The position numbers and the translations under genes were made by a program. Below the pieces are notes generated by a model. The model had not been told where the DNA came from. It made no database searches and worked only from the letters and a program-made list of their open reading frames with translations. Positions 1-64,000 of a stretch of DNA of 64,000 bases are shown in pieces; position 1 is the stretch's first letter; each line of letters starts with the position of its first letter. Origin of the DNA: Liolophura sinensis (lineage: Eukaryota; Mollusca; Polyplacophora; Chitonida; Chitonidae); assembly GCF_032854445.1 (NCBI RefSeq), contig NC_088301.1, positions 13,450,281-13,514,280 of the forward strand, written 5' to 3'.

Positions 1-33
1 GCTACTATTCAGCCATCTTACGTGAACAGTTAG

Positions 34-160
34 AATAAAACCCAAAATGAGGTTAATTGAGAAGTGTCCGTATTTCACCGATTACGTGTATCCATTTGTC
101 AACTAACACTGTCGTTGCTACTCTTGTTTTAATCTCTATTCTGCAGTATTTTTATTGTAT
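34..160 (+). repeat. Dispersed repeat, copy A
   Basis: Shares GTATTTCACCGATTACGT and flanking bases with 7241-7366 over about 125 bases. Family unknown. Confidence 0.6.
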
Positions 161-654
161 TTCATATTTAGCTTTGGCCTTGCTCAGCTACCCTGGTCTT
201 TCCTGTGTCACTCAGAAGTCAGTCTGCGTAATTTTGAGAAAATGAAGGCATTTAATCGTCACACATTCATCAGAGAGATAATGTCCATTTCAGTATACTT
301 ACGTAGCAATGTACACCAGCTGCACATGTGGCAACTTCATCATTTGACTTCCTGGCCGGACCACAATCATCAAAGCTTCCGCTACATTTGTAGCAACTTA
401 ACTGCCGTATAAAGTATATAATATAAATGTATAATATAGTACGTTGTACATTATATAAATTTATGTTAGTACTAATACCAAATATGGGTTTACCACAACC
501 ATTTTTTCACAAGAAGATTATTTGATTGATTAAAAATGCTATTGGTTTGCAGTCATTGTTTTATCATTAATCGTTGTAAGACAGAAATTGTATTATTTAT
601 ATCAAAATTGGTCCACTTTCTCCAGATCTACCACCAGTTAGAACGAAATTACTT

Positions 655-1150
655 CTTCGCCAAAACACACACAGAAACACATACATCGGTAAATACAGCC
701 CGTATACACATCTGTAAATAAAGCCCGTATACACATCTGTAAACACAGCCTGAATTCACATCTGTAAGACAGAGCCTATATACATGTCTCTAAATGCAGC
801 CCATATAGACATCTGTAAATACAGCCCGTATACACATCTATAAATACATCCCATTTGCACAGCTGTATATACAGCCCGAATACACATCTGTAAATACAGT
901 CTGAATTCACATCTGTAGACAGAGCCTATATATGTGTCTCTAAATGCAGCCCATATAGACATCTGTAAATACAGCTCGTATACACATCTGTGAATACAGT
1001 CCGCATGCACATCTGTCAATACGGTCCGCATACACATTTCTAAATACAGCCCGTATACACATCTGTAAATAGAGCCTGAATTCTCATCTGTCAATACGGT
1101 CCGTATACACATTTCTAAATACAGCCCGTACACACATCTGTAAATATAGC
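655..1150. repeat. Minisatellite, ~25-bp unit
   Basis: About 20 diverged copies of ATACACATCTGTAAATACAG plus CCCGT. Variant units (with GAATTCACATCTGT) recur about every 145-150 bases, suggesting higher-order structure. Open frames here are by-products. Confidence 0.88.
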
Positions 1151-1657
1151 CTATGTATATATACTTCTGTAAACACAGAGAGCACCTACCTGGGTCTCCG
1201 CTAAAGGCAGCGACAAGAAAAAGGCAGAACAGACATGTTTAAGCGAATGTATCATTTATGTATATATCTTCTAGACATGAAAAGAAATTTCTTTCTCATA
1301 TGAAGGTGTGGAAGTCATGTGTTCAAAGACCTACCAATGTGATCAACGAAAATGGACTTATCTTCGAAAAGTTGCAAACAGACTCACTGCACTGTTTTTT
1401 TTTTTGTTAAACAACATTTTCAATATTATTCAGTCATGGCGCGAAAACCACAGCTGAGTCAATACGGTCATATTTATAGTTCTTCCTCATCGAAGAAGAC
1501 ACTAGAAATGACGTAGGCCTCGACCAGTCACATCGCCTAAACTGACAATGAACGCCAAGAGTGGTTTAAGAGACCATACCGGAAATTCGTTAATCTTATC
1601 ACATTTTTTGTATTACCAACAACAGTTCAAATAATTGCTTTTCACTATCCTCGGTTT

Positions 1658-1745
1658 CCTCTTACCATATATTGCTGACTGCCGTCGCATAAGTGGAATA
1701 TTCTTGAGTACGGAGTAAAACACCAATCAAATAAATAAATAAATA
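1658..1745 (+). mobile_element. SINE family 1, 3' tail fragment
   Basis: GCTGACTGCCGTCGCATAAG to the (AAAT)n tail. Confidence 0.82.
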
Positions 1746-2486
1746 AGTAAATTCAGCAATTATCGGACTCGCATTCCTGTACTACCTATAGTGTTAACAT
1801 GATTCAAATATTTCAAAAAGTTGTAAGGCGACGCGCGTTACAGATTTTAGGAACTGTATTTCCCATTTTGAACGGTAACACGTGCACAGACGAGAGTATC
1901 ATTTGTAATTGTTTGAATAGTCTAAAATAATTTGATTGCATTTGCGCTGATCGATTTTTGGCCCAAAAATATCCGGTATAGTTCTCTGTTACTAATAGGT
2001 AGAAGTACTCATGTTACCCTTTCTTACTGAATACCTGGTTCTTATTCTGACCTCATTGCAAAGGACGGAATGTCTGATTGGAAAAACACGTGACAGCATC
2101 AGTACCTAATACTTACGAATGTTGATCTTTCTTTTTTGTGTGTTTTGTTATGGTATGAATTTATTCACGTACTTGCCGTTTAACACCATACTCTAAAAGT
2201 TTTCACTTTTTCGATGGGGTTCATTTTTACGGATGGAGGATACTGTAGTAAAAGAGGTAAACCACTGAACTTTCACAAGTTATAGACGAACTTTCCGACC
2301 TATGTCGTAAAGATATGCACACCACATTGGTAGAAAACCAACGTAGGTTAGACGGAGCAAACTGTTTCACGAACAGCGTCGAACACTTACACTCATCAAA
2401 CAATAAGATCTCGAAGCTGGCCTAGTATTGTCTAATCGCCCAGTACATTTATTTATTCGACAAGTGTCGGGCTATTTATGTTTATA

Positions 2487-2622
2487 GGGTCTTCAGCAAC
2501 CTGCAGATGGCCTTGGGTTTCCCACGGACTCTGCCCTGTTTCCTCCAAGCATGTTGCTGGTCGCCATCGTATAAGTGAAATATTCTTGAGTGCGGCCTAA
2601 AACACCAATGAAATAAATAAAT
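2487..2622 (+). mobile_element. SINE family 1, 3' half
   Basis: GTCTTCAGCAACCTGCAGAT through AACACCAATGAAATAAATAA. It lies just downstream of the mucin-like ORF. Confidence 0.85.
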
Positions 2623-2758
2623 ATGTTTATAGAGATAGGACGAAGCCGCCACATTTGGACAGAATTACCAAGATATAGTTCTGGTATAATTCGATGTCCC
2701 ACTTCTCTAGATGAAGTTTCTGCAAAAAAGATAGGACAGATCACGACGTATTACAAAC

Positions 2759-3412
2759 CTATGTGATACCATGCTTGTTTATTTCGCGTTTGTGCCACTC
2801 ACCGCCTGTGCCTTCGGTGGAGGCCCCGGACATGTTGCCATCGCTGGCATTGCCGACGGTAAGGATATCCATGGTCGTCGTCGGCATGATGGTTTGTCCT
2901 GTCCCACTATCGGTGCTTGCCCCGCTATCGATGGCTGCCCCACTACTGCTGACTGTTCCGCTGCCGGTACTGTTACCAGGCTCATTGGTGGTGGTTATGT
3001 TCGTTGATGACATATCACCTGTGCCATTGTGACCAGTAGAAGAGGAATCAGTTGTGTCGTAGCCCATACCGGTGGTATTAGAATCCGTGCCAGTGTGACC
3101 AGTAGAAGAGGAATCAGTTGTGTCGTAGCCCATACCGATGGTATTAGAATCCGTTCCGGCATGACCGGCGTCTGCGGTTGACATTGCAGTAAGATCGGTC
3201 TCTCCAGAAGTGGACATCGTGGTCGTTGAGTGACTGGTGACGGAATCAGGTATCTCCATTGTAGTTGCTGCTGTTACCGATGCTAAGAGCATTGACAGCG
3301 CTATGACTGGAAACGGATAAAGCAAGAGCAAAAAGTAAGTGAATCTAGAGACCAAAAATGAATCCATTAGACATGCCTTTCTAGACCAAATCGGATTCAG
3401 TAGACAACTCAA
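2759..3412 (-). CDS. Mucin-like secreted Ser/Thr/Gly-rich protein (possibly last exon)
   Basis: Open frame of 217 codons, stop TAG. After a hydrophobic N-terminus the protein is dominated by Thr, Ser, Gly, Asp and Asn, with several NxT/S sequons. Two near-identical 22-residue repeats are present (each around TDSNTTGMGYDTTDSSSTGH), then a third partial one. It ends with a basic stretch, WHKREINKHGIT. This looks like an extracellular O-glycosylated mucin or matrix protein, but no family is recognised. GC content is well above the surrounding DNA, which supports coding. The start is doubtful: part of the hydrophobic stretch (YFLLLLYPFP) is encoded by a pyrimidine tract ending TTTCCAG at about 3312, an excellent splice acceptor. 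The real protein may therefore begin in an unseen upstream exon and enter at VIALSMLLASV. Confidence 0.55.
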   Translation of the reverse strand: MSCLLNPIWSRKACLMDSFLVSRFTYFLLLLYPFPVIALSMLLASVTAATTMEIPDSVTSHSTTTMSTSGETDLTAMSTADAGHAGTDSNTIGMGYDTTDSSSTGHTGTDSNTTGMGYDTTDSSSTGHNGTGDMSSTNITTTNEPGNSTGSGTVSSSGAAIDSGASTDSGTGQTIMPTTTMDILTVGNASDGNMSGASTEGTGGEWHKREINKHGIT

Positions 3413-3960
3413 TCTAAAGACCGTAGGGGATCAAGTCAACAACTAAATCCAGAGGCCATAGAGTATCTGGGAAGCAACTAAGTAAGTCTAGAGACTAAAG
3501 CAGGCCTAGTCATTGAACAAGTAAATCTAGGTACCAAGTTGAATCTACTGGACATGTGAAGCTAGAGACCAAATTGAACCCACTGGACTTGTGAATCTAG
3601 ACACCAAATTGGATTCAGTAGATAAGCGAATCTAAAGACAAAAGGTGATCAAGTCAACAAGTGAATCCAGAGACCAAAGTGTATCTAGGAAGCAGCTAAG
3701 TGAATCAATAAACTAAAGAAGCTCTAGTGACTAAGTGAATCTAGAGACCAAAATTCATCCGTAAAGCAATTAAGCTAGTCTTGAGACTGAAGTAGATCTA
3801 GTGACCAATTGTGTCTAGAGACCAAAGTGTATTTGGGAAACAATGAAGTGAATCTAGATACTAAAGTGAGGCTAGGTACATGCGAATCGACATCGATCAA
3901 AGTAACTTATGGACCAAAGTGAATCTATAGATCGAAATGAATCTAGCTACGAACGATATA
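3335..3960. repeat. Degenerate GAATCTAGAGACCAAA-type repeat
   Basis: Irregular copies of GTGAATCTAGAGACCAAA with variable spacers (often ATTGGATTCAGTAGA or GTGTATCTGGGAAGCAA). The first copies overlap the 5' part of the mucin-like ORF. Confidence 0.75.
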
Positions 3961-5825
3961 GTATATAAACAAAACTATGGTGATGAAGTGATTGATCAAG
4001 GAAAACGACAACCAGAAACAGTCAGAAAAGACTGGCACAATGTGAATGTGGTTTATTATAAGTACGTACGACTTATAATACGATTTACATTTTCAATAAC
4101 TATCGAATGGCTTTAGTTACGCCGATCGTTCAAAGGCCATCTACAAATGAATTGCTAATTTATCCAGATTCGGACCCGAAGCTATCTGGCTACATGTAAA
4201 GTCAGCCAGTATAGGAGGAGAAACAGGGGAGAGGACTGGGGAAAAGGCGGATGAGTGGGAATAGAGAGGGGGGGGGGGGGCTGCAATCTTACGATGCATG
4301 CATTTCCCTATACGTGGATATTCATCTATAGCATCTCATGACCACGGTATATATAAAGCGGTGTTGGAAAAACGAGGCCAGTACAATTCACGTAGATTAC
4401 CTGAGGCAAAACCTGCAATAATAATGAGACATGTTTCCGCATTATTCACTCCTAGCTTCAGTTGATGTTGCCTGATTTATTGTTAGGTGAAGTGCTTTTC
4501 CAGACAAACACGTGGTGTAGAGCACTTTATAGAGTATAGAGATGTAACATTATAACATTTTCTTCTTACATACATACTGGTTTTCTAACCTAAAACACTT
4601 CGAGTTTGAATTTCAGCTCACTACCGTAATATACCGAAGATGTATACATTTACACGGAGATGTGTTAAACCTGTATTTTTTTTTTATTGTATAGCCCTTT
4701 TCACACTGACGCGACACTCTCCCTGGAGATAGATGGTCATTTGCCCGGCCGAACATCCTGATCTGGAGTCACCCCAGAACACTAAACAGAAGAAAAAAAT
4801 TGACTGCTAATCCAGTCTGTCAAATGTTTGCTCAAAACGCATAAAAGATCCTTTCTTTTGTGCCTATCTCGTGTAGTTTTCACCTATATAAAATTATCGT
4901 TATCAATGCGCTTTAACTGTCTTTCGTCTGTGACGTACAGTGCAGGTACATGTATATACAACGGTAACTGAATCCAAAGGGTGGCGTTTACCCAACAGAC
5001 ATCAATTGTCAGGGAAACACTGCTGTATTATTTACTATCGACAACTGTTCTCTCTTATAGTTTTGGTCTAAATGACGGGCAAGATTCTCGCCACTCACGT
5101 CAGAGCGGTCCGCAACGAACCACGTGATGCTTGCCTGCAGCCGTTACCACTGTTGCAAACCTCGCGCGATTGAAACGATATCTGCGCACCAACGACGGAG
5201 CAATGAAGTTCGATTTTAGATCACGTTACTTTTACCAGCGTCGATTTAAGTAGACGGCTGCACGGTCCTGAACAAACACAATAAAACCTTCTGTAAACAG
5301 ACAATGATGTATGGGATAAAGCGCTAATTATTATGGACAAAACAGCTCAGCATCTCCAGGTTGCCACGCAAGTGCTTTTGTTATTAGTACAGGTGAAATA
5401 GACTGTTTCTTTGTTTTTCGCAACGGGGAAAGCGTTGAAGGAAGAGTTCTCATATTAGAAATTAAATATATATTAATTTCAAGACACGTTTTTAATTATG
5501 TCTGATCCACCGGATCTCTGCGGAGTTTCCACTACCCATAAACCTGGCCACTGCTATACATGTATATATTAAAACATCAATCACAACATTAAACTATAAA
5601 AGGCACTTTCGGAGCGCAAACCTCCGCCACAACTAAGTGCACAAGTACAATATCCCCTGTTACAGACAAAATGACAAAATATTACATTTGTGTCCTATTG
5701 TAACGGATACAGCCGGAGAGGAAACCAGCGTGAGCTGGAGATGACACTTCTGGTTTTAATATTCACCCAGGCTCCGAACGTTTGGGAAGGGTGGTAGCCT
5801 TTCCTAGGTAAATGACATTACGTAA
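3961..5825. other. Gene-free stretch
   Basis: No convincing coding or repeat structure apart from a 13-base G run at 4268-4280 and the TATA-like site. AT-rich, many stops in all frames. Confidence 0.5.
4348..4357 (+). promoter_or_regulatory. TATA-like element
   Basis: TATATATAAA followed by a GC-richer 60 bases. A plausible plus-strand core promoter, but no downstream gene is seen, so it may be chance. Confidence 0.15.
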
Positions 5826-6041
5826 GGAGTCTCCCACCAATGCGGTCACTTTGAGTTCAAGTCCAGCTCAAGCTGACTTCCTCTCCGGCCGCACGTGAGA
5901 AGGTCCGCTAGCAATGGTCGTGAGTTTCCCCTTAGCTCTGCCCGGTTTGCTCCTATCATAATGCTGGCTGCCGTCGTGAAATATTCTTGAGTACTGCTTA
6001 AAACACCAATCATGTAAAAAAAAAATAAATAAATAAATTCA
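5826..6041 (+). mobile_element. SINE family 1, lacking extreme 5' head
   Basis: GGAGTCTCCCACCAATGCGG through the ATAAATAAATAAAT tail. Confidence 0.87.
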
Positions 6042-7240
6042 TGTAAATGCTTAAACAGTACCACATTAAAACAATGCAAAGTCAGGTATCAAAATGACAG
6101 CAGGACTACATATTCCGTCAGTACAAAGGAGAATGGTACTTTATCGCCAATATTAGGGATGGAGGAAACCGGAATACCCGCGATAAACAAACGACCTTTG
6201 GTCAGTTACTGTTGAACTTTCCCACATCAATCCTTAAGAGGGTATGTGTCTTACATTTCTGCACAAGTGCTGGCCTCATCTCTGAAGCAAGACTTTCCTG
6301 CTCCAAGAGAAAGGTAATTTACATAACTCGCATCCCGTACGTACACTATCTCGCAATGCTGAACAATCGTTTCAACAATTCCTGGATCCCTATCCAGATT
6401 CGGATCACAGCCAAAATGAAATAGATTGGTGCGTGACCGAAGCTCTATTTGAGCATAACAATTTATCCAAATCCGTCAGTTTGAGGGAGGTAATAAATGT
6501 TAATAAATAATTTCAGATATTTTGTGGAACTATTAATTAATGGTGCATGTATAATTTTTCCCGCGCAAAGGGAACTCGGGTCCAAGCATGAATACCTGAA
6601 TACTACGTCAGCAATTTGCCCATTATTCCCGAAAATAAATTTTGAACTTAAAAGTAAATAACACAAATCATATAATTTTAGTTAGTTCGGAATTGTCAAA
6701 ACAGGCGTAAAAGGCCAAAAAGATATTTTTTCTGACGTACTTGATTGGTAATTATCGAATCAACTGTTCTTCTGGAATTCATATGTAATGGAATTCTAAA
6801 TATGCCACGTTAAACAAACCGGAAACACTATGTCGCGTTACTTGTGCCCTTCTCACGCTTCTTGGCTAAAAGGCAAAGCAGTGTTTGCACCAGAATCCAT
6901 TCCGGTTTTACCACGTCTCCACTCTCGGTTAATTGCTTAAAAGTGATAAGAAAAGGACACTATTGGTTTTCTCAATGGGAGGGTTTTAACTTACTTTGAA
7001 CTGCGACATCATAAATACAAAATAGGTATGCTTTTTAAAGTTTATGTGGGATGCATTAGCCAATTAACATTAGATCTAGTGTTGTATTTTCTTTGAAAAA
7101 CTCATTTAATCATTTTTGTCAAGGACAATTCTTAGTATTAGAAAATCCTGTGAGTGTGATTGGCATTCTTAGTATATTGCAGTATATTGCTCTGAAAAAT
7201 GAGATCAAGACTGCATGGTTTAAGCCTAAGATAGCTTCGT

Positions 7241-7366
7241 GAATAAAACCATAGCTGAAGTAAATTGGCAAGAGACTGTATTTCACCGATTACGTATGAC
7301 AATTTATCAGCTATAACACTGTCGTGGCTGTTTTGGTTTTACTCTCCATGCTGTAGTCTTTTACAT
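7241..7366 (+). repeat. Dispersed repeat, copy B
   Basis: Second copy of the 34-160 element, same orientation, roughly 70-75% similar by eye. Confidence 0.6.
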
Positions 7367-7544
7367 ATTAACAACGAGGTCATCTCTGTGGTAAGCAGTT
7401 TTGACATTTAGCCTCCGCACAGCAATTGTAATTCTTGTGTATAAACCTATATACGTAACGTAAACGGATATAGTACAATTCTACAATTCTTTTCAACATA
7501 TGTGGGAATAAAAATTTATTTTTCATATATGTGAAGAAGTTTAC

Positions 7545-8155
7545 ACACATATATAATTAAAATAAGGCTTTTACACACATGTAAAATTAAAGTGAGACTT
7601 TTACACATATGTACAATTAAACTGAAGCATTTGCACATATGTACAATTAAAATGAGGCTTTCACACATATGTAAAATTAAACTGAGGTTTTTACACATAT
7701 GTACAATTAAACTGAGGCTTTCACACATATGTAAAATTAAACTCAGGCTTTTACACATATGTACAAATAAACTCAGGCTTTTACATATATGTACAAATAA
7801 ACTCAGGCTTTTACATATATGCACAAATAAACTCAGGCTTTTACATATACATACAATCAAACTGAGGCTTTTACACATGTGTACATATAAACTCAGGCTT
7901 TTACAAATATGTACAAATAAACTTAGTCCTTTACACATATGTATCAATAAACTCAGGCTTTTACACATATGTACATATAAACTCAGGCTTTTACATATAT
8001 GTACAAATAAACCCAGGTTTTACACATATGTACAAATAAACATAGGCTTTTACATATATGTACAAATAAACCCAGGTTTTACACATATGTACAAATAAAC
8101 ATAGGCTTTTACATATATGTACAATTAAACTCAGGCTTTTACACACATGTACAAA
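7545..8155. repeat. Minisatellite, 30-bp unit
   Basis: About 20 copies of ACACATATGTACAAATAAAC plus TCAGGCTTTT. One-base deletions in later units shift the otherwise open frames on both strands. Confidence 0.92.
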
Positions 8156-10195
8156 TAATGAATAGATGTAGGAAAGACACGAACAATTGTTTATCACATA
8201 ATTATATACAATTAAAATTGAAATACCAAAATGGCTTGCCATGTATATCAACAGCAAGGTGGGACAGGTGCCCGAAATCTCCTTCTTGGTGATTAAACCT
8301 AAACAATGTATATACCAGCCATTTCTCAGGTTACAACAGATAACGTGTTGTTGCAAGTCAAAACATAACCAATGGATGGATCCAACTCATACGATGTCTC
8401 ACCACCTCTTCTCGTGATGACGGCACTTTCATCCCATTCTCGGTGAAAACAATTGTGACATCACAAATAGAATGAACATTTGTAACCAATGTGTAGAACA
8501 TCCGGTTGACCCATTTGTATCAATACTTCTTATGATTGGTTAATTGCGTGTTCTTGATTGACAGGTCTGTTGACAGCTCTTATTGGCCCATAAGCCGTGA
8601 CAAGACGAGATAGTAGATATATACGTCATCGGTAGCTGAACTTATATGTAAAGTTTTTTTGTGTGTGTGGAGGGAGATGTCCGATAAAAATCCAGTATGT
8701 AGGCTAGTGATGAATTACGCTTTATAGCAAAATACACAGTGCCCCGTCCTTTGTGTCAAATTGCTTGATCTTTTCTTCTAACGATTTATCCTTTATGGGG
8801 AAACGCATGTGGCCAGCATGGTGCTATCTGGATTATCTATTATGCCTTGTGATACATGCTTGCCGGTGAATTCCAAAATGCTTCGCTATTCGTACTCGAA
8901 AATATTCGTACGAAAATAATCCGAGATTATGGCAACAGATGACGCTGTTAAACCATTAGCCTCTCCCTCGACCGGAAGCTAGCAGCAAGTCCATTCCGTG
9001 TACACGAGACGGTCCTCACGGCTGCCCGGCACAGAATAGAACAATACCTGGCCTATGCACAAGGGGTGAACCTAGCTAAGCTGTCCTAAAATAACACTTC
9101 GGTGCTCCTAGTTTTAACTTAAACAATCCAAATATAAGGGGTTCAATCAGGTTTCAAATTTTGCCGTCGGCCAAAACTGGATTTCCGGAGTCATGTCTGA
9201 GTTGTCGGATTGCTGGAACAGCCTGACCATCGCAGCGCGCTGAAATCACACCGAATATGACCTCTTACCGAGAAACTGCGAGGTCCCGGATTACACGACG
9301 CAACGCGGAATGAATTCTAGCCTACAGGTCTCATAGTTACAACAGTTACGTTTTCTTGCCTGTTTTTTTTTTTTTTTTTACTATTGAAGTTCAGTTAAAC
9401 ATTGGCTTTAACTTGATAGAGTTATATATACATGGATGACTTTCTGTAAACAATTTTTAACGATAGCATGAATAAATGAAGGATTGATTGGGTATTAACA
9501 CCCCATTAGTACTATTTTAGCGCCACTGTGGCCAGTACACATTAGAGCCAGGAAACAGCCATGCATATGGCCGTCAACATGAGCATGCAAACATCCTAAT
9601 TCAAAAAGAAATACAGACGGATGCCGAGTATGGTAGAATAGACGTGGATATGAGTAAGGACGTTCAGCAAATGTGCATACAACTGCTATGACACCTGTTA
9701 ATTACTAATAAGTATACCATTTAAACAAATAGTTACTCCATCGAGAGATTACATATTATTAAAGAATAACAGCCTGTTTTATCTTCAAAAAAACGAAACA
9801 GGGATTTGGGCCCTGAAGATTTCGTCAGTATAGTTGTACATTTCTTATATTCCGTTACCTTTCATTGTTACCATCTAAAATTAAAATCAGGTCTGCTTAC
9901 CTGCCATTTTAACGAAAATCGCCAAAGTATTCTCCATTTTGAATATGAAATTTCCGTTGATGACGGTTTTGGTTTGCAGTTGAGTTTCTTTTGTGGTGTT
10001 TTTCACTTGAAAGAAAACGATCCACACAAAGTCTTTTTTTTCAAAAAGAAAGTCTTGAGTCTCGATGATTGGATCTCTTTTTGTTTGAGAAATATCACCT
10101 ACAGCGAAAATGGTTTTTTAGAAATATAAAAATGTCTAAAACTGTAACCGGCAATCGTCAAGTTCTGCGACCCTAGAGAGAAATGATCAGGTTGC
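8156..10195. other. Gene-free stretch
   Basis: Ordinary AT-rich DNA with an 18-base T run near 9363. A 107-codon plus frame at 9806-10129 is Phe/Leu-rich and resembles nothing I know. Confidence 0.5.
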
Positions 10196-10429
10196 TAGCC
10201 AAAGACTTTATATCGTATCACTTATGGTCTGCCGACGTCAGTAAGCAACATGAATCCCACCAATCCGCTGGATGCTTTTGTGGCACGTGCTGTTATTTGG
10301 AATACTGCCAAGAGATTCACCATGGAAACGCTTGGCTCGAACGGGGTTGTTTTCAGCTCTGGGCTTGCTGTGTTGAAGTTAACCACGTCATCGGGTATTA
10401 TCAACATGGAACGTTTCTCTGGTTGCTAA
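10196..10429 (+). other. Protein-like open stretch, unrecognised
   Basis: After an in-frame TAG at 10196, which could be the AG of an acceptor (GTTGCTAG), the frame stays open to TAA at 10427. It has an internal ATG at 10250 giving 59 residues that begin MNPTNPLDAFVARAVIWNTA. Base composition is more balanced than in the flanks. The opposite strand is also open for 61 codons. I recognise no family. It could be an exon, an old retrocopy or chance. Confidence 0.25.
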
Positions 10430-11507
10430 CAAAGCTAGAAACATGATACCCCAAGAGAGTTGGCTTTTTATTCGGGTGGCAAATTAAGCAAAAGGCTTAC
10501 CTGAAAACGGTAAACAGTATGACATCAGATTAAGGCTTTCCACATGCCCTCCGCCAAGATGCCACTTATATCAAGCCTATTCCAATCAATTTTCATCCAC
10601 AAATTTCTCGTATTTTTTGTTCTATTGGTTTGAAACGGATGTGACTAGATCATTCCCTTGCTTGGCGCAAAATGAGACGCCAAGCCCACTTCAGTTCCCA
10701 TATACCTGCTTTAACCCCGTTCACCATTTGTTACTGTCACCCTCAGCATCAGGGGATTAAATTTGGATCATCGTTTGAAGCTTGGTGGCACGCCTTAATT
10801 ATAAAATTACATGAGAATAAGCAATAGATCGAGGTATTGACAAGATGTATGTACATGCAATAACATTAACGACATCAACTCTTGGGAATATCTCGTGTAG
10901 ACTGCTCTTTAAACATAAAGAATGATCTACAGAGTTCCCATATGTATATATAGACTTATATATGGACGCCATGTTTTCACTTATTAGAATGAATGAGAGG
11001 CGAGAATAAAAAAAACAACAGTAGGATATGTTATGCTAATTGGAATTGAGTGAAGATCCAATTTATATAACTGCACGTAGTTCATGTCAATAATTCTCCT
11101 GCTAAGTTGCCTACTTTTTTTTGAAAGTATACAACCTTCAGTCTACATTACTGCATAACAGTAACCATACGCGCAGTAAGTAGTCTTTCACGTGTTTTCC
11201 TTGGAAAATATTAAATTATGCATAAGCTTATTGGCTATTGGATTTCTGAGCTGACAACAGAAAAAAAACTTGCCACAAGTGAGTCCAATGAATAAATGTT
11301 TTAAATATATTGACGTGTACAAGGGACATTAGTAGATACAAGTAGAAGCTTTCAAAACTGTTGGAAATGTTCCGTTATAGATACACAAGTGAAGTCTTGT
11401 CCAGAGGCGTATAAAAGTCAGAGTTACGTCAATATTTTAACAGAATCTTACATCTGAAAGTTAACATAGATAATGCGCTTTGCAGGAACTGGAAAAGTGA
11501 TTCGGTA
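10430..11507. other. Gene-free stretch
   Basis: No coding, RNA gene or repeat signal recognised. Confidence 0.45.
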
Positions 11508-11790
11508 GTATATACTGGTCATGAGTATACATTGGTCGGGGGTAGTTTATACTGGTCAGGAGTATATATTGGTCAGGAGTGGTATATACTGGTCGGGAGT
11601 AGAATATATTGGTCGAGGGTATATACTGGTCAGGAGTATATATTGGTCAGGAGTGGTATATACTGGTCAGGAGTAGTATATATTGGTCGAGGGTATATAC
11701 TGGTCAGGAGTATATATTGGTCAGGAGTGGTATATACTGGTCAGGAGTAGAATATATTGGTCGAGGGTATATACTGGTCGGGAGTATATA
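11508..11790. repeat. Minisatellite with 74-bp higher-order unit
   Basis: Short TATATACTGGTCAGGAG-type units are organised into a 74-base period; GGTCGAGGGT recurs at 11611, 11685 and 11759. Confidence 0.88.
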
Positions 11791-13789
11791 TTCTGCTAAA
11801 TGTCAAAAACGCACAAAAAATAAATTCTGGGCAAGTTTTTGTAGTATGCATTCTTATATGGCTCCTATTTAAAGATAGTGTGAAAACCGGGGGTAAACCA
11901 TTTCTCTTTAAAACGTTTTCAGCTCGAGGAGGAAATATATGGTATATACCGACATTACCATTTATTGGCTAGTTCCTTAATCCAGCTAAAGTGACATCAA
12001 TTAATACAACTGTAATCACTTTACTGAAAGTAAATAGGTAGCAGAAACAGACCAATTTACAACAATTAAGACAGCACAATCCACATATGAGATGAACTTA
12101 TATAAAGATGGTATGACTAAAACCGACATTAACATATAAGCTGATATCAATACAAGTGATACAGAATTGTAAATTTCAGTTGCCACTTTCAACATCCCAG
12201 TTTGTGAGAAACAGTTCGAAGTCAAACCGTACTTGAGACAAATGAGACTTTTCTTTGAAAATCTCATCATCTTTTTAAATAAAGACATTACAAAGACATC
12301 GTTTGAACGGTCTTGTCCACATGTGCCCTCCTACATTACCCTGTGCTCATTGTTGCACATGGCTCACCCTTCTGAATATTTTCCGGGCACCACTTGCAGA
12401 CAAACTACCAGACTGTTATCCGAGCTATCGCAGAATATTGCACTTACCTGAAATCAGGATGAATTATTTGTCTTCTTTGATCAGGTGAATGGATTGTGTA
12501 ATATGCCAGAGGGGAGGCTGTTTTTATTGTAACATTTCCTTCCGTTATTTATATCCTTCAGTGGCACGGGCATAGTTAATGCGATTTGCGAAATCGTCAT
12601 TTGTACAACAGAGAACCGACCATTATGGTTAAAGGATTTACTCTGTGGATCACACCGGGATTTGAACTCGGATCGAAATACAGCAATGCCAAATGAGATA
12701 AGGAGATATTGCTAGTTAGTATTGTTATGTTAGTATATTAAAACGCTTCCCTTTGCTAAACATAATCACGTGGTGAATATACTTATACAAAAATGAGAAA
12801 AGACAGATGAGAAAAGGCCGTCACCCACGTGATACTGTAATTGGTATTGAATTCTCCATGATCGCTTACGTCAGTGGTAACTGCCCCTCGCCACATTTAT
12901 AATTTATTTTATGCAACCGACCATTCGCAGGTTGCTGCCAGACCTTCCCACGTATGTAACTTAGTTTTAAGAAGGAAATTAATTTACAACTGAAGTTATA
13001 ACACATGCAGCCACCAGTTTGGATACGGCCGGGTATTTTTGGTAGTAATTTTTATAGCTTGATTATATTTAAGGGTAATCGCGAAAATCTGAAGTGGAAT
13101 GACCATGTATTACCATAAAGATGGCCATTATATGTTGTGTAGGCAAACTGCAATTTGTTCTCTTTTTTGCCATAATGATGACCTATAGATTTAAGCGAGA
13201 AGATTGGCCAGGCGGATTTCTGTATCTTTTTTATTCCGATGTGAAGAAGCTTTTGTTATGGTCTCAAAAGAATAATTTTTGCAGTAGCTTTCAGCGAGAT
13301 ATAGCAGAATTCTATTCTAGAGATTTACTTTTAATGAAGGTATATCATTTGTACAGGCAATATATTGCAGGGAAGCGTTAATATTGATCTTTCCCATGTT
13401 GACGGGGATAGCGAGATCTCTTCATGTTACATAATACAACCTGAGTGATGTCCCCGCCGTAAAGCGTGCTAATTCCTGAATTAGCAAATGCGCCAATAAA
13501 CACCTGATTTCTTCAGACAACAAGCATGCTTTCTTCATGGACAATACAGACTGACGTCATTCTAATTTCCTGTAGCTCTTGTATATGGCAATGTAGTAGA
13601 AACCAATGACACTTTTACAAGACTAAAGTCCGTCAAGTTTTTCAATAATGAGGTTAGATATCGTATGAAGTAAAATCGTCTATCAAGAGTGAGAAAACGC
13701 ACACACAAGTTTAAACAAGTTTATTGTTTGCTAATTAGCACCTGCTCTAATGCAGCGTGCACTCAGTATCGTCTGCATATGTGTGGGAG
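11791..13789. other. Gene-free stretch
   Basis: Several frames of 60-90 codons on both strands but none with recognisable domains; no repeats seen. Confidence 0.45.
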
Positions 13790-14722
13790 GGTAGACTGAT
13801 CGGACCATAACTTCATCAAAATGCTCTAGTGGGTAGACTGATCGGAGCGTACCTTCACGAACATAGTCTAGTGGGAAGACTGACCGGAACGTACCTTCAC
13901 GAACATGGTCTAGTGGGTAGACTGACCGGAGCGTACTTTCACGAACATGGTCCAGTGGGTAGACTGATCACAACGTACCCTCCTCATCATGTTCTAGTGG
14001 GTTTGACTGATCGGACCGTGCCCTCCTCATCATGTTCTAGTGGGTTTGACTGATCGGATCGTACCTTCATCATCATGCTCTGAAATATTCTTGAGTACGG
14101 CGTAAAACACCAATCAAATAAATAAATAACATCATGCTCTAGTGGGTAGACAAACCCGACCGTACCCTCCTCATCATGTTCTACTGGGTAGACTGATCGT
14201 AACGTACCTTCAGAATCATGCTTTGGTCGGTAGACAGATGGGAACGTACCTTCATGATCATGCTATGGTCGGTAGAGAGATGGGAACGTACCTTCATGAT
14301 CATGCTCTGGTCGGTAGACAGATCGGAACGTATACCTTCGTGATCATGCTTTAGTCGGTAGACAGATGGGAACGTACCCTCCTCATCATGCTCTAGTGGG
14401 TTTGATTGATCGGACCGTGCCCTCCTCATCATGTTCTGCTGGGTAGACTGATCGGAACGTACCCTCCTCATCATGCTCTAGTGGGTTTGACTGATCGGAC
14501 CGTACCTTTCTGATCATGCTCTGGTCGGTAGATAGATCGTAACGTACCTTCATAATCATGCTCTGATCGGTAGACAGATGGGAACGTATCTTCATGATCA
14601 TGCTCTGGTCGGTAGACAGAACGGAACGTACCTTCATGATCACGCGCTGGTCGGTAGACAGATCGGAACGTACCTTCATGATCATGCTCTTGTCGGTAGA
14701 CAGATCGAAACGTACCTTTATC
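13790..14722. repeat. Minisatellite, 42-bp unit
   Basis: About 22 copies of GGTAGACAGATCGGAACGTA then CCTTCATGATCATGCTCTGG. Two variants (TCATCATG... and ATGATCATG...) dominate the left and right parts. A SINE tail fragment interrupts at 14082-14130. 42 is a multiple of three, so long frames stay open on both strands. Confidence 0.92.
14082..14130 (+). mobile_element. SINE family 1, 3' tail only, inside 42-bp minisatellite
   Basis: About 48 bases of the SINE tail (GAAATATTCTTGAGTACGGC onward) interrupt the tandem array; the array resumes right after. Confidence 0.85.
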
Positions 14723-15159
14723 AACAAAGGTATACCGAAAGGTATACTGTGATTCTTTGTGGAGTAATCACAAGTAAACGGATTTCCCTAATGTGTGATG
14801 GGAAAGTTTTCTGACAATGGCGTGTAGGGTGTCCCCTGTTGCACATAAGCGGCAGGGTTCTAACAACTGACATGTTTACTCCATTATACTCTAAATGCCA
14901 TGCTTAATGCGCTACCACGGTAATCCCTATGAAGACTACTTTTTAACGCGATATTATTTGTTTAGAACTATCACATTCTGCTTCATGCAATTATCACAAA
15001 AATCTATTCATTGCATCGGTCAGTCTCATTAGGCTACCGCTATGTTCTGTAAATGCCAATGTGAATAAAATACACAATTCATCAGTCGATATACGTTGTC
15101 CCAAATATTGTCATTTGAAGCCTAATTTTTTCTCTGGCTTTCACGAGGGTAGAAGGAAT

Positions 15160-18080
15160 ATTGTCGGGTGAAAATTATATTCAAGGTGGAAACAATATTC
15201 CTAGCTGAATGGGTGGAAACAGTATTCCTAGCTGGGTTGACACAGTATTTCTAGCTGAGTGGACACAGTATTTCTAACTGGGTGGAAACAATATTCATAT
15301 CCGGTGGAAACAGTGTTCCTAACTGAATGGACACAGTATTTCTAGCTGGGAGTACACTGGCCCCGATGACTCAGTTGGTAGAACGTCCGCTTCGGGAGCA
15401 GTAGATTAAGGGTCAATCCTGGGTCGGTTCAGTATTGAGGGGATAGTGCAACTGGTTGACCCGTATCAGTATAATGGCGTGGGTGGGGCGGCTTAATTGT
15501 CTTCGATAAGTCGTCTCAGTGGAGCAGTACTAGATGAAAAAAGGTGCGGAAATCCGTCCTGCAATAAGGAGACACATTACACGTACCTACACTCTAAAGA
15601 CTCCTTCGACGTCAAATGACTGAAAAACTGTTAAGTACGACGTAAAATTCTAATTGCTCACTTACTCACTCTGTCTGGTCGCACACAGTATTCCTACGAA
15701 CAATATCCTTAGCTGTATGGGTGGAAACAGTATTAATAGCTGGGTGGAAACAGTATTAATAGCCGAGAGGACATAGTATCCCTACCTGGGTGGAAACAGT
15801 ATTAATAGTCGAGAGGACATAGTATTCCTAGCTGGGTGGAAACAGTATTAATAGCCGACAGGACATAGTATCCCTAACTGGGTGGAAACAGTATTAATAG
15901 CCGAGAGGACATAGTATTCCTGGCTGGTTTGAAACAGTATTAATAGCGGAGAGGACATAGTATCCCTAGTTGGATGGAAACAGTATTAATAGCCGAGAGG
16001 ACATAGTATCCCTAGCTGGGTAGAAAAAGTATTAATAGCCGAGAGGACATAGTATCCCTATCTGGGTGGAAACAGTATTAATAGCCAACAGGACATAGTA
16101 TCCCTAGCTGTGTGGAAACAGTATTAATAGCCGACAGGACATAGTATCCCTACCTGGGTGGAAACAGTATTAATAGCCGAGAGGACATAGTATTCCTAGC
16201 TGGGTGGAAACAGTATTAATAGCCGAGAGGACATAGTATCCCTAGCTGTGTGGAAACAGTATTAATAGCCGACAGGACATAGTATCCCTAGCTGTGTGGA
16301 AACAGTATTAATAGCCGAGAGGACATAGTATTCCTAGCTGTGTGGAAACAGTATTAATAGCCGAGAGGACATAGTATTCCTAGCTGGGTGGAAACAGTAT
16401 TAATAGCCGAGAGGACATAGTATTCCTACCTGGGTGGAAACAGTATTAATAGCCGACAGGACATAGTATTCCTAGCTGGGTGGAAACAGTATTAATAGCC
16501 GAGAGGACATAGTATCCCTAGCTGGGTGGAAACAGTATTAATAGTCGAGAGGACATAGTATTCCTAGCTGGGTGGAAACAGTATTAATAGCCGAGAGGAC
16601 ATAGTATCCCTAACTGGGTGGAAACAGTATTAATAGCCGACAGGACATAGTATCCCTAGCTGTGTGGAAACAGTATTAATAGCCGACAGGACATAGTATC
16701 CCTAGCTGTGTGTAAACAGTATTAATAGCCGAGAGGACATAGTATCCCTAGCTGGGTGGAAACAGTATGAATAGGAAACAGTATTAATAGCCGACAGGAC
16801 ATAGTATTCCTAGCTGGGTGGAAACAGTATTAATAGCCGAGAGGACATAGTATCCCTACCTGGGTGGAAACACTATTAATAGCCGAGAGGACATAGTATC
16901 CCTAGCTGTGTGTAAACAGTATTAATAGCCGAGAGGACATAGTATCCCTAGCTGTGTGGAAACAGTATTAATAGCCGAGAGGACATAGTATCCCTACCTG
17001 GGTGGAAACAGTATTAATAGCCGAGAGGACATAGTATCCCTAGCTGGGTGGAAACAGTATTAATAGCCGAGAGGACATAGTATCCCTAGCTGGGTGGAAA
17101 CAGTATTAATATCTCCGTATTAATAGCCGAGAGGGCATAGTATCCCTGGCTGGGTGGAAACAGAGAGGACATAGTATTCCTAGCTGGTTTGAAACAGTAT
17201 TAATAGCCGACAGGACATAGTATTCCTAGCTGTGTGTAAACAGTATTAATAGCCGAGAGGACATAGTATTCCTAGCTGGGTGGAAACAGTATGAATAGGA
17301 AACAGTATTAATAGCCGACAGGACATAGTATTCCTAGCTGGGTGGAAACAGTATTAATAGCCAACAGGACATAGTATCCCTACCTGGGTGGAAACAGTAT
17401 TAATAGCCGAGAGGACATAGTATTCCTAGCTGGGTGGAAACAGTATTAATAGCGGAGAGGGCATAGTATCCCTGGCTGGGTGGAAACAGTATTAATAGCC
17501 GAGAGGACATAGTATTCCTAGCTGTGTGTAAACAGTATTAACAGCCGAGAGGGCATAGTATTCCTAGCTGGGTGGAAACAGTATTAATAGCCGAGAGGAC
17601 ATAGTATTCCTAGCTGGGTGGAAACAGTATTAATAGCCGAGAGGGCATAGTATTCCTAGCTGGTTTGAAACAGTATTAATAGTCGAGAGGACATAGTATC
17701 CCTAGTTGGATGGAAACAGTATTAATAGCCGAGAGGGCATAGTATCCCTAGCTGGGTAGAAAAAGTATTAATAGCGGAGAGGGCATAGTATCCCTAGCTG
17801 TGTGGAAGCAGTATTAATAGCCGAGAGGACATAGTATTCCTGGCTGGTTTGAAACAGTATTAATAGCGGAGAGGACAAAGTATCCCTAACTGGGTGGAAA
17901 CCGTATTTCTTGCAGGGAAAACACAATGTTCCTGGGTTTGGAACAATATTCCTAGCTGCATGGGCGGAAAATGTATTTATAGCTTGGTGGGCACAGTATA
18001 ACTGGGTGGAAACAATATTATTTTAAGTGGGTGAACATATAATATTTTAATATTTCAAGTGGATGAAAATATTTCCAGTC
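15160..18080. repeat. Satellite array, 46-bp dimer of a 23-bp ancestral unit
   Basis: The core (about 15715-17895) is ~47 copies of GTGGAAACAGTATTAATAGC-CGA joined to GAGGACATAGTATCCCTAGC-TGG. The two 23-base halves resemble each other. The flanks (15160-15357 and 17896-18080) hold irregular 23-bp monomers only. A deletion variant (ATGAATAGGAAAC) occurs at 16767 and 17291, showing a ~524-base segmental duplication. Confidence 0.93.
15358..15674 (+). mobile_element. tRNA-derived SINE, family 2, inserted in satellite
   Basis: A different SINE with a tRNA-like head (GATGACTCAGTTGGTAGAAC; B-box-like GGGTCAATCCT), a GC-rich body (GTGGGTGGGGCGGCTTAATT) and a tail with GTTAAGTACGACGTAAAATT then CTCACTTACTCACT. 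It interrupts the 23/46-bp satellite. Confidence 0.82.
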
Positions 18081-19019
18081 AGGTGGAAACTCCTGTGATA
18101 CAAGAAGCCTTGTTCTTATATGTGAACCTACTGACTGAAGATGACAGAAACCGGCATTGTGAGCAAAATTATTATTATATTACGAGCGTTCCACGGCCCG
18201 AGTATGAAAATATGTATGTTGTAACAACATTTACCCGATCAGCTTTTTTCTATCCTCTTTGGACCCTTTCAGACCAGAACATGACAGCTGGCATCACGTG
18301 AGTACTCACCTGGGTGATAATCATTCCAGCCATGAGTAAATCTTTTTCAACAAGGTGAGAACTGTTTCCAGCCAGGTGAGGAATATATCAGCCCATGTGG
18401 AAACAAAGGAAAAGTTACAAAACATAAATAGCTAAATCTCGCTTGTAAGAATTTTACAATAGGTTTTCACAAAGACCCGCGTGGAAAGCCCTTTAATCAG
18501 GGTACGCTCCACCCTTGCTTCATGCACGAGCTAGTCACTAATCACGGATTTGACGCTTTAAATAGGTCCTCTTGTTGTACACGTGACGTCACGTGATAAT
18601 TGTTTTCTACTAGGTGACAACTGTTTTCTCTGAGGTGACAATTGTTTGTTCACATGCAGGCGATCCCAAGTATTCCCACTCATGCAGGTGAAAATGTTTT
18701 CTTCTAGGGTGAGAACTCCCAACCAGGAAACAAAAACCTTACGTGCCTCATGACAGTTAACGACAAATGAAACGTCCTGAGTACAAAAAACAATCTCATC
18801 TGAACAACGCAGGGACTACGTGCATTTCATCATTGCAGGGCAAACCGTGCAAAAGCTAGGCTGCCGTTGCCATGGATATGCAATATTGGGAATGCAAAGA
18901 GGGACATTTATCAGATCCTGTATTGCATCTGTAAGAAATATATGTACTGCTGTGATTTGGCGTAAACCATAATCTTTCATCCATGTACGACTTTCTTAAT
19001 AAATAACAAGGTCAACTGT
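18081..19019. other. Gene-free stretch beside satellite
   Basis: Scattered AGGTGAGAACTGTTTTC-like motifs suggest decayed satellite monomers up to about 18720. The rest is unremarkable. Confidence 0.45.
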
Positions 19020-19560
19020 AACTATAGAGATACCTGTATGTGTATAATAGCGGTTTCATATTTGGTCTTGAGGCTTCATAAAATGTAACCCTATATATTC
19101 GCTGGTACAGGGATCTGGCATTACACAGAAAGCTCGATGGAAACCTGTAACCCTCATCGTACATATTTACCGTTATAGAAGGATCTAGCATTACACAGAG
19201 AGCAGGATGGAAACTTGTAACCACCGTCGTATCTATTTACCGGTAGAGGGATCTGGCACTACACAGAGAGCAGGATGGAAACTTGTAACCACCGTCGTAT
19301 CTATTTACGGGTAGAAGGATCTAGCATTACACAGAAAGCCAAATGGAAACCTGTAAACACCACTGTTTATATTCAATGGAAGAGGGATCCAGCATTACAC
19401 AGAAAGCCCGATGGAAACTTGTAACCACTGTCGTACATATTCACCGGTAGAGGGATCTAGCATTACACAGCAAACCCGATGGAAACCTGTAATCACCACC
19501 GTATATATTCACTGTTGGAGGAATCTAGGATTATACATGTACAGAAAGCCCAGTCAAAAC
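19020..19560. repeat. Minisatellite, 68-bp unit
   Basis: About eight copies containing GAAACTTGTAACCACCGTCG and AGGGATCTAGCATTACACAG; unit starts at 19211, 19279, 19347, 19415 and 19483. Confidence 0.9.
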
Positions 19561-20425
19561 CTATAACCACACCTCCCCCTCCTTTCATCTCCCTCCTCTC
19601 AACCCCTTGACGATACTTCGCCACTGATGAATATCTACCTTTAACGGACATCAATCGTTAGAGGTAAATGTATACGTAGATACCCACGTTACATATGTAG
19701 GCCTGCGTGCATAAGATCAATAGTCGTGTGGTAACACTGATATCCCTCAATATAGCTACACATATACACTGAATATAATCTCAAACTAATATAAGGTGGA
19801 TCAGCTTGTGCTTTTCATGGAAAGTCTGTCATGTTTGCCATTAATGTTGCCGACATTCCTTTAATATACCGGCGAATTCCATTCATACGATTCTCTGTAC
19901 GAAATTCGATACAGAATACACAGACAAGCGCTGTATACACTTTCTATATTTTGAAAACTCGCAGGCCTATATGTATTTCAAGGAGAAACCTGACTGCAAT
20001 AAAGCAGAGAGTATGACCAGGAAGGAATTGTGTACAATTTTATTGAAGTATCCCTTTGGCCTTCACCAGAATATTTTTCTTCATTAACTTGGAGAAGTCA
20101 TCACCTGCGTCAGACAGTTTCAGATGGGTCGGTCTTTACACCTATGTTAATTCTTTGATGTTGGTTGAAGGCACATGTGCCATCATGCAGCGCAGCCATG
20201 ACAGTTATCTGAACTAGACATACTGATTTGCTTGGGCCGAGGCCGCAGTTTGTTTAAAGGTTTAGTTTTGTATCTTTGAAAAATACATTTCATTTTATTT
20301 ATTTATTTATTTCACTCTGTATTTATTTATTTATTTATTTAGCCTCTTTATATAGCCTTATACTCTTTAAATTGATCCATCCAATGTATTCACTTTAACC
20401 CTATGATTAATTACCATTGTGAAGC

Positions 20426-20640
20426 TTTTAATTTATTTGATGGGTGATTTACGTCAAATATTTCACTTTGACGTCGACGTCGACCATCATTATGGTGGGA
20501 GGAAGCCGGACAGAACCCAGGAGAAACCCACGATCATCCGCAGGTTGCTGACAGATCTTCCCACGTACGACCGGAGAGGAAGCCATCATAATCTCACATT
20601 GGTGAGAGGCTCCTGGAACGCTAACCAACTCGGTCCCTTG
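20426..20640 (-). mobile_element. SINE family 1 near full length, minus strand
   Basis: From TTTATTTGATGGGTGATTTA to the head (GTGAGAGGCTCCTGG). It is preceded by an ATTT microsatellite at about 20283-20340. Confidence 0.87.
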
Positions 20641-20889
20641 AAGTTTTAGAACAATTTCACAAATTAAAGGGCATATATAACGTAAGATACCAGTATATCA
20701 GTTTGTCTACACAATACAAGCACTGCTGTAGTGGTTATAGGGTGTTTTAAAGTTATAAGTCAGGATTAAATCTTAACCTAATACCAGTCTGGACCTAATA
20801 ATACAACCTGGTCCAAATCAAAGCTAATGCCGACGTCTCATTGATTACTGCTTCGGTCCCTCCTGAAAAATGTGATCCTTGTCGTCACA

Positions 20890-21770
20890 CACTGTATAGT
20901 GACCCACGCGTTGTACACTGACCCACACGTTGTATAGCGCCTCACTCGTTGTACAGTGACCCATACGCTGCACTGCGCCTCACACGTTGTACATTGACCC
21001 ACACGCTGCACAGCGCCTCACACAATGTACAGTGACCCACACGTTGTACACTGACCCACACGCGTAGTGACCCATTCGTTGTACAGTGACCCACATGTTG
21101 TACAGTGACTCACACGCTGTACAATGACCCACGCGTTGTACAGCGCCTCACACTTTGTACAGTGACTCACACTTTGTACAGTGATCCACACGTTGTACAG
21201 TGACCCACACGTTGTACAGCGCCTCACACTATATACAGTGACTCACACGTTGTACAGTGACCCACACGTTGTACAGCGCCTCTCACTATATACAGTGACC
21301 CACACGTTGTACAGCGCCTCACACTATATACAGTGACTCACACGTTGTATAGCGCCCTACGCTTTGTACCGTGACACACGAGTTGTACGCACTGTGCACA
21401 GCGTCTCACCCGTTGTACAGCGCCTCACACTTTGTACAATGATCCACACGTTGTACAGTGCCTCACACTATATACAGTGATCAACGCGTTGTACAGCGCC
21501 TGACATTTTGTACAGTGATCCATGTGTTGTATAATCGTTGTACAGTGACACACACTTTGTACAGCGCCTCACACGTTGTACACTGACCCAGGCGTTGTAC
21601 AGTGACCCACACGTTGTACAGCGCCTCACACTTGTACAGTGACCCACGCGTTGTACAGCGTTTCACATGTTGGACAGCCACTCACAGGTTGCACAGCCAC
21701 TCACACTTTGTAAAGCGCCTCACACTTTGTAATGGTGACCCACACGTAATATTGGCTCACACATTACTTT
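20890..21770. repeat. Minisatellite, 19-bp unit
   Basis: About 45 copies of ACACGTTGTACAGTGACCC or its variant with GCGCCTC. The two variants alternate irregularly. Confidence 0.92.
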
Positions 21771-22627
21771 AATTGTGTGCTCTTGGTAAAATACGCCCCT
21801 AACGTTTAAAAGAGGCCGTATCGGATATTTTTCGCCGAAAATGGATTGGGGCAAATTTGTAAAGCATCATGACTTTTATAAATTTTAGAATCATTTTACC
21901 ACTATAAATAACACAGATAGGAGTAGCGGTAAATACAGAAAATTTCATTTGATTACAGCAAGTATGTATTGTGTTTGCACAAAAGTCTCCAGTATTGTCT
22001 CTTAAACGATGAGATAAATGGTCATTAACACTTAACTGGAAAAAAGCTTCTTTGCAGGTGATTATGTTGTAGTTGTTTTCATTTTATTTCAACAATTTTA
22101 TTATCGGGAATATATGACGTCATAATTCTGGTCACAATACCAGACATTTCGTGCATGTTTGACATTTGAAAAAGCGAAACTTCAAATTAAAAGCCGAGAG
22201 CGCGTGTCACTAACTAAAGACAACTTCGATGGTGACTATGACTGAATTTACATATAGCTGAATATAGGCGAGAAACAGGCTATAGCTGTCCGTTTCACAC
22301 TCGCCCTTTTTGGTCCTTTTGAGCTTTAACAATGTGCACGAGTTCAATATCCCAGGAGCTCGTATGGTCAAACACACTCAGAATCCATTTTGTCTTTGTA
22401 GCTATACACTTAATATTGAGTTCAAATCGAAAATACCGAGCAGGACAAAGCACACGTATTCGATATCGCTCATCGAAAATGATGTAATCTACAATAGTCA
22501 CGTGACATGCTATGCCTCATTTATCACTCTACCGACTGCTGTTTACATTCACTTGGTGTTCTAGAATGCATTCATTCCATTAAACGATGTTTTTGTATGT
22601 ATATACATACATGCACATATGAGTAAA
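21771..22627. other. Gene-free stretch
   Basis: AT-rich, no recognised feature between the 19-bp array and the MITE. Confidence 0.45.
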
Positions 22628-23077
22628 CTACGGTGGCCCCTTAGTGCCATTCGAAATTTTAGTATTGATTTACAATAATTCAGAGGGCTTTGTAATGACA
22701 CTTATCATTATGAACAAAGAATCTGAAGCATATGCAAAAGGAAATCAACGCAGAAACAAAAACTTTTCACACAAAATTCATAAATTCCACAGTGAAAACA
22801 TTTTCCTCGTGATGAAAACATTCACCGGAGAGAAAACCTTTGCACCGCGGAGGAAACCTTTTCACCGAGGAGAAAACGTTTTTCACTGTTTTTCGAAGTT
22901 TACAGCTGAATTTGTCAATTTTGTCCACAATACTTTTGTGCTGGCGTTAATTCCCTCTTCTATGTACTTTAAATTCTTTGATCTTGTAATAATAACCTTT
23001 CATTAGAAAAAACTTGAAGCACGGTGAATCATTAGAAAATGGTAACAATCACAAATGGCACTAACGGGCCACCGTAG
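22628..23077. mobile_element. 450-bp MITE with 24-bp terminal inverted repeats
   Basis: The left end CTACGGTGGCCCCTTAGTGC and right end GCACTAACGGGCCACCGTAG are inverted copies (one mismatch over 24 bases). Both are flanked by TAAA, a likely 4-base target duplication. The interior has no transposase; its 120-codon open frame is not convincing. The superfamily is not assigned. Confidence 0.82.
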
Positions 23078-24404
23078 TAAACCGACTGACGACGGGCAGG
23101 AGACACAACACAGCGACGATACATTGGGAGTTATGGTGATGGGATAAATTATTCATATTTGATTTTAGTTTTGTAAGCTAATTTCCAAAGGTCGGTGGTT
23201 TTCCACAGACACTTCGGTTTTCTCCATATATATATTACTGTATGTTACTGCCATCGTACACACCTATAAGTGAAAACTTCTTGAGTATGTCACTGGCGTT
23301 AAAACCACACTGGACTAAATGTGTATGTATCAATACAGCGTTCCACATAAAGTTTAGAAAATATATACATGTTTACTGGGTGACTTTGCGCAACCGAGAT
23401 GTGGCAGTTAAAGGTTAACAAAACTTTGCACATCGAGAAAATCGAAAGCGCCGCCAACCGGGCGTGAATCACACAAAAGCGTTTTTTGCCTCTTAACCAT
23501 ATGTGCGAGCATGGGGTAACGCTGACGCGACATCACCTTTCCGGTTGCTCAAACGTAGCGCATTGTATTCTTTGGCTTTGTAAGAATTTTAGATTACAAG
23601 TTACCAAGCACGTGAGAAGACATGCATGCTGTGGCAGTTTTGGTCTGTTTCCACCTATGTTTGGCTGTTATTTATTGTGTTTTCTATTAAGCATTGATGA
23701 AATAAACACAATGGTTGAGAATATCTTCTTACCGTACTTGTCACATTACACATGGATTGTAGAATTCTTGTAGCACCATGCAAGGTTCAGTGGAATTAAA
23801 TAAATAATACCAGTAACGGAATACTAGCTGCATAATTTCGTCTGCGTGTGGACACAGTTTAACAGAGATAGGCTCACGCCACTGGTAAACATTAGACACT
23901 CAACGAAAATGCTATGAACTATTTTTTCAACCATTATTAGCATGTATTTGACATACAGGACTGGTTTGACCAATCCACTCCCTTGGCCGATAATCAACAA
24001 GCGTATACCCTATACCATACTCCAGAGATACAAGGCCTTTGGGGTCAAGTGAAAATGAAAAGCATGGTAACAGCAATATTTGAATGAAACTATATGGAAT
24101 CTTTAATTTCCTCTTCAATGATTGCTAGCAATTGATGTATAATTCTTGGGCTGGACCTTCCTTGTATGGACAAAAGTAAAATGTTGGCGGGACAAGTTGG
24201 TCGATATACTGAGGACAGGGTCACTCGGATATCAGGTGATAATGTTTACACAGGACGGCTGCCCACAGGACACTTCACGTGACTTTGTAGTCAAGGTGGC
24301 GGGAGCCTTTCTATAGTTATGGTGACCACCGGTTGTGTTCACGTCCTGGATGATACAGAAAGAATAGGTCCCGTGGTTTGACCTTTGTGTTTAGTCCTAT
24401 CTTT
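23078..24404. other. Gene-free stretch
   Basis: No recognised gene or repeat. A 95-codon frame at 23486-23773 has no known domain. Confidence 0.45.
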
Positions 24405-24643
24405 TTACTTATTTATTTGATTGGCGCTTTAAGCCGAGTTAAAGAAATTTCACTTATACGATGGTGGCCAGCTTTATGGAAGGAGGAAACCGAGGAGTCC
24501 GGGAAAATCCCTACAACCATCCGCAGGCTGCTGGAAGACCTTCCAATATACAGCCGGGGAAGAAGCCAGCATGAACTCGAAGTAACCGCATTGGTGAGAG
24601 GCTCCTGGGTCATCACGCTAGTCCCCTTGGCCACGGGTTCCCC
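24405..24643 (-). mobile_element. SINE family 1 near full length, minus strand
   Basis: Tail, body (CAACCATCCGCAGGCTGCTG) and head (GTGAGAGGCTCCTGGGTCAT, CCTTGGCCACGG) are present. Confidence 0.88.
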
Positions 24644-25559
24644 TAGTCCTTTCTACACCCAGTCATTAATGAAAGCATGTATATACTGTCAATCCCACGC
24701 ACAGACCTGTTGTCGAAACTAATTTTGTCATATGAAGGGCATGTCAACGTTATAAGCAATTTGTGTAATGTACTGAATTTACAATACAGGTATGACGCTT
24801 TTTTTTAAATATTCTTTTATTTTAAAGTTTATTTTCTTGTTCAGAAAAAATCCAGCAAACTACCATCTGTTTCTTGTAACTGATTTTGTCATAAATACAT
24901 GTATTCAGGATGTGACAGTGTCTGAAACTTCCATTTCATAAGCCAGATACAAATAAGTTAACAAAATGTGTACATATGTGTGCTCTCAGTGGATACTAAT
25001 TTTTACTGCAAGTTCACTTTAGCGAAATAGCACTACAAGGCCACTCGGTAAAATTTTTCAAACATCCATATTGTAAATTCATTATCTTTTTGTATGTGTA
25101 TTCTTTTTATCGGTTAGAAATACTCAAGCTTCATTTGTACAGACCTATCTGAGTAGATGCCCTATATGACAAGTAGACATCTGTGATACTGTCGCTTACA
25201 ACAGCAACGTGGTATTTCGAAAGGAAGGGCCTGTATAGGCATCATTTCGGGAATAACTCGTAAATTTTAATCGTAAGTCCAAAGTTTTACCAGTCAGTAC
25301 ACAATAAGACAGGTAGTATTGTCTTGTGAAGCCATCGTATGTTGTAAACTTGTAACCAAGGATCTGAATTTTTACCTTTAATGAAATTGGATTTCAAGTC
25401 ACACTGGATTTCAAGACGACAAAAAAGGAATGCAAATTGTGAACCAAGGACATGTGGAACATCTGGGTTAAAAGATATAGCCAAAAAATGGTAGACCGTG
25501 TAAAACCTCACGTGAATTAAATGGGCATGATATTCAAGTGATATAGCATTATGAATATA

Positions 25560-25718
25560 TTTATTTTAATTATTTATTTGATTGCTGTTAGACGCGATAC
25601 TCAAGAATTTTCATTTATAAGCTGGGTTATATGGGTTCGGGAAACCAGAGTGCTCGGGGGAAAACCAACGACCTTAGGCAAATTTCTGAAAACTTTCCCA
25701 TGTGACCGACAGAATATG
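25560..25718 (-). mobile_element. SINE family 1 degenerate copy, minus strand
   Basis: Tail (TTTATTTGATTGCTGTTAGA) and a diverged body with GGGGGAAAACCAACGACC. Confidence 0.7.
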
Positions 25719-26711
25719 TACACTAATGTTAGACAGCGTCTCCTAACCAGCTGACTGTCAGCTAAGCCGCACTTGCGTAGTGAGAGTGACGGAATCTAAA
25801 ATTTCCTTGTCTCAGGCCGGTTCCACTATAAAATAATATGGCTCTGATACCAGCCTGCTATACAAGCAAACCATGTAATATAACAATAATTATGGGAATG
25901 GTCTATGATTTCCAGCGTCTGTCTTCTTAGTACAATGGCTGTGTAACTCATAGCATGATCATGCATTTTGCGCCCAGTATATATAGCAATTTGCGCTAGA
26001 ACTATCCGCTTTTATGATTCAGCCAAAGCCATATGTAGCTCTGGAGCCAGTCCAACGCTACCACGCAATTAAGCACCTTCATGAACAAGGTCACAAAATA
26101 CTAGAATGTAGCACCTTTGTCCTGGCTGTACGTTGCGGGGCAAGTGTGACTAGGTGATGAGTAATCACTGACGATGCTCTTTGCATGGTTTAATCTACCT
26201 CTTCTTTTCCTTTGTTTTTCTTTCTTTTTTTTTTTTTTTTATATCTCGTCTACATCATACCCTGCCACTACCCTAATTACTTCCGATAAGATTACATTCG
26301 CTCATTAGCTTAGCGTAACTCTCTCAGTTTTTCAGTTGAGTGGTTCTTGATATGAAGGACAGATTGTGCAACATGATGACCGAAATGGACGCCCAGAATT
26401 CGCTGTCAAGCCTTATTTCATGCATGAAGTAGATAAGACAGTTTCGAAAGCCAAGTTTATTGGCACATACGTTATACGTGCACCACGGTACCAAAGACTA
26501 ACGAGTAAGGCGGGCGATTGACCGGCATGGTTACAAATAACAGTATCGATTACGATTTTAGACTTTCTCTTTCTGGTAGTCGGCAGTCGCTTCATGCACT
26601 AAGGCAGCAAAGGACATTTCTGATAACTGTGCGTAGCTTCCCAATGTCAGATGGAGATATTTGCTTGGCCTCTTCTGTTTATGCTGCTATACTGATCAGA
26701 TGTTCCTCAAA

Positions 26712-26828
26712 TCATTGGCCCCCGGGCTGTGCCCGGTTTCCACCCACCATAATGCTGGCCGCCGTCGTATAAGTGAAATATTCTTGAGCACGGCGTAAAA
26801 CACCAATCAAACAAACAAACAAACAAAT
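26712..26828 (+). mobile_element. SINE family 1, 3' half
   Basis: From CCCCGGGCTGTGCCCGG to a tail of five CAAA repeats. The body is close to the best copy. Confidence 0.88.
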
Positions 26829-27034
26829 CAAATCATTGGATTGCCAAGAAAATTGCCGATGTGGCGTTAAGCCATAATGATTCATTAATTCATTCGAATT
26901 CATAACTTGAGAGGCGTTTTATCCTATACATAAAATCATGTGGGAATGTTGCATAAATGCTATATGCAAATGTTGCAAGCTTTGTAAACTTGCATGCGCG
27001 CTTTAAACACGTAAAGGAACCTCTCATTGGCTAA

Positions 27035-27185
27035 GGTTGTTAAGAGGCTGGGTAGTTGCGACTAGAACAGACCCTTGCAATGCTATTCAGGTCGTATGTT
27101 CAACTCCAGCACTCGCTGTTTCGGCTGCCGCTTCAAGTCAACAGACGACGTTAAAGCCCAAGCACTTACTCTCACTCAGGCCAAG
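27035..27185 (+). mobile_element. SINE family 2-like diverged copy
   Basis: A tRNA-like stretch (GGTCGTATGTTCAACTCC resembling a B box) followed by GACGTTAAAGCCCAAGCACT and a CTCACTCA tail, as in family 2. Confidence 0.5.
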
Positions 27186-28033
27186 AGGTTTGCCGAGCAA
27201 CGCCTCTGTCAATTCTATTCTATTTTGGACAGAATCTGAACAAGGTGACAAGCAGTCAAAACGTTGAACGGTGCCATGCAATTTTTACAAGACAGTCATT
27301 CAGCCATGGATATATACTGATATATGAAGCCGTTTGAATATGGCTGTAACAGGGCACCTGTATTATAACCCGTTAACTTCCTTTCAGACGCGCCTCTTAC
27401 CCAGTGTCCTGATATTAAAGAAGAAAATTTAAATATCAATCAAATACCATTGAAAAGAGTATGCATTTCCTCGTAGGTGCATGCCATAAAAAATTTGAAT
27501 ATGTACCTAAATTAAAGTCCGCGTCAACATCCGCTGTGGGCGACTCATTTTGTCTAAGAACTAGTCCTAAAGTCTTCTGTGTTAGGAGGAGAATTGCCGT
27601 GGGAAACCACTGAAGTGCAGTTCGTACATTTCCGGTAGAACTCTTCTTCCCAGAAGTAAGCGAACAGTACACTTGTTTTCCGCTTGGAGATCGGGAAACC
27701 GGAATGTTGGACGTAGGTTCCGAGTTCACACAAGCCGGCAGTTTTAACGACTCTCATTGGCCCCCAGCATAAATTACAGGGTGTTTAAGATGGATGGACT
27801 CAGTATGGCGAGGGAAAATCGCAAAATTATGCAGCAGGCACCACCAGACAGAAAAAAATGTGCTCTTTTCACCCTATAGGGTCATGTTTTTAAGTTTTCT
27901 TCTGTAAAGTAAACGTCTATGCGCCAAGGGAGATTACTACATACCTGCCATCCACGAAGCCTTAAAACGCGTTAATATGAATGGCCTTTGACCATTCTTT
28001 TACTTCAAATTTGCCTGTGGTCAATTCTAAACC

Positions 28034-28155
28034 GAGGCATCCGTGGCCAAGTGGTTAGCAAGTGGGAGCAGCAAATGACCCATGGGCCTCTGACCAGCTG
28101 TGTAGCTGTGAGTTCAAGCCCAGCTCATGCTGGCTTCCTCTTAGGCCGTACGTTA
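28034..28155 (+). mobile_element. SINE family 1 head fragment
   Basis: A tRNA-like head (GGCATCCGTGGCCAAGTGG) through CTCATGCTGGCTTCCTC; 5' part only. Confidence 0.8.
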
Positions 28156-28469
28156 ATGTTAAGTTTCATAAGCTTTATTTTAACATCAAAACTCTTGTGA
28201 TGTCAGAATTATTCAAAAGCAATAATATGAACTTTCAACATACCCAAGTGTAGATTTTGTTTTTGCGGTTCACTGATTACAGGCAATTTTGCTAGGGGTA
28301 TGACTGATTCTACATAAAACTAAATATAGGCAGCTGGTTAGAAGAAACAGGCTATAATATTAACTCCGCAACCTGAATTTAGCAGGAAGACATCTACAGA
28401 AAGTGGCAGTTAAAACGTAAAAACGAGGTGTGATACTGATATCACGATGAGTATAAAAAAATTTCAATT

Positions 28470-28475
28470 TTTATT
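28470..28475 (-). terminator. Candidate thioredoxin poly(A) signal AATAAA
   Basis: AATAAA on the minus strand, about 245 bases beyond the thioredoxin stop codon. This is a plausible 3' UTR length, but the hexamer is common by chance in this AT-rich DNA. Confidence 0.35.
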
Positions 28476-28718
28476 CTGATGTTCTTCCATTAAATCCCAT
28501 TCAACACATTCGACATAAAAAGACGACAAAGACATGATCAGCAGATGAGTGTTACTCATGACGATAATCTAGTTATATCATATATATCTTCGGATACTAA
28601 ATAGTTTAAAACATTTTTCTTATTTCCAAATACTTCATTACAGCTTGAGTAAGATACATTTCTGATTTCAACACCATTATTTGGAGTCATCATGGGATAA
28701 CAATTTGGAACTTTTAAT

Positions 28719-28775
28719 TCATTTGTTTTTATTTATGGCTTCTCTCAATTTAGCTTCACTTGCTCCAACTACCGT
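28719..28775 (-). CDS. TXN: Thioredoxin exon 5 (C-terminal helix and stop)
   Basis: 18 codons plus TGA, residues 89-106 ([18 protein letters not shown]), the C-terminal beta strand and amphipathic helix of the thioredoxin fold. The acceptor is TTTCAG after a T-rich tract. Confidence 0.93.
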   Translation of the reverse strand, partial: TVVGASEAKLREAINKNK

Positions 28776-31700
28776 CTGAAACAAAACAGAATAAAGCGAC
28801 ATCAATTTGAGGAAGTCATGCTTTACATGTTTCCTGACACAGATGATTATTGTAACTTGTTTGCTTACTGGACTGCTTACTCTACCCACCACCGAGTACG
28901 AAGCACGCTTCCACGTTAACACTGGTTTGAGGCCAATATAATTTTGACTGGCCCAGAAGACTTAAGCAGGCACTGGTCTTCCCGGTTTGTGATTTAGGCT
29001 GGGTTCACAAGGTGTAATTTGTTGCATACACTTATCACATTTAACTGATCGAACTAAAACAACTTTATAAGATAAGTTTGTACAATGCAAACACCCATCC
29101 AAATAATACATCTTTTACCAGAAGCTATACTTTTAAAGGAAAGTAATCCCCAGAACAGTCTGGTCATGTTTTCCCCTATTTCACGGAAGCTCTGACTAAT
29201 ATCGAAAACGACACGTAGATCACTCGTCCTATGGAGCTGTGACATTTTGTATTTAGTTTCGTCGCCAGATTCATAAGACTATCACGTTTAGGAGAGGAGG
29301 CAAAGTTGACACTTCCACACCTTGCTAAGTACCAGCCACTTCTGTGGTCATCCAACATCAGTTTTTTTCTATTTATGCCCATGCTACATCCTAATGGACT
29401 TTGACAAAATCCCAGGACTCGACGCAGTTCCAGGTTTTTGTATTTTGAAATCTTCAACTTGTAACTATGCTTAAAAGTCCATGTAAAGTCTGCAATATTA
29501 CAAAGCATAATATGTAAAAAAAAAAAAAAAAAAAAAAATACTATTAAGTGTTTGTGTAACTGCTGAGACAATGCTTTAGTGTAACCGTAGGGGATTGGTA
29601 AGCAACCAACAAACAAAAATTGGGGTTATGCGCATTAAACACAGCCATCTCGCTTATCACTTATGGTAAATTTTATCCCACCCAACATTTTGTTTAAGAA
29701 TTGCATTTCCCGTCAAAAGAATGCTGGGTGGGATAAAATTTTCATGGCCCATCACTCTACCCGAAGTTGAATTCCAAACATAGATGTTGGTTTGAGTTTT
29801 CCTATTCGAAAGTTTAAATGGCTGGATTACTGTTGAAAGATACCTTACCAATGCTGGTTTTGACATATTATGCTCCCGGTGTTGCAGAGAATCAGAGAAC
29901 AGTAAATATTAGGTAGGGTTCGAACAGTTTTTCGTGAAATAGAGCGCATGGAGATCAATATGTGCAAAGCTGAGCGCTATGATAGGAACATCAAGCTTAG
30001 CTTTGGGCTATGGTTGTGGTATCACAATCTCAAGTATACACACTCCTGGAACAAAGTCTAGGTGTGGTATCACACTCACAAGCCAACACATTTCTGAAAC
30101 AAAACCTAGTGAGTTAATAACACCTGCCTGACACAATCCAGAGTGTGGGAAGTACAAATTTAGGTGAACAAACAAAACTTAGCGTCTCCCTCCAGCAAAG
30201 GTTGTGATAATCACACACCTTGTCCATCTTTATTTCGCAACATGTTCCAACAAACATGGGTACAAATAAGCTGTTCTGCCTTTATCTTGGGGGCTTAATA
30301 AGCTCACAACCTGACTGTTATAGAAGGTCACTGATGCAAATTTTGAATCCTGTCAAAAATAACTATGATGTGATGGACAGTTGATGGGGGAATATGATTA
30401 AGTCTTTACTTGTTCCTTTTGGAGTCAATTTTGTGAAATCCTTAAGTGAGTACTTCAGTGAAATATGCATAAATGAGTATTGTAATTACAAGAATGTATA
30501 TACGTTCCTGGAAATGAAATAATAATGGTGTTCAATCTTTCAAATAATCAGTCACTACACCATAGCCACTAATGTATCAGTTCACTAGCCACTGCAGGAG
30601 ATCAGTGGTGGCAATTCTTCCAACAAATGTAATGGCTGGGTATTTGATGGTCTACATGTACATGTGCGTAAGTTTATTATTATAGCTACTGAATGAAACT
30701 TCTGGCCCCCAGATCACAAAGCTCTTACAGACTTTTGTCAGACTCCGTCTAAACTTCAAAACAGTTTACTCTGTTGAAATTGTGACTTATCTTAGGAGTT
30801 TTTATCTTAATATGAAGGGTTCTCTCAGACTTTCATAACAATCTAAATTCAAACAAAAGTTCTGGATAATGCCACAAGTGAAGTCTGATTTTAATAATTC
30901 AGAGATCCTAGGCCATGGATCACTGGGACATCACACACTGGAACATCCCACCATGTCCCACAGTGGCAGTCAGGCCAAGAAAAAGAACAAATCCCCTGGT
31001 TTTTTTTTATTTTTTTGGTACACAGGAATTGTCTGTTATCTGCAACAATTACTGTGTATAACCGATTTGGCTAAAAGGAATCCACCAGATGGCATGTGAC
31101 TTGGGAATCAGAATTCAGGACATTTATTCTCTGTGAACATCGAAGTTTACTAAGACTGAGCCATAATGTCAAGTTAGAAAAAATAAACAAGAGTACAAAT
31201 TCATGAGCTCAGCTCATGACCGATGGTACATGCTTTACCTCAACTTTCTCCTTGTTTTTGAAGAGGATAAATGTTGGCATGGCATTCACCCCATATTCTG
31301 CTGCTAGATCCTGTAACCAAAAAGTGACAAAACAATGTAACAAGATGCATTTACTGTGCCGAAACAATGTTTTATTTACCTAACAATAACTTGCGCAACT
31401 AAGTTCTTGGTACAGTAATGCCTAAATTAAGGCAACAGACAGATCAGTCAAGAGTTTCTGTAAAACTGGATATTTGGATAAAACACTGAGCTAAATATTC
31501 AACAACAATTAACTTCTTCAGATTGTGACATGTACATGACAGGTATTTGGATAAAAAAGGACAACCCAACAAACACCCATCCCTTTTAATACCACCACTC
31601 CGGGGCCCCCACTTGCCCATCAACTGCCTGACCCCTCCATAACTACTTGACAATGTGTGGCTGTCATGTAAAGTACCTGAAAACTCAAAGGAGCTGGATA

Positions 31701-34700
31701 ATTCAAACATATCACCAACCGAAAAGAAAAGCAAAACCGTTTCTGATTTAGGTCAAAATTGAAATATGATGTTAAAGATTATTATTCAGTTTTAGAAATT
31801 AATATTGTGTCCACCTGATCAATGTTATCTGAAGACAAATGTGTTCAAATTTCAACTTCCAGTACCAAAATCTACGCATTTTAAAGAGGCTTAAAATTTT
31901 GACTAAAGTCAGAAATAGTTTTCTTGGAATCAGTCCTAGGAGTAAACTGATTACTCTAGTATTCTATGCCATACTCAATGAGTATTTCGCTGGGAATATG
32001 AACCGCAACGAGAGTCATTGGGGGAGAAAACTTAAGAATATCTGGTGCACATCATCAGCTTTTAGCTATGTAAATAATTTGTCCACATGTGACAGATACT
32101 CTTTCTCTTGCACACTGAAGTGAGTGTGCACATCACTAATTGGCAATGGCAGAAAATCTCCAACTTTATGTTTAGTTGCGTTGACAAGAAACTCAGAAGA
32201 CATGATTACAACGAGACCTATGGATGCACTGACATGCTTATCGGTACATCCCCCTTATATTACATCCTGAAGGGAGGGGGACAGGAGGGGCAGGGTGTGG
32301 GTGTTTATCATGACAAAAGAAGAAAGGAGTGTACTTACATCTAACTCATCCACATCAACCTTCAGGAAGACTAGATCACTGAATTCCCCTTCTGACCATT
32401 CCTGTGTAACAGACAGAATGATACACAGCTGGATGGATGAGTCCAAATATAATACTGTTAAACCTGCCAGGTGTAAAATAGATTGAGGGGGGGGGGGAAT
32501 GTCACAAAATCTGGGAAAACAAGGCACCCTCCTTGTGACTCTTAGCCACTGTACAGCGGCAATGTTGCCAATGTGTGTTCAGCCTTAATTGTTATGTATA
32601 CATGTATGCTTGGGGTTTAATGTCATACTTAACAATTTTTCAGTCAAACAACGGCCAAAGTACTTTATTAATCACTCATTCCCAGTGATTATCACATAGA
32701 TGGTTGTGAAAACTTCAAATTCATGTAAAAAAAAAACAAAAAAACACAAAATGATTATATACAGACCTATGGATGCACTTGCATGTACATGCTGATGGGA
32801 ACATCACATGGGCTCTTTACTCATGATCATGGAGGAAAATTACACACTCTGAGAAATCAAGATATTCTGACCTGAGGAACTTCCACACTTTGGGAACTAC
32901 ATGGTGCACTGTGGGAACTACATGGTGCGCTGTGGGAACTACATGATGCGGCATGGAAACTACATGATGTGCTGTGGAAACTACATGATGTGCTGTGGAA
33001 ACTACATGATGTGCTGTGGAAACTACATGATGCAATGTGGGAACCACATGATGCAGCATGGAAACTACAGGATGCGCTGTGGGAACTACATGATGCAAAG
33101 TGGGAACTACATGATGCAATGTGGGAACTACATGATGCACTGTGGAAACTACATGATGCAATGTGGGAACTACATGATGCGCTGTGGGAACTACATGATG
33201 CGCTGTGGGAACTACATGATGCGCTGTGGAAACTACAGGATGCGCTGTGGAAACTACAGGATGCAGCATGGAAACTACAGGATGCACTGTTTGAACTATA
33301 TGATGTGCTGAGAGAACTACATGATGCGCTGTGGGAACTACATCATGCAATGTGGGAACTACATGATGCAGCATGGAAACTACATGATGCAGCATTGAAA
33401 CTACATGATGCAGCATGGAAACTACATGATGTATTGTGGGAACTACATGATGCATTGTGGGAACTACATGATGCGGCATGAAAACTACAGGATGCCCTTT
33501 GGGTACTACATGATGGATTGTGGGAACTACATGATGCATTGCGGGAACAACATGATGCAGTGCGGGAACTGCATGACGCAGTGTGGGAACTATATGATGC
33601 AGTGTGGGAACTATATGATGCGCTGTGGGAACTAAATGATGCGCTGAGTGAGCTACATGATGCACTGCCTAACTACAGGTAAGCCATGTTTACCTTACCT
33701 TTAGTTTAGGGGCAATGGCTTTACACGGCCCACACCATGTTGCAAAGAAATCCACAACAACCAGCTTGCCTCCAGCCTCCTTCAAAGCGGCATCAAAATC
33801 TCCCTGTAACATATTGTGAAACAATAAGAAAATCTGCTCTAAATTTTATCCGGAAATGTTAGTAGTTTTTTTGTCTGCAGTACATACACACTGTATGGTA
33901 ATTTTAACACTGCTCTTGCATTATTTGTTTGACTCTATATTCAAGAATTTTATATTTCACCACAATAGGGTGGTGGGCAGTTTTGTGGCTGGAGAAAACC
34001 AGAAATTCTTGCGACACAGTTAGGCTTAGATTAGGTAAAGAACATATAAAAGTTTCCAGATCAGGTCACTGTGTCAATTCTGGCTTTTCGGTTACATTCC
34101 GCTGCTGTATCATTAGTAAAGTTAATCGAAGTTGATGTGCATATTGGAAAACGGCACACCTTTTCCTGTGGGCTTCAGAAATACACAGAAGTTGGTATAC
34201 CCTGAGAGAATGTAGTTTGGTGACTGTTAGGTGGACATTGTAATTCTTTGTCTTGACTCCTAAGCCTTGACGGAAGACTGTGTCATTTTGCCGAGAAACT
34301 GGAGCATATTTCAATCAATCATTAGGTTGACGACTTTGTTTGCAAGTTCCTTCAGTATTACAGCGCCAGGAGTAAAAATCCCCATTTTACCAGTCCAGTG
34401 ACAGAGAATATCTGTGAAGCTTTACCTGCAGAGCTTTCTGGAGATTCGGTATACGTCATATTTAAGCATTGGGTATTTGATATCTCTTAAAACTGAGGGC
34501 CAATTCAAAAATAGATGGCAAACACTGGACACAAGCAGTGTGTTTTGATCGCTGTTGGTAATTTCCTTCAAAGATGATTTTCAGAGAGAATTTTAACTTT
34601 TTACTGAAAGTATGATCAGTTATGATAATAATCAAGAAACAAAGTTCATCCATTGCTTTTTTGTCACTGTTTAGTGTTTTTTCGCTAAGTGTTTCACAGC

Positions 34701-36813
34701 CGTCCATAACTGTATAGTTCCTTTTGAAAGTCTGGTGAGGGGAGACAGTTTCAAGTGCCTGTGGGGCAGTACATGTTCCTACATAGCCCCACTGGAAAAT
34801 TTACAACTTGTTTATGTCCTAATGTTTGATATGCACTGAAGTCAACAGATTTTTAATGACGATAAAAGCCTCTTATAACAACAATCCATTTGTTGATACT
34901 TTTCAATCGAGACATCAAATCATGATTCAGACTTCGAACCTCAGGCAAGACACATACACCAGAAAACAGCTGTCAGCATTAAACAGATGGCATTAGGCAA
35001 TAATGTGAACAGCTCCTCCACTGTGAAGAGTACATTGTATGTGAGCCAGATACCCCCTCTTATTCAAAACGTTTAGATCATAAGACTTTCATATTTCCCT
35101 CACTTCTTTAAATGGATATTAGACACCTTTTTCATTTTTTTAAAGTATTTTGTTTATTGTGTGTCACATCAGCAATGTGGGAAAATATGATCAGGAGACT
35201 GAATAGGGCCTGTCCCAGTATTTATGCTTCATGTGGAGTGCAGGTGTAGTGACGCCAGGCCTAATCTGAAAGATGCCTGGATGAACTTTCAGCTTTCGAC
35301 TGGGTAGCATGTGTGACGATACAGATAGTACCTACACGAGTTCAGTAACTGTCGCTTCTGTTTACTCCAGGATGAGTATGTTTGTCATGGCTGGGTCGGG
35401 AACCAGGATAACCACCAGGGCTCGAAATTAGCACTGGTCCGGTGGCTCGAGGCCAGTGGATTTTCTGTCGGATCAGTTGAATTTACAAAGCACTGGCCCA
35501 ATGGGCTAGTAAAATATACTAACACTTTCAGTGATAAGCCTTCCTCTTATTAAGAAATAGGGACGTGAGATTTTTTTTTTTCGTACATTGGCAGCATAAA
35601 TGTCACTGACACAATGGTGGGGTTCTGTTCCACACTGATCGCAGTTTGGTTCACAGAAACACCCAAGCAGTGTACAAACAGTTCTAGTTGACATTATGAA
35701 AAGGAAGTCTGAAGTGCCGAAACCTCCGAGCAATGTATCGGGCGCGTCAGAAAGGTGATCTGACTGGAAGGCAAGTACAGTCGATAAGAAAACAGCCTCT
35801 TCATCGTATGTGTATCGTATCACGTACACACGTCCAGTACAAACTATTAATTTGTATGTCTCTAACAATGTCACAGCAATAAATCAACAACAACAACGTC
35901 GTCGCAATGTGGCGATACTTTGACGGAGCTAAGCCTCCTGAAAAGGAAGCAAAATTAACTGACCATCAATTAAGTAGACTAGTGTAGCACAAATGTTGTG
36001 TGTAGTGACTGTGCATATTTAGTGTGAAAATAAAGGCATCCATTAAGTGACACTTAGTGACTGACCAGTCACCGTATGGTTATCCAATTAAACCTGAATG
36101 ACCAGTAGCTCACTGTCTGCTGTCACAACTGAAGTATTGTGCTTACAGTTACTGCTAATACATTAGAGCTTGCTATGGATTTCTCATTGTTTTAATTAAC
36201 CATAGTAAAACAATTGCTTTGCTGACAAGGAAAAATCAACAACATGTATTACCGGATTTTTCAAGCATTTTTCAAGTGACACATTTTGCCTGGTCAGTCA
36301 TCCAGGACTGTTGCTAAGTATGGTACTAGATAAACCTAGTTGCAATATATGCAACTCATCTAGCTACCCAGTGTTTCTGAATACTTTATATATACTCTGT
36401 GGACTCTCAGTACAACTTTGGCTCATTTTTTGAAGGTATTTACCCATAAATGTCCGCAATGAGGACGACGACGTTTTAAGAAGGCTTTTGAATTGCCACT
36501 CCCTAGATTGAGGAGTTACAGATACTGCTACTACTAGCTAAGCATAACTTTTCGCTCGAAGTCCATAAAAGCGTGGGGCTATTAATATTAATGTCATACT
36601 AGTACATAAGTATATCACAAAATCCATATAAACAGAATTATTCAGCCACTAAAATACATAGTTTAACAATCTACACGTACGCATAATGAACAGTACATAA
36701 AGTTTTCTGGTGTTGTGACGTCAAACTCAAAGGTAAAGCACGTGCGTGACAACCATGTCAGTAAGACGTTCACTGTTGACAGAACTCACCTTCGCTGCAA
36801 TTTGTTTGACCAT
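28719..36813 (-). CDS. TXN: Thioredoxin, five coding exons, complete
   Basis: Coding exons on the minus strand are 36813-36790, 33803-33699, 32401-32339, 31310-31239 and 28775-28719. All introns are GT-AG and every junction falls between codons (phase 0). They join to 106 codons plus TGA, the usual length of an animal cytosolic thioredoxin. The active site WCGPC has its two cysteines at residues 32 and 35, the buried Asp is residue 26 ([14 protein letters not shown]), and the cis-proline is Pro76 in NAMPTF. There is no signal peptide or transit peptide, so a cytosolic/nuclear Trx1 is expected: it reduces protein disulfides and is itself recycled by thioredoxin reductase. The regulatory cysteines of vertebrate Trx1 at 62, 69 and 73 are Glu, Glu and Asn here. 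The start is the only ATG giving the canonical MVKQI N-terminus. A second copy of exon 1 lies upstream at 38271-38294. Introns carry a 21-bp minisatellite, a SINE fragment and a hairpin. The family call is near certain; expression is not shown. Confidence 0.95.
29517..29539. repeat. Poly(A) tract of about 23 bases
   Basis: An uninterrupted A run in thioredoxin intron 4 (poly-T on the transcribed strand), perhaps the relic tail of a retroposed element; no body is recognised. Confidence 0.6.
29668..29742. repeat. Hairpin-forming inverted repeat, thioredoxin intron 4
   Basis: Arms at 29668-29689 and 29720-29742 (AATTTTATCCCACCCAACAT and its inverted copy) pair over 22 bases with one mismatch around a 30-base loop. 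Confidence 0.7.
31239..31310 (-). CDS. TXN: Thioredoxin exon 4 (cis-proline)
   Basis: 24 codons, residues 65-88, reading [20 protein letters not shown] and on. It holds the conserved cis-Pro76 next to the active site. The acceptor is GTTACAG and the donor is GTAAAG. Confidence 0.93.
32339..32401 (-). CDS. TXN: Thioredoxin exon 3
   Basis: 21 codons, residues 44-64, containing the beta-3 strand [12 protein letters not shown]. The acceptor is TACACAG and the donor is GTAAGT. The position of vertebrate Cys62 is Glu. Confidence 0.92.
32608..32652 (-). mobile_element. SINE family 2 tail fragment, minus strand
   Basis: CTTGGGGTTTAATGTCATAC and the following TTTTTCAGTCA match the end of family 2. 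Confidence 0.65.
32885..33675. repeat. Minisatellite, 21-bp unit, thioredoxin intron 2
   Basis: About 37 copies of AACTACATGATGCGCTGTGGG with variants. The 21-base period keeps frames open (a 282-codon minus frame of HHVVPT-type repeats), which is not a gene. It starts about 25 bases from the exon 2 donor. Confidence 0.93.
33699..33803 (-). CDS. TXN: Thioredoxin exon 2 (active site)
   Basis: 35 codons, residues 9-43, starting [13 protein letters not shown] and containing [18 protein letters not shown]. The acceptor is TTACAG and the donor is GTAAGG. The 21-bp minisatellite of intron 2 ends only about 25-30 bases beyond the donor. Confidence 0.95.
33915..34020 (-). mobile_element. SINE family 1 degenerate fragment, minus strand
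   Basis: ATATTCAAGAATTTTATATTTC and a GGTGGGCAGTTTTGTGG-like body, in intron 1 of thioredoxin. Confidence 0.6.
36716..36723. promoter_or_regulatory. CRE-like palindrome TGACGTCA, proximal Trx copy
   Basis: A perfect 8-base cAMP-response/ATF-type palindrome at the start of intron 1. It is conserved in the duplicate. Function is inferred only from consensus. Confidence 0.25.
36790..36813 (-). CDS. TXN: Thioredoxin exon 1 (proximal copy)
   Basis: The exon encodes MVKQIAAK and is followed by the donor GTGAGT. It carries the start codon and sits inside the proximal copy of the 1.14-kb tandem duplication. A CRE-type palindrome TGACGTCA lies 67 bases into intron 1. Confidence 0.9.
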
Positions 36814-38196
36814 GGTGAATAAATCTGAGATAAAGATATGCTTCAAAGGGGAACGTTCAATGCAACTTTCGATGTGCAGCTGGCAACGATCTGTAAGTAC
36901 TAAAATCTAACAGTCACGACAATGACACACATGCAAGTTCGAAGTTCCAACCGGATATGCAAAGTGGTTACTAGCGCCCTCTGATGTCACGAAAACAGCT
37001 TAGTCATTGACATGACTGTGAACTGTCAACGCATGTGGCTCAACCGGTTTGCTTGATTTAAAGTAGAACGTGTGAAAAGAAAGTCAACTATATTCGGGAA
37101 AATACCCAGATGTTTAGAGTGAAAATGACTCACCATTGTTGGGAATGAAGCGCACCTTTAAAATGGATGTTTAATTCATTTAAAATATGAGAGTTGTCAT
37201 TATTTTGGGCCGTTTAAGTGTGCGCCCATCCAGGCACTTTTCTTGCTTGCGACAGCAGTGGACTTGGCTTTGTGAAGCAGAGTTTACAGTTCAACTGCCA
37301 TGTTATTTAGGCAATACATATAGTTCCCCACTCCCAGGGAAAGCCTGTAGATCATCTGGAACTTTCGCTTTCATTTACATAACTAGCTGGCACCACTAAA
37401 TCTTGCAAATTTTACAGAGAGGTCACTGGGGGTAATGGTGATACAGAGAGGTCACTGGGGGTAAAGGTGATACTGGAACTTGCAAGTGAAAACAAACCAA
37501 ATTTAACCCACCCAAGATAGACCTTGAATAAAATTTAAGCATGAATAAAAAAAATTATAGCTTTTACTCGAAGGTTTAGGTAAGAAATTTTTTCTGGAAA
37601 TGTATTCAGAATGTGCCTAACCTTCAAATATGATAGTTTCATTGTCCTGTAGTACTTTTAACTTCAGAAATCAGCATTTCGCCCATTAAGCTCCTTGTTA
37701 TTTATCACCTGTCCTTGCAAGGTACCCAAATGCTCAAAGCTATGAATATAAAAAAAAGCGAACATAGTCAGTCACCCAGAGCTAAGAGCTGTTGCTAAGT
37801 ATGGTACTAGATAAACCTAGTTGCAATATATGCAACTCATCTAGCTACCCAGTGTTTCTGAATACTTCATATATACTCTGTGGACTGTCAGTACAACTTT
37901 GGCTCATTTTTTGAAGGTATTTACCCATAAATGTCCGCAATGAGGACGACGACGTTTTAGGAAGGCTTTTGAACTGCCACTCCCTAGATTGAGGAGTTAC
38001 AGATACTGCTACTACTAGCTAAGCATAACTTTTTGCTCGAAGTCCATAAAAGCGTGGGGCTATTAATATTAATGTCATACTAGTACATAAGTATATCACA
38101 AAATCCATATAAACAGAATTATTCAGCCACTAAAATACATAGTTTAACAATCTACACGTACGCATAATGAACAGTACATAAAGTTTTCTGGCGTTG

Positions 38197-38204
38197 TGAC
38201 GTCA
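38197..38204. promoter_or_regulatory. CRE-like palindrome TGACGTCA, distal Trx copy
   Basis: The duplicate of the 36716 site, unchanged although bases around it differ between copies. Confidence 0.25.
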
Positions 38205-38270
38205 AACTCAAAGGTAAAGCACGTGCGTGACAACCATGTCAGTAAGACGTTCACTGTTGACAGAACTCAC

Positions 38271-38294
38271 CTTCGCTGCAATTTGTTTGACCAT
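38271..38294 (-). CDS. Duplicate thioredoxin exon 1 (alternative first exon or relic)
   Basis: Identical in its 24 coding bases to exon 1 at 36790-36813, with the same GTGAGT donor. If transcribed it could splice to exon 2 at 33803 and yield the same protein from a distal promoter. Whether it is used cannot be told from sequence. Confidence 0.5.
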
Positions 38295-38925
38295 GGTGAA
38301 TAAATCTGAGATAAAGCTACGCTTCAACGGGCAACGTTCAATGCAACTTTCGATGTGCAGCTGGCAACGATCTGTAAGTAATAAAAGCTAACAGTCACGA
38401 CAATAACAAACATGCGAGTTCGAAGTTCCAACCGGATATGCAAAGTGGTTACTAGCGCCCTCTGGTGTCAGGAAAACAGCTTAGTCATTGACATGACTGT
38501 GCATGGTCAACGCATGTGGCTCACCCGGTTTGCTTGATTTAAAGTAAAACGTGTGAAAAGAAAGTCAACTACATTCAGGAAAATACCCAGACGTTTAGAG
38601 TGAAAATGACTCACCATTGTTGGGAAAGGAGCGCACCTTTAAAATGGATGTTTAATTCACTTTAAATATGAGAGTTGTCATTATTTTGGGCCGTTTAAGT
38701 GTGCGCCCATCCAGTCACTTTTCTTGCTTGCGACAGCAGTGGACTTGGCTTTGTGAAGCAGAGTTTACAGTTTAACTGCCATGTTATTTAGGCAATACAT
38801 ATAGTTCCCCACTCCCAGGGAAAGGCTGTAGATCATTTCTAACTTTCGCTTTCATTTACATAACTAGCTGGCACCACTAAACCTCGCAAATTTTACAGAG
38901 AGGTCACTGGGGGTAATGGTGATGA

Positions 38926-40259
38926 GACAGGCAGTGATATCAGAAAATGCAAGAACTCAGTCCCAACCTTTGCTTTTACAAAATACTTTATACACGTGCA
39001 TTCTCCTCTAGGTCCATGCCATGGTTAAAACTGAGCCTCAAAAGAAAAATACATACCGGTAGGCCTATCTACGCCACTCCTTTGTTTCATGTCTTGGCAA
39101 AAGTGCTGATACCGGTACTCTTAATGCATACCATATATAACATTGTAGATCTACATTTAGGCAGCACTCAATGTGGCCACAGTAGGCCTACACTGATTCA
39201 TCATAGAACTGTGTGGGGCCGAAGTGGTTATTATAGTGTGCAAGCATCACGGTGGCACAATTACGCAATGTTGTCGCTGTGATTTGAAGTCCACTTCATG
39301 CAGGCTTCCTCTCGATCTATTTGTCGGTTGCAAAGTTTGTCAGCAACCTGCAAATGGTGATGGGTTTCTGTCGCGCTCTGGTTTCCTCCCACCACAATGG
39401 TGGCTGCCATCGTATATGTGAAATATTGTTGAGTACGTTGTCAAAAAACCAATCAAATAAATACATAAAACTGGGTGTTCCTTTTTATACAAGAAATCAA
39501 AAACCAGTGGCGCAATCCAACACTTAATTGGCGGCAGATATCAAACAGCTATTGATGACTGCATGCATCCATGGCAACCAACACATACAGCACTGCCAAT
39601 TTTTTTTTGGTTATATTTCTACTGTTACCATTTCAAATACACAAAGCGTGCTCCATCTGAAAAAGTGACCACATGTCTCCTTTTGTATTCAGCACTGACG
39701 TAATTCTACGGCAATATCACATTGCAACAACTCCTGTGGCAGCAGATAGGGCTATAAAAAGCACTGAGTACACCACTTAAAAATGGCAGGCTGCATGCTT
39801 GCAGCATTTTAAATGACTGCGGGTTAATCTCTCAGCTTCTTTCTGAATGTTTTCAAGAAGATTCAGTTCTCACTCAACATACCAGTAAAATTTATTCTCA
39901 CAGAAATTATACAGGGTAGATAAGATATTGAATGGTGTACTGATTATCTATTAAAGGGATTTAATTCCATTATGCCAGCACATTCGTGTATATGAAGAAA
40001 AACACTTTGAGCCACATATACTTATAAAATAATCTGGCCCATTATATTCATACTGAAACACCTGACAACACACATGTAAGAGGTATGTATATCTCCACTT
40101 TAAATACTATGCCATCCTCATTAAAAAAGCTCTTTGTTTATTGAACATACAGTGATAATCACCACTTCAGTAAAAAGGCACTTAACAGCTACATCAATCT
40201 CCAATTAGGTGAAATTGTTATTAGCAGTGAATATTTTGACAGTCATTCCTTGAGCTGGA
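38926..40259. other. Gene-free stretch upstream of duplicated Trx promoter
   Basis: Contains one SINE (39209-39470) and otherwise AT-rich non-coding DNA. Confidence 0.45.
39209..39470 (+). mobile_element. SINE family 1, near full length
   Basis: A diverged head (TGGGGCCGAAGTGGTTA), body and AAACCAATCAAATAAATA tail, just upstream of the duplicated thioredoxin promoter. Confidence 0.82.
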
Positions 40260-40645
40260 CCCTATATCATCACAACCTGAGTATAAACCAATCCTGTGTC
40301 ACTGTACACCCTTCCAAATGCGTCAGCGTGACAACAGCCAAATGGGGCTGTGTGCTACAATTAGGCCTTATGCCTAATCACTGTGATATCAGCCTAATAT
40401 GTCACTGTGACACCAGCCCTGTGAGTCAATGTGACACCAGACCTGTGTTACTGTGATACAAGCCCAGTGTGTCACTGTGCTACCTGTCACTGTGATACAC
40501 GTACCAGCCGACAGTGTGTCAGTGTGCTAGCAGCCCAATGTGTCAGTGTGCTAGCAGCCCAATGTGGCACTGTACTACCAGCTCAATTTGGGACAGTGAT
40601 GCAAACCCGATTTGTGACTGTGATAGCAGCCCAATGTGTCAATTA
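40260..40645. repeat. Minisatellite, ~24-bp unit
   Basis: Diverged copies of GTGTCACTGTGACACCAGCC plus CTGT. Confidence 0.8.
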
Positions 40646-41269
40646 AAGAAGAAAAAAGCTTGAACACAATTGCTGAATTAAGCGCTGAATTTTGAGATCT
40701 CAAGAAGTTATAAAAGCACATAACTGGGGTACTGTGGATGATTTCCGTAATAGGCTTTTGTAAATTGACTTCAATAATAAACATATACGAAGACATTACA
40801 TACATGTACACATCTTTGGTAAATCCGTTTAACAATCATCGGCGAAAATGAAAGATAAATACAGTCTATTACATAGATATCTTTGGGAAACCCCAATTTA
40901 CAATCACAAGTAAAAGAAGAAAAAAAACAGATAAAAATTAAACCTTTTACAGACATATCTTGGATGGATCCAATTAGAGATCAAAGGTAAATGTGGAGGC
41001 CTAGTTACAAGAAACAATCATGGTGCAAATAGAGGTCCATAGTACTACAACGTGCTGTCCAAACAGTGCAGCGTAAATACCACTACAGTATGCAGTATAA
41101 TTTACAATATGTTCACATGAAACCAGTTCACATAGCTATAAGCAAGAAATATGATCAGTGCTTAGCCTGGGTATTTTCTAAGTCCCAACAGCTGCCGATA
41201 AGCACAGACATTACTGAATCACGCAAAATCAGTGGTAGAATGCTACTTTTTTCCACTCATCACAGGATG

Positions 41270-43075
41270 ACTTGTACGTGTACATGTATAGTGAGTCTTA
41301 AAGGTTTGGGTTTTGTGGGTGTACATGTATGGTGAGTCTTGATGAAGTGAGGTTTGTGGATGTACATGTATAGTGAGCCTTCATGATGTGGGGTTTGTGG
41401 ATGTACATGTACAATTAGCTTTGATGAAGTAGGGTTTGTGTATGTACATGTAGAGTGGGCCTTGATGATGTGGGATTTGTGGGTGTACATGTATAGTGAG
41501 TCTTGATGAAGTAGGGTTTGTGGATGTACATGTACATGTACAGTGAGCTCTGATGAAGTGGGGTTTGTGGATGTACATGTACACTTAGCTTTGATGAAGT
41601 AGGGTTTGTGGATGTACATGTACAGTGAGCCTGGGTGAAGTGGGGTTTGTGGATGTACGTGTATAGTGAGCTTTGATGAAGTGGGGTTTGTGGATGTACA
41701 TGTACAGTGAACTTTGATGAAGTGGGGTTTGTGGATGTACATGTACAGTGAGCTTTGATGAAGTGGGGTTTGTGGATGTACATATACAGTGAGCCTGGAT
41801 GAAGTGGGGTTTGTGAATGTACATGTATAGTGAGCCTTCATGATGTGGGGTTTGTGGGTGTACATGTATGGTGGACCTTGATGTGGGGTTTGTGAATGTA
41901 CATGTATAGTGAGCCTTCATGATGTGGGGTTTGTGGATGTACATGTATAGTGGGCCTTGATGATGTGGGGTTTGTGGGTGTACATGTAGAGTGGGCCTTG
42001 ATGATGTGGGATTTGTGGGTGTACATGTATAGTGAGTCTTGATGAAGTAGGGTTTGTGGATGTACATGTACATGTACAGTGAGCTCTGATGAAGTGGGGT
42101 TTGTGGATGTACATGTACACTTAGCTTTGATGAAGTAGGGTTTGTGGATGTACATGTACAGTGAGCCTGGGTGAAGTGGGGTTTGTGGATGTACGTGTAT
42201 AGTGAGCTTTGATGAAGTGGGGTTTGTGGATGTACATGTACAGTGAACTTTGATGAAGTGGGGTTTGTGGATGTACATGTACAGTGAGCTTTGGTGAAGT
42301 AGGGCTTGTGGATGTATATGTACAGTGAGCCTGGATGAAGTGGGGTTTGTGAATGTACATGTATAGTGAGCCTTCATGATGTGGGGTTTGTGGGTGTACA
42401 TGTATGGTGGACCTTGATGTGGGGTTTGTGAATGTACATGTATAGTGAGCCTTCATGATGTGGGGTTTGTGAGTGTACATGTACAGTGAGCTATGATGAA
42501 GTAGGGTTTGTGGATGTACATGCATAGTGAACTTTGATGAAGTGGGGTTTGTGGATGTACATGTACAGTGAACTTTGATGAAGTGGGGTTTGTGGATGTA
42601 CATGTACAGTGAGCTTTGATGAAGTGGGGTTTGTGGATGTACATGTACAGTGAACTTTGATGAAGTGGGGTTTGTGGATGTACATGCATAGTGAACTTTG
42701 ATGAAGTGGGGTTTGTGGATGTACATGTACAGTGAACTTTGATGAAGTGGGGTTTGTGGATGTACATGTACAGTGAGCTTTGATGAAGTAGGGTTTGTGG
42801 ATGTAGATGCATAGTGAACTTTGATGAAGTGGGGTTTGTGGATGTACATGTACAGTGAACTTTGATGAAGTGGGGTTTGTGGATGTACATGCATAGTGAA
42901 CTTTGATGAAGTGGGGTTTGTGGATGTACATGTACAGTGAACTTTGATGAAGTGGGGTTTGTGGATGTACATGTACAGTGAACTTTGATGAAGTGGGGTT
43001 TGTGGATGTACATGTACAGTGAACTTTGATGAAGTGGGGTTTGTGGATGTACATGTAAAGTGAGCCTTGATGAAT
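41270..43075. repeat. Minisatellite, 41-bp unit with 536-bp higher-order duplication
   Basis: About 43 copies of GTACATGTACAGTGAACTTT then GATGAAGTGGGGTTTGTGGA-T. A block of variants in the left part recurs 536 bases further on; the right third is more homogeneous. Because 41 is not a multiple of three, each open frame cycles through three peptide phases. Confidence 0.93.
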
Positions 43076-45628
43076 GGCTGGGTGGCAACGAAAACAATTA
43101 TCAGTAAAGCTAATAACCACATACATGTACATTATATGCCCTGAAAATCTGAACCAAAAATGCAATAAAATGAGGCAAATAAAGACCTTGAAATACAGGT
43201 ATAAATTTTCTGATGCTGAAACGATTTCTCCATCAGATATCATCCTACTGTACTTCTCAAGCAAACCCCAAAACACCTTTACAACAGCTGTCAGTTAAAA
43301 TGATTAACTTAGTCATGGCTAAAATTTTGGGTCTTTTCACTATACTTGACTTGAAGCATACTAAATACAATATTAATTTTTCTTTCCTTTATCCAGTTAT
43401 TTGTTGTTTTTTTTTTCATTTTTTGCTTCACTAAATAAACACAGATTAGTAGTAATACAAGGTAACAATGCATAACAATGGGAGCAATACTATGATACCA
43501 GTATCAATGTGTAAAACAATAAAACAGACAAATAAGCACTAAGAAATAATCACCAGCTTTCAACAAATCATACATATTACATATTTAAATAATGGCAATC
43601 GATATCTTGCACATTAAAAGCTCTCCAGCACAAAAACAGCTGTTTCGTAAACTTCAGCAGGAGAGTTTTAAGTTTGAACTCTTTCATGCTACTAAAAGTG
43701 AAAAAGCTCTTACCGTATCATGTGGCCTATAAAAATTTTTAGGGAACTATTTTTAAATTACATCTACTATGACAGGGGTGTCTGCCAAGTTTTACAAAAA
43801 GTCATTTACAGTATACAAACGATGGAGAAAACTGGTACATGGTGAGACATGTGATTGGTAAATTGATGTCAACAAAGTTGCCTAAGATTTTTGACATGTC
43901 GAATGATACAGTATTATATTCATTAACTTTAGCGACAAGAGTTCAAACTTGAAACTCTCCTGTTCTGATCACACTTATCTGATGCAGGCAGCTGTTATTA
44001 CTGCATTCCTATTCACCATAAGAGATATACATCCATGTAACAGCCATTATGAATGACTGGCAGAAATGGCTACAGGGCTAAAATTTAACTAAAAGTTCTG
44101 TTCATTATATGACATGTATGGACATGTGTCAAACTGGTACATTTACACACAGGTAACATTAAATCACTCTAATGCCAGTCATCCGTTGCTAACAATGTGT
44201 ACATAAGCAGTTCATCTAGTGCCAAAATCAGGTGTAAAATGAAAAGATTTTAAAAAAAGATTGAATGATTCACAAAACTATAAATAAAACAAAATTTAAC
44301 ATACAACAAAAACCAGAGGACATTTTAAATCATTCACATTTCCAAATCGCACTGTTACTTTGTGTGAATTTTTTTTAACAATGTATGTATATATATATAT
44401 CCCCTTTTTCATGAAATAACCATACACTGCATGTTTATTTATGAATACAAGTCTTCAAATCCACTTTTTAAAATAACAATTAATATAAAATACATTAGGA
44501 TATGCCAGCCTAATAACAAATGTTAACATATAAAAGAGCTAAAGACAAGCACTATTAGACAAACTGTGCCAGAAAAATTTCAGCACATTTTCCTAAAACG
44601 TAAAAAGCCTGGGTGAACCGGGATTTAATTGAGCATATGATAAGAATACTTTTAAAAATTAAATAATGATGATGTGGATTAATTTGGTTGACCATGGTTT
44701 TTATCACATACAGGGACAAATATTACCCAAAGTACAAACCTGCTGTAATTGATGAGCAATTCTTATTTCACATAAATGATGATACAGATGTCCCAGGGTC
44801 ATTTTGGTTCATATAAATAGAAAAATATTAGGTAAATTACAAGCCTGTTGCATTTTAAATTAAATAAAAATACTTCTTATCAAATAGAAAATACATTATG
44901 CTAATCACAATTGTTGTATTTGATTATAAAATTGCCTTTGGTTTGAGACAGTCTGAAGTGGTGTTAGCCAGTATTACTTGTACACACTCTTCTCTACATA
45001 TTCAGTCTTTTTGTAACACATACGTTACTTCCCATTTCAAGGAATTACATCCCTTGACAGTAAGTATCAGTCTTTTATTTCAGTACTAAAAGCATATATG
45101 ACTAAATATTGTTGTTTACTCTATCAGTTTCCCAATGCATAGAAGTATATTGCAATGACATAAAAGTAGCTAGCCTTACAAGAAATTTCACAGGTAGATT
45201 AGTCACATAACCACTGTGGTTGCTTAACTTTCATCACACTGGTACTTCTAAATGCTACCAGCATTGGATAATTGAACGGATACCTACAATCAAGGGAGGT
45301 AAATCCTTGAAAAAGGAAGTAACCCATGTATTATGAAAACAGTCCAATTGTAGTCCTGTAAGCAGTATGTAAACTGATTGAGCCATAATTGCTTGTATTT
45401 AATTATACCGGTACTTACTTATTTCACTCTCTTAACTGCCACACTCAACAATTTTTTCTCTACATGATAATGGTGAAGACAATGGGCAAAGGAAACTGGA
45501 GCACTCAGAGTAAACCACCGCTCCTCGCCAGGTACCGGACAGTGCCCTGAGAGTTTTTTTCTTTTTAATCATGACGGGTGACATGTATGTATGTGCTTAA
45601 AACACTTGGAATGACAATTATTATCCCA
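43076..45628. other. Gene-free AT-rich stretch downstream of PGAP6
   Basis: Holds the 43653-43966 inverted-repeat element, an (AT)n run near 44390 and a degenerate SINE-like patch around 45430-45550 (CACACTCAACAATTTTT, AACCACCGCTCCTCGCCAGG). No coding signal. Confidence 0.5.
43653..43966. mobile_element. MITE-like element with ~70-bp imperfect inverted repeats
   Basis: GGAGAGTTTTAAGTTTGAAC at the left returns inverted as GTTCAAACTTGAAACTCTCC at the right. Similarity extends inward to ATACNGTATCAT-like sequence. A related arm occurs at about 56215-56270. Confidence 0.65.
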
Positions 45629-45795
45629 TAGATATGTAGGATTCTGAAGTTAGTACATTTACAACACGGTAAAAAATATTTTACTTTGGTCATTGGTGTT
45701 TCACATTGTACTCAACTGATATGTAGGATTCCGAAGTTAGTACACGTACAACAAGTTTTATTTTTGTCACCTGTGTTTGACACGGTGCTGAAAAG
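45629..45795. repeat. Diverged tandem duplication, ~89 bp, downstream of PGAP6
   Basis: GATATGTAGGATTCTGAAGT at the left recurs as GATATGTAGGATTCCGAAGT, each followed by a T-rich stretch and a GTGTTTCACATTG or GTGTTTGACACGG end. It lies in the likely 3' UTR of PGAP6; an AATAAA (minus, 45757-45762) falls inside. Confidence 0.7.
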
Positions 45796-45814
45796 AAATT
45801 TCAGCTTTATGACA

Positions 45815-45950
45815 GCCGTCATTATTACTGGTGGGTAGAAATCTGGACAAATCCCTTGAATGATGATGAGACCTGAACAGGCAGGTGCTTGATTTGAACC
45901 CACGACCAACAGGTTGGTCAGGGCTATTCCGATACTTCAGTCATTGAGAC
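45815..45950 (-). mobile_element. tRNA-derived SINE overlapping the PGAP6 stop codon
   Basis: On the minus strand the segment starts near CTCAATGACTGAAGTATCGG (A-box region) and carries GGTCGTGGGTTCAAATC, a near-perfect B box. Its 3' part vaguely resembles the CACCATAATG...CGTC body of family 1. The TAG stop of PGAP6 lies in this head. The family is not settled. Confidence 0.5.
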
Positions 45951-46280
45951 ATTTACAATGCCGCCTCTCCACTCCTGCTGGTCATCGGGACAGCTGATCA
46001 CCTGGATGGCATCATCAGATGCGGTTGATGTACATGTAGGCCATTTCTTCGATGTTTTTCCTGTCTTCATCCTCCAGGCAGGCCTTGGAGGAAGCACAAA
46101 TACAATGGACATCGCCATGGTAACATGCCACACACTATGTACATACTTGTAATTCTTCTCTGTTTCTACAAAAGCGAAGAGACTGATACCAATCCCGGCA
46201 CAGACAACACCTGGCAGCAGGAAAAACACATACCTTCTCCAGGATGGGTACCAGCCTCGCCTCTTAAAGCACCGTAGACC
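45924..46280 (-). CDS. PGAP6: PGAP6 exon 11: helices 6-7, tail and stop
   Basis: 118 codons plus TAG, residues 652-769. It contains [24 protein letters not shown] (two putative catalytic histidines) and a hydrophilic cytoplasmic tail ending SMTEVSE. The last codons and stop overlap the head of a tRNA-derived SINE. Confidence 0.93.
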
Positions 46281-49200
46281 CTGCAACCAAACAAAGAAAA
46301 TAATAAGAAAAAAATAATAACAAGAGGTGGTTAGCAAAAAAACACAATAACCCAGGAGCCTCTCACCAATGCAGTCACTGTGAGTTGAAGTTCAGCTCAT
46401 GCTGGCTTCCTCTCCAGCCATAAGTGGGAAGGTCTTGCAGCAACCTGCAGTCATTTGACGATCTCAATATTTCCTCTTTAATGAGCAGGAGAGGTTGTGC
46501 CTGTCCTTCATCACCCCGTATATCAGATCACAGAGCAGGAGAGAGGTTGTGCCTGTCCTCCATCACCCCGTATATCAGATCACAGAGCAGGAGAGAGGTT
46601 GTGCCTGTCCTCCATCACCCCGTATATTAGATCACAGAGCAGGAGAGAGGTTGTGCCTGTCCTCCATCACCCCGTATATCAGATCACAGAGCAGGAGAGA
46701 GGTTGTGCCTGTCCTCCATCACCCCGTATATCAGATCACAGAGCAGGAGAGAGGTTGTGCCTGTCCTCCATCACCCCGTATATCAGATCACAGAGCAGGA
46801 GAGAGGTTGTGCCAGTCCTCCATCACCCCGTATATCAGATCACAGAGCAGGAGAGAGGTTGTGCCTGTCCTCCATCACCCCGTATATCAGATCACAGAGC
46901 AGGAGAGAGGTTGTGCCTGTCCTCCATCACCCCGTTTATCAGATCACAGAGCAGGAGAGAGGTTGTGCCTGTCCTCCATCACCCCGTATATCAGATCACA
47001 GAGCAGGAGAGAGGTTGTGCCTGTCCTCCATCACCCCGTATATCAGATCACAGAGCAGGAGAGAGGTTGTGCCTGTCCTCCATCACCCCGTATATCAGAT
47101 CACAGACATAGAACTTACCCAGAATATGATGAGCAGGGTCACCCCTGATATGGCCGGGGCCACAAACAGCCAGAGACTGTGCTTGTCCTCCATCACCCCG
47201 TATATCAGACCAATGGCTCCAGCCATCATTAGCGTGGGCAGGTAAGGCTCCTTCAGTTGCAGCATGGCTGTCAATGTCACCCAGAAAGACAGGACTGAAC
47301 CAAAGAAATCACAGGCACTTAACGTGTCGAAACTGGTGATGCAATAGGACAGTACCCTGTTTCCATCACAAGCATGGTAAAACTGTGAGGTAAAAAACAG
47401 AAAGCGTCATCAAGTTATTTCCCATCCACACGGTGAACACATTTCGCGTTGATAATGTAGTTTTCCCCCTATTTATGACTGATATTGTTTTACCTTGACG
47501 AGCTCAATCAAATCATGATTTGCATTCTACATGTACCTGGCAAAGTTTAGTAGCGATTACTAGGCATCTTTGCATATATACTTGCAAAACTTAAATATTT
47601 ATTTATTTGGTTGGTGTTTCATGCTGTATATTTCACCTTTATGCCCATGGTTAGCATTATGGTGGCAGGAAATTGAGGCAGCACCTGGGGAAACCTTTTT
47701 TTTAGTACTCAATATATACGTGTAAATGTACACCTATTACAACTATGATCAATTCTTTGATTTATGGTATAATATCAGAAGTAAACTTTACAATGCTTCC
47801 AAGTGAGAGTCATGGCACTGAGTGCCTGGGTAAACCCTTCAATTCACTTGATTTTCAAAACCAGGTTTCGGAGTGGTAAGCAATCGTGCCATGGACATAC
47901 AGCCAGTTTTGATTTATTTATTTATGTGATTGGTGTTATATGCCATATTCAAGAATATTTCACTTATATGATGATGGCCAGCATTATGGTGAGAGGAAAA
48001 CGGGCTGAGCCCGGGAATAACCCATGACCATCCGCAGGTTCCTGCCAGACCTTCATACGTACAGCCAGAGAAAAACCCATCATGAGCTAGACCCTTTGGC
48101 CACAAAGGCCCACCAGCCAGTTTTGAATATTAAAATACTGCAAAGCTGAGCTGGTCCAGCGCGGCATAATGACTCAGAGGCCTCTCACCAATGCAAAAGC
48201 TGTGTATTCAAGTCTAGCTCATGCTGGTTTCCTCTCTGATCGTATGTGGGAAGGTCTGTCATCATCCTGCAGATCGTTATGGGTTTCTCCCAGGCTTTAC
48301 CCGTTTTCCTCCCACCATAATGCTGACAGCAATCTTTTAAATGAAATATTCTTGAGTGTGTTGTAAAACTCCAGTCTTTTTTTCATTATGTTATTTTGTT
48401 GTTTTTGCTGTTCTTTCTTTAAATATATTTTCCAACTAAGCACAAACCAGCAATAAATGTCGGCTTAGATCCAATTACAAATACATGGACATTACATGGT
48501 AACAACCACCCACTGCTGAAGTTACAACCAAGTTTAAATCTTATGACACTCCTGAAAAAATGAACCCTGAGGTATTAAGAAACTCTCCATTCCTCATAAA
48601 TGAATGAAAAGCAGAAATAAATTAAAAAAAAGAAGCTTTTGAAAACAAAAATCTATAACATACTTACTGATGAGAAAAACATTGTACAAAAGTAGACGAG
48701 GGCTTCAGCGTAGAATCTGCGATAAAGGGCAAGGATAATGGCAGGAAAGAAGAACAGGTTACTGAGGGTCAAGAGGAGGGCCTCCTCTAGCTGAGCCTCG
48801 GTAGACGCAGCCTCTGTACCGTCACTGCAACCATAACCACGCCAACCTGCAACCATCATCCACAAGAAACATTATGTTAACCATCAGTTTTGTAATTTAC
48901 GACAATTATTGTCCACACAGGGTATCAATGATGGAACATTTTATTTGTGTTGTTGTGCATTAGTTTACATGTATGCCAAACCTGACCTCAATATTTTCTG
49001 GACTTCTTGAGATACAACCTTTTGCCTTACGTGGGAAAATCCGTCAGCAACCTGCGGATGGTCGTGGGTTTATTCTTGAGTACGGCGTAAAACACCCGAG
49101 TACAAAACCCGAGCTCAATACAGACTGAACTTTTCTGAGATACCACCTTTAATATTACCATTTATTCTAATACATAAGAAACATAAGTCATGAATTGTGA

Positions 49201-52200
49201 GTGAGTGAGTGAGTGACTGAATGAGTGCTTGGGGTTTAACGTCGTACTCAACAATTTTTCAGTCATATGACGACGAAGGAATCATTAGGGTGCATGTAAG
49301 TGTAATGTGCCTCCTTGTTGCAGGACGGATTTCCACCGCTCTTTTATTTAGTGCTGCTTCACTGAGACGACTTACCGAAGGCAAGTAAGCCGCCCCGCCC
49401 GAGCCATTACACTGATATGGGTCAACCAGTCGTTGCACTATCCCCTTCACGCTGAACATGAATTGTGTAATATATGGTAATTACAGGAATCCATGATGGA
49501 ACCCCTTTTGATAATGTGCCTTAAACTGGCGCTCAATGCATGCAGAATGTTTTTAAATACAACACTTACATTTACCATTACATTACTTCGATCGATACTG
49601 GACACCAACACAGAGTGTGTGACATTAGGTCCTGCTGTACTTTTGTACATGCAGGCCAGCTAAAATATCGTGACAAGGAATTTGCGAAGTTTTAACATGG
49701 TGTGACAAGCAAATTATTCAAAAAAGTCAAACTGCTCTGCAATAATTCATGTAAAAGTTATCATTATTTATTCTTCTAAAAAGATGAAATATTTAAAAAA
49801 AGGCGATATTTCACATATGTATACACAAAACTCATTTTTGTCATTACGTCGCTCGAGACGCTGGCACGATCTGTTTCCTACTTCAAATCTTTCAGGCAAA
49901 ACTGGCACTATAAATCTGATATTTGAATACCTTAAATAGCCAACATTTATGCACTGTGCAAGGTTCTCTGTGACTTCATGTGTAATTATTATACCTCATA
50001 GAGTGGTTCTTGGTTTCTGCTGGTCACTACACGGTCGCCTGATATTCCACAAAACATGGTGTGCACGGCCACGTTCAAGGAGGTATTACCCCATGTTCAT
50101 GGGGCAATTGTGCAATTGTGCAAGTCCCTTTGTGTGCTCTCTGGCGTCTGCTTGTTTGTAAACAACAGGATGGTGGCTAGCTCCGTTATTGATATAGCGA
50201 TTAAAAGTACCAACTGAGTAAGCATACTGTTATGTTGGTATAATATTATAAAAACCTATAATGTATCCGGAGGAACGTGATATCAGGAATTGTCTGCTCT
50301 TGTAAAGTGATATTCAACTTGCATTTTGCACTCGTTGAACATCTCTTCTCTCGAGCTGACAATTCCTGATTTCCCATCCCTCAGCATGCACTATTTGTCA
50401 AATAACACTAAATGCCTGATCATTTGTGAGGATTTACCTGAGAGACAGTTACAGGCAGAGAAGCGGCTGGCACCTCTCACATAGGTCAGGCACTGGCCAC
50501 TGTTGTCACAGCCTCCGTCCACACATGCAGAAGTGCTGATGTCCATCTCCACCAGGGCAGTCATGTTATGACATGCTTCTCTGCAAACATCAACGACAAC
50601 AACTAGTGAGTTTCCACAATGGCTGTGATCAGTGTGATGGCACAGCACAGTGACCCATGAGCCTCTCACCACGTTCGATATGAGTTCAAATCCAGCTCAT
50701 GCTGGCTTCCTCTCCAGTCGTATGTGGTAAAATGTACTAGCAACCTGCGGAAGACTGTGGGTTCCTCCCACCATAATGCTGGCCGCTTTCGTACAGGCGA
50801 AATATTCTTGACTGACTGGAATAAAAAAAACCCCTAACAGTGTTTTAAAGAACAATTATCATTTTTCACATTCCTGTGCAGATAAAGTTTTTCCTTAATT
50901 ATTATTTTCTGAATCATCTGATGGAAACTTAATAAGTAATACCCTAATTCTTCTACCTTTTCAACTGTCTCTGCCACCAATATTTTGAAACATTCAGAGA
51001 GAACTATGGGGTGTAGAGAAAAAATTTGGACAGTTTTATGAAGCTTATATCTTTAGCCACCCCACCCCCAACCCACCTTTTAATGTCATTTTCAAAATAA
51101 TTGTACGCATAAATTCCGCTGAAAAGTTCTTTAGTGGTTGAAACGGTTGAAGATTTACAGGAATAATACATTTGTATTCAAGTAATTTGTTTTTTAATTT
51201 GTTAAATGTAGAGGTCAGGATCCATTTTCATTCCATACTATTACAGTAATCTCAAGGAACTTGATTTCATGAAGCGTCATTCATTAGATGTTCAAATTTC
51301 ACATCACATTCCACATTTCTAATCCAATGTTGGCTAACCTTTGGTTGTATTGACCTTCCGTATAACAATGCATGGTCAGAGACAAGAACCACTTTGCTGG
51401 TTCGGGGTAAGGCACGTACAGCACCCCTGTCTGTTCCTGAGGCTCGCTGGCATTGAGGTAAATCTGTCTGGAGGGGTAGGCCTCACAGGGTGGGCTGCCA
51501 CCCCCGTTAAATCCAATGCTGCCCTTCTGTAAGCAGCCCGTCACTACTAGGTACTTACCTGGCACTCCGTCCTACAATCAACCAAAGATCAATGAGTTAG
51601 TCAGCCGATTTTGTGTTTCTTGTCATTTGTCCTCTTAGGATCAGAGGGTTGTTTTTCTACCACATAATGTTTTTACACACACAATTTTGAGACAAACTCA
51701 GTGAATACATGTACTCAGAAAATACACACAACAGAAAAACAGGCTGACCACACGTAATAACAGCTATTTATTCCTGGTATTATTCTCTGTGTGCACACAC
51801 TCTGTCAGACAGGTTAACATAATATTTAAACCTAGAACCCCAATGTCCATCCTCCAATATTTCCAAAAATAAAAGAAAGAAAAGGAAGACAACCTTAAAA
51901 AGATCACAGGATGTCATGTTACTTAGTTATGTGAGGTGCACTACTGGTACATCAAGTTTGACTGGAGAAATGTAGCAATCAGAAGAGAATACAGAGTACA
52001 TGAAAATTAATGCATTAATGCACTAAGTACTTGAGTGGGAGTATATATGAAAATAATTACCCGATTGTAAATAAACTTCAGCATGAGGAGATGCATGAAC
52101 AAAATCATGTCTACAGACATAGAGACAAACAGGGTGATCCCAGTATACCCCCCCACCCACCACCAAACTCCAAACGAAGATGAGTGGGGTATAAAACACT

Positions 52201-55200
52201 AGGTGATATTCTAATCTATGTCTACTCTGGATAATATCACCAATTTCATTGAAATATGATATTGTGTTTGGCCTAAATTTTCGTCCATGAAAAAGTGACT
52301 TATTTGCCCAAATATACCCCTTTTGGGCTGAAATGTTAGGACGACAAATACAGCAGCATAACTGTACAACACAACAATGTCTTAAGAGAAACCCATGGCA
52401 AAAGCCGATATATCTCACCAGCACGATTACGGTCAGCCTGGTCTTGAGAGTTCCACCTATGTCTAACCTGGGCTCCAGCGTGAATGGGATGACGGTGGTC
52501 AGTCCATCATACAGGATCACCTGGGGCGTGATGACCGTGGAGAAGGCCAGCACCCCCAGGACAGACCTGAAGTCCCCATACCCCCGATACCTGTCTAGCT
52601 CAGGTAACACACTACAGTCCTTTGTACTATTGTCCCACTCAGAGGTCACCAGGTATATCTCACCAGAGCACACTGTCATTATTACCACAGAAAAAAAAAA
52701 GAACATCTCAATTACTCACTCAGTGACTGATTTTATTGGTTGACTGATTGATTGATTGCTTGTTTTTGCAGTACCCTAATTCCTCAATCTTTATACAGTG
52801 CAATTTATGCCCACTCTTGATTTTGGAGACAAGACAAACATTGGTTGGATCGGCCAAGTTGAGGGCTTCCCAAAAAGTGTAACTTTATCCGTCTACACAG
52901 TAAAATGCTTTCTGAATGTCCTGGAACAAAAGCAACGCAAACATGCGAAAAGGTTGAGAATTACAGTAGTCAATAATGTTCTACTTGCAACATGACAAGT
53001 CAGTGTCATGGGTTGAAGAAACCAGAGTGTCTGAAGTGAATCAGCAAACTTTGGCAAAGTTGCCAATGAACTTTTTAGCTCCCACATGTGATGCACAGAT
53101 TTAACAATGCGACGGAGATGAACGCATCTACAAGCGTAGGAATACATAGGAGATGGTATTAAAGTGCTACTTCAGTTCCAGGAAAAACCACTGTGGAAAC
53201 ATTAAAAATGATACCGACGATCCCGTATGGAACAATGTTAACGTCACAGTTCAAAAAGATTTAAGGTAAATAACTCTATTTAACCCCTATAAATGAAAAA
53301 TCCTCGAACACAAAATCTTCGGGAGTTACCATAAAATTTTCCTGTTGTCACGTGATAATATTCCTTACGTAACGATGAATCAGGCAGATATGATGTCAAG
53401 TAAGGCCGTGATACTGGAATGACGTCATGCATGTTTGAAAGTGTTCCTGAATGACGTCACACAAGGCAAAACTGGAATCGGCAGAAAACTTTTGTTTCCG
53501 TATTATTCTCCGAAACTACCCACAGTGGTTTTAAAACATCCGATTTTTTGAAGACACAGTAAATCATCTTAAACCATCTTGATTCTTACAATTTAATGCT
53601 GCTTTTAAGACATAAAGGCCTTGACACTGAAGTAACTCTTTAACTACTAACAACAAGCACAGCTATCACAGTATTATATTTTATGTATTTACTGATTTTA
53701 TCCCGACCCATCAAAATCATCAAGACCAAATAAGTACTGCTATTCAGAGAGAGTGCTACAAACCTGTGCTTTCCAAGGTAAACTGTACACTAATATCCTC
53801 ATTCCCATGGTTAGTAAAAGACAGATACTGCCAAGCATCTACATCAGGGGAGGCTACTCTTAGAATACATTCATCATTTGCGGCAGGAGTACAGGTTATC
53901 TCCCCTTGTCTGCGCTCAGCACTTGGCAGAGCAGAGCTCCTGGACATTACAGTTATGTCACAGAGGTAGTTAGAGATTGAAGCCGCAGTCTTAATACCAC
54001 AGCCTATGATGTGAATCTTAAACTCCCATGCAGGCTCATCCAAGAAGAACCTACACAAAACAAAACATAACAACCAGTCATGCTCAACACTGCATATATT
54101 CATATTCAATTACTTGAATATGGGAGCCTTCCAGCTCCGACATTGACATGTTTGTCCAAATGCGCTCTGCATCTTCGCTTTACAAGAAACAAAACTCATC
54201 ACTTAGTAATACTATCCATAACCAATGACTTAACTTCCTGAACTATTTATTTCATTGGATTTCTGGAAACTGAAGTCACTTTTTGAAGGTGTTTTTCACT
54301 CATGTAAATAACTGGCTATGTCAAAATGTGTCTTTGCCCCATAAAACGATGATGTCATGGCACAAAGGGACGTCAACATGATGTTGAAACTTGAAAGTCC
54401 AGTACTTAGTGGTGTTCTGTGTCAAACTCAAGCTCTACGAGTGCAGGAAACTGTGTACAGGCTGTGAAGATAAACTTATAGATAATCAGCTGGCAGGGTG
54501 AAATCTTTAGACGGGACCACGCATTCAGTAAAACTTTGTGGATCTATTTTTAGAAAGAGGAGCCTCTGTAGCCAAGGGAGTTATCTCGCCAGCGCAGAGC
54601 AATGACCCAGGAGCCTCTCGCCAATGCGGTCACTCTGAGGTCAAGTCCAGCTGATGCTGGCTTCCTCTCCAGTCATACATGGAAAGGTCTGGCACCAACC
54701 TGCGGATGGTCGAGGGTTATCCCCCGGGGAAGAGGGCCTACTTTCCTCCCATTATAATGCTGGCCACCGTTGTGTAAGTGAAATATTCCTGAGTACGGGG
54801 TAAAACACCAATCAAATAAATACGTTTAGGAAGTTTTATCATACACGTTATTCTCATTATCAGTTAACCGGGGGCCTCCGTGGCTCAGTCGGTTAAAGCG
54901 CTAGCGCAGCATAATGACCCAGGAGCCTCTTACCAATGCGGTCGATGTGAGTTCAAGTCCAACTCATGCTGGCTTCCTCTCCGGCCGTACGTGAGAAGGT
55001 CTGCCAGCAACCTGCGGATGGTCGTGGGTTTCCCCCCAGGCTCTGCCCGGTTTCCACCCACCATAATGCTGGCCGCCGTCGTATAAGTGAAATATTCTTG
55101 AGTACGCCGTAAAACACCAATCAAAAAAAAAAAAAAAAAAAAAATCAGTTAACCGAGTAATGGAGTTTTATGGAAGTTGACCCAGGATGACAACTACAGC

Positions 55201-58200
55201 TACCATGACATCAAATCTTCAGCACATTTTTGCCAGTGGATTTTGTCCATATTATTATCATCATCAAAATGACACTAAAATGATCTGTTTGTGTCACTAA
55301 AAGATGCAAGCCTCATAAAACTGTGGTTATTTATTTCTCTACACTCTATAGTTTTCTCAGAATCTTTCAAATATTGGTTGCAAAGGCAGTTGAAAATGTG
55401 GAAGAGCTAGGGTAGATTTGAAGTAAATTCAACCCAAACACAGCTACGTGTGTGTCCTGGCAAAATATTAGGATCAGTATGGTTAGCTGGAGTAATTGTC
55501 AAGAAAGGTCTCACTGGTGTCATCCCCCTTGATAGTTTGCCTGATCAGTTTGTTATGAATAAAACTGTACTCAAAAGACCATTATACACATTGCAAGAGA
55601 AATGCTTTCAGAGTTACGCCGCCCCCACCCCCCCCAACCCTCCCCTTAGATGGTTTACCTGATAAGTTTGTTATCATTAGGCTTGATGTGTACTGAACCA
55701 TGCCTCTTGTCCAGTGTTTCTACCCGTTTGTGAATATCTATAGAGATAGCCGGCTCCAGGAAATATCGACATTTAGGACCAAGTCCCTGTATGAAACACA
55801 GACAAAAAAACAAACAAACAAATCAGTACATACATGTATCTAACCAGTACTTTCAAAAAGTTATGGTAGTCACGGGATATGATATTTTTTTCCCTAGTGT
55901 AAGTTTATGAATTGTCCCAGACTTTTGCATTTAATGCTGGTAACTGGTTATCATTCAAGATAAAAAGGTTAAAAAAAGATTGCATTATGTGACCTTTCAA
56001 AACTATTTGGCAAGAATTTTTAGTCACATTTAGTGAAAAAAGTTCCTCAAGAAATAATTCAGAGTAGAAGAAAAATGGAAAAAATGAAGCAGCTGAATTC
56101 TTATGAATATGAGAAATCTCACTGCTGAAAGAGATATCACTTATGCAGCTGGAAAACAGGTAATCAAGGGATTGCTGAAATAATGTCAACAAAGGATGCA
56201 TAATATTTTCCACAAGTCACATGATACAGTAGGACTGTTTCTTAACGCCAAGAGAGTTCAAACTCAAAATTAACAAACCTGGAAATCTATCAAAGAAAAA
56301 ACAAAACAAAAAACAACAACAACAAATTCTGTGACAGTTCTTGCCGTAAGTGGTGCGTGATTACTTGCTCTCATCTTGTTCTCCAGTGAAGAAAAATTTG
56401 GGTAAATGACCCGATACTTGCCACAAAATTCTTATGCCAACATGTTAATTTTAATATACTTCATTCACCAGCCTTTCTCTCAGCTAAAACGGCAAGATGG
56501 AAAGTGGCAAACTGTTCACCAGCTATTTCCTAACTGCCGGGCCGCTGTGATTTTTCTGGATTATTTTGGACACTGAATCAGCTTTTCGTCTTTGTTTTAG
56601 AGCAGGTGTGTAATTATCACACCCCTTGTGAAAAGACCAGCAGCATGATTAGCACCCCTAAATTCATTCTTCCCAGACGTCTGATTTTGTCACGTGTCAC
56701 CACAAATTGGATTTATTTATTTATTTATCCATCTGATTGGTGTTTTACGCCCTACTAAAGTATATCTCACTTATATGACGATGGCAAATATTATGGTGGG
56801 AGGAAATCGAGCAGAGCGCTGAGGGAAACCCACAACCATCCGCAGGTTGCTGAAAGACCTTTCCATGTATGGCTGGAGAGATAGTCAGCGTGAGTTGGAC
56901 TTGAACTTACAGCTACCGCATTGGTGAGAGGCCCCTGGGTCATTGCGCCAAGCTTGTGTGCTAACCACCTCGGCCACAGAGGCATCTCGCTCCCCCATCT
57001 CAAATTGGAAGGCCTGTTAATAAAATAATGGGCTTAACAGGAACGTGTAGTTCTACCTTTTGTACTATCTTGTCGTGAGTTTGTGAGGTAAAGGCAGCCA
57101 AGTACCACTCTCCTGGCTGGGGTTGGTACACCATGTGAAGAACAGACTCATTCCCACTGGTTACAGTCAGCTGGTGTTCATGTGTTCTTCCCACGTGGAA
57201 GTGGTCAGGGAAACTCTCGTTAAACGGGGATACCAGAGGGTAACTACCCACCTGTAAATGACTATGCACAAACAACATATTACATTGTTAATCAAAAGTC
57301 ATTCAACTTTCAAAAAAATAAAAGGAAGTCAATCCTGGACATTTTATATGGGTATCTGTAATTCTTCAACCTTTTCGCATGTTTGAAAGGTGTTTATTCA
57401 AGAATGCTCAGGATGCATTATTCTGTGTAGAAATGTAAAACTTTTTGTCAACCCATGAAATTGGCCAATCCAGCAAATGTTGTTTTGTCTCAAAAATGAA
57501 CTGAAAAATGTGTATAAATTGCACTGAAAGTTACTTTTTCACATATGCGAAAAGCTTGAGGAAATAGGGTACCATACTTTCGGACGAATTACCACAAGCT
57601 TTAAAGAGCTACATGAACACAACTGGGTCAAATATGATCTATTTAAACCCCGTACAAGTAAAACACACCATCCAGGGAAATTAACTGCACAGCCATTTAC
57701 ATATAAGTAACTACAGCATCGAGAGTAAAACCAAAGCAGGGATGATAGTTATCCAAGGGATAGTTCACAATCACTCACATGTGACGAGTGAAACCTGGCC
57801 TATTGTCAGCCTACACCATGTAGCGTTTGGTTCCAGCTCTTCATGTTTTAACTTAACTTCATACTTAACTTTCCCCCGACCCCTCAGCCCCCCTCGGCAC
57901 CATGGCTTAAGCAGAATTAGGTGATAAAAAAAAAATCGTATGCAACGATGTTACTAAAAATTTTCAACCTTTTCAACTTTTTTCAGTGCACTTTATGTGT
58001 ACAGTGATAATGAAAATGACACTAGAAATCATCTGTTTGTGTCATTAAAGATGCAAGCTTTATAAAACTGTCCAAATTACTTCTCTATACCTCACAGTTC
58101 TCTCAGAATGTTTCAAAATATTGCTTGATCAGGCAACTGAAAAGGTTGAAGAATTAGGGTCATCACAATACATAAGATATCTAGAATTACTCACGTCAAC

Positions 58201-59913
58201 TCAAACTTACATAGAAATGATTTTTTCCACACAATCTGCTGAGGAGGCGAAGGCTCTGAACCTCCACACAGCCCTGTTAGCTTCCTCTGGAATGAAGAAC
58301 CTCACTATCTGGACATTGCTGAAGCTTTTGTAATCCACCACCTCAACAGCACCCAAAAGTGTGGCTTCTCTGCGCACCGCAGAAGATCCTAGACCTACCA
58401 AAAGAACATACTCAGGGCTTCATTTTATTTGTTTATTTCCTAGGTGTTATACGCCATACTCAAGAATACATGTATTTCATTTATACAACAGTGGCCAGCA
58501 TTATGGTGGGAGGAAACAGGGCAGTCAGGACTTCAGAATCATAACCTCCAACCCCAATTGCACCTCTTACTGTATGTACAATTCTTTAAGCTTTAAGACT
58601 TTGTTTACAATGTGCTTATTCTTGCATATTCTGGGGACATTATTCTGTGCAGATTGACAAAATTTTAAAACCTTACTTAACTATGTCCAATTCCTGAAAC
58701 TGGCTCATAGACATGAAATCAGACAACTTCTTGTGTAACCAAGTTACTTGAAATCTGCAGTTTAAATACTTGAATAATTGGCATATCCTGATTGGGTATG
58801 TCCCTGTTATGTTTGACCAACATGAACTTTACCCCAATCAACATTCTCCTTACAGCACAAACACTTTTTAAAGAGAATGTTGGCTAGGTTAAACTTTCCG
58901 TGGTTATCTTACCTTTATTGCACATTTTTTCCCAAACTATGGCACCCATCACAATAAAATGAATATATTTGGAAATTAGAATATTTTCTCTTTCGGAAAA
59001 TATATAGGTTTATACCATAAACTTGTGTCTTTAAAAACTTTAGTGTTCAAACATGTATGTCCTGAAAGCAAGGTTATATGAAAAGGATCGCAATAGAAGG
59101 AAATGCTTTCTTAAACTGTAACAAAAAGATGCATTGTATTAAAGCCGCTGCTTTTAGTTCAGGCGGATAATACAGAAACAAAAGTTTTCTGTTGATTCCC
59201 ATTCCAATTATTTCGACCCCTTCTGTATTTCATTATTTCTCAGTTAGTTCATGCTAAGGAATCTGCTTGCAATGTAGGATAAAACCAACAGTTAGGTGAT
59301 TCATTTCAAAATCAGTTCACAGTTTATTTTGATCTCTGTTCGTCAGTAAAGCAACAAATGACGTCGTACCGGTACTTTCAAAGTACATGACGTCATTCCA
59401 GCATAACTGCCTTAGTCGCCAAAGACTTTATGTTTGAGGATTGACTCTTCACTTATGGCGGTGGTAAAGAGAGTTATTCATTGTAAATGTTTGAACTGTG
59501 GTGCTCCATGGAGTATCTTTCATATGAGTTCAATATTTCCGCCTGGCTTCTCTTGGGACTGAAGTAGCACGTTAATTTGGTTTGGGGATCTCGCGATGCT
59601 ACTACACTGCTTGAACCGAAATTTATTCAAGCAATCACAAATATCTTATTAGTTTAAAAACAATACAGAAAAGTAAAACGATTCGGCTTTTGTACAAAAT
59701 ATATAAGCTACCAAATGATTTACCTGTAAAAAAAAAAGGCGTGGACGTCGCAGATTACACAATATCAGTTGTTACGGGGAAGAATTAAGGAAGGAATATG
59801 TTGTTGTTGTAAAATACACGCACATATGTATACTTACAAAACTGAGACAAAGCAAAAAGTAGGTACACCACAAGCTTAATCTTCAGACAAATGGCACATA
59901 TTTCTCCCATCAT
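45924..59913 (-). CDS. PGAP6: PGAP6/TMEM8-family GPI-processing membrane hydrolase, eleven coding exons
   Basis: Minus-strand exons: 59913-59838, 58394-58211, 57261-57057, 55786-55659, 54050-53764, 52672-52419, 51571-51339, 50580-50438, 48846-48668, 47382-47119 and 46280-45924. Phases agree at all ten junctions and the sum is 769 codons plus TAG, close to vertebrate TMEM8A. Order: signal peptide (residues 1-25), extracellular region with many N-glycosylation sequons (26-455), six-cysteine EGF-like module (Cys 475, 480, 486, 499, 501, 510), then seven membrane segments (about 525-725). The CREST-superfamily residues are present: Ser562/563, His566 and Asp569 around FYHACD, and His699 and His703 in HSVWH. 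Vertebrate PGAP6 is a GPI-specific phospholipase A2 that sheds CRIPTO; the paralogue TMEM8B is similar, so PGAP6 versus TMEM8B is not settled. Start is the first Met of MMGEIC; an in-frame Met 22 codons upstream (59979) is possible. The last residues overlap a SINE. Confidence 0.93.
46350..46456 (+). mobile_element. SINE family 1 head/body fragment
   Basis: Contains ACCCAGGAGCCTCTCACCAA through GCAACCTGCAG and stops just before the 52-bp minisatellite in PGAP6 intron 10. Confidence 0.8.
46482..47105. repeat. 52-bp minisatellite derived from PGAP6 exon 10
   Basis: Exactly 12 copies at 52-base spacing (TTGTGCC at 46495, 46547 ... 47067), almost identical to each other. The core TGTGCCTGTCCTCCATCACC onward matches coding bases 47178-47209 of exon 10 at 31 of 32 positions. 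The array stops 13 bases before the exon 10 donor. Confidence 0.95.
47119..47382 (-). CDS. PGAP6: PGAP6 exon 10: FYHACD motif and helices 3-5
   Basis: 88 codons, residues 564-651. It opens with FYHACD (putative catalytic His and Asp), then [38 protein letters not shown] and [19 protein letters not shown]. The codons for [10 protein letters not shown] (47209-47178) are nearly identical to the unit of the 52-bp minisatellite starting 13 bases into the next intron. The donor is GTAAGT. Confidence 0.95.
47601..47694 (-). mobile_element. SINE family 1 tail fragment, minus strand
   Basis: An ATTT-rich tail and the GCATTATGGTGGCAGGAAA body segment, in intron 9 of PGAP6. Confidence 0.75.
47911..48112 (-). 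mobile_element. SINE family 1, minus strand
   Basis: Tail and body present, head partial. It forms an inverted pair with the plus-strand copy starting at 48143, in intron 9 of PGAP6. Confidence 0.85.
48143..48376 (+). mobile_element. SINE family 1, plus strand
   Basis: Most of the head plus full body and tail, head-to-head with the 47911-48112 copy at a ~30-base gap. Confidence 0.85.
48668..48846 (-). CDS. PGAP6: PGAP6 exon 9: first two membrane helices
   Basis: Residues 504-563. It ends the EGF module ([10 protein letters not shown]), then encodes [19 protein letters not shown] and [15 protein letters not shown], helices 1 and 2. The last serines precede the FYHACD motif of exon 10. The acceptor is GTTGCAG and the donor is GTAAGTA. 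Confidence 0.92.
49028..49099 (+). mobile_element. SINE family 1, internally deleted fragment
   Basis: The body (GTCAGCAACCTGCGGATGGT) is joined directly to the tail (TTCTTGAGTACGGCGTAAAA). About 70 bases between them are missing. Confidence 0.8.
49206..49455 (-). mobile_element. tRNA-derived SINE, family 2, minus strand
   Basis: On the minus strand it matches the 15358-15674 element from GGGGATAGTGCAAC to the GTTGAGTACGACGTTAAACC tail and a GAGT/CACT repeat. It lies in intron 8 of PGAP6. Confidence 0.85.
50438..50580 (-). CDS. PGAP6: PGAP6 exon 8: EGF-like module
   Basis: Residues 456-504, containing [13 protein letters not shown] and CNCLSG, five of the six EGF cysteines. The sixth (WRGYGC) is in exon 9. 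The acceptor is TTTGCAG and the donor is GTAAAT. Confidence 0.9.
50640..50828 (+). mobile_element. SINE family 1 partial copy
   Basis: Starts in the head (GTGACCCATGAGCCTCTCACC), has a short deletion in the body, and ends in a degenerate tail. It lies in intron 7 of PGAP6. Confidence 0.85.
50940..51166 (-). repeat. Intronic inverted-repeat family, copy 1
   Basis: Starts TACCCTAATTCTTCTACCTT and ends GGTTGAAGATTTACAG, so its ends are inverted copies. The interior shares CTCTGAATGTTTCAAAATAT-type sequence (opposite strand) with 57956-58161. It lies in PGAP6 intron 7. Confidence 0.6.
51339..51571 (-). CDS. PGAP6: PGAP6 exon 7
   Basis: Residues 379-456, starting [13 protein letters not shown]. 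It contains GSIGFNGGG and [18 protein letters not shown], matching the IPYPETDNWYLSL-type motif of the family. The weak donor GTTAGC is chosen because it alone keeps phase with exon 8. Confidence 0.88.
52419..52672 (-). CDS. PGAP6: PGAP6 exon 6
   Basis: Residues 294-378, containing [20 protein letters not shown] and the segment ending [15 protein letters not shown]. In the vertebrate proteins a GGSLTI segment occupies the same place. The acceptor is ATGACAG and the donor is GTGAGA. Confidence 0.88.
52770..52968 (+). repeat. Intronic inverted-repeat family, copy 2
   Basis: Ends are GTACCCTAATTCCTCAATCT and GCGAAAAGGTTGAGAATTAC. The interior has GACAAACATTGGTTGGATCG, found inverted in 57352-57588. 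It lies in PGAP6 intron 5. Confidence 0.6.
53764..54050 (-). CDS. PGAP6: PGAP6 exon 5
   Basis: Residues 198-294, containing [12 protein letters not shown], several cysteines and [13 protein letters not shown], a second jelly-roll-like extracellular repeat. The acceptor is TGTGTAG and the donor is GTTTGT. Confidence 0.85.
54556..54825 (+). mobile_element. SINE family 1, full length, diverged
   Basis: Head, body and tail are all present (CCTCTGTAGCCAAGGGAG at the head, AAACACCAATCAAATAAATA at the tail). It lies 45 bases upstream of the younger copy in the same orientation. Confidence 0.88.
54881..54892 (+). promoter_or_regulatory. Pol III A box of SINE
   Basis: TGGCTCAGTCGG fits the TRGYNNARNNG consensus within the tRNA-derived head. 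Confidence 0.7.
54949..54960 (+). promoter_or_regulatory. Pol III B box of SINE
   Basis: GAGTTCAAGTCC corresponds to the GGTTCGANTCC consensus, at normal tRNA spacing from the A box. Confidence 0.65.
55238..55417 (+). repeat. Intronic inverted-repeat family, copy 3
   Basis: Shares ATCTGTTTGTGTCA and AAGATGCAAGCCTCATAAAA with 57956-58161 and ends GTGGAAGAGCTAGGGTAG. It lies in PGAP6 intron 4. Confidence 0.6.
55659..55786 (-). CDS. PGAP6: PGAP6 exon 4
   Basis: Residues 156-198, beginning [16 protein letters not shown], which corresponds to the GL-x-x-C-x-Y-x-F-x-P stretch of the family. The acceptor is ATACAG and the donor is GTAAAC. Confidence 0.88.
56212..56272. repeat. Single arm related to the 43653 MITE
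   Basis: CACATGATACAGTA and GAGAGTTCAAACTCAAAATT match the inverted-repeat arm of the 43653-43966 element. Confidence 0.5.
56708..56990 (-). mobile_element. SINE family 1, full length, minus strand
   Basis: A complete copy from the ATTT-rich tail (56708) to the tRNA-like head (GGCCGAGGTGGTTAGC on the minus strand). It lies in intron 3 of PGAP6, 66 bases beyond the exon 3 donor. Confidence 0.9.
57057..57261 (-). CDS. PGAP6: PGAP6 exon 3
   Basis: Residues 87-155, containing [15 protein letters not shown] and [12 protein letters not shown], the GDW/GEW-type motif of the TMEM8 extracellular repeats. The acceptor CATAG is set by phase; a second AG ten bases later would put the exon out of frame. 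The donor GTAGAA is weak. Confidence 0.85.
57352..57588 (-). repeat. Intronic inverted-repeat family, copy 4
   Basis: Ends are TAATTCTTCAACCTTTTCGC and GCGAAAAGCTTGAGGAAATA. The interior matches copy 2 in inverse orientation. It lies in PGAP6 intron 2. Confidence 0.6.
57956..58161 (+). repeat. Intronic inverted-repeat family, copy 5
   Basis: Ends are TTTCAACCTTTTCAAC and GAAAAGGTTGAAGAATTAGG. The interior is shared with copies 1 and 3. It ends about 50 bases from the exon 2 donor. Confidence 0.62.
58211..58394 (-). CDS. PGAP6: PGAP6 exon 2
   Basis: Residues 26-87, the first extracellular segment, containing [20 protein letters not shown] and [11 protein letters not shown]. The acceptor is TGGTAG and the donor is GTAAGT. 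Confidence 0.85.
58427..58530 (-). mobile_element. SINE family 1 tail/body fragment, minus strand
   Basis: ACGCCATACTCAAGAATA through CAGCATTATGGTGGGAGGAA, in intron 1 of PGAP6 next to the exon 2 acceptor. Confidence 0.82.
58572..58700 (-). repeat. Intronic inverted-repeat family, partial copy 6
   Basis: GGGGACATTATTCTGTGCAG and the following bases match the interior of copy 4; one end only. Confidence 0.45.
59838..59913 (-). CDS. PGAP6: PGAP6 exon 1: start and signal peptide
   Basis: Begins [13 protein letters not shown], followed by the hydrophobic core [10 protein letters not shown], a typical secretory signal. The donor is GTAAGTAT. The exon ends one base into a codon, completed as Cys by exon 2. 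Confidence 0.8.
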
Positions 59914-60007
59914 ATAGCAATTTCCTAAGATGTCACCCCTATTTTCTGTAATACAGCCAAGCGCGTCCAACCTCAGCAACCGACGCCCTTGGTTAATTTT
60001 TATGTCA

Positions 60008-60015
60008 TCACGTGA
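60008..60015. promoter_or_regulatory. E-box palindrome TCACGTGA upstream of PGAP6
   Basis: About 95 bases upstream of the PGAP6 start codon. The core resembles bHLH sites, including the lysosomal CLEAR element (GTCACGTGAC differs at one flank base). The site is visible; its use is inference. Confidence 0.3.
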
Positions 60016-60900
60016 CAGCTATAGCGCTGTCATCTTGGGCGAAAGTGAGGCTGGAGGGATTTCCTCCAATAAAGCCCGGATTTCCCCTGTCTACTGTTTG
60101 GCGCACGTGTTGTATAAATATATAACAGCGTTGTATGGATGTTATTATGTGAAAAAAATACAACATCCTTATGCATACCCGTTACACAATGGCCTAATAA
60201 GGTTATGCCAGTTCCGTTATTGTGAAATAAATACTTGTAGGCCCTTGATAACCTCTTATCCACTTTTTCTACCCATCCCTGTTTTTCATCAGGCCGATAT
60301 GCCCCGCCTTAGGGTCTTGAGTCAAACAGTCAAATAAATAAATAAATGTTGGCTGTTTAAAACACACGATGAGCTGGTCTCCATGAGTGTATAGCAGCTG
60401 TCAAACTGTTTACATTTTATTTACTGTGTACTGGTACTGTTGGTCTACTTTAGTTATAGGCCTACATTTGTAAAGAAGCAGTAGAGTATTGAAATCCAGA
60501 AAAAGGAAACCACATTTTCTTTCATCCAAAGAGGAATATACCTTTCCATAGTGTTCATGGAAAGATATTTCTGTAGATTTACTTTAATACGACAGTCACT
60601 GACTATAATATTTTAGCTGACAGACAACAATTTACGAAAATGCCGGTGTGTATAAATTTGGCATTGAACTAGCATATACTAGAATGCATGTAAACGTGTA
60701 AAGATTTCCATGAGGCATACCAAGTTGCTTCTATTATGCAACAGACAATTTGAATGAAAATGATATAAATTACATACATGTACATAAAAAGAACAAGTAC
60801 AAGTTGCACATAGATGCAACATTCTGCAATGTGTCAAAGTCCTCTTACATGCAGGACCCTCGATAGCTGAGTGTCCCAGGATAACAGGACGTTACAAACT

Positions 60901-61031
60901 GACCAAGCGATTCACAGAGCTGTTTGTCACAGCGAAAAACGGACAACAAACTACATATACAATACAAGGGACCAAGCGATTCACAGAGCTGTTTGTCACA
61001 GCGAAAAACCGACAACAAACTACATATATAA
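60901..61031. repeat. Tandem duplication, 69-bp unit, two copies
   Basis: GACCAAGCGATTCACAGAGC begins at 60901 and again at 60970, with near-identical unit sequence. A recent duplication with no coding content. Confidence 0.88.
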
Positions 61032-61182
61032 CTGAAACAATTTGACATTGCTTTTGATTAGCAAGTCATACTTTACATACTGTGTTTCACCTGAAGTTTT
61101 GTATGTGAAAATGCACTTTCAGAACCACGTCAAGGCCTTAAAATGCTACTTTGGCTGCTAACACTTACGTTTTTCTGATCAG

Positions 61183-61320
61183 ATTTATTTACTTGAATGG
61201 TGTTTTACGCTGTACTCAAGAATATTTTACTCATACGACGGCAGCCATTAATGTGGGAGGAAACCCGACAAAACCCGGGGGGAAACCGACGACCATCCGC
61301 AGTTTACTTTCCCACGTAAT
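61183..61320 (-). mobile_element. SINE family 1 fragment, minus strand
   Basis: Tail and body (GTGTTTTACGCTGTACTCAA, GACGACCATCCGCAG); the head is missing. Confidence 0.85.
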
Positions 61321-61797
61321 GCCGAAGACTAAGACAGTGTAATGCTCTCGCTCATTACGCATTTAGTTTATGATAATGTCACTGATCTCTGTTACGGCTG
61401 GTAACCAAGAAATAAATACAGAGACACGCACCGTTCCACCAGGCACGTCAATACAGGCACCATTATAACAAATGAAACTGCATTGTCACACTTTCCTCAC
61501 TTATAAGTTGGATGTATCACTATAAGTTTTACCTTACGGTTCGACTATCACTGTTAAGTTTAACATCAGTCTGGTTAACAAAACTGTTTCATGCAACATA
61601 ATTCGCAAACAAAAAGTCCAATTTGGATATAAATTACCATCAAATTATATTAGACCAATATGTGTTATAGAATGTAACTGGAATTTAAAAGTCAACAAAA
61701 TTGTCCATTCCTGTCACCATCTGGTCATCGGTTACTGGCTATCTGCTTATACTGTATGTATCTTAAATTTTTCTGCGTAACAGTCTCTGCCTAACAA

Positions 61798-61893
61798 CAG
61801 TTTTCCTTTTTATTTCCCTTTTTATTTTTTTTTCCATTTTATTTTATTTCCTTTTTCTTTTATTTTCCTTTTTATTTTATTTATCCTTTTATT
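61798..61893. repeat. T-rich low-complexity tract
   Basis: Repeats of CCTTTTTATTTT-type sequence over ~95 bases, between a SINE and the retrotransposon fragment. Confidence 0.75.
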
Positions 61894-62369
61894 TGAATAG
61901 ATAGTTATTCTACCATACTGGACGGGATACACTATGTCCAGGACAAAAGTTGTATCTCACAACCGGGTCTCCATCACTATCACAGCCTCACGAATGCACA
62001 GAACCATCATCTGATGAACCCTAGCCCTCTCCGGGAAAGTCAGGCAAAGATGTACTGACCACATTTCCTTGTGACTCCCGGGAAATGTCACAAAAAAACA
62101 TCTGTACGTGCCAAATTTCTATGAAAGTAAGGTACTTCAGTTTCCTCACTCTCTGTGTCATACTCGGTGAACTTGCGTGGCATGGCATTCTTCGAAGTTT
62201 GTTTCAGTTTTCTCCGAACCTCTTTTACTGCTGCTCCAGAAGAATGCGACATCTTCATGTCGAAGTGAACAGCTTTAGTGGCCCGCCTCCTGGGACAACA
62301 TGGTAATTAACTTCACTTAGTCTTTCTAAGAATTTATAAGGTCCTTTCCACTAGCTGGGTCGCCTGGTT

Positions 62370-62720
62370 TCACATGTTTGTCTCGGAGCCAGATCGCATC
62401 ACTGGGTCTGCAAGTACCATCTTTAGAGTTCCTGTCGTAGTATTGTCTTTGCCTCTTCTGGGATGTCGCAAGTTGTGTCCTTGCCAGTCTGTATGCCGTT
62501 TCCGACCTAATTGGAGGCGACTGGCCAACTCGGTCTGGCTGATATTCTCGGTGTTATCTGGTCTACCCAACATAATGTCTTGAGGTAACCTCATTTCCCG
62601 ACCGAACGCGAGCGCAAACCGAGTTTCCCCGAGTCGGAAGGTGAACGGTGAAGCGATATGCCATCAGACCTGCGGGCAAGTGCTCGTCCCAGTCTATACC
62701 GTTTCCACTAACCAAAGCTG
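62370..62720 (-). pseudogene. Ty3/gypsy integrase C-terminal remnants
   Basis: Two frames carry typical gypsy integrase phrases: DWDEHLP and AYRF at about 62650-62695, and MRLPQDIMLGRP at 62560-62594. They are separated by a frameshift. Confidence 0.75.
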
Positions 62721-62913
62721 TCACCATGGACTTGATGGACTTAATGGGCTAGTTGCCTGTCTTCTGCCTGTCCACTGCACTGTGGATGGTAGGCTGTTGT
62801 TCTTGTTTTTTTCAGTGTCCAGATTGCTCATTTCCTTGAAAATGGTTGACTCAAAGTTCGACCCTCTTTCATAATGAGGAGTCTCTGGTGTACAACATCT
62901 TGTAACCTACTCA

Positions 62914-63393
62914 TTAACGAGGATCCGTGCACATGTCTGCCTTCTGATTACGAAGGCACCACGCTCCTAGCCACTTAATAAAGGCGTCTTGGGCGACCAG
63001 GATGTAGATATTACCTTTCTTTGAACATGGGAAGGGACCAACTATGTCGATGTGGACTCTCTGGTTTGGACGTCCTGTAGGAATTGATTGAAGATATGCC
63101 TTGTTTTGCTTTGAGGGTGATTTGCACTTCTGACATTTGACGCGATCTGCAAAACCTCGTGACTGTGGCTTTAAAATGGCCTCCAAAATCGGCGACGGAC
63201 ATTTTCGTGTGTTCCGTATTCCTAGATGAGCACCTGCATACCCGGCACGAAGTTTCTCAAGCATTGGCTCTATCATGAACACTGGCAAGACGAGTCGATG
63301 TTTGTCCTCCCCCGATGTGTCACTGGATCTTTGGAGTAGATATCTGTCGCGAATGGCCAGAAGCTCGGAACCTGTCCAAATGGAGCGCGTCAA
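62914..63393 (-). pseudogene. Ty3/gypsy integrase fragment (zinc finger and catalytic core)
   Basis: Shows an HHCC-like zinc-binding part (AGAHLGIRNT, then KCQKC) followed by the start of the rve catalytic core, with the first catalytic Asp in VHIDIVGPFP. A stop follows after the degenerate second motif, so the core is truncated. Confidence 0.85.
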
Positions 63394-63682
63394 TTAACTG
63401 CAACGCTTTAAGTCTTCCGTCGTTGGTTTTCCTTGAGCTGTGCGAATGGCTTCCAACACGGGTGCTATGTCAGGGTCGTCCTGTTGAGCTTTAAGAATGT
63501 CTGGCGTCTTTAGACTGAGTACATCTACTGGTAGGTTTCAGTTTGGTACACAAGACACAGTTTTCCCTTTTGACTGCTTTCGGTCCGTCTGACCACATGA
63601 TGACACTCGCCATGCTGCTTCAATCAATGAGGTTTTCTGGATAACGCATCAGCGTTCTCGTGGTTTCTCGCGTGGAGGGAGT

Positions 63683-63988
63683 TCAGAAGTGTAGAAGCCA
63701 TTTCAGTGCCATGTGATCTGTGCGCACAGTGAACATTTTCCCCAGAAGGTAATATTGGAAGTGTTCAATGAATGTCACTAAAGCCCATATTTGACGTCTA
63801 GTAGCGCAGTAGTCGAGTTCTCCAGGCTGTAGCGCATGGCTACCGTAGGCTATCACACGCTCTGAACCATCTTTCTGTCGCTGTGACAAAACTCCTTCAA
63901 TTGCAGCATCAGTTGCGTCAGTATCCAATACAAACACACCGGCGCTACCTCCCAAGACTGGATATGCCAATATGGTTGGTTTTGTCAA
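63683..63988 (-). pseudogene. Ty3/gypsy RNase H domain fragment
   Basis: Carries the RNase H-type signature of gypsy pol, including VLDTDATDAAIEGVLSQ and TVRTDHMALKWLL. The frame ends soon after, and the usual NADALSR linker motif is found in another frame at about 63640-63655. This shows a frameshift. Confidence 0.85.
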
Positions 63989-64000
63989 ACTGGACTTAAG

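Follow-up and report, generated by a model that had tools for sequence, protein, structure and literature searches.

How does a minisatellite arise inside a gene, and can its parent sequence still be recognized? This question is raised by one intron in the window, the stretch of 64,000 nt of DNA that we analyzed, in which a 52-bp unit is repeated in tandem next to a coding exon with which it shares sequence. It is seldom possible to read the origin of a minisatellite in one sequence; here it can be read.

The intron belongs to a gene on the - strand. Exon peptides joined by hand across the array-bearing intron and the neighboring introns scored 167.3 bits against PF12036 (DUF3522), above the curated cut-off of 29.3 bits, and the joined peptide aligned to myomaker structures (8t06, E 8.7e-33). 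The host is therefore predicted to be a DUF3522 gene (PF12036; TMEM8/PGAP6/myomaker group). It may be PGAP6 rather than another TMEM8 relative, which EGF-like and other upstream ORF peptides make plausible. The following features frame the array:

47119..47381, - strand: coding exon that carries the source sequence and encodes part of the DUF3522 domain
46281..47118, - strand: array-bearing intron, 838 bp, with donor GTAAGT at 47118 and acceptor at 46280, predicted from a splice weight matrix and an unbroken DUF3522 match over the hand-joined exon peptides
46343..46448, + strand: tRNA-SINE-like dispersed repeat fragment, also within this intron and sharing 86% identity with the 54910-55015 copy

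At its borders, the intron reads TGG/GTAAGT on the donor side and TTTGGTTGCAG/G on the acceptor side. It is probably older than the array that it contains.

Tandem Repeats Finder placed the array at 46489-47106 (period 52, 11.9 copies, 98% matches, 0% indels), and a split in register gave 12 units with starts at 46481 + 52n, the last at 47053. Both results bear out the initial annotation, which had described twelve near-identical 52-base units in the intron. Eight of the 12 equal the consensus, and three carry one substitution each (units 46585, 46793, and 46897). The leftmost unit deviates from the consensus at its left end and at one more base.

46481..47106, no strand assigned: minisatellite, 12 x 52 bp (46481-47104) plus 2 extra repeat bases; + strand consensus GAGCAGGAGAGAGGTTGTGCCTGTCCTCCATCACCCCGTATATCAGATCACA
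46481..46532, no strand assigned: leftmost edge unit, starting with ATGAGCAGG directly joined to AGAGG, without the extra AG of the inner units and with one private substitution

The near identity of the units suggests that their expansion or homogenization was recent, as had been proposed. The array had also been said to fill the intron up to 13 bases from the donor. This needs adjustment: about 75% of the 838 bp is filled, and 12 intronic bases remain between the last repeat base (47106) and the exon base at 47119.

Reading frames on the + strand over 46459-47245, a stretch that includes the array, are open for 229, 208, and 204 codons. On this strand the consensus unit is free of stop triplets, and past the first bases the sole + strand stop inside the array is a TAG at 46628, which results from the substitution in unit 46585. 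These are chance open frames and not a gene.

A large part of each unit can be aligned to the neighboring exon on the same strand.

47172..47212, - strand: exon piece B, parent of 41 bp per unit, matched at 37/41 positions in 8 units and at 36/41 in 4

The alignment scored 31. No score above 12 arose when the exon stretch was shuffled 300 times by single bases, and the rest of the window, on both strands, yielded no more than 11; blastn gave E 2.4e-10. This 41-bp match, far above the shuffles, supports the earlier proposal that the unit was derived from the exon. The match itself had been given as 32 bases per unit (47178-47209) identical at all but one position. That description fits 8 of the 12 units, while the other 4 have two mismatches, and the match is longer, extending over 47172-47212. 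The 10-residue peptide attributed to the unit and its 10-residue counterpart in the exon were both found in the translations. At four sites that differ from the exon, all 12 units share the identical non-exon base. The 26-base core common to exon and array had no exact match in viral contigs.

One exon segment had been regarded as the seed. We refine this to two exon pieces, the second of which had been overlooked; the 34 bp that separate them are absent from the seed, which also takes in a few intron bases.

47129..47137, - strand: exon piece A (ATGAGCAGG on the + strand), a 9-mer, from which the beginning of the leftmost unit is derived
47138..47171, - strand: exon stretch of 34 bp between pieces A and B, missing from the array

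In the window, ATGAGCAGG occurs in the exon at 47129-47137 and at the start of the leftmost unit, and at no third place on either strand. Joining 47129-47137 to 47172-47212, in exon order and orientation, reproduces the leftmost unit at 45/50 bases without a gap. A suffix match of 9 to the 53-bp exon stretch concerned was found at 11 of 62,941 other window positions (none longer), and 80 of 181,614 draws with randomly placed 53-bp targets reached a suffix match of at least 9; these figures are optimistic and overstate the surprise, since piece A is only 9 bp long and was spotted by eye before testing. The inner units retain GAGCAGG and carry the extra AG; this points to the leftmost unit as the one nearest to the founder. 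The remainder of the unit, TCACAGA, carries on into the 12 intronic bases that separate the array from the exon. The best reading of the founder is a stretch of exon sequence that lost 34 bp, with a few intron bases added.

The direction of the transfer can be judged from the protein family. The exon peptide scored 65.5 bits against PF12036, and 42.5 bits when cut before the source segment, a cut that also removes the rest of the exon. Since the source segment lies within the conserved domain, the exon is the parent of the array. Read in the gene frame, the array has D where the exon has G (at the junction), R for K, and N for S, so that three codons are altered. The array residues R and N together lift the family score from 112.1 to 114.3 bits (1.2 bits each), and D drops it to 109.5 bits; as yardsticks, Q for K gave 111.1 bits and G for S 112.5 bits. 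Because R and N of the array fit the family profile better than K and S of the exon, there is a weak hint that the change in the exon postdates the copying. That the array is a fossil of an earlier coding state of a subsequently altered exon seems unlikely to us, but if this reading were true, such arrays could serve as archives of former coding sequence.

A piece of the exon was probably copied into the neighboring intron and multiplied to a dozen tandem copies. In the order of events that we infer, pieces B and A of the DUF3522 exon, minus the 34 bp between them, would have been copied into the intron immediately 3' of the donor, either through local duplication or through template switching during repair. 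The copy and about 7 intron bases (TCACAGA on the + strand) would then have been tandemly duplicated, plausibly via the 2-bp microhomology GA at both ends (TGA/GCAGG and CACAGA/CATAG). The duplicated unit would have gained AG, and unequal exchange, slippage, or conversion among units may have expanded and homogenized it to 12 units. We consider it likely that the array is an exon-seeded intronic minisatellite without function of its own, similar to the amphioxus repeats known as mirages (see below).

An array that holds 41 exon-like bp in each of its 12 units, at 36 or 37 matches and 12 bases from the exon, might nevertheless act: its units could pair or recombine with the exon, or supply cryptic splice sites or regulatory sequence. 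The initial annotation had envisaged exchange with the exon or its conversion, which is not supported: 12/12 units differ from the exon at the same four sites. Potential splice sites were scored with a simple weight matrix, which is rough: its highest donor score (9.5) went to a site within the next exon, 46233, ahead of the true donor (8.8). On this scale, 13 donor-like sites in the array exceed zero, the best reaching 4.0, exactly the score of the matching exon site 47196, and acceptor-like sites inside the array reach at most -3.5 (true acceptor 12.0). An acceptor-like site just past the left edge of the array (46475), with a pyrimidine tract derived partly from the leftmost unit, scores 6.2 and may have some effect on splicing. 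Because the copied segment has, by this rough score, no strong splice site, splicing is probably left alone. The single-strand fold of the unit is ordinary on both strands (z -0.12 and 0.91), and Rfam at gathering thresholds gave no match in the window. An active array appears extremely unlikely; most likely the array has no function of its own, and it adds nothing new on the function of the host gene.

A same-origin variant of the preferred reading starts from a tandem duplication of the whole exon end together with the donor; the downstream copy would then have been stripped of 34 bp and of its donor, and a core of it alone amplified. This would account for a same-strand copy at the very beginning of the intron, and for the survival of two pieces in exon order. 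However, the far flank of the array is unlike the donor region, to which 90% of 2000 shuffles align as well, and blastn of the missing 34 bp against the rest of the window gave no match longer than 9 bases. We regard this variant as a tentative alternative, to be favored less than the direct copying of the two pieces. The two are compatible, and the confidences placed in them need not sum to one: the copy could descend from a larger duplicated exon that later decayed. The original proposal, a duplication across the donor, is not borne out, as the best donor-like site of the array falls well below the true donor and no likeness to the donor region is seen in the far flank; a duplication that still includes the donor was dropped, the far edge being without a donor copy. 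Finally, the number of units may have been inflated or collapsed in the assembly, eight identical units being hard to assemble from short reads. The private substitutions in three inner units and the differing edge unit speak against such an artefact, which we hold to be very unlikely.

The array is a real, well-formed, and somewhat unusual feature, and its class is already known. Among known repeats, the amphioxus mirages come closest to it. In globin genes of amphioxus, exon-intron boundaries are duplicated in tandem in the manner of minisatellites, and these repeats are named mirages after work on Adh3 (PMC3087553). Mirages are listed for Adh3, for the globins BflGb6 and BflGb9, and for troponin C, with similar repeats in PGBD5 (PMC3087553, PMC3902484); it is PMC3902484 that adds PGBD5 and names troponin C among the mirage genes. 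Mirage units in Adh3 are 10-72 bp long and those of the globins 150-160 bp, the boundaries of mirage clusters are exempt from homogenization, and splice signals are present in many, not all, repeats (PMC3087553). Edge units that deviate from almost uniform inner ones are also reported for mirage clusters.

The amphioxus mirages and the present array have in common short tandem units that are seeded by the adjacent exon, homogenized inside, and divergent at the edge. Here, too, a minisatellite-like head-to-tail repeat (52 bp x 11.9, 98% matches) lies inside a gene, the DUF3522 gene, and its unit holds adjacent exon sequence. Mirage repeats, however, span the exon-intron boundary, whereas the units of the present array do not include it; no donor copy was found in the unit or in the far flank. 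Because the duplicated splice boundary is absent, the array is a mirage-like variant: coding DNA gave rise to it, and the splice site was left behind. If the organism is not an amphioxus, this suggests that mirage-type seeding is not special to cephalochordates.

Two other systems are related more loosely. A 27-bp array in intron 3 of an abalone TSSK1-like gene, an example of an ordinary intronic minisatellite, is likewise intronic and tandem; it is variable in length, as would be expected here, and the available part of the source mentions no exon origin (PMC6905558). The Rogers model of intron gain by internal duplication of proto-splice sites, discussed in PMC3087553, shares with the present array the local duplication of exon sequence beside a splice site. 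It differs in that no new splice site is seen here and in that the intron is probably older than the array. In titles and abstracts, within the terms searched, we found no exon-seeded intronic minisatellite besides those of amphioxus. The statement that few such cases had been described was therefore fair, although a named class, the amphioxus mirages, exists. The event is uncommon, but its kind has been described.

The region is rich in minisatellites, since 19 tandem arrays cover 10,025 bases or 15.7% of the 64,000-nt window, counted from 41 Tandem Repeats Finder rows after overlapping rows had been merged and five short ones excluded (2898-2945, 18593-18647, 20294-20341, 26202-26239, and 44272-44311). 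Four arrays are longer than the exon-seeded one (15718-17907, 20893-21747, 32886-33667, and 41279-43074). Among the 19, only the array at 46481-47106 was found to match an identified coding exon, the exons of the DUF3522 gene being the only ones annotated. At E 0.01, eight of the 19 have no match outside themselves, and six match a neighboring stretch or a sister array. One (40378-40641) matches a diverged stretch beside it, two (7540-8158 and 61808-61894) have weak matches of 22-39 bp, and one (37413-37473) matches the other copy of a local 1.15-kb duplication. These classes were assigned by reading the match table, and a match to an exon outside the DUF3522 gene could have been missed.

Two further repeats of the window deserve mention. 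A tRNA-SINE-like element with an A-rich tail (54860-55155) lies between two copies of TCAGTTAACCG (54860-54870 and 55145-55155), which look like a target-site duplication. The type is, we presume, reminiscent of molluscan SINEs, and the organism may be a mollusc. ARAGORN found no tRNA, a 29-base core of the element had no exact match in genome contigs or viral contigs, and a literature text search with three 16- to 20-base words of this type found no paper. At E 1e-4, a blastn query with 54860-55155 picked up another 26 pieces in the window, some of which measure only 22-50 bp. The direct local duplication of about 1.15 kb comprises 36293-37442 and 37767-38923, which are 96% identical, and its first copy bears an extra 29-bp tandem duplication (37413-37473).
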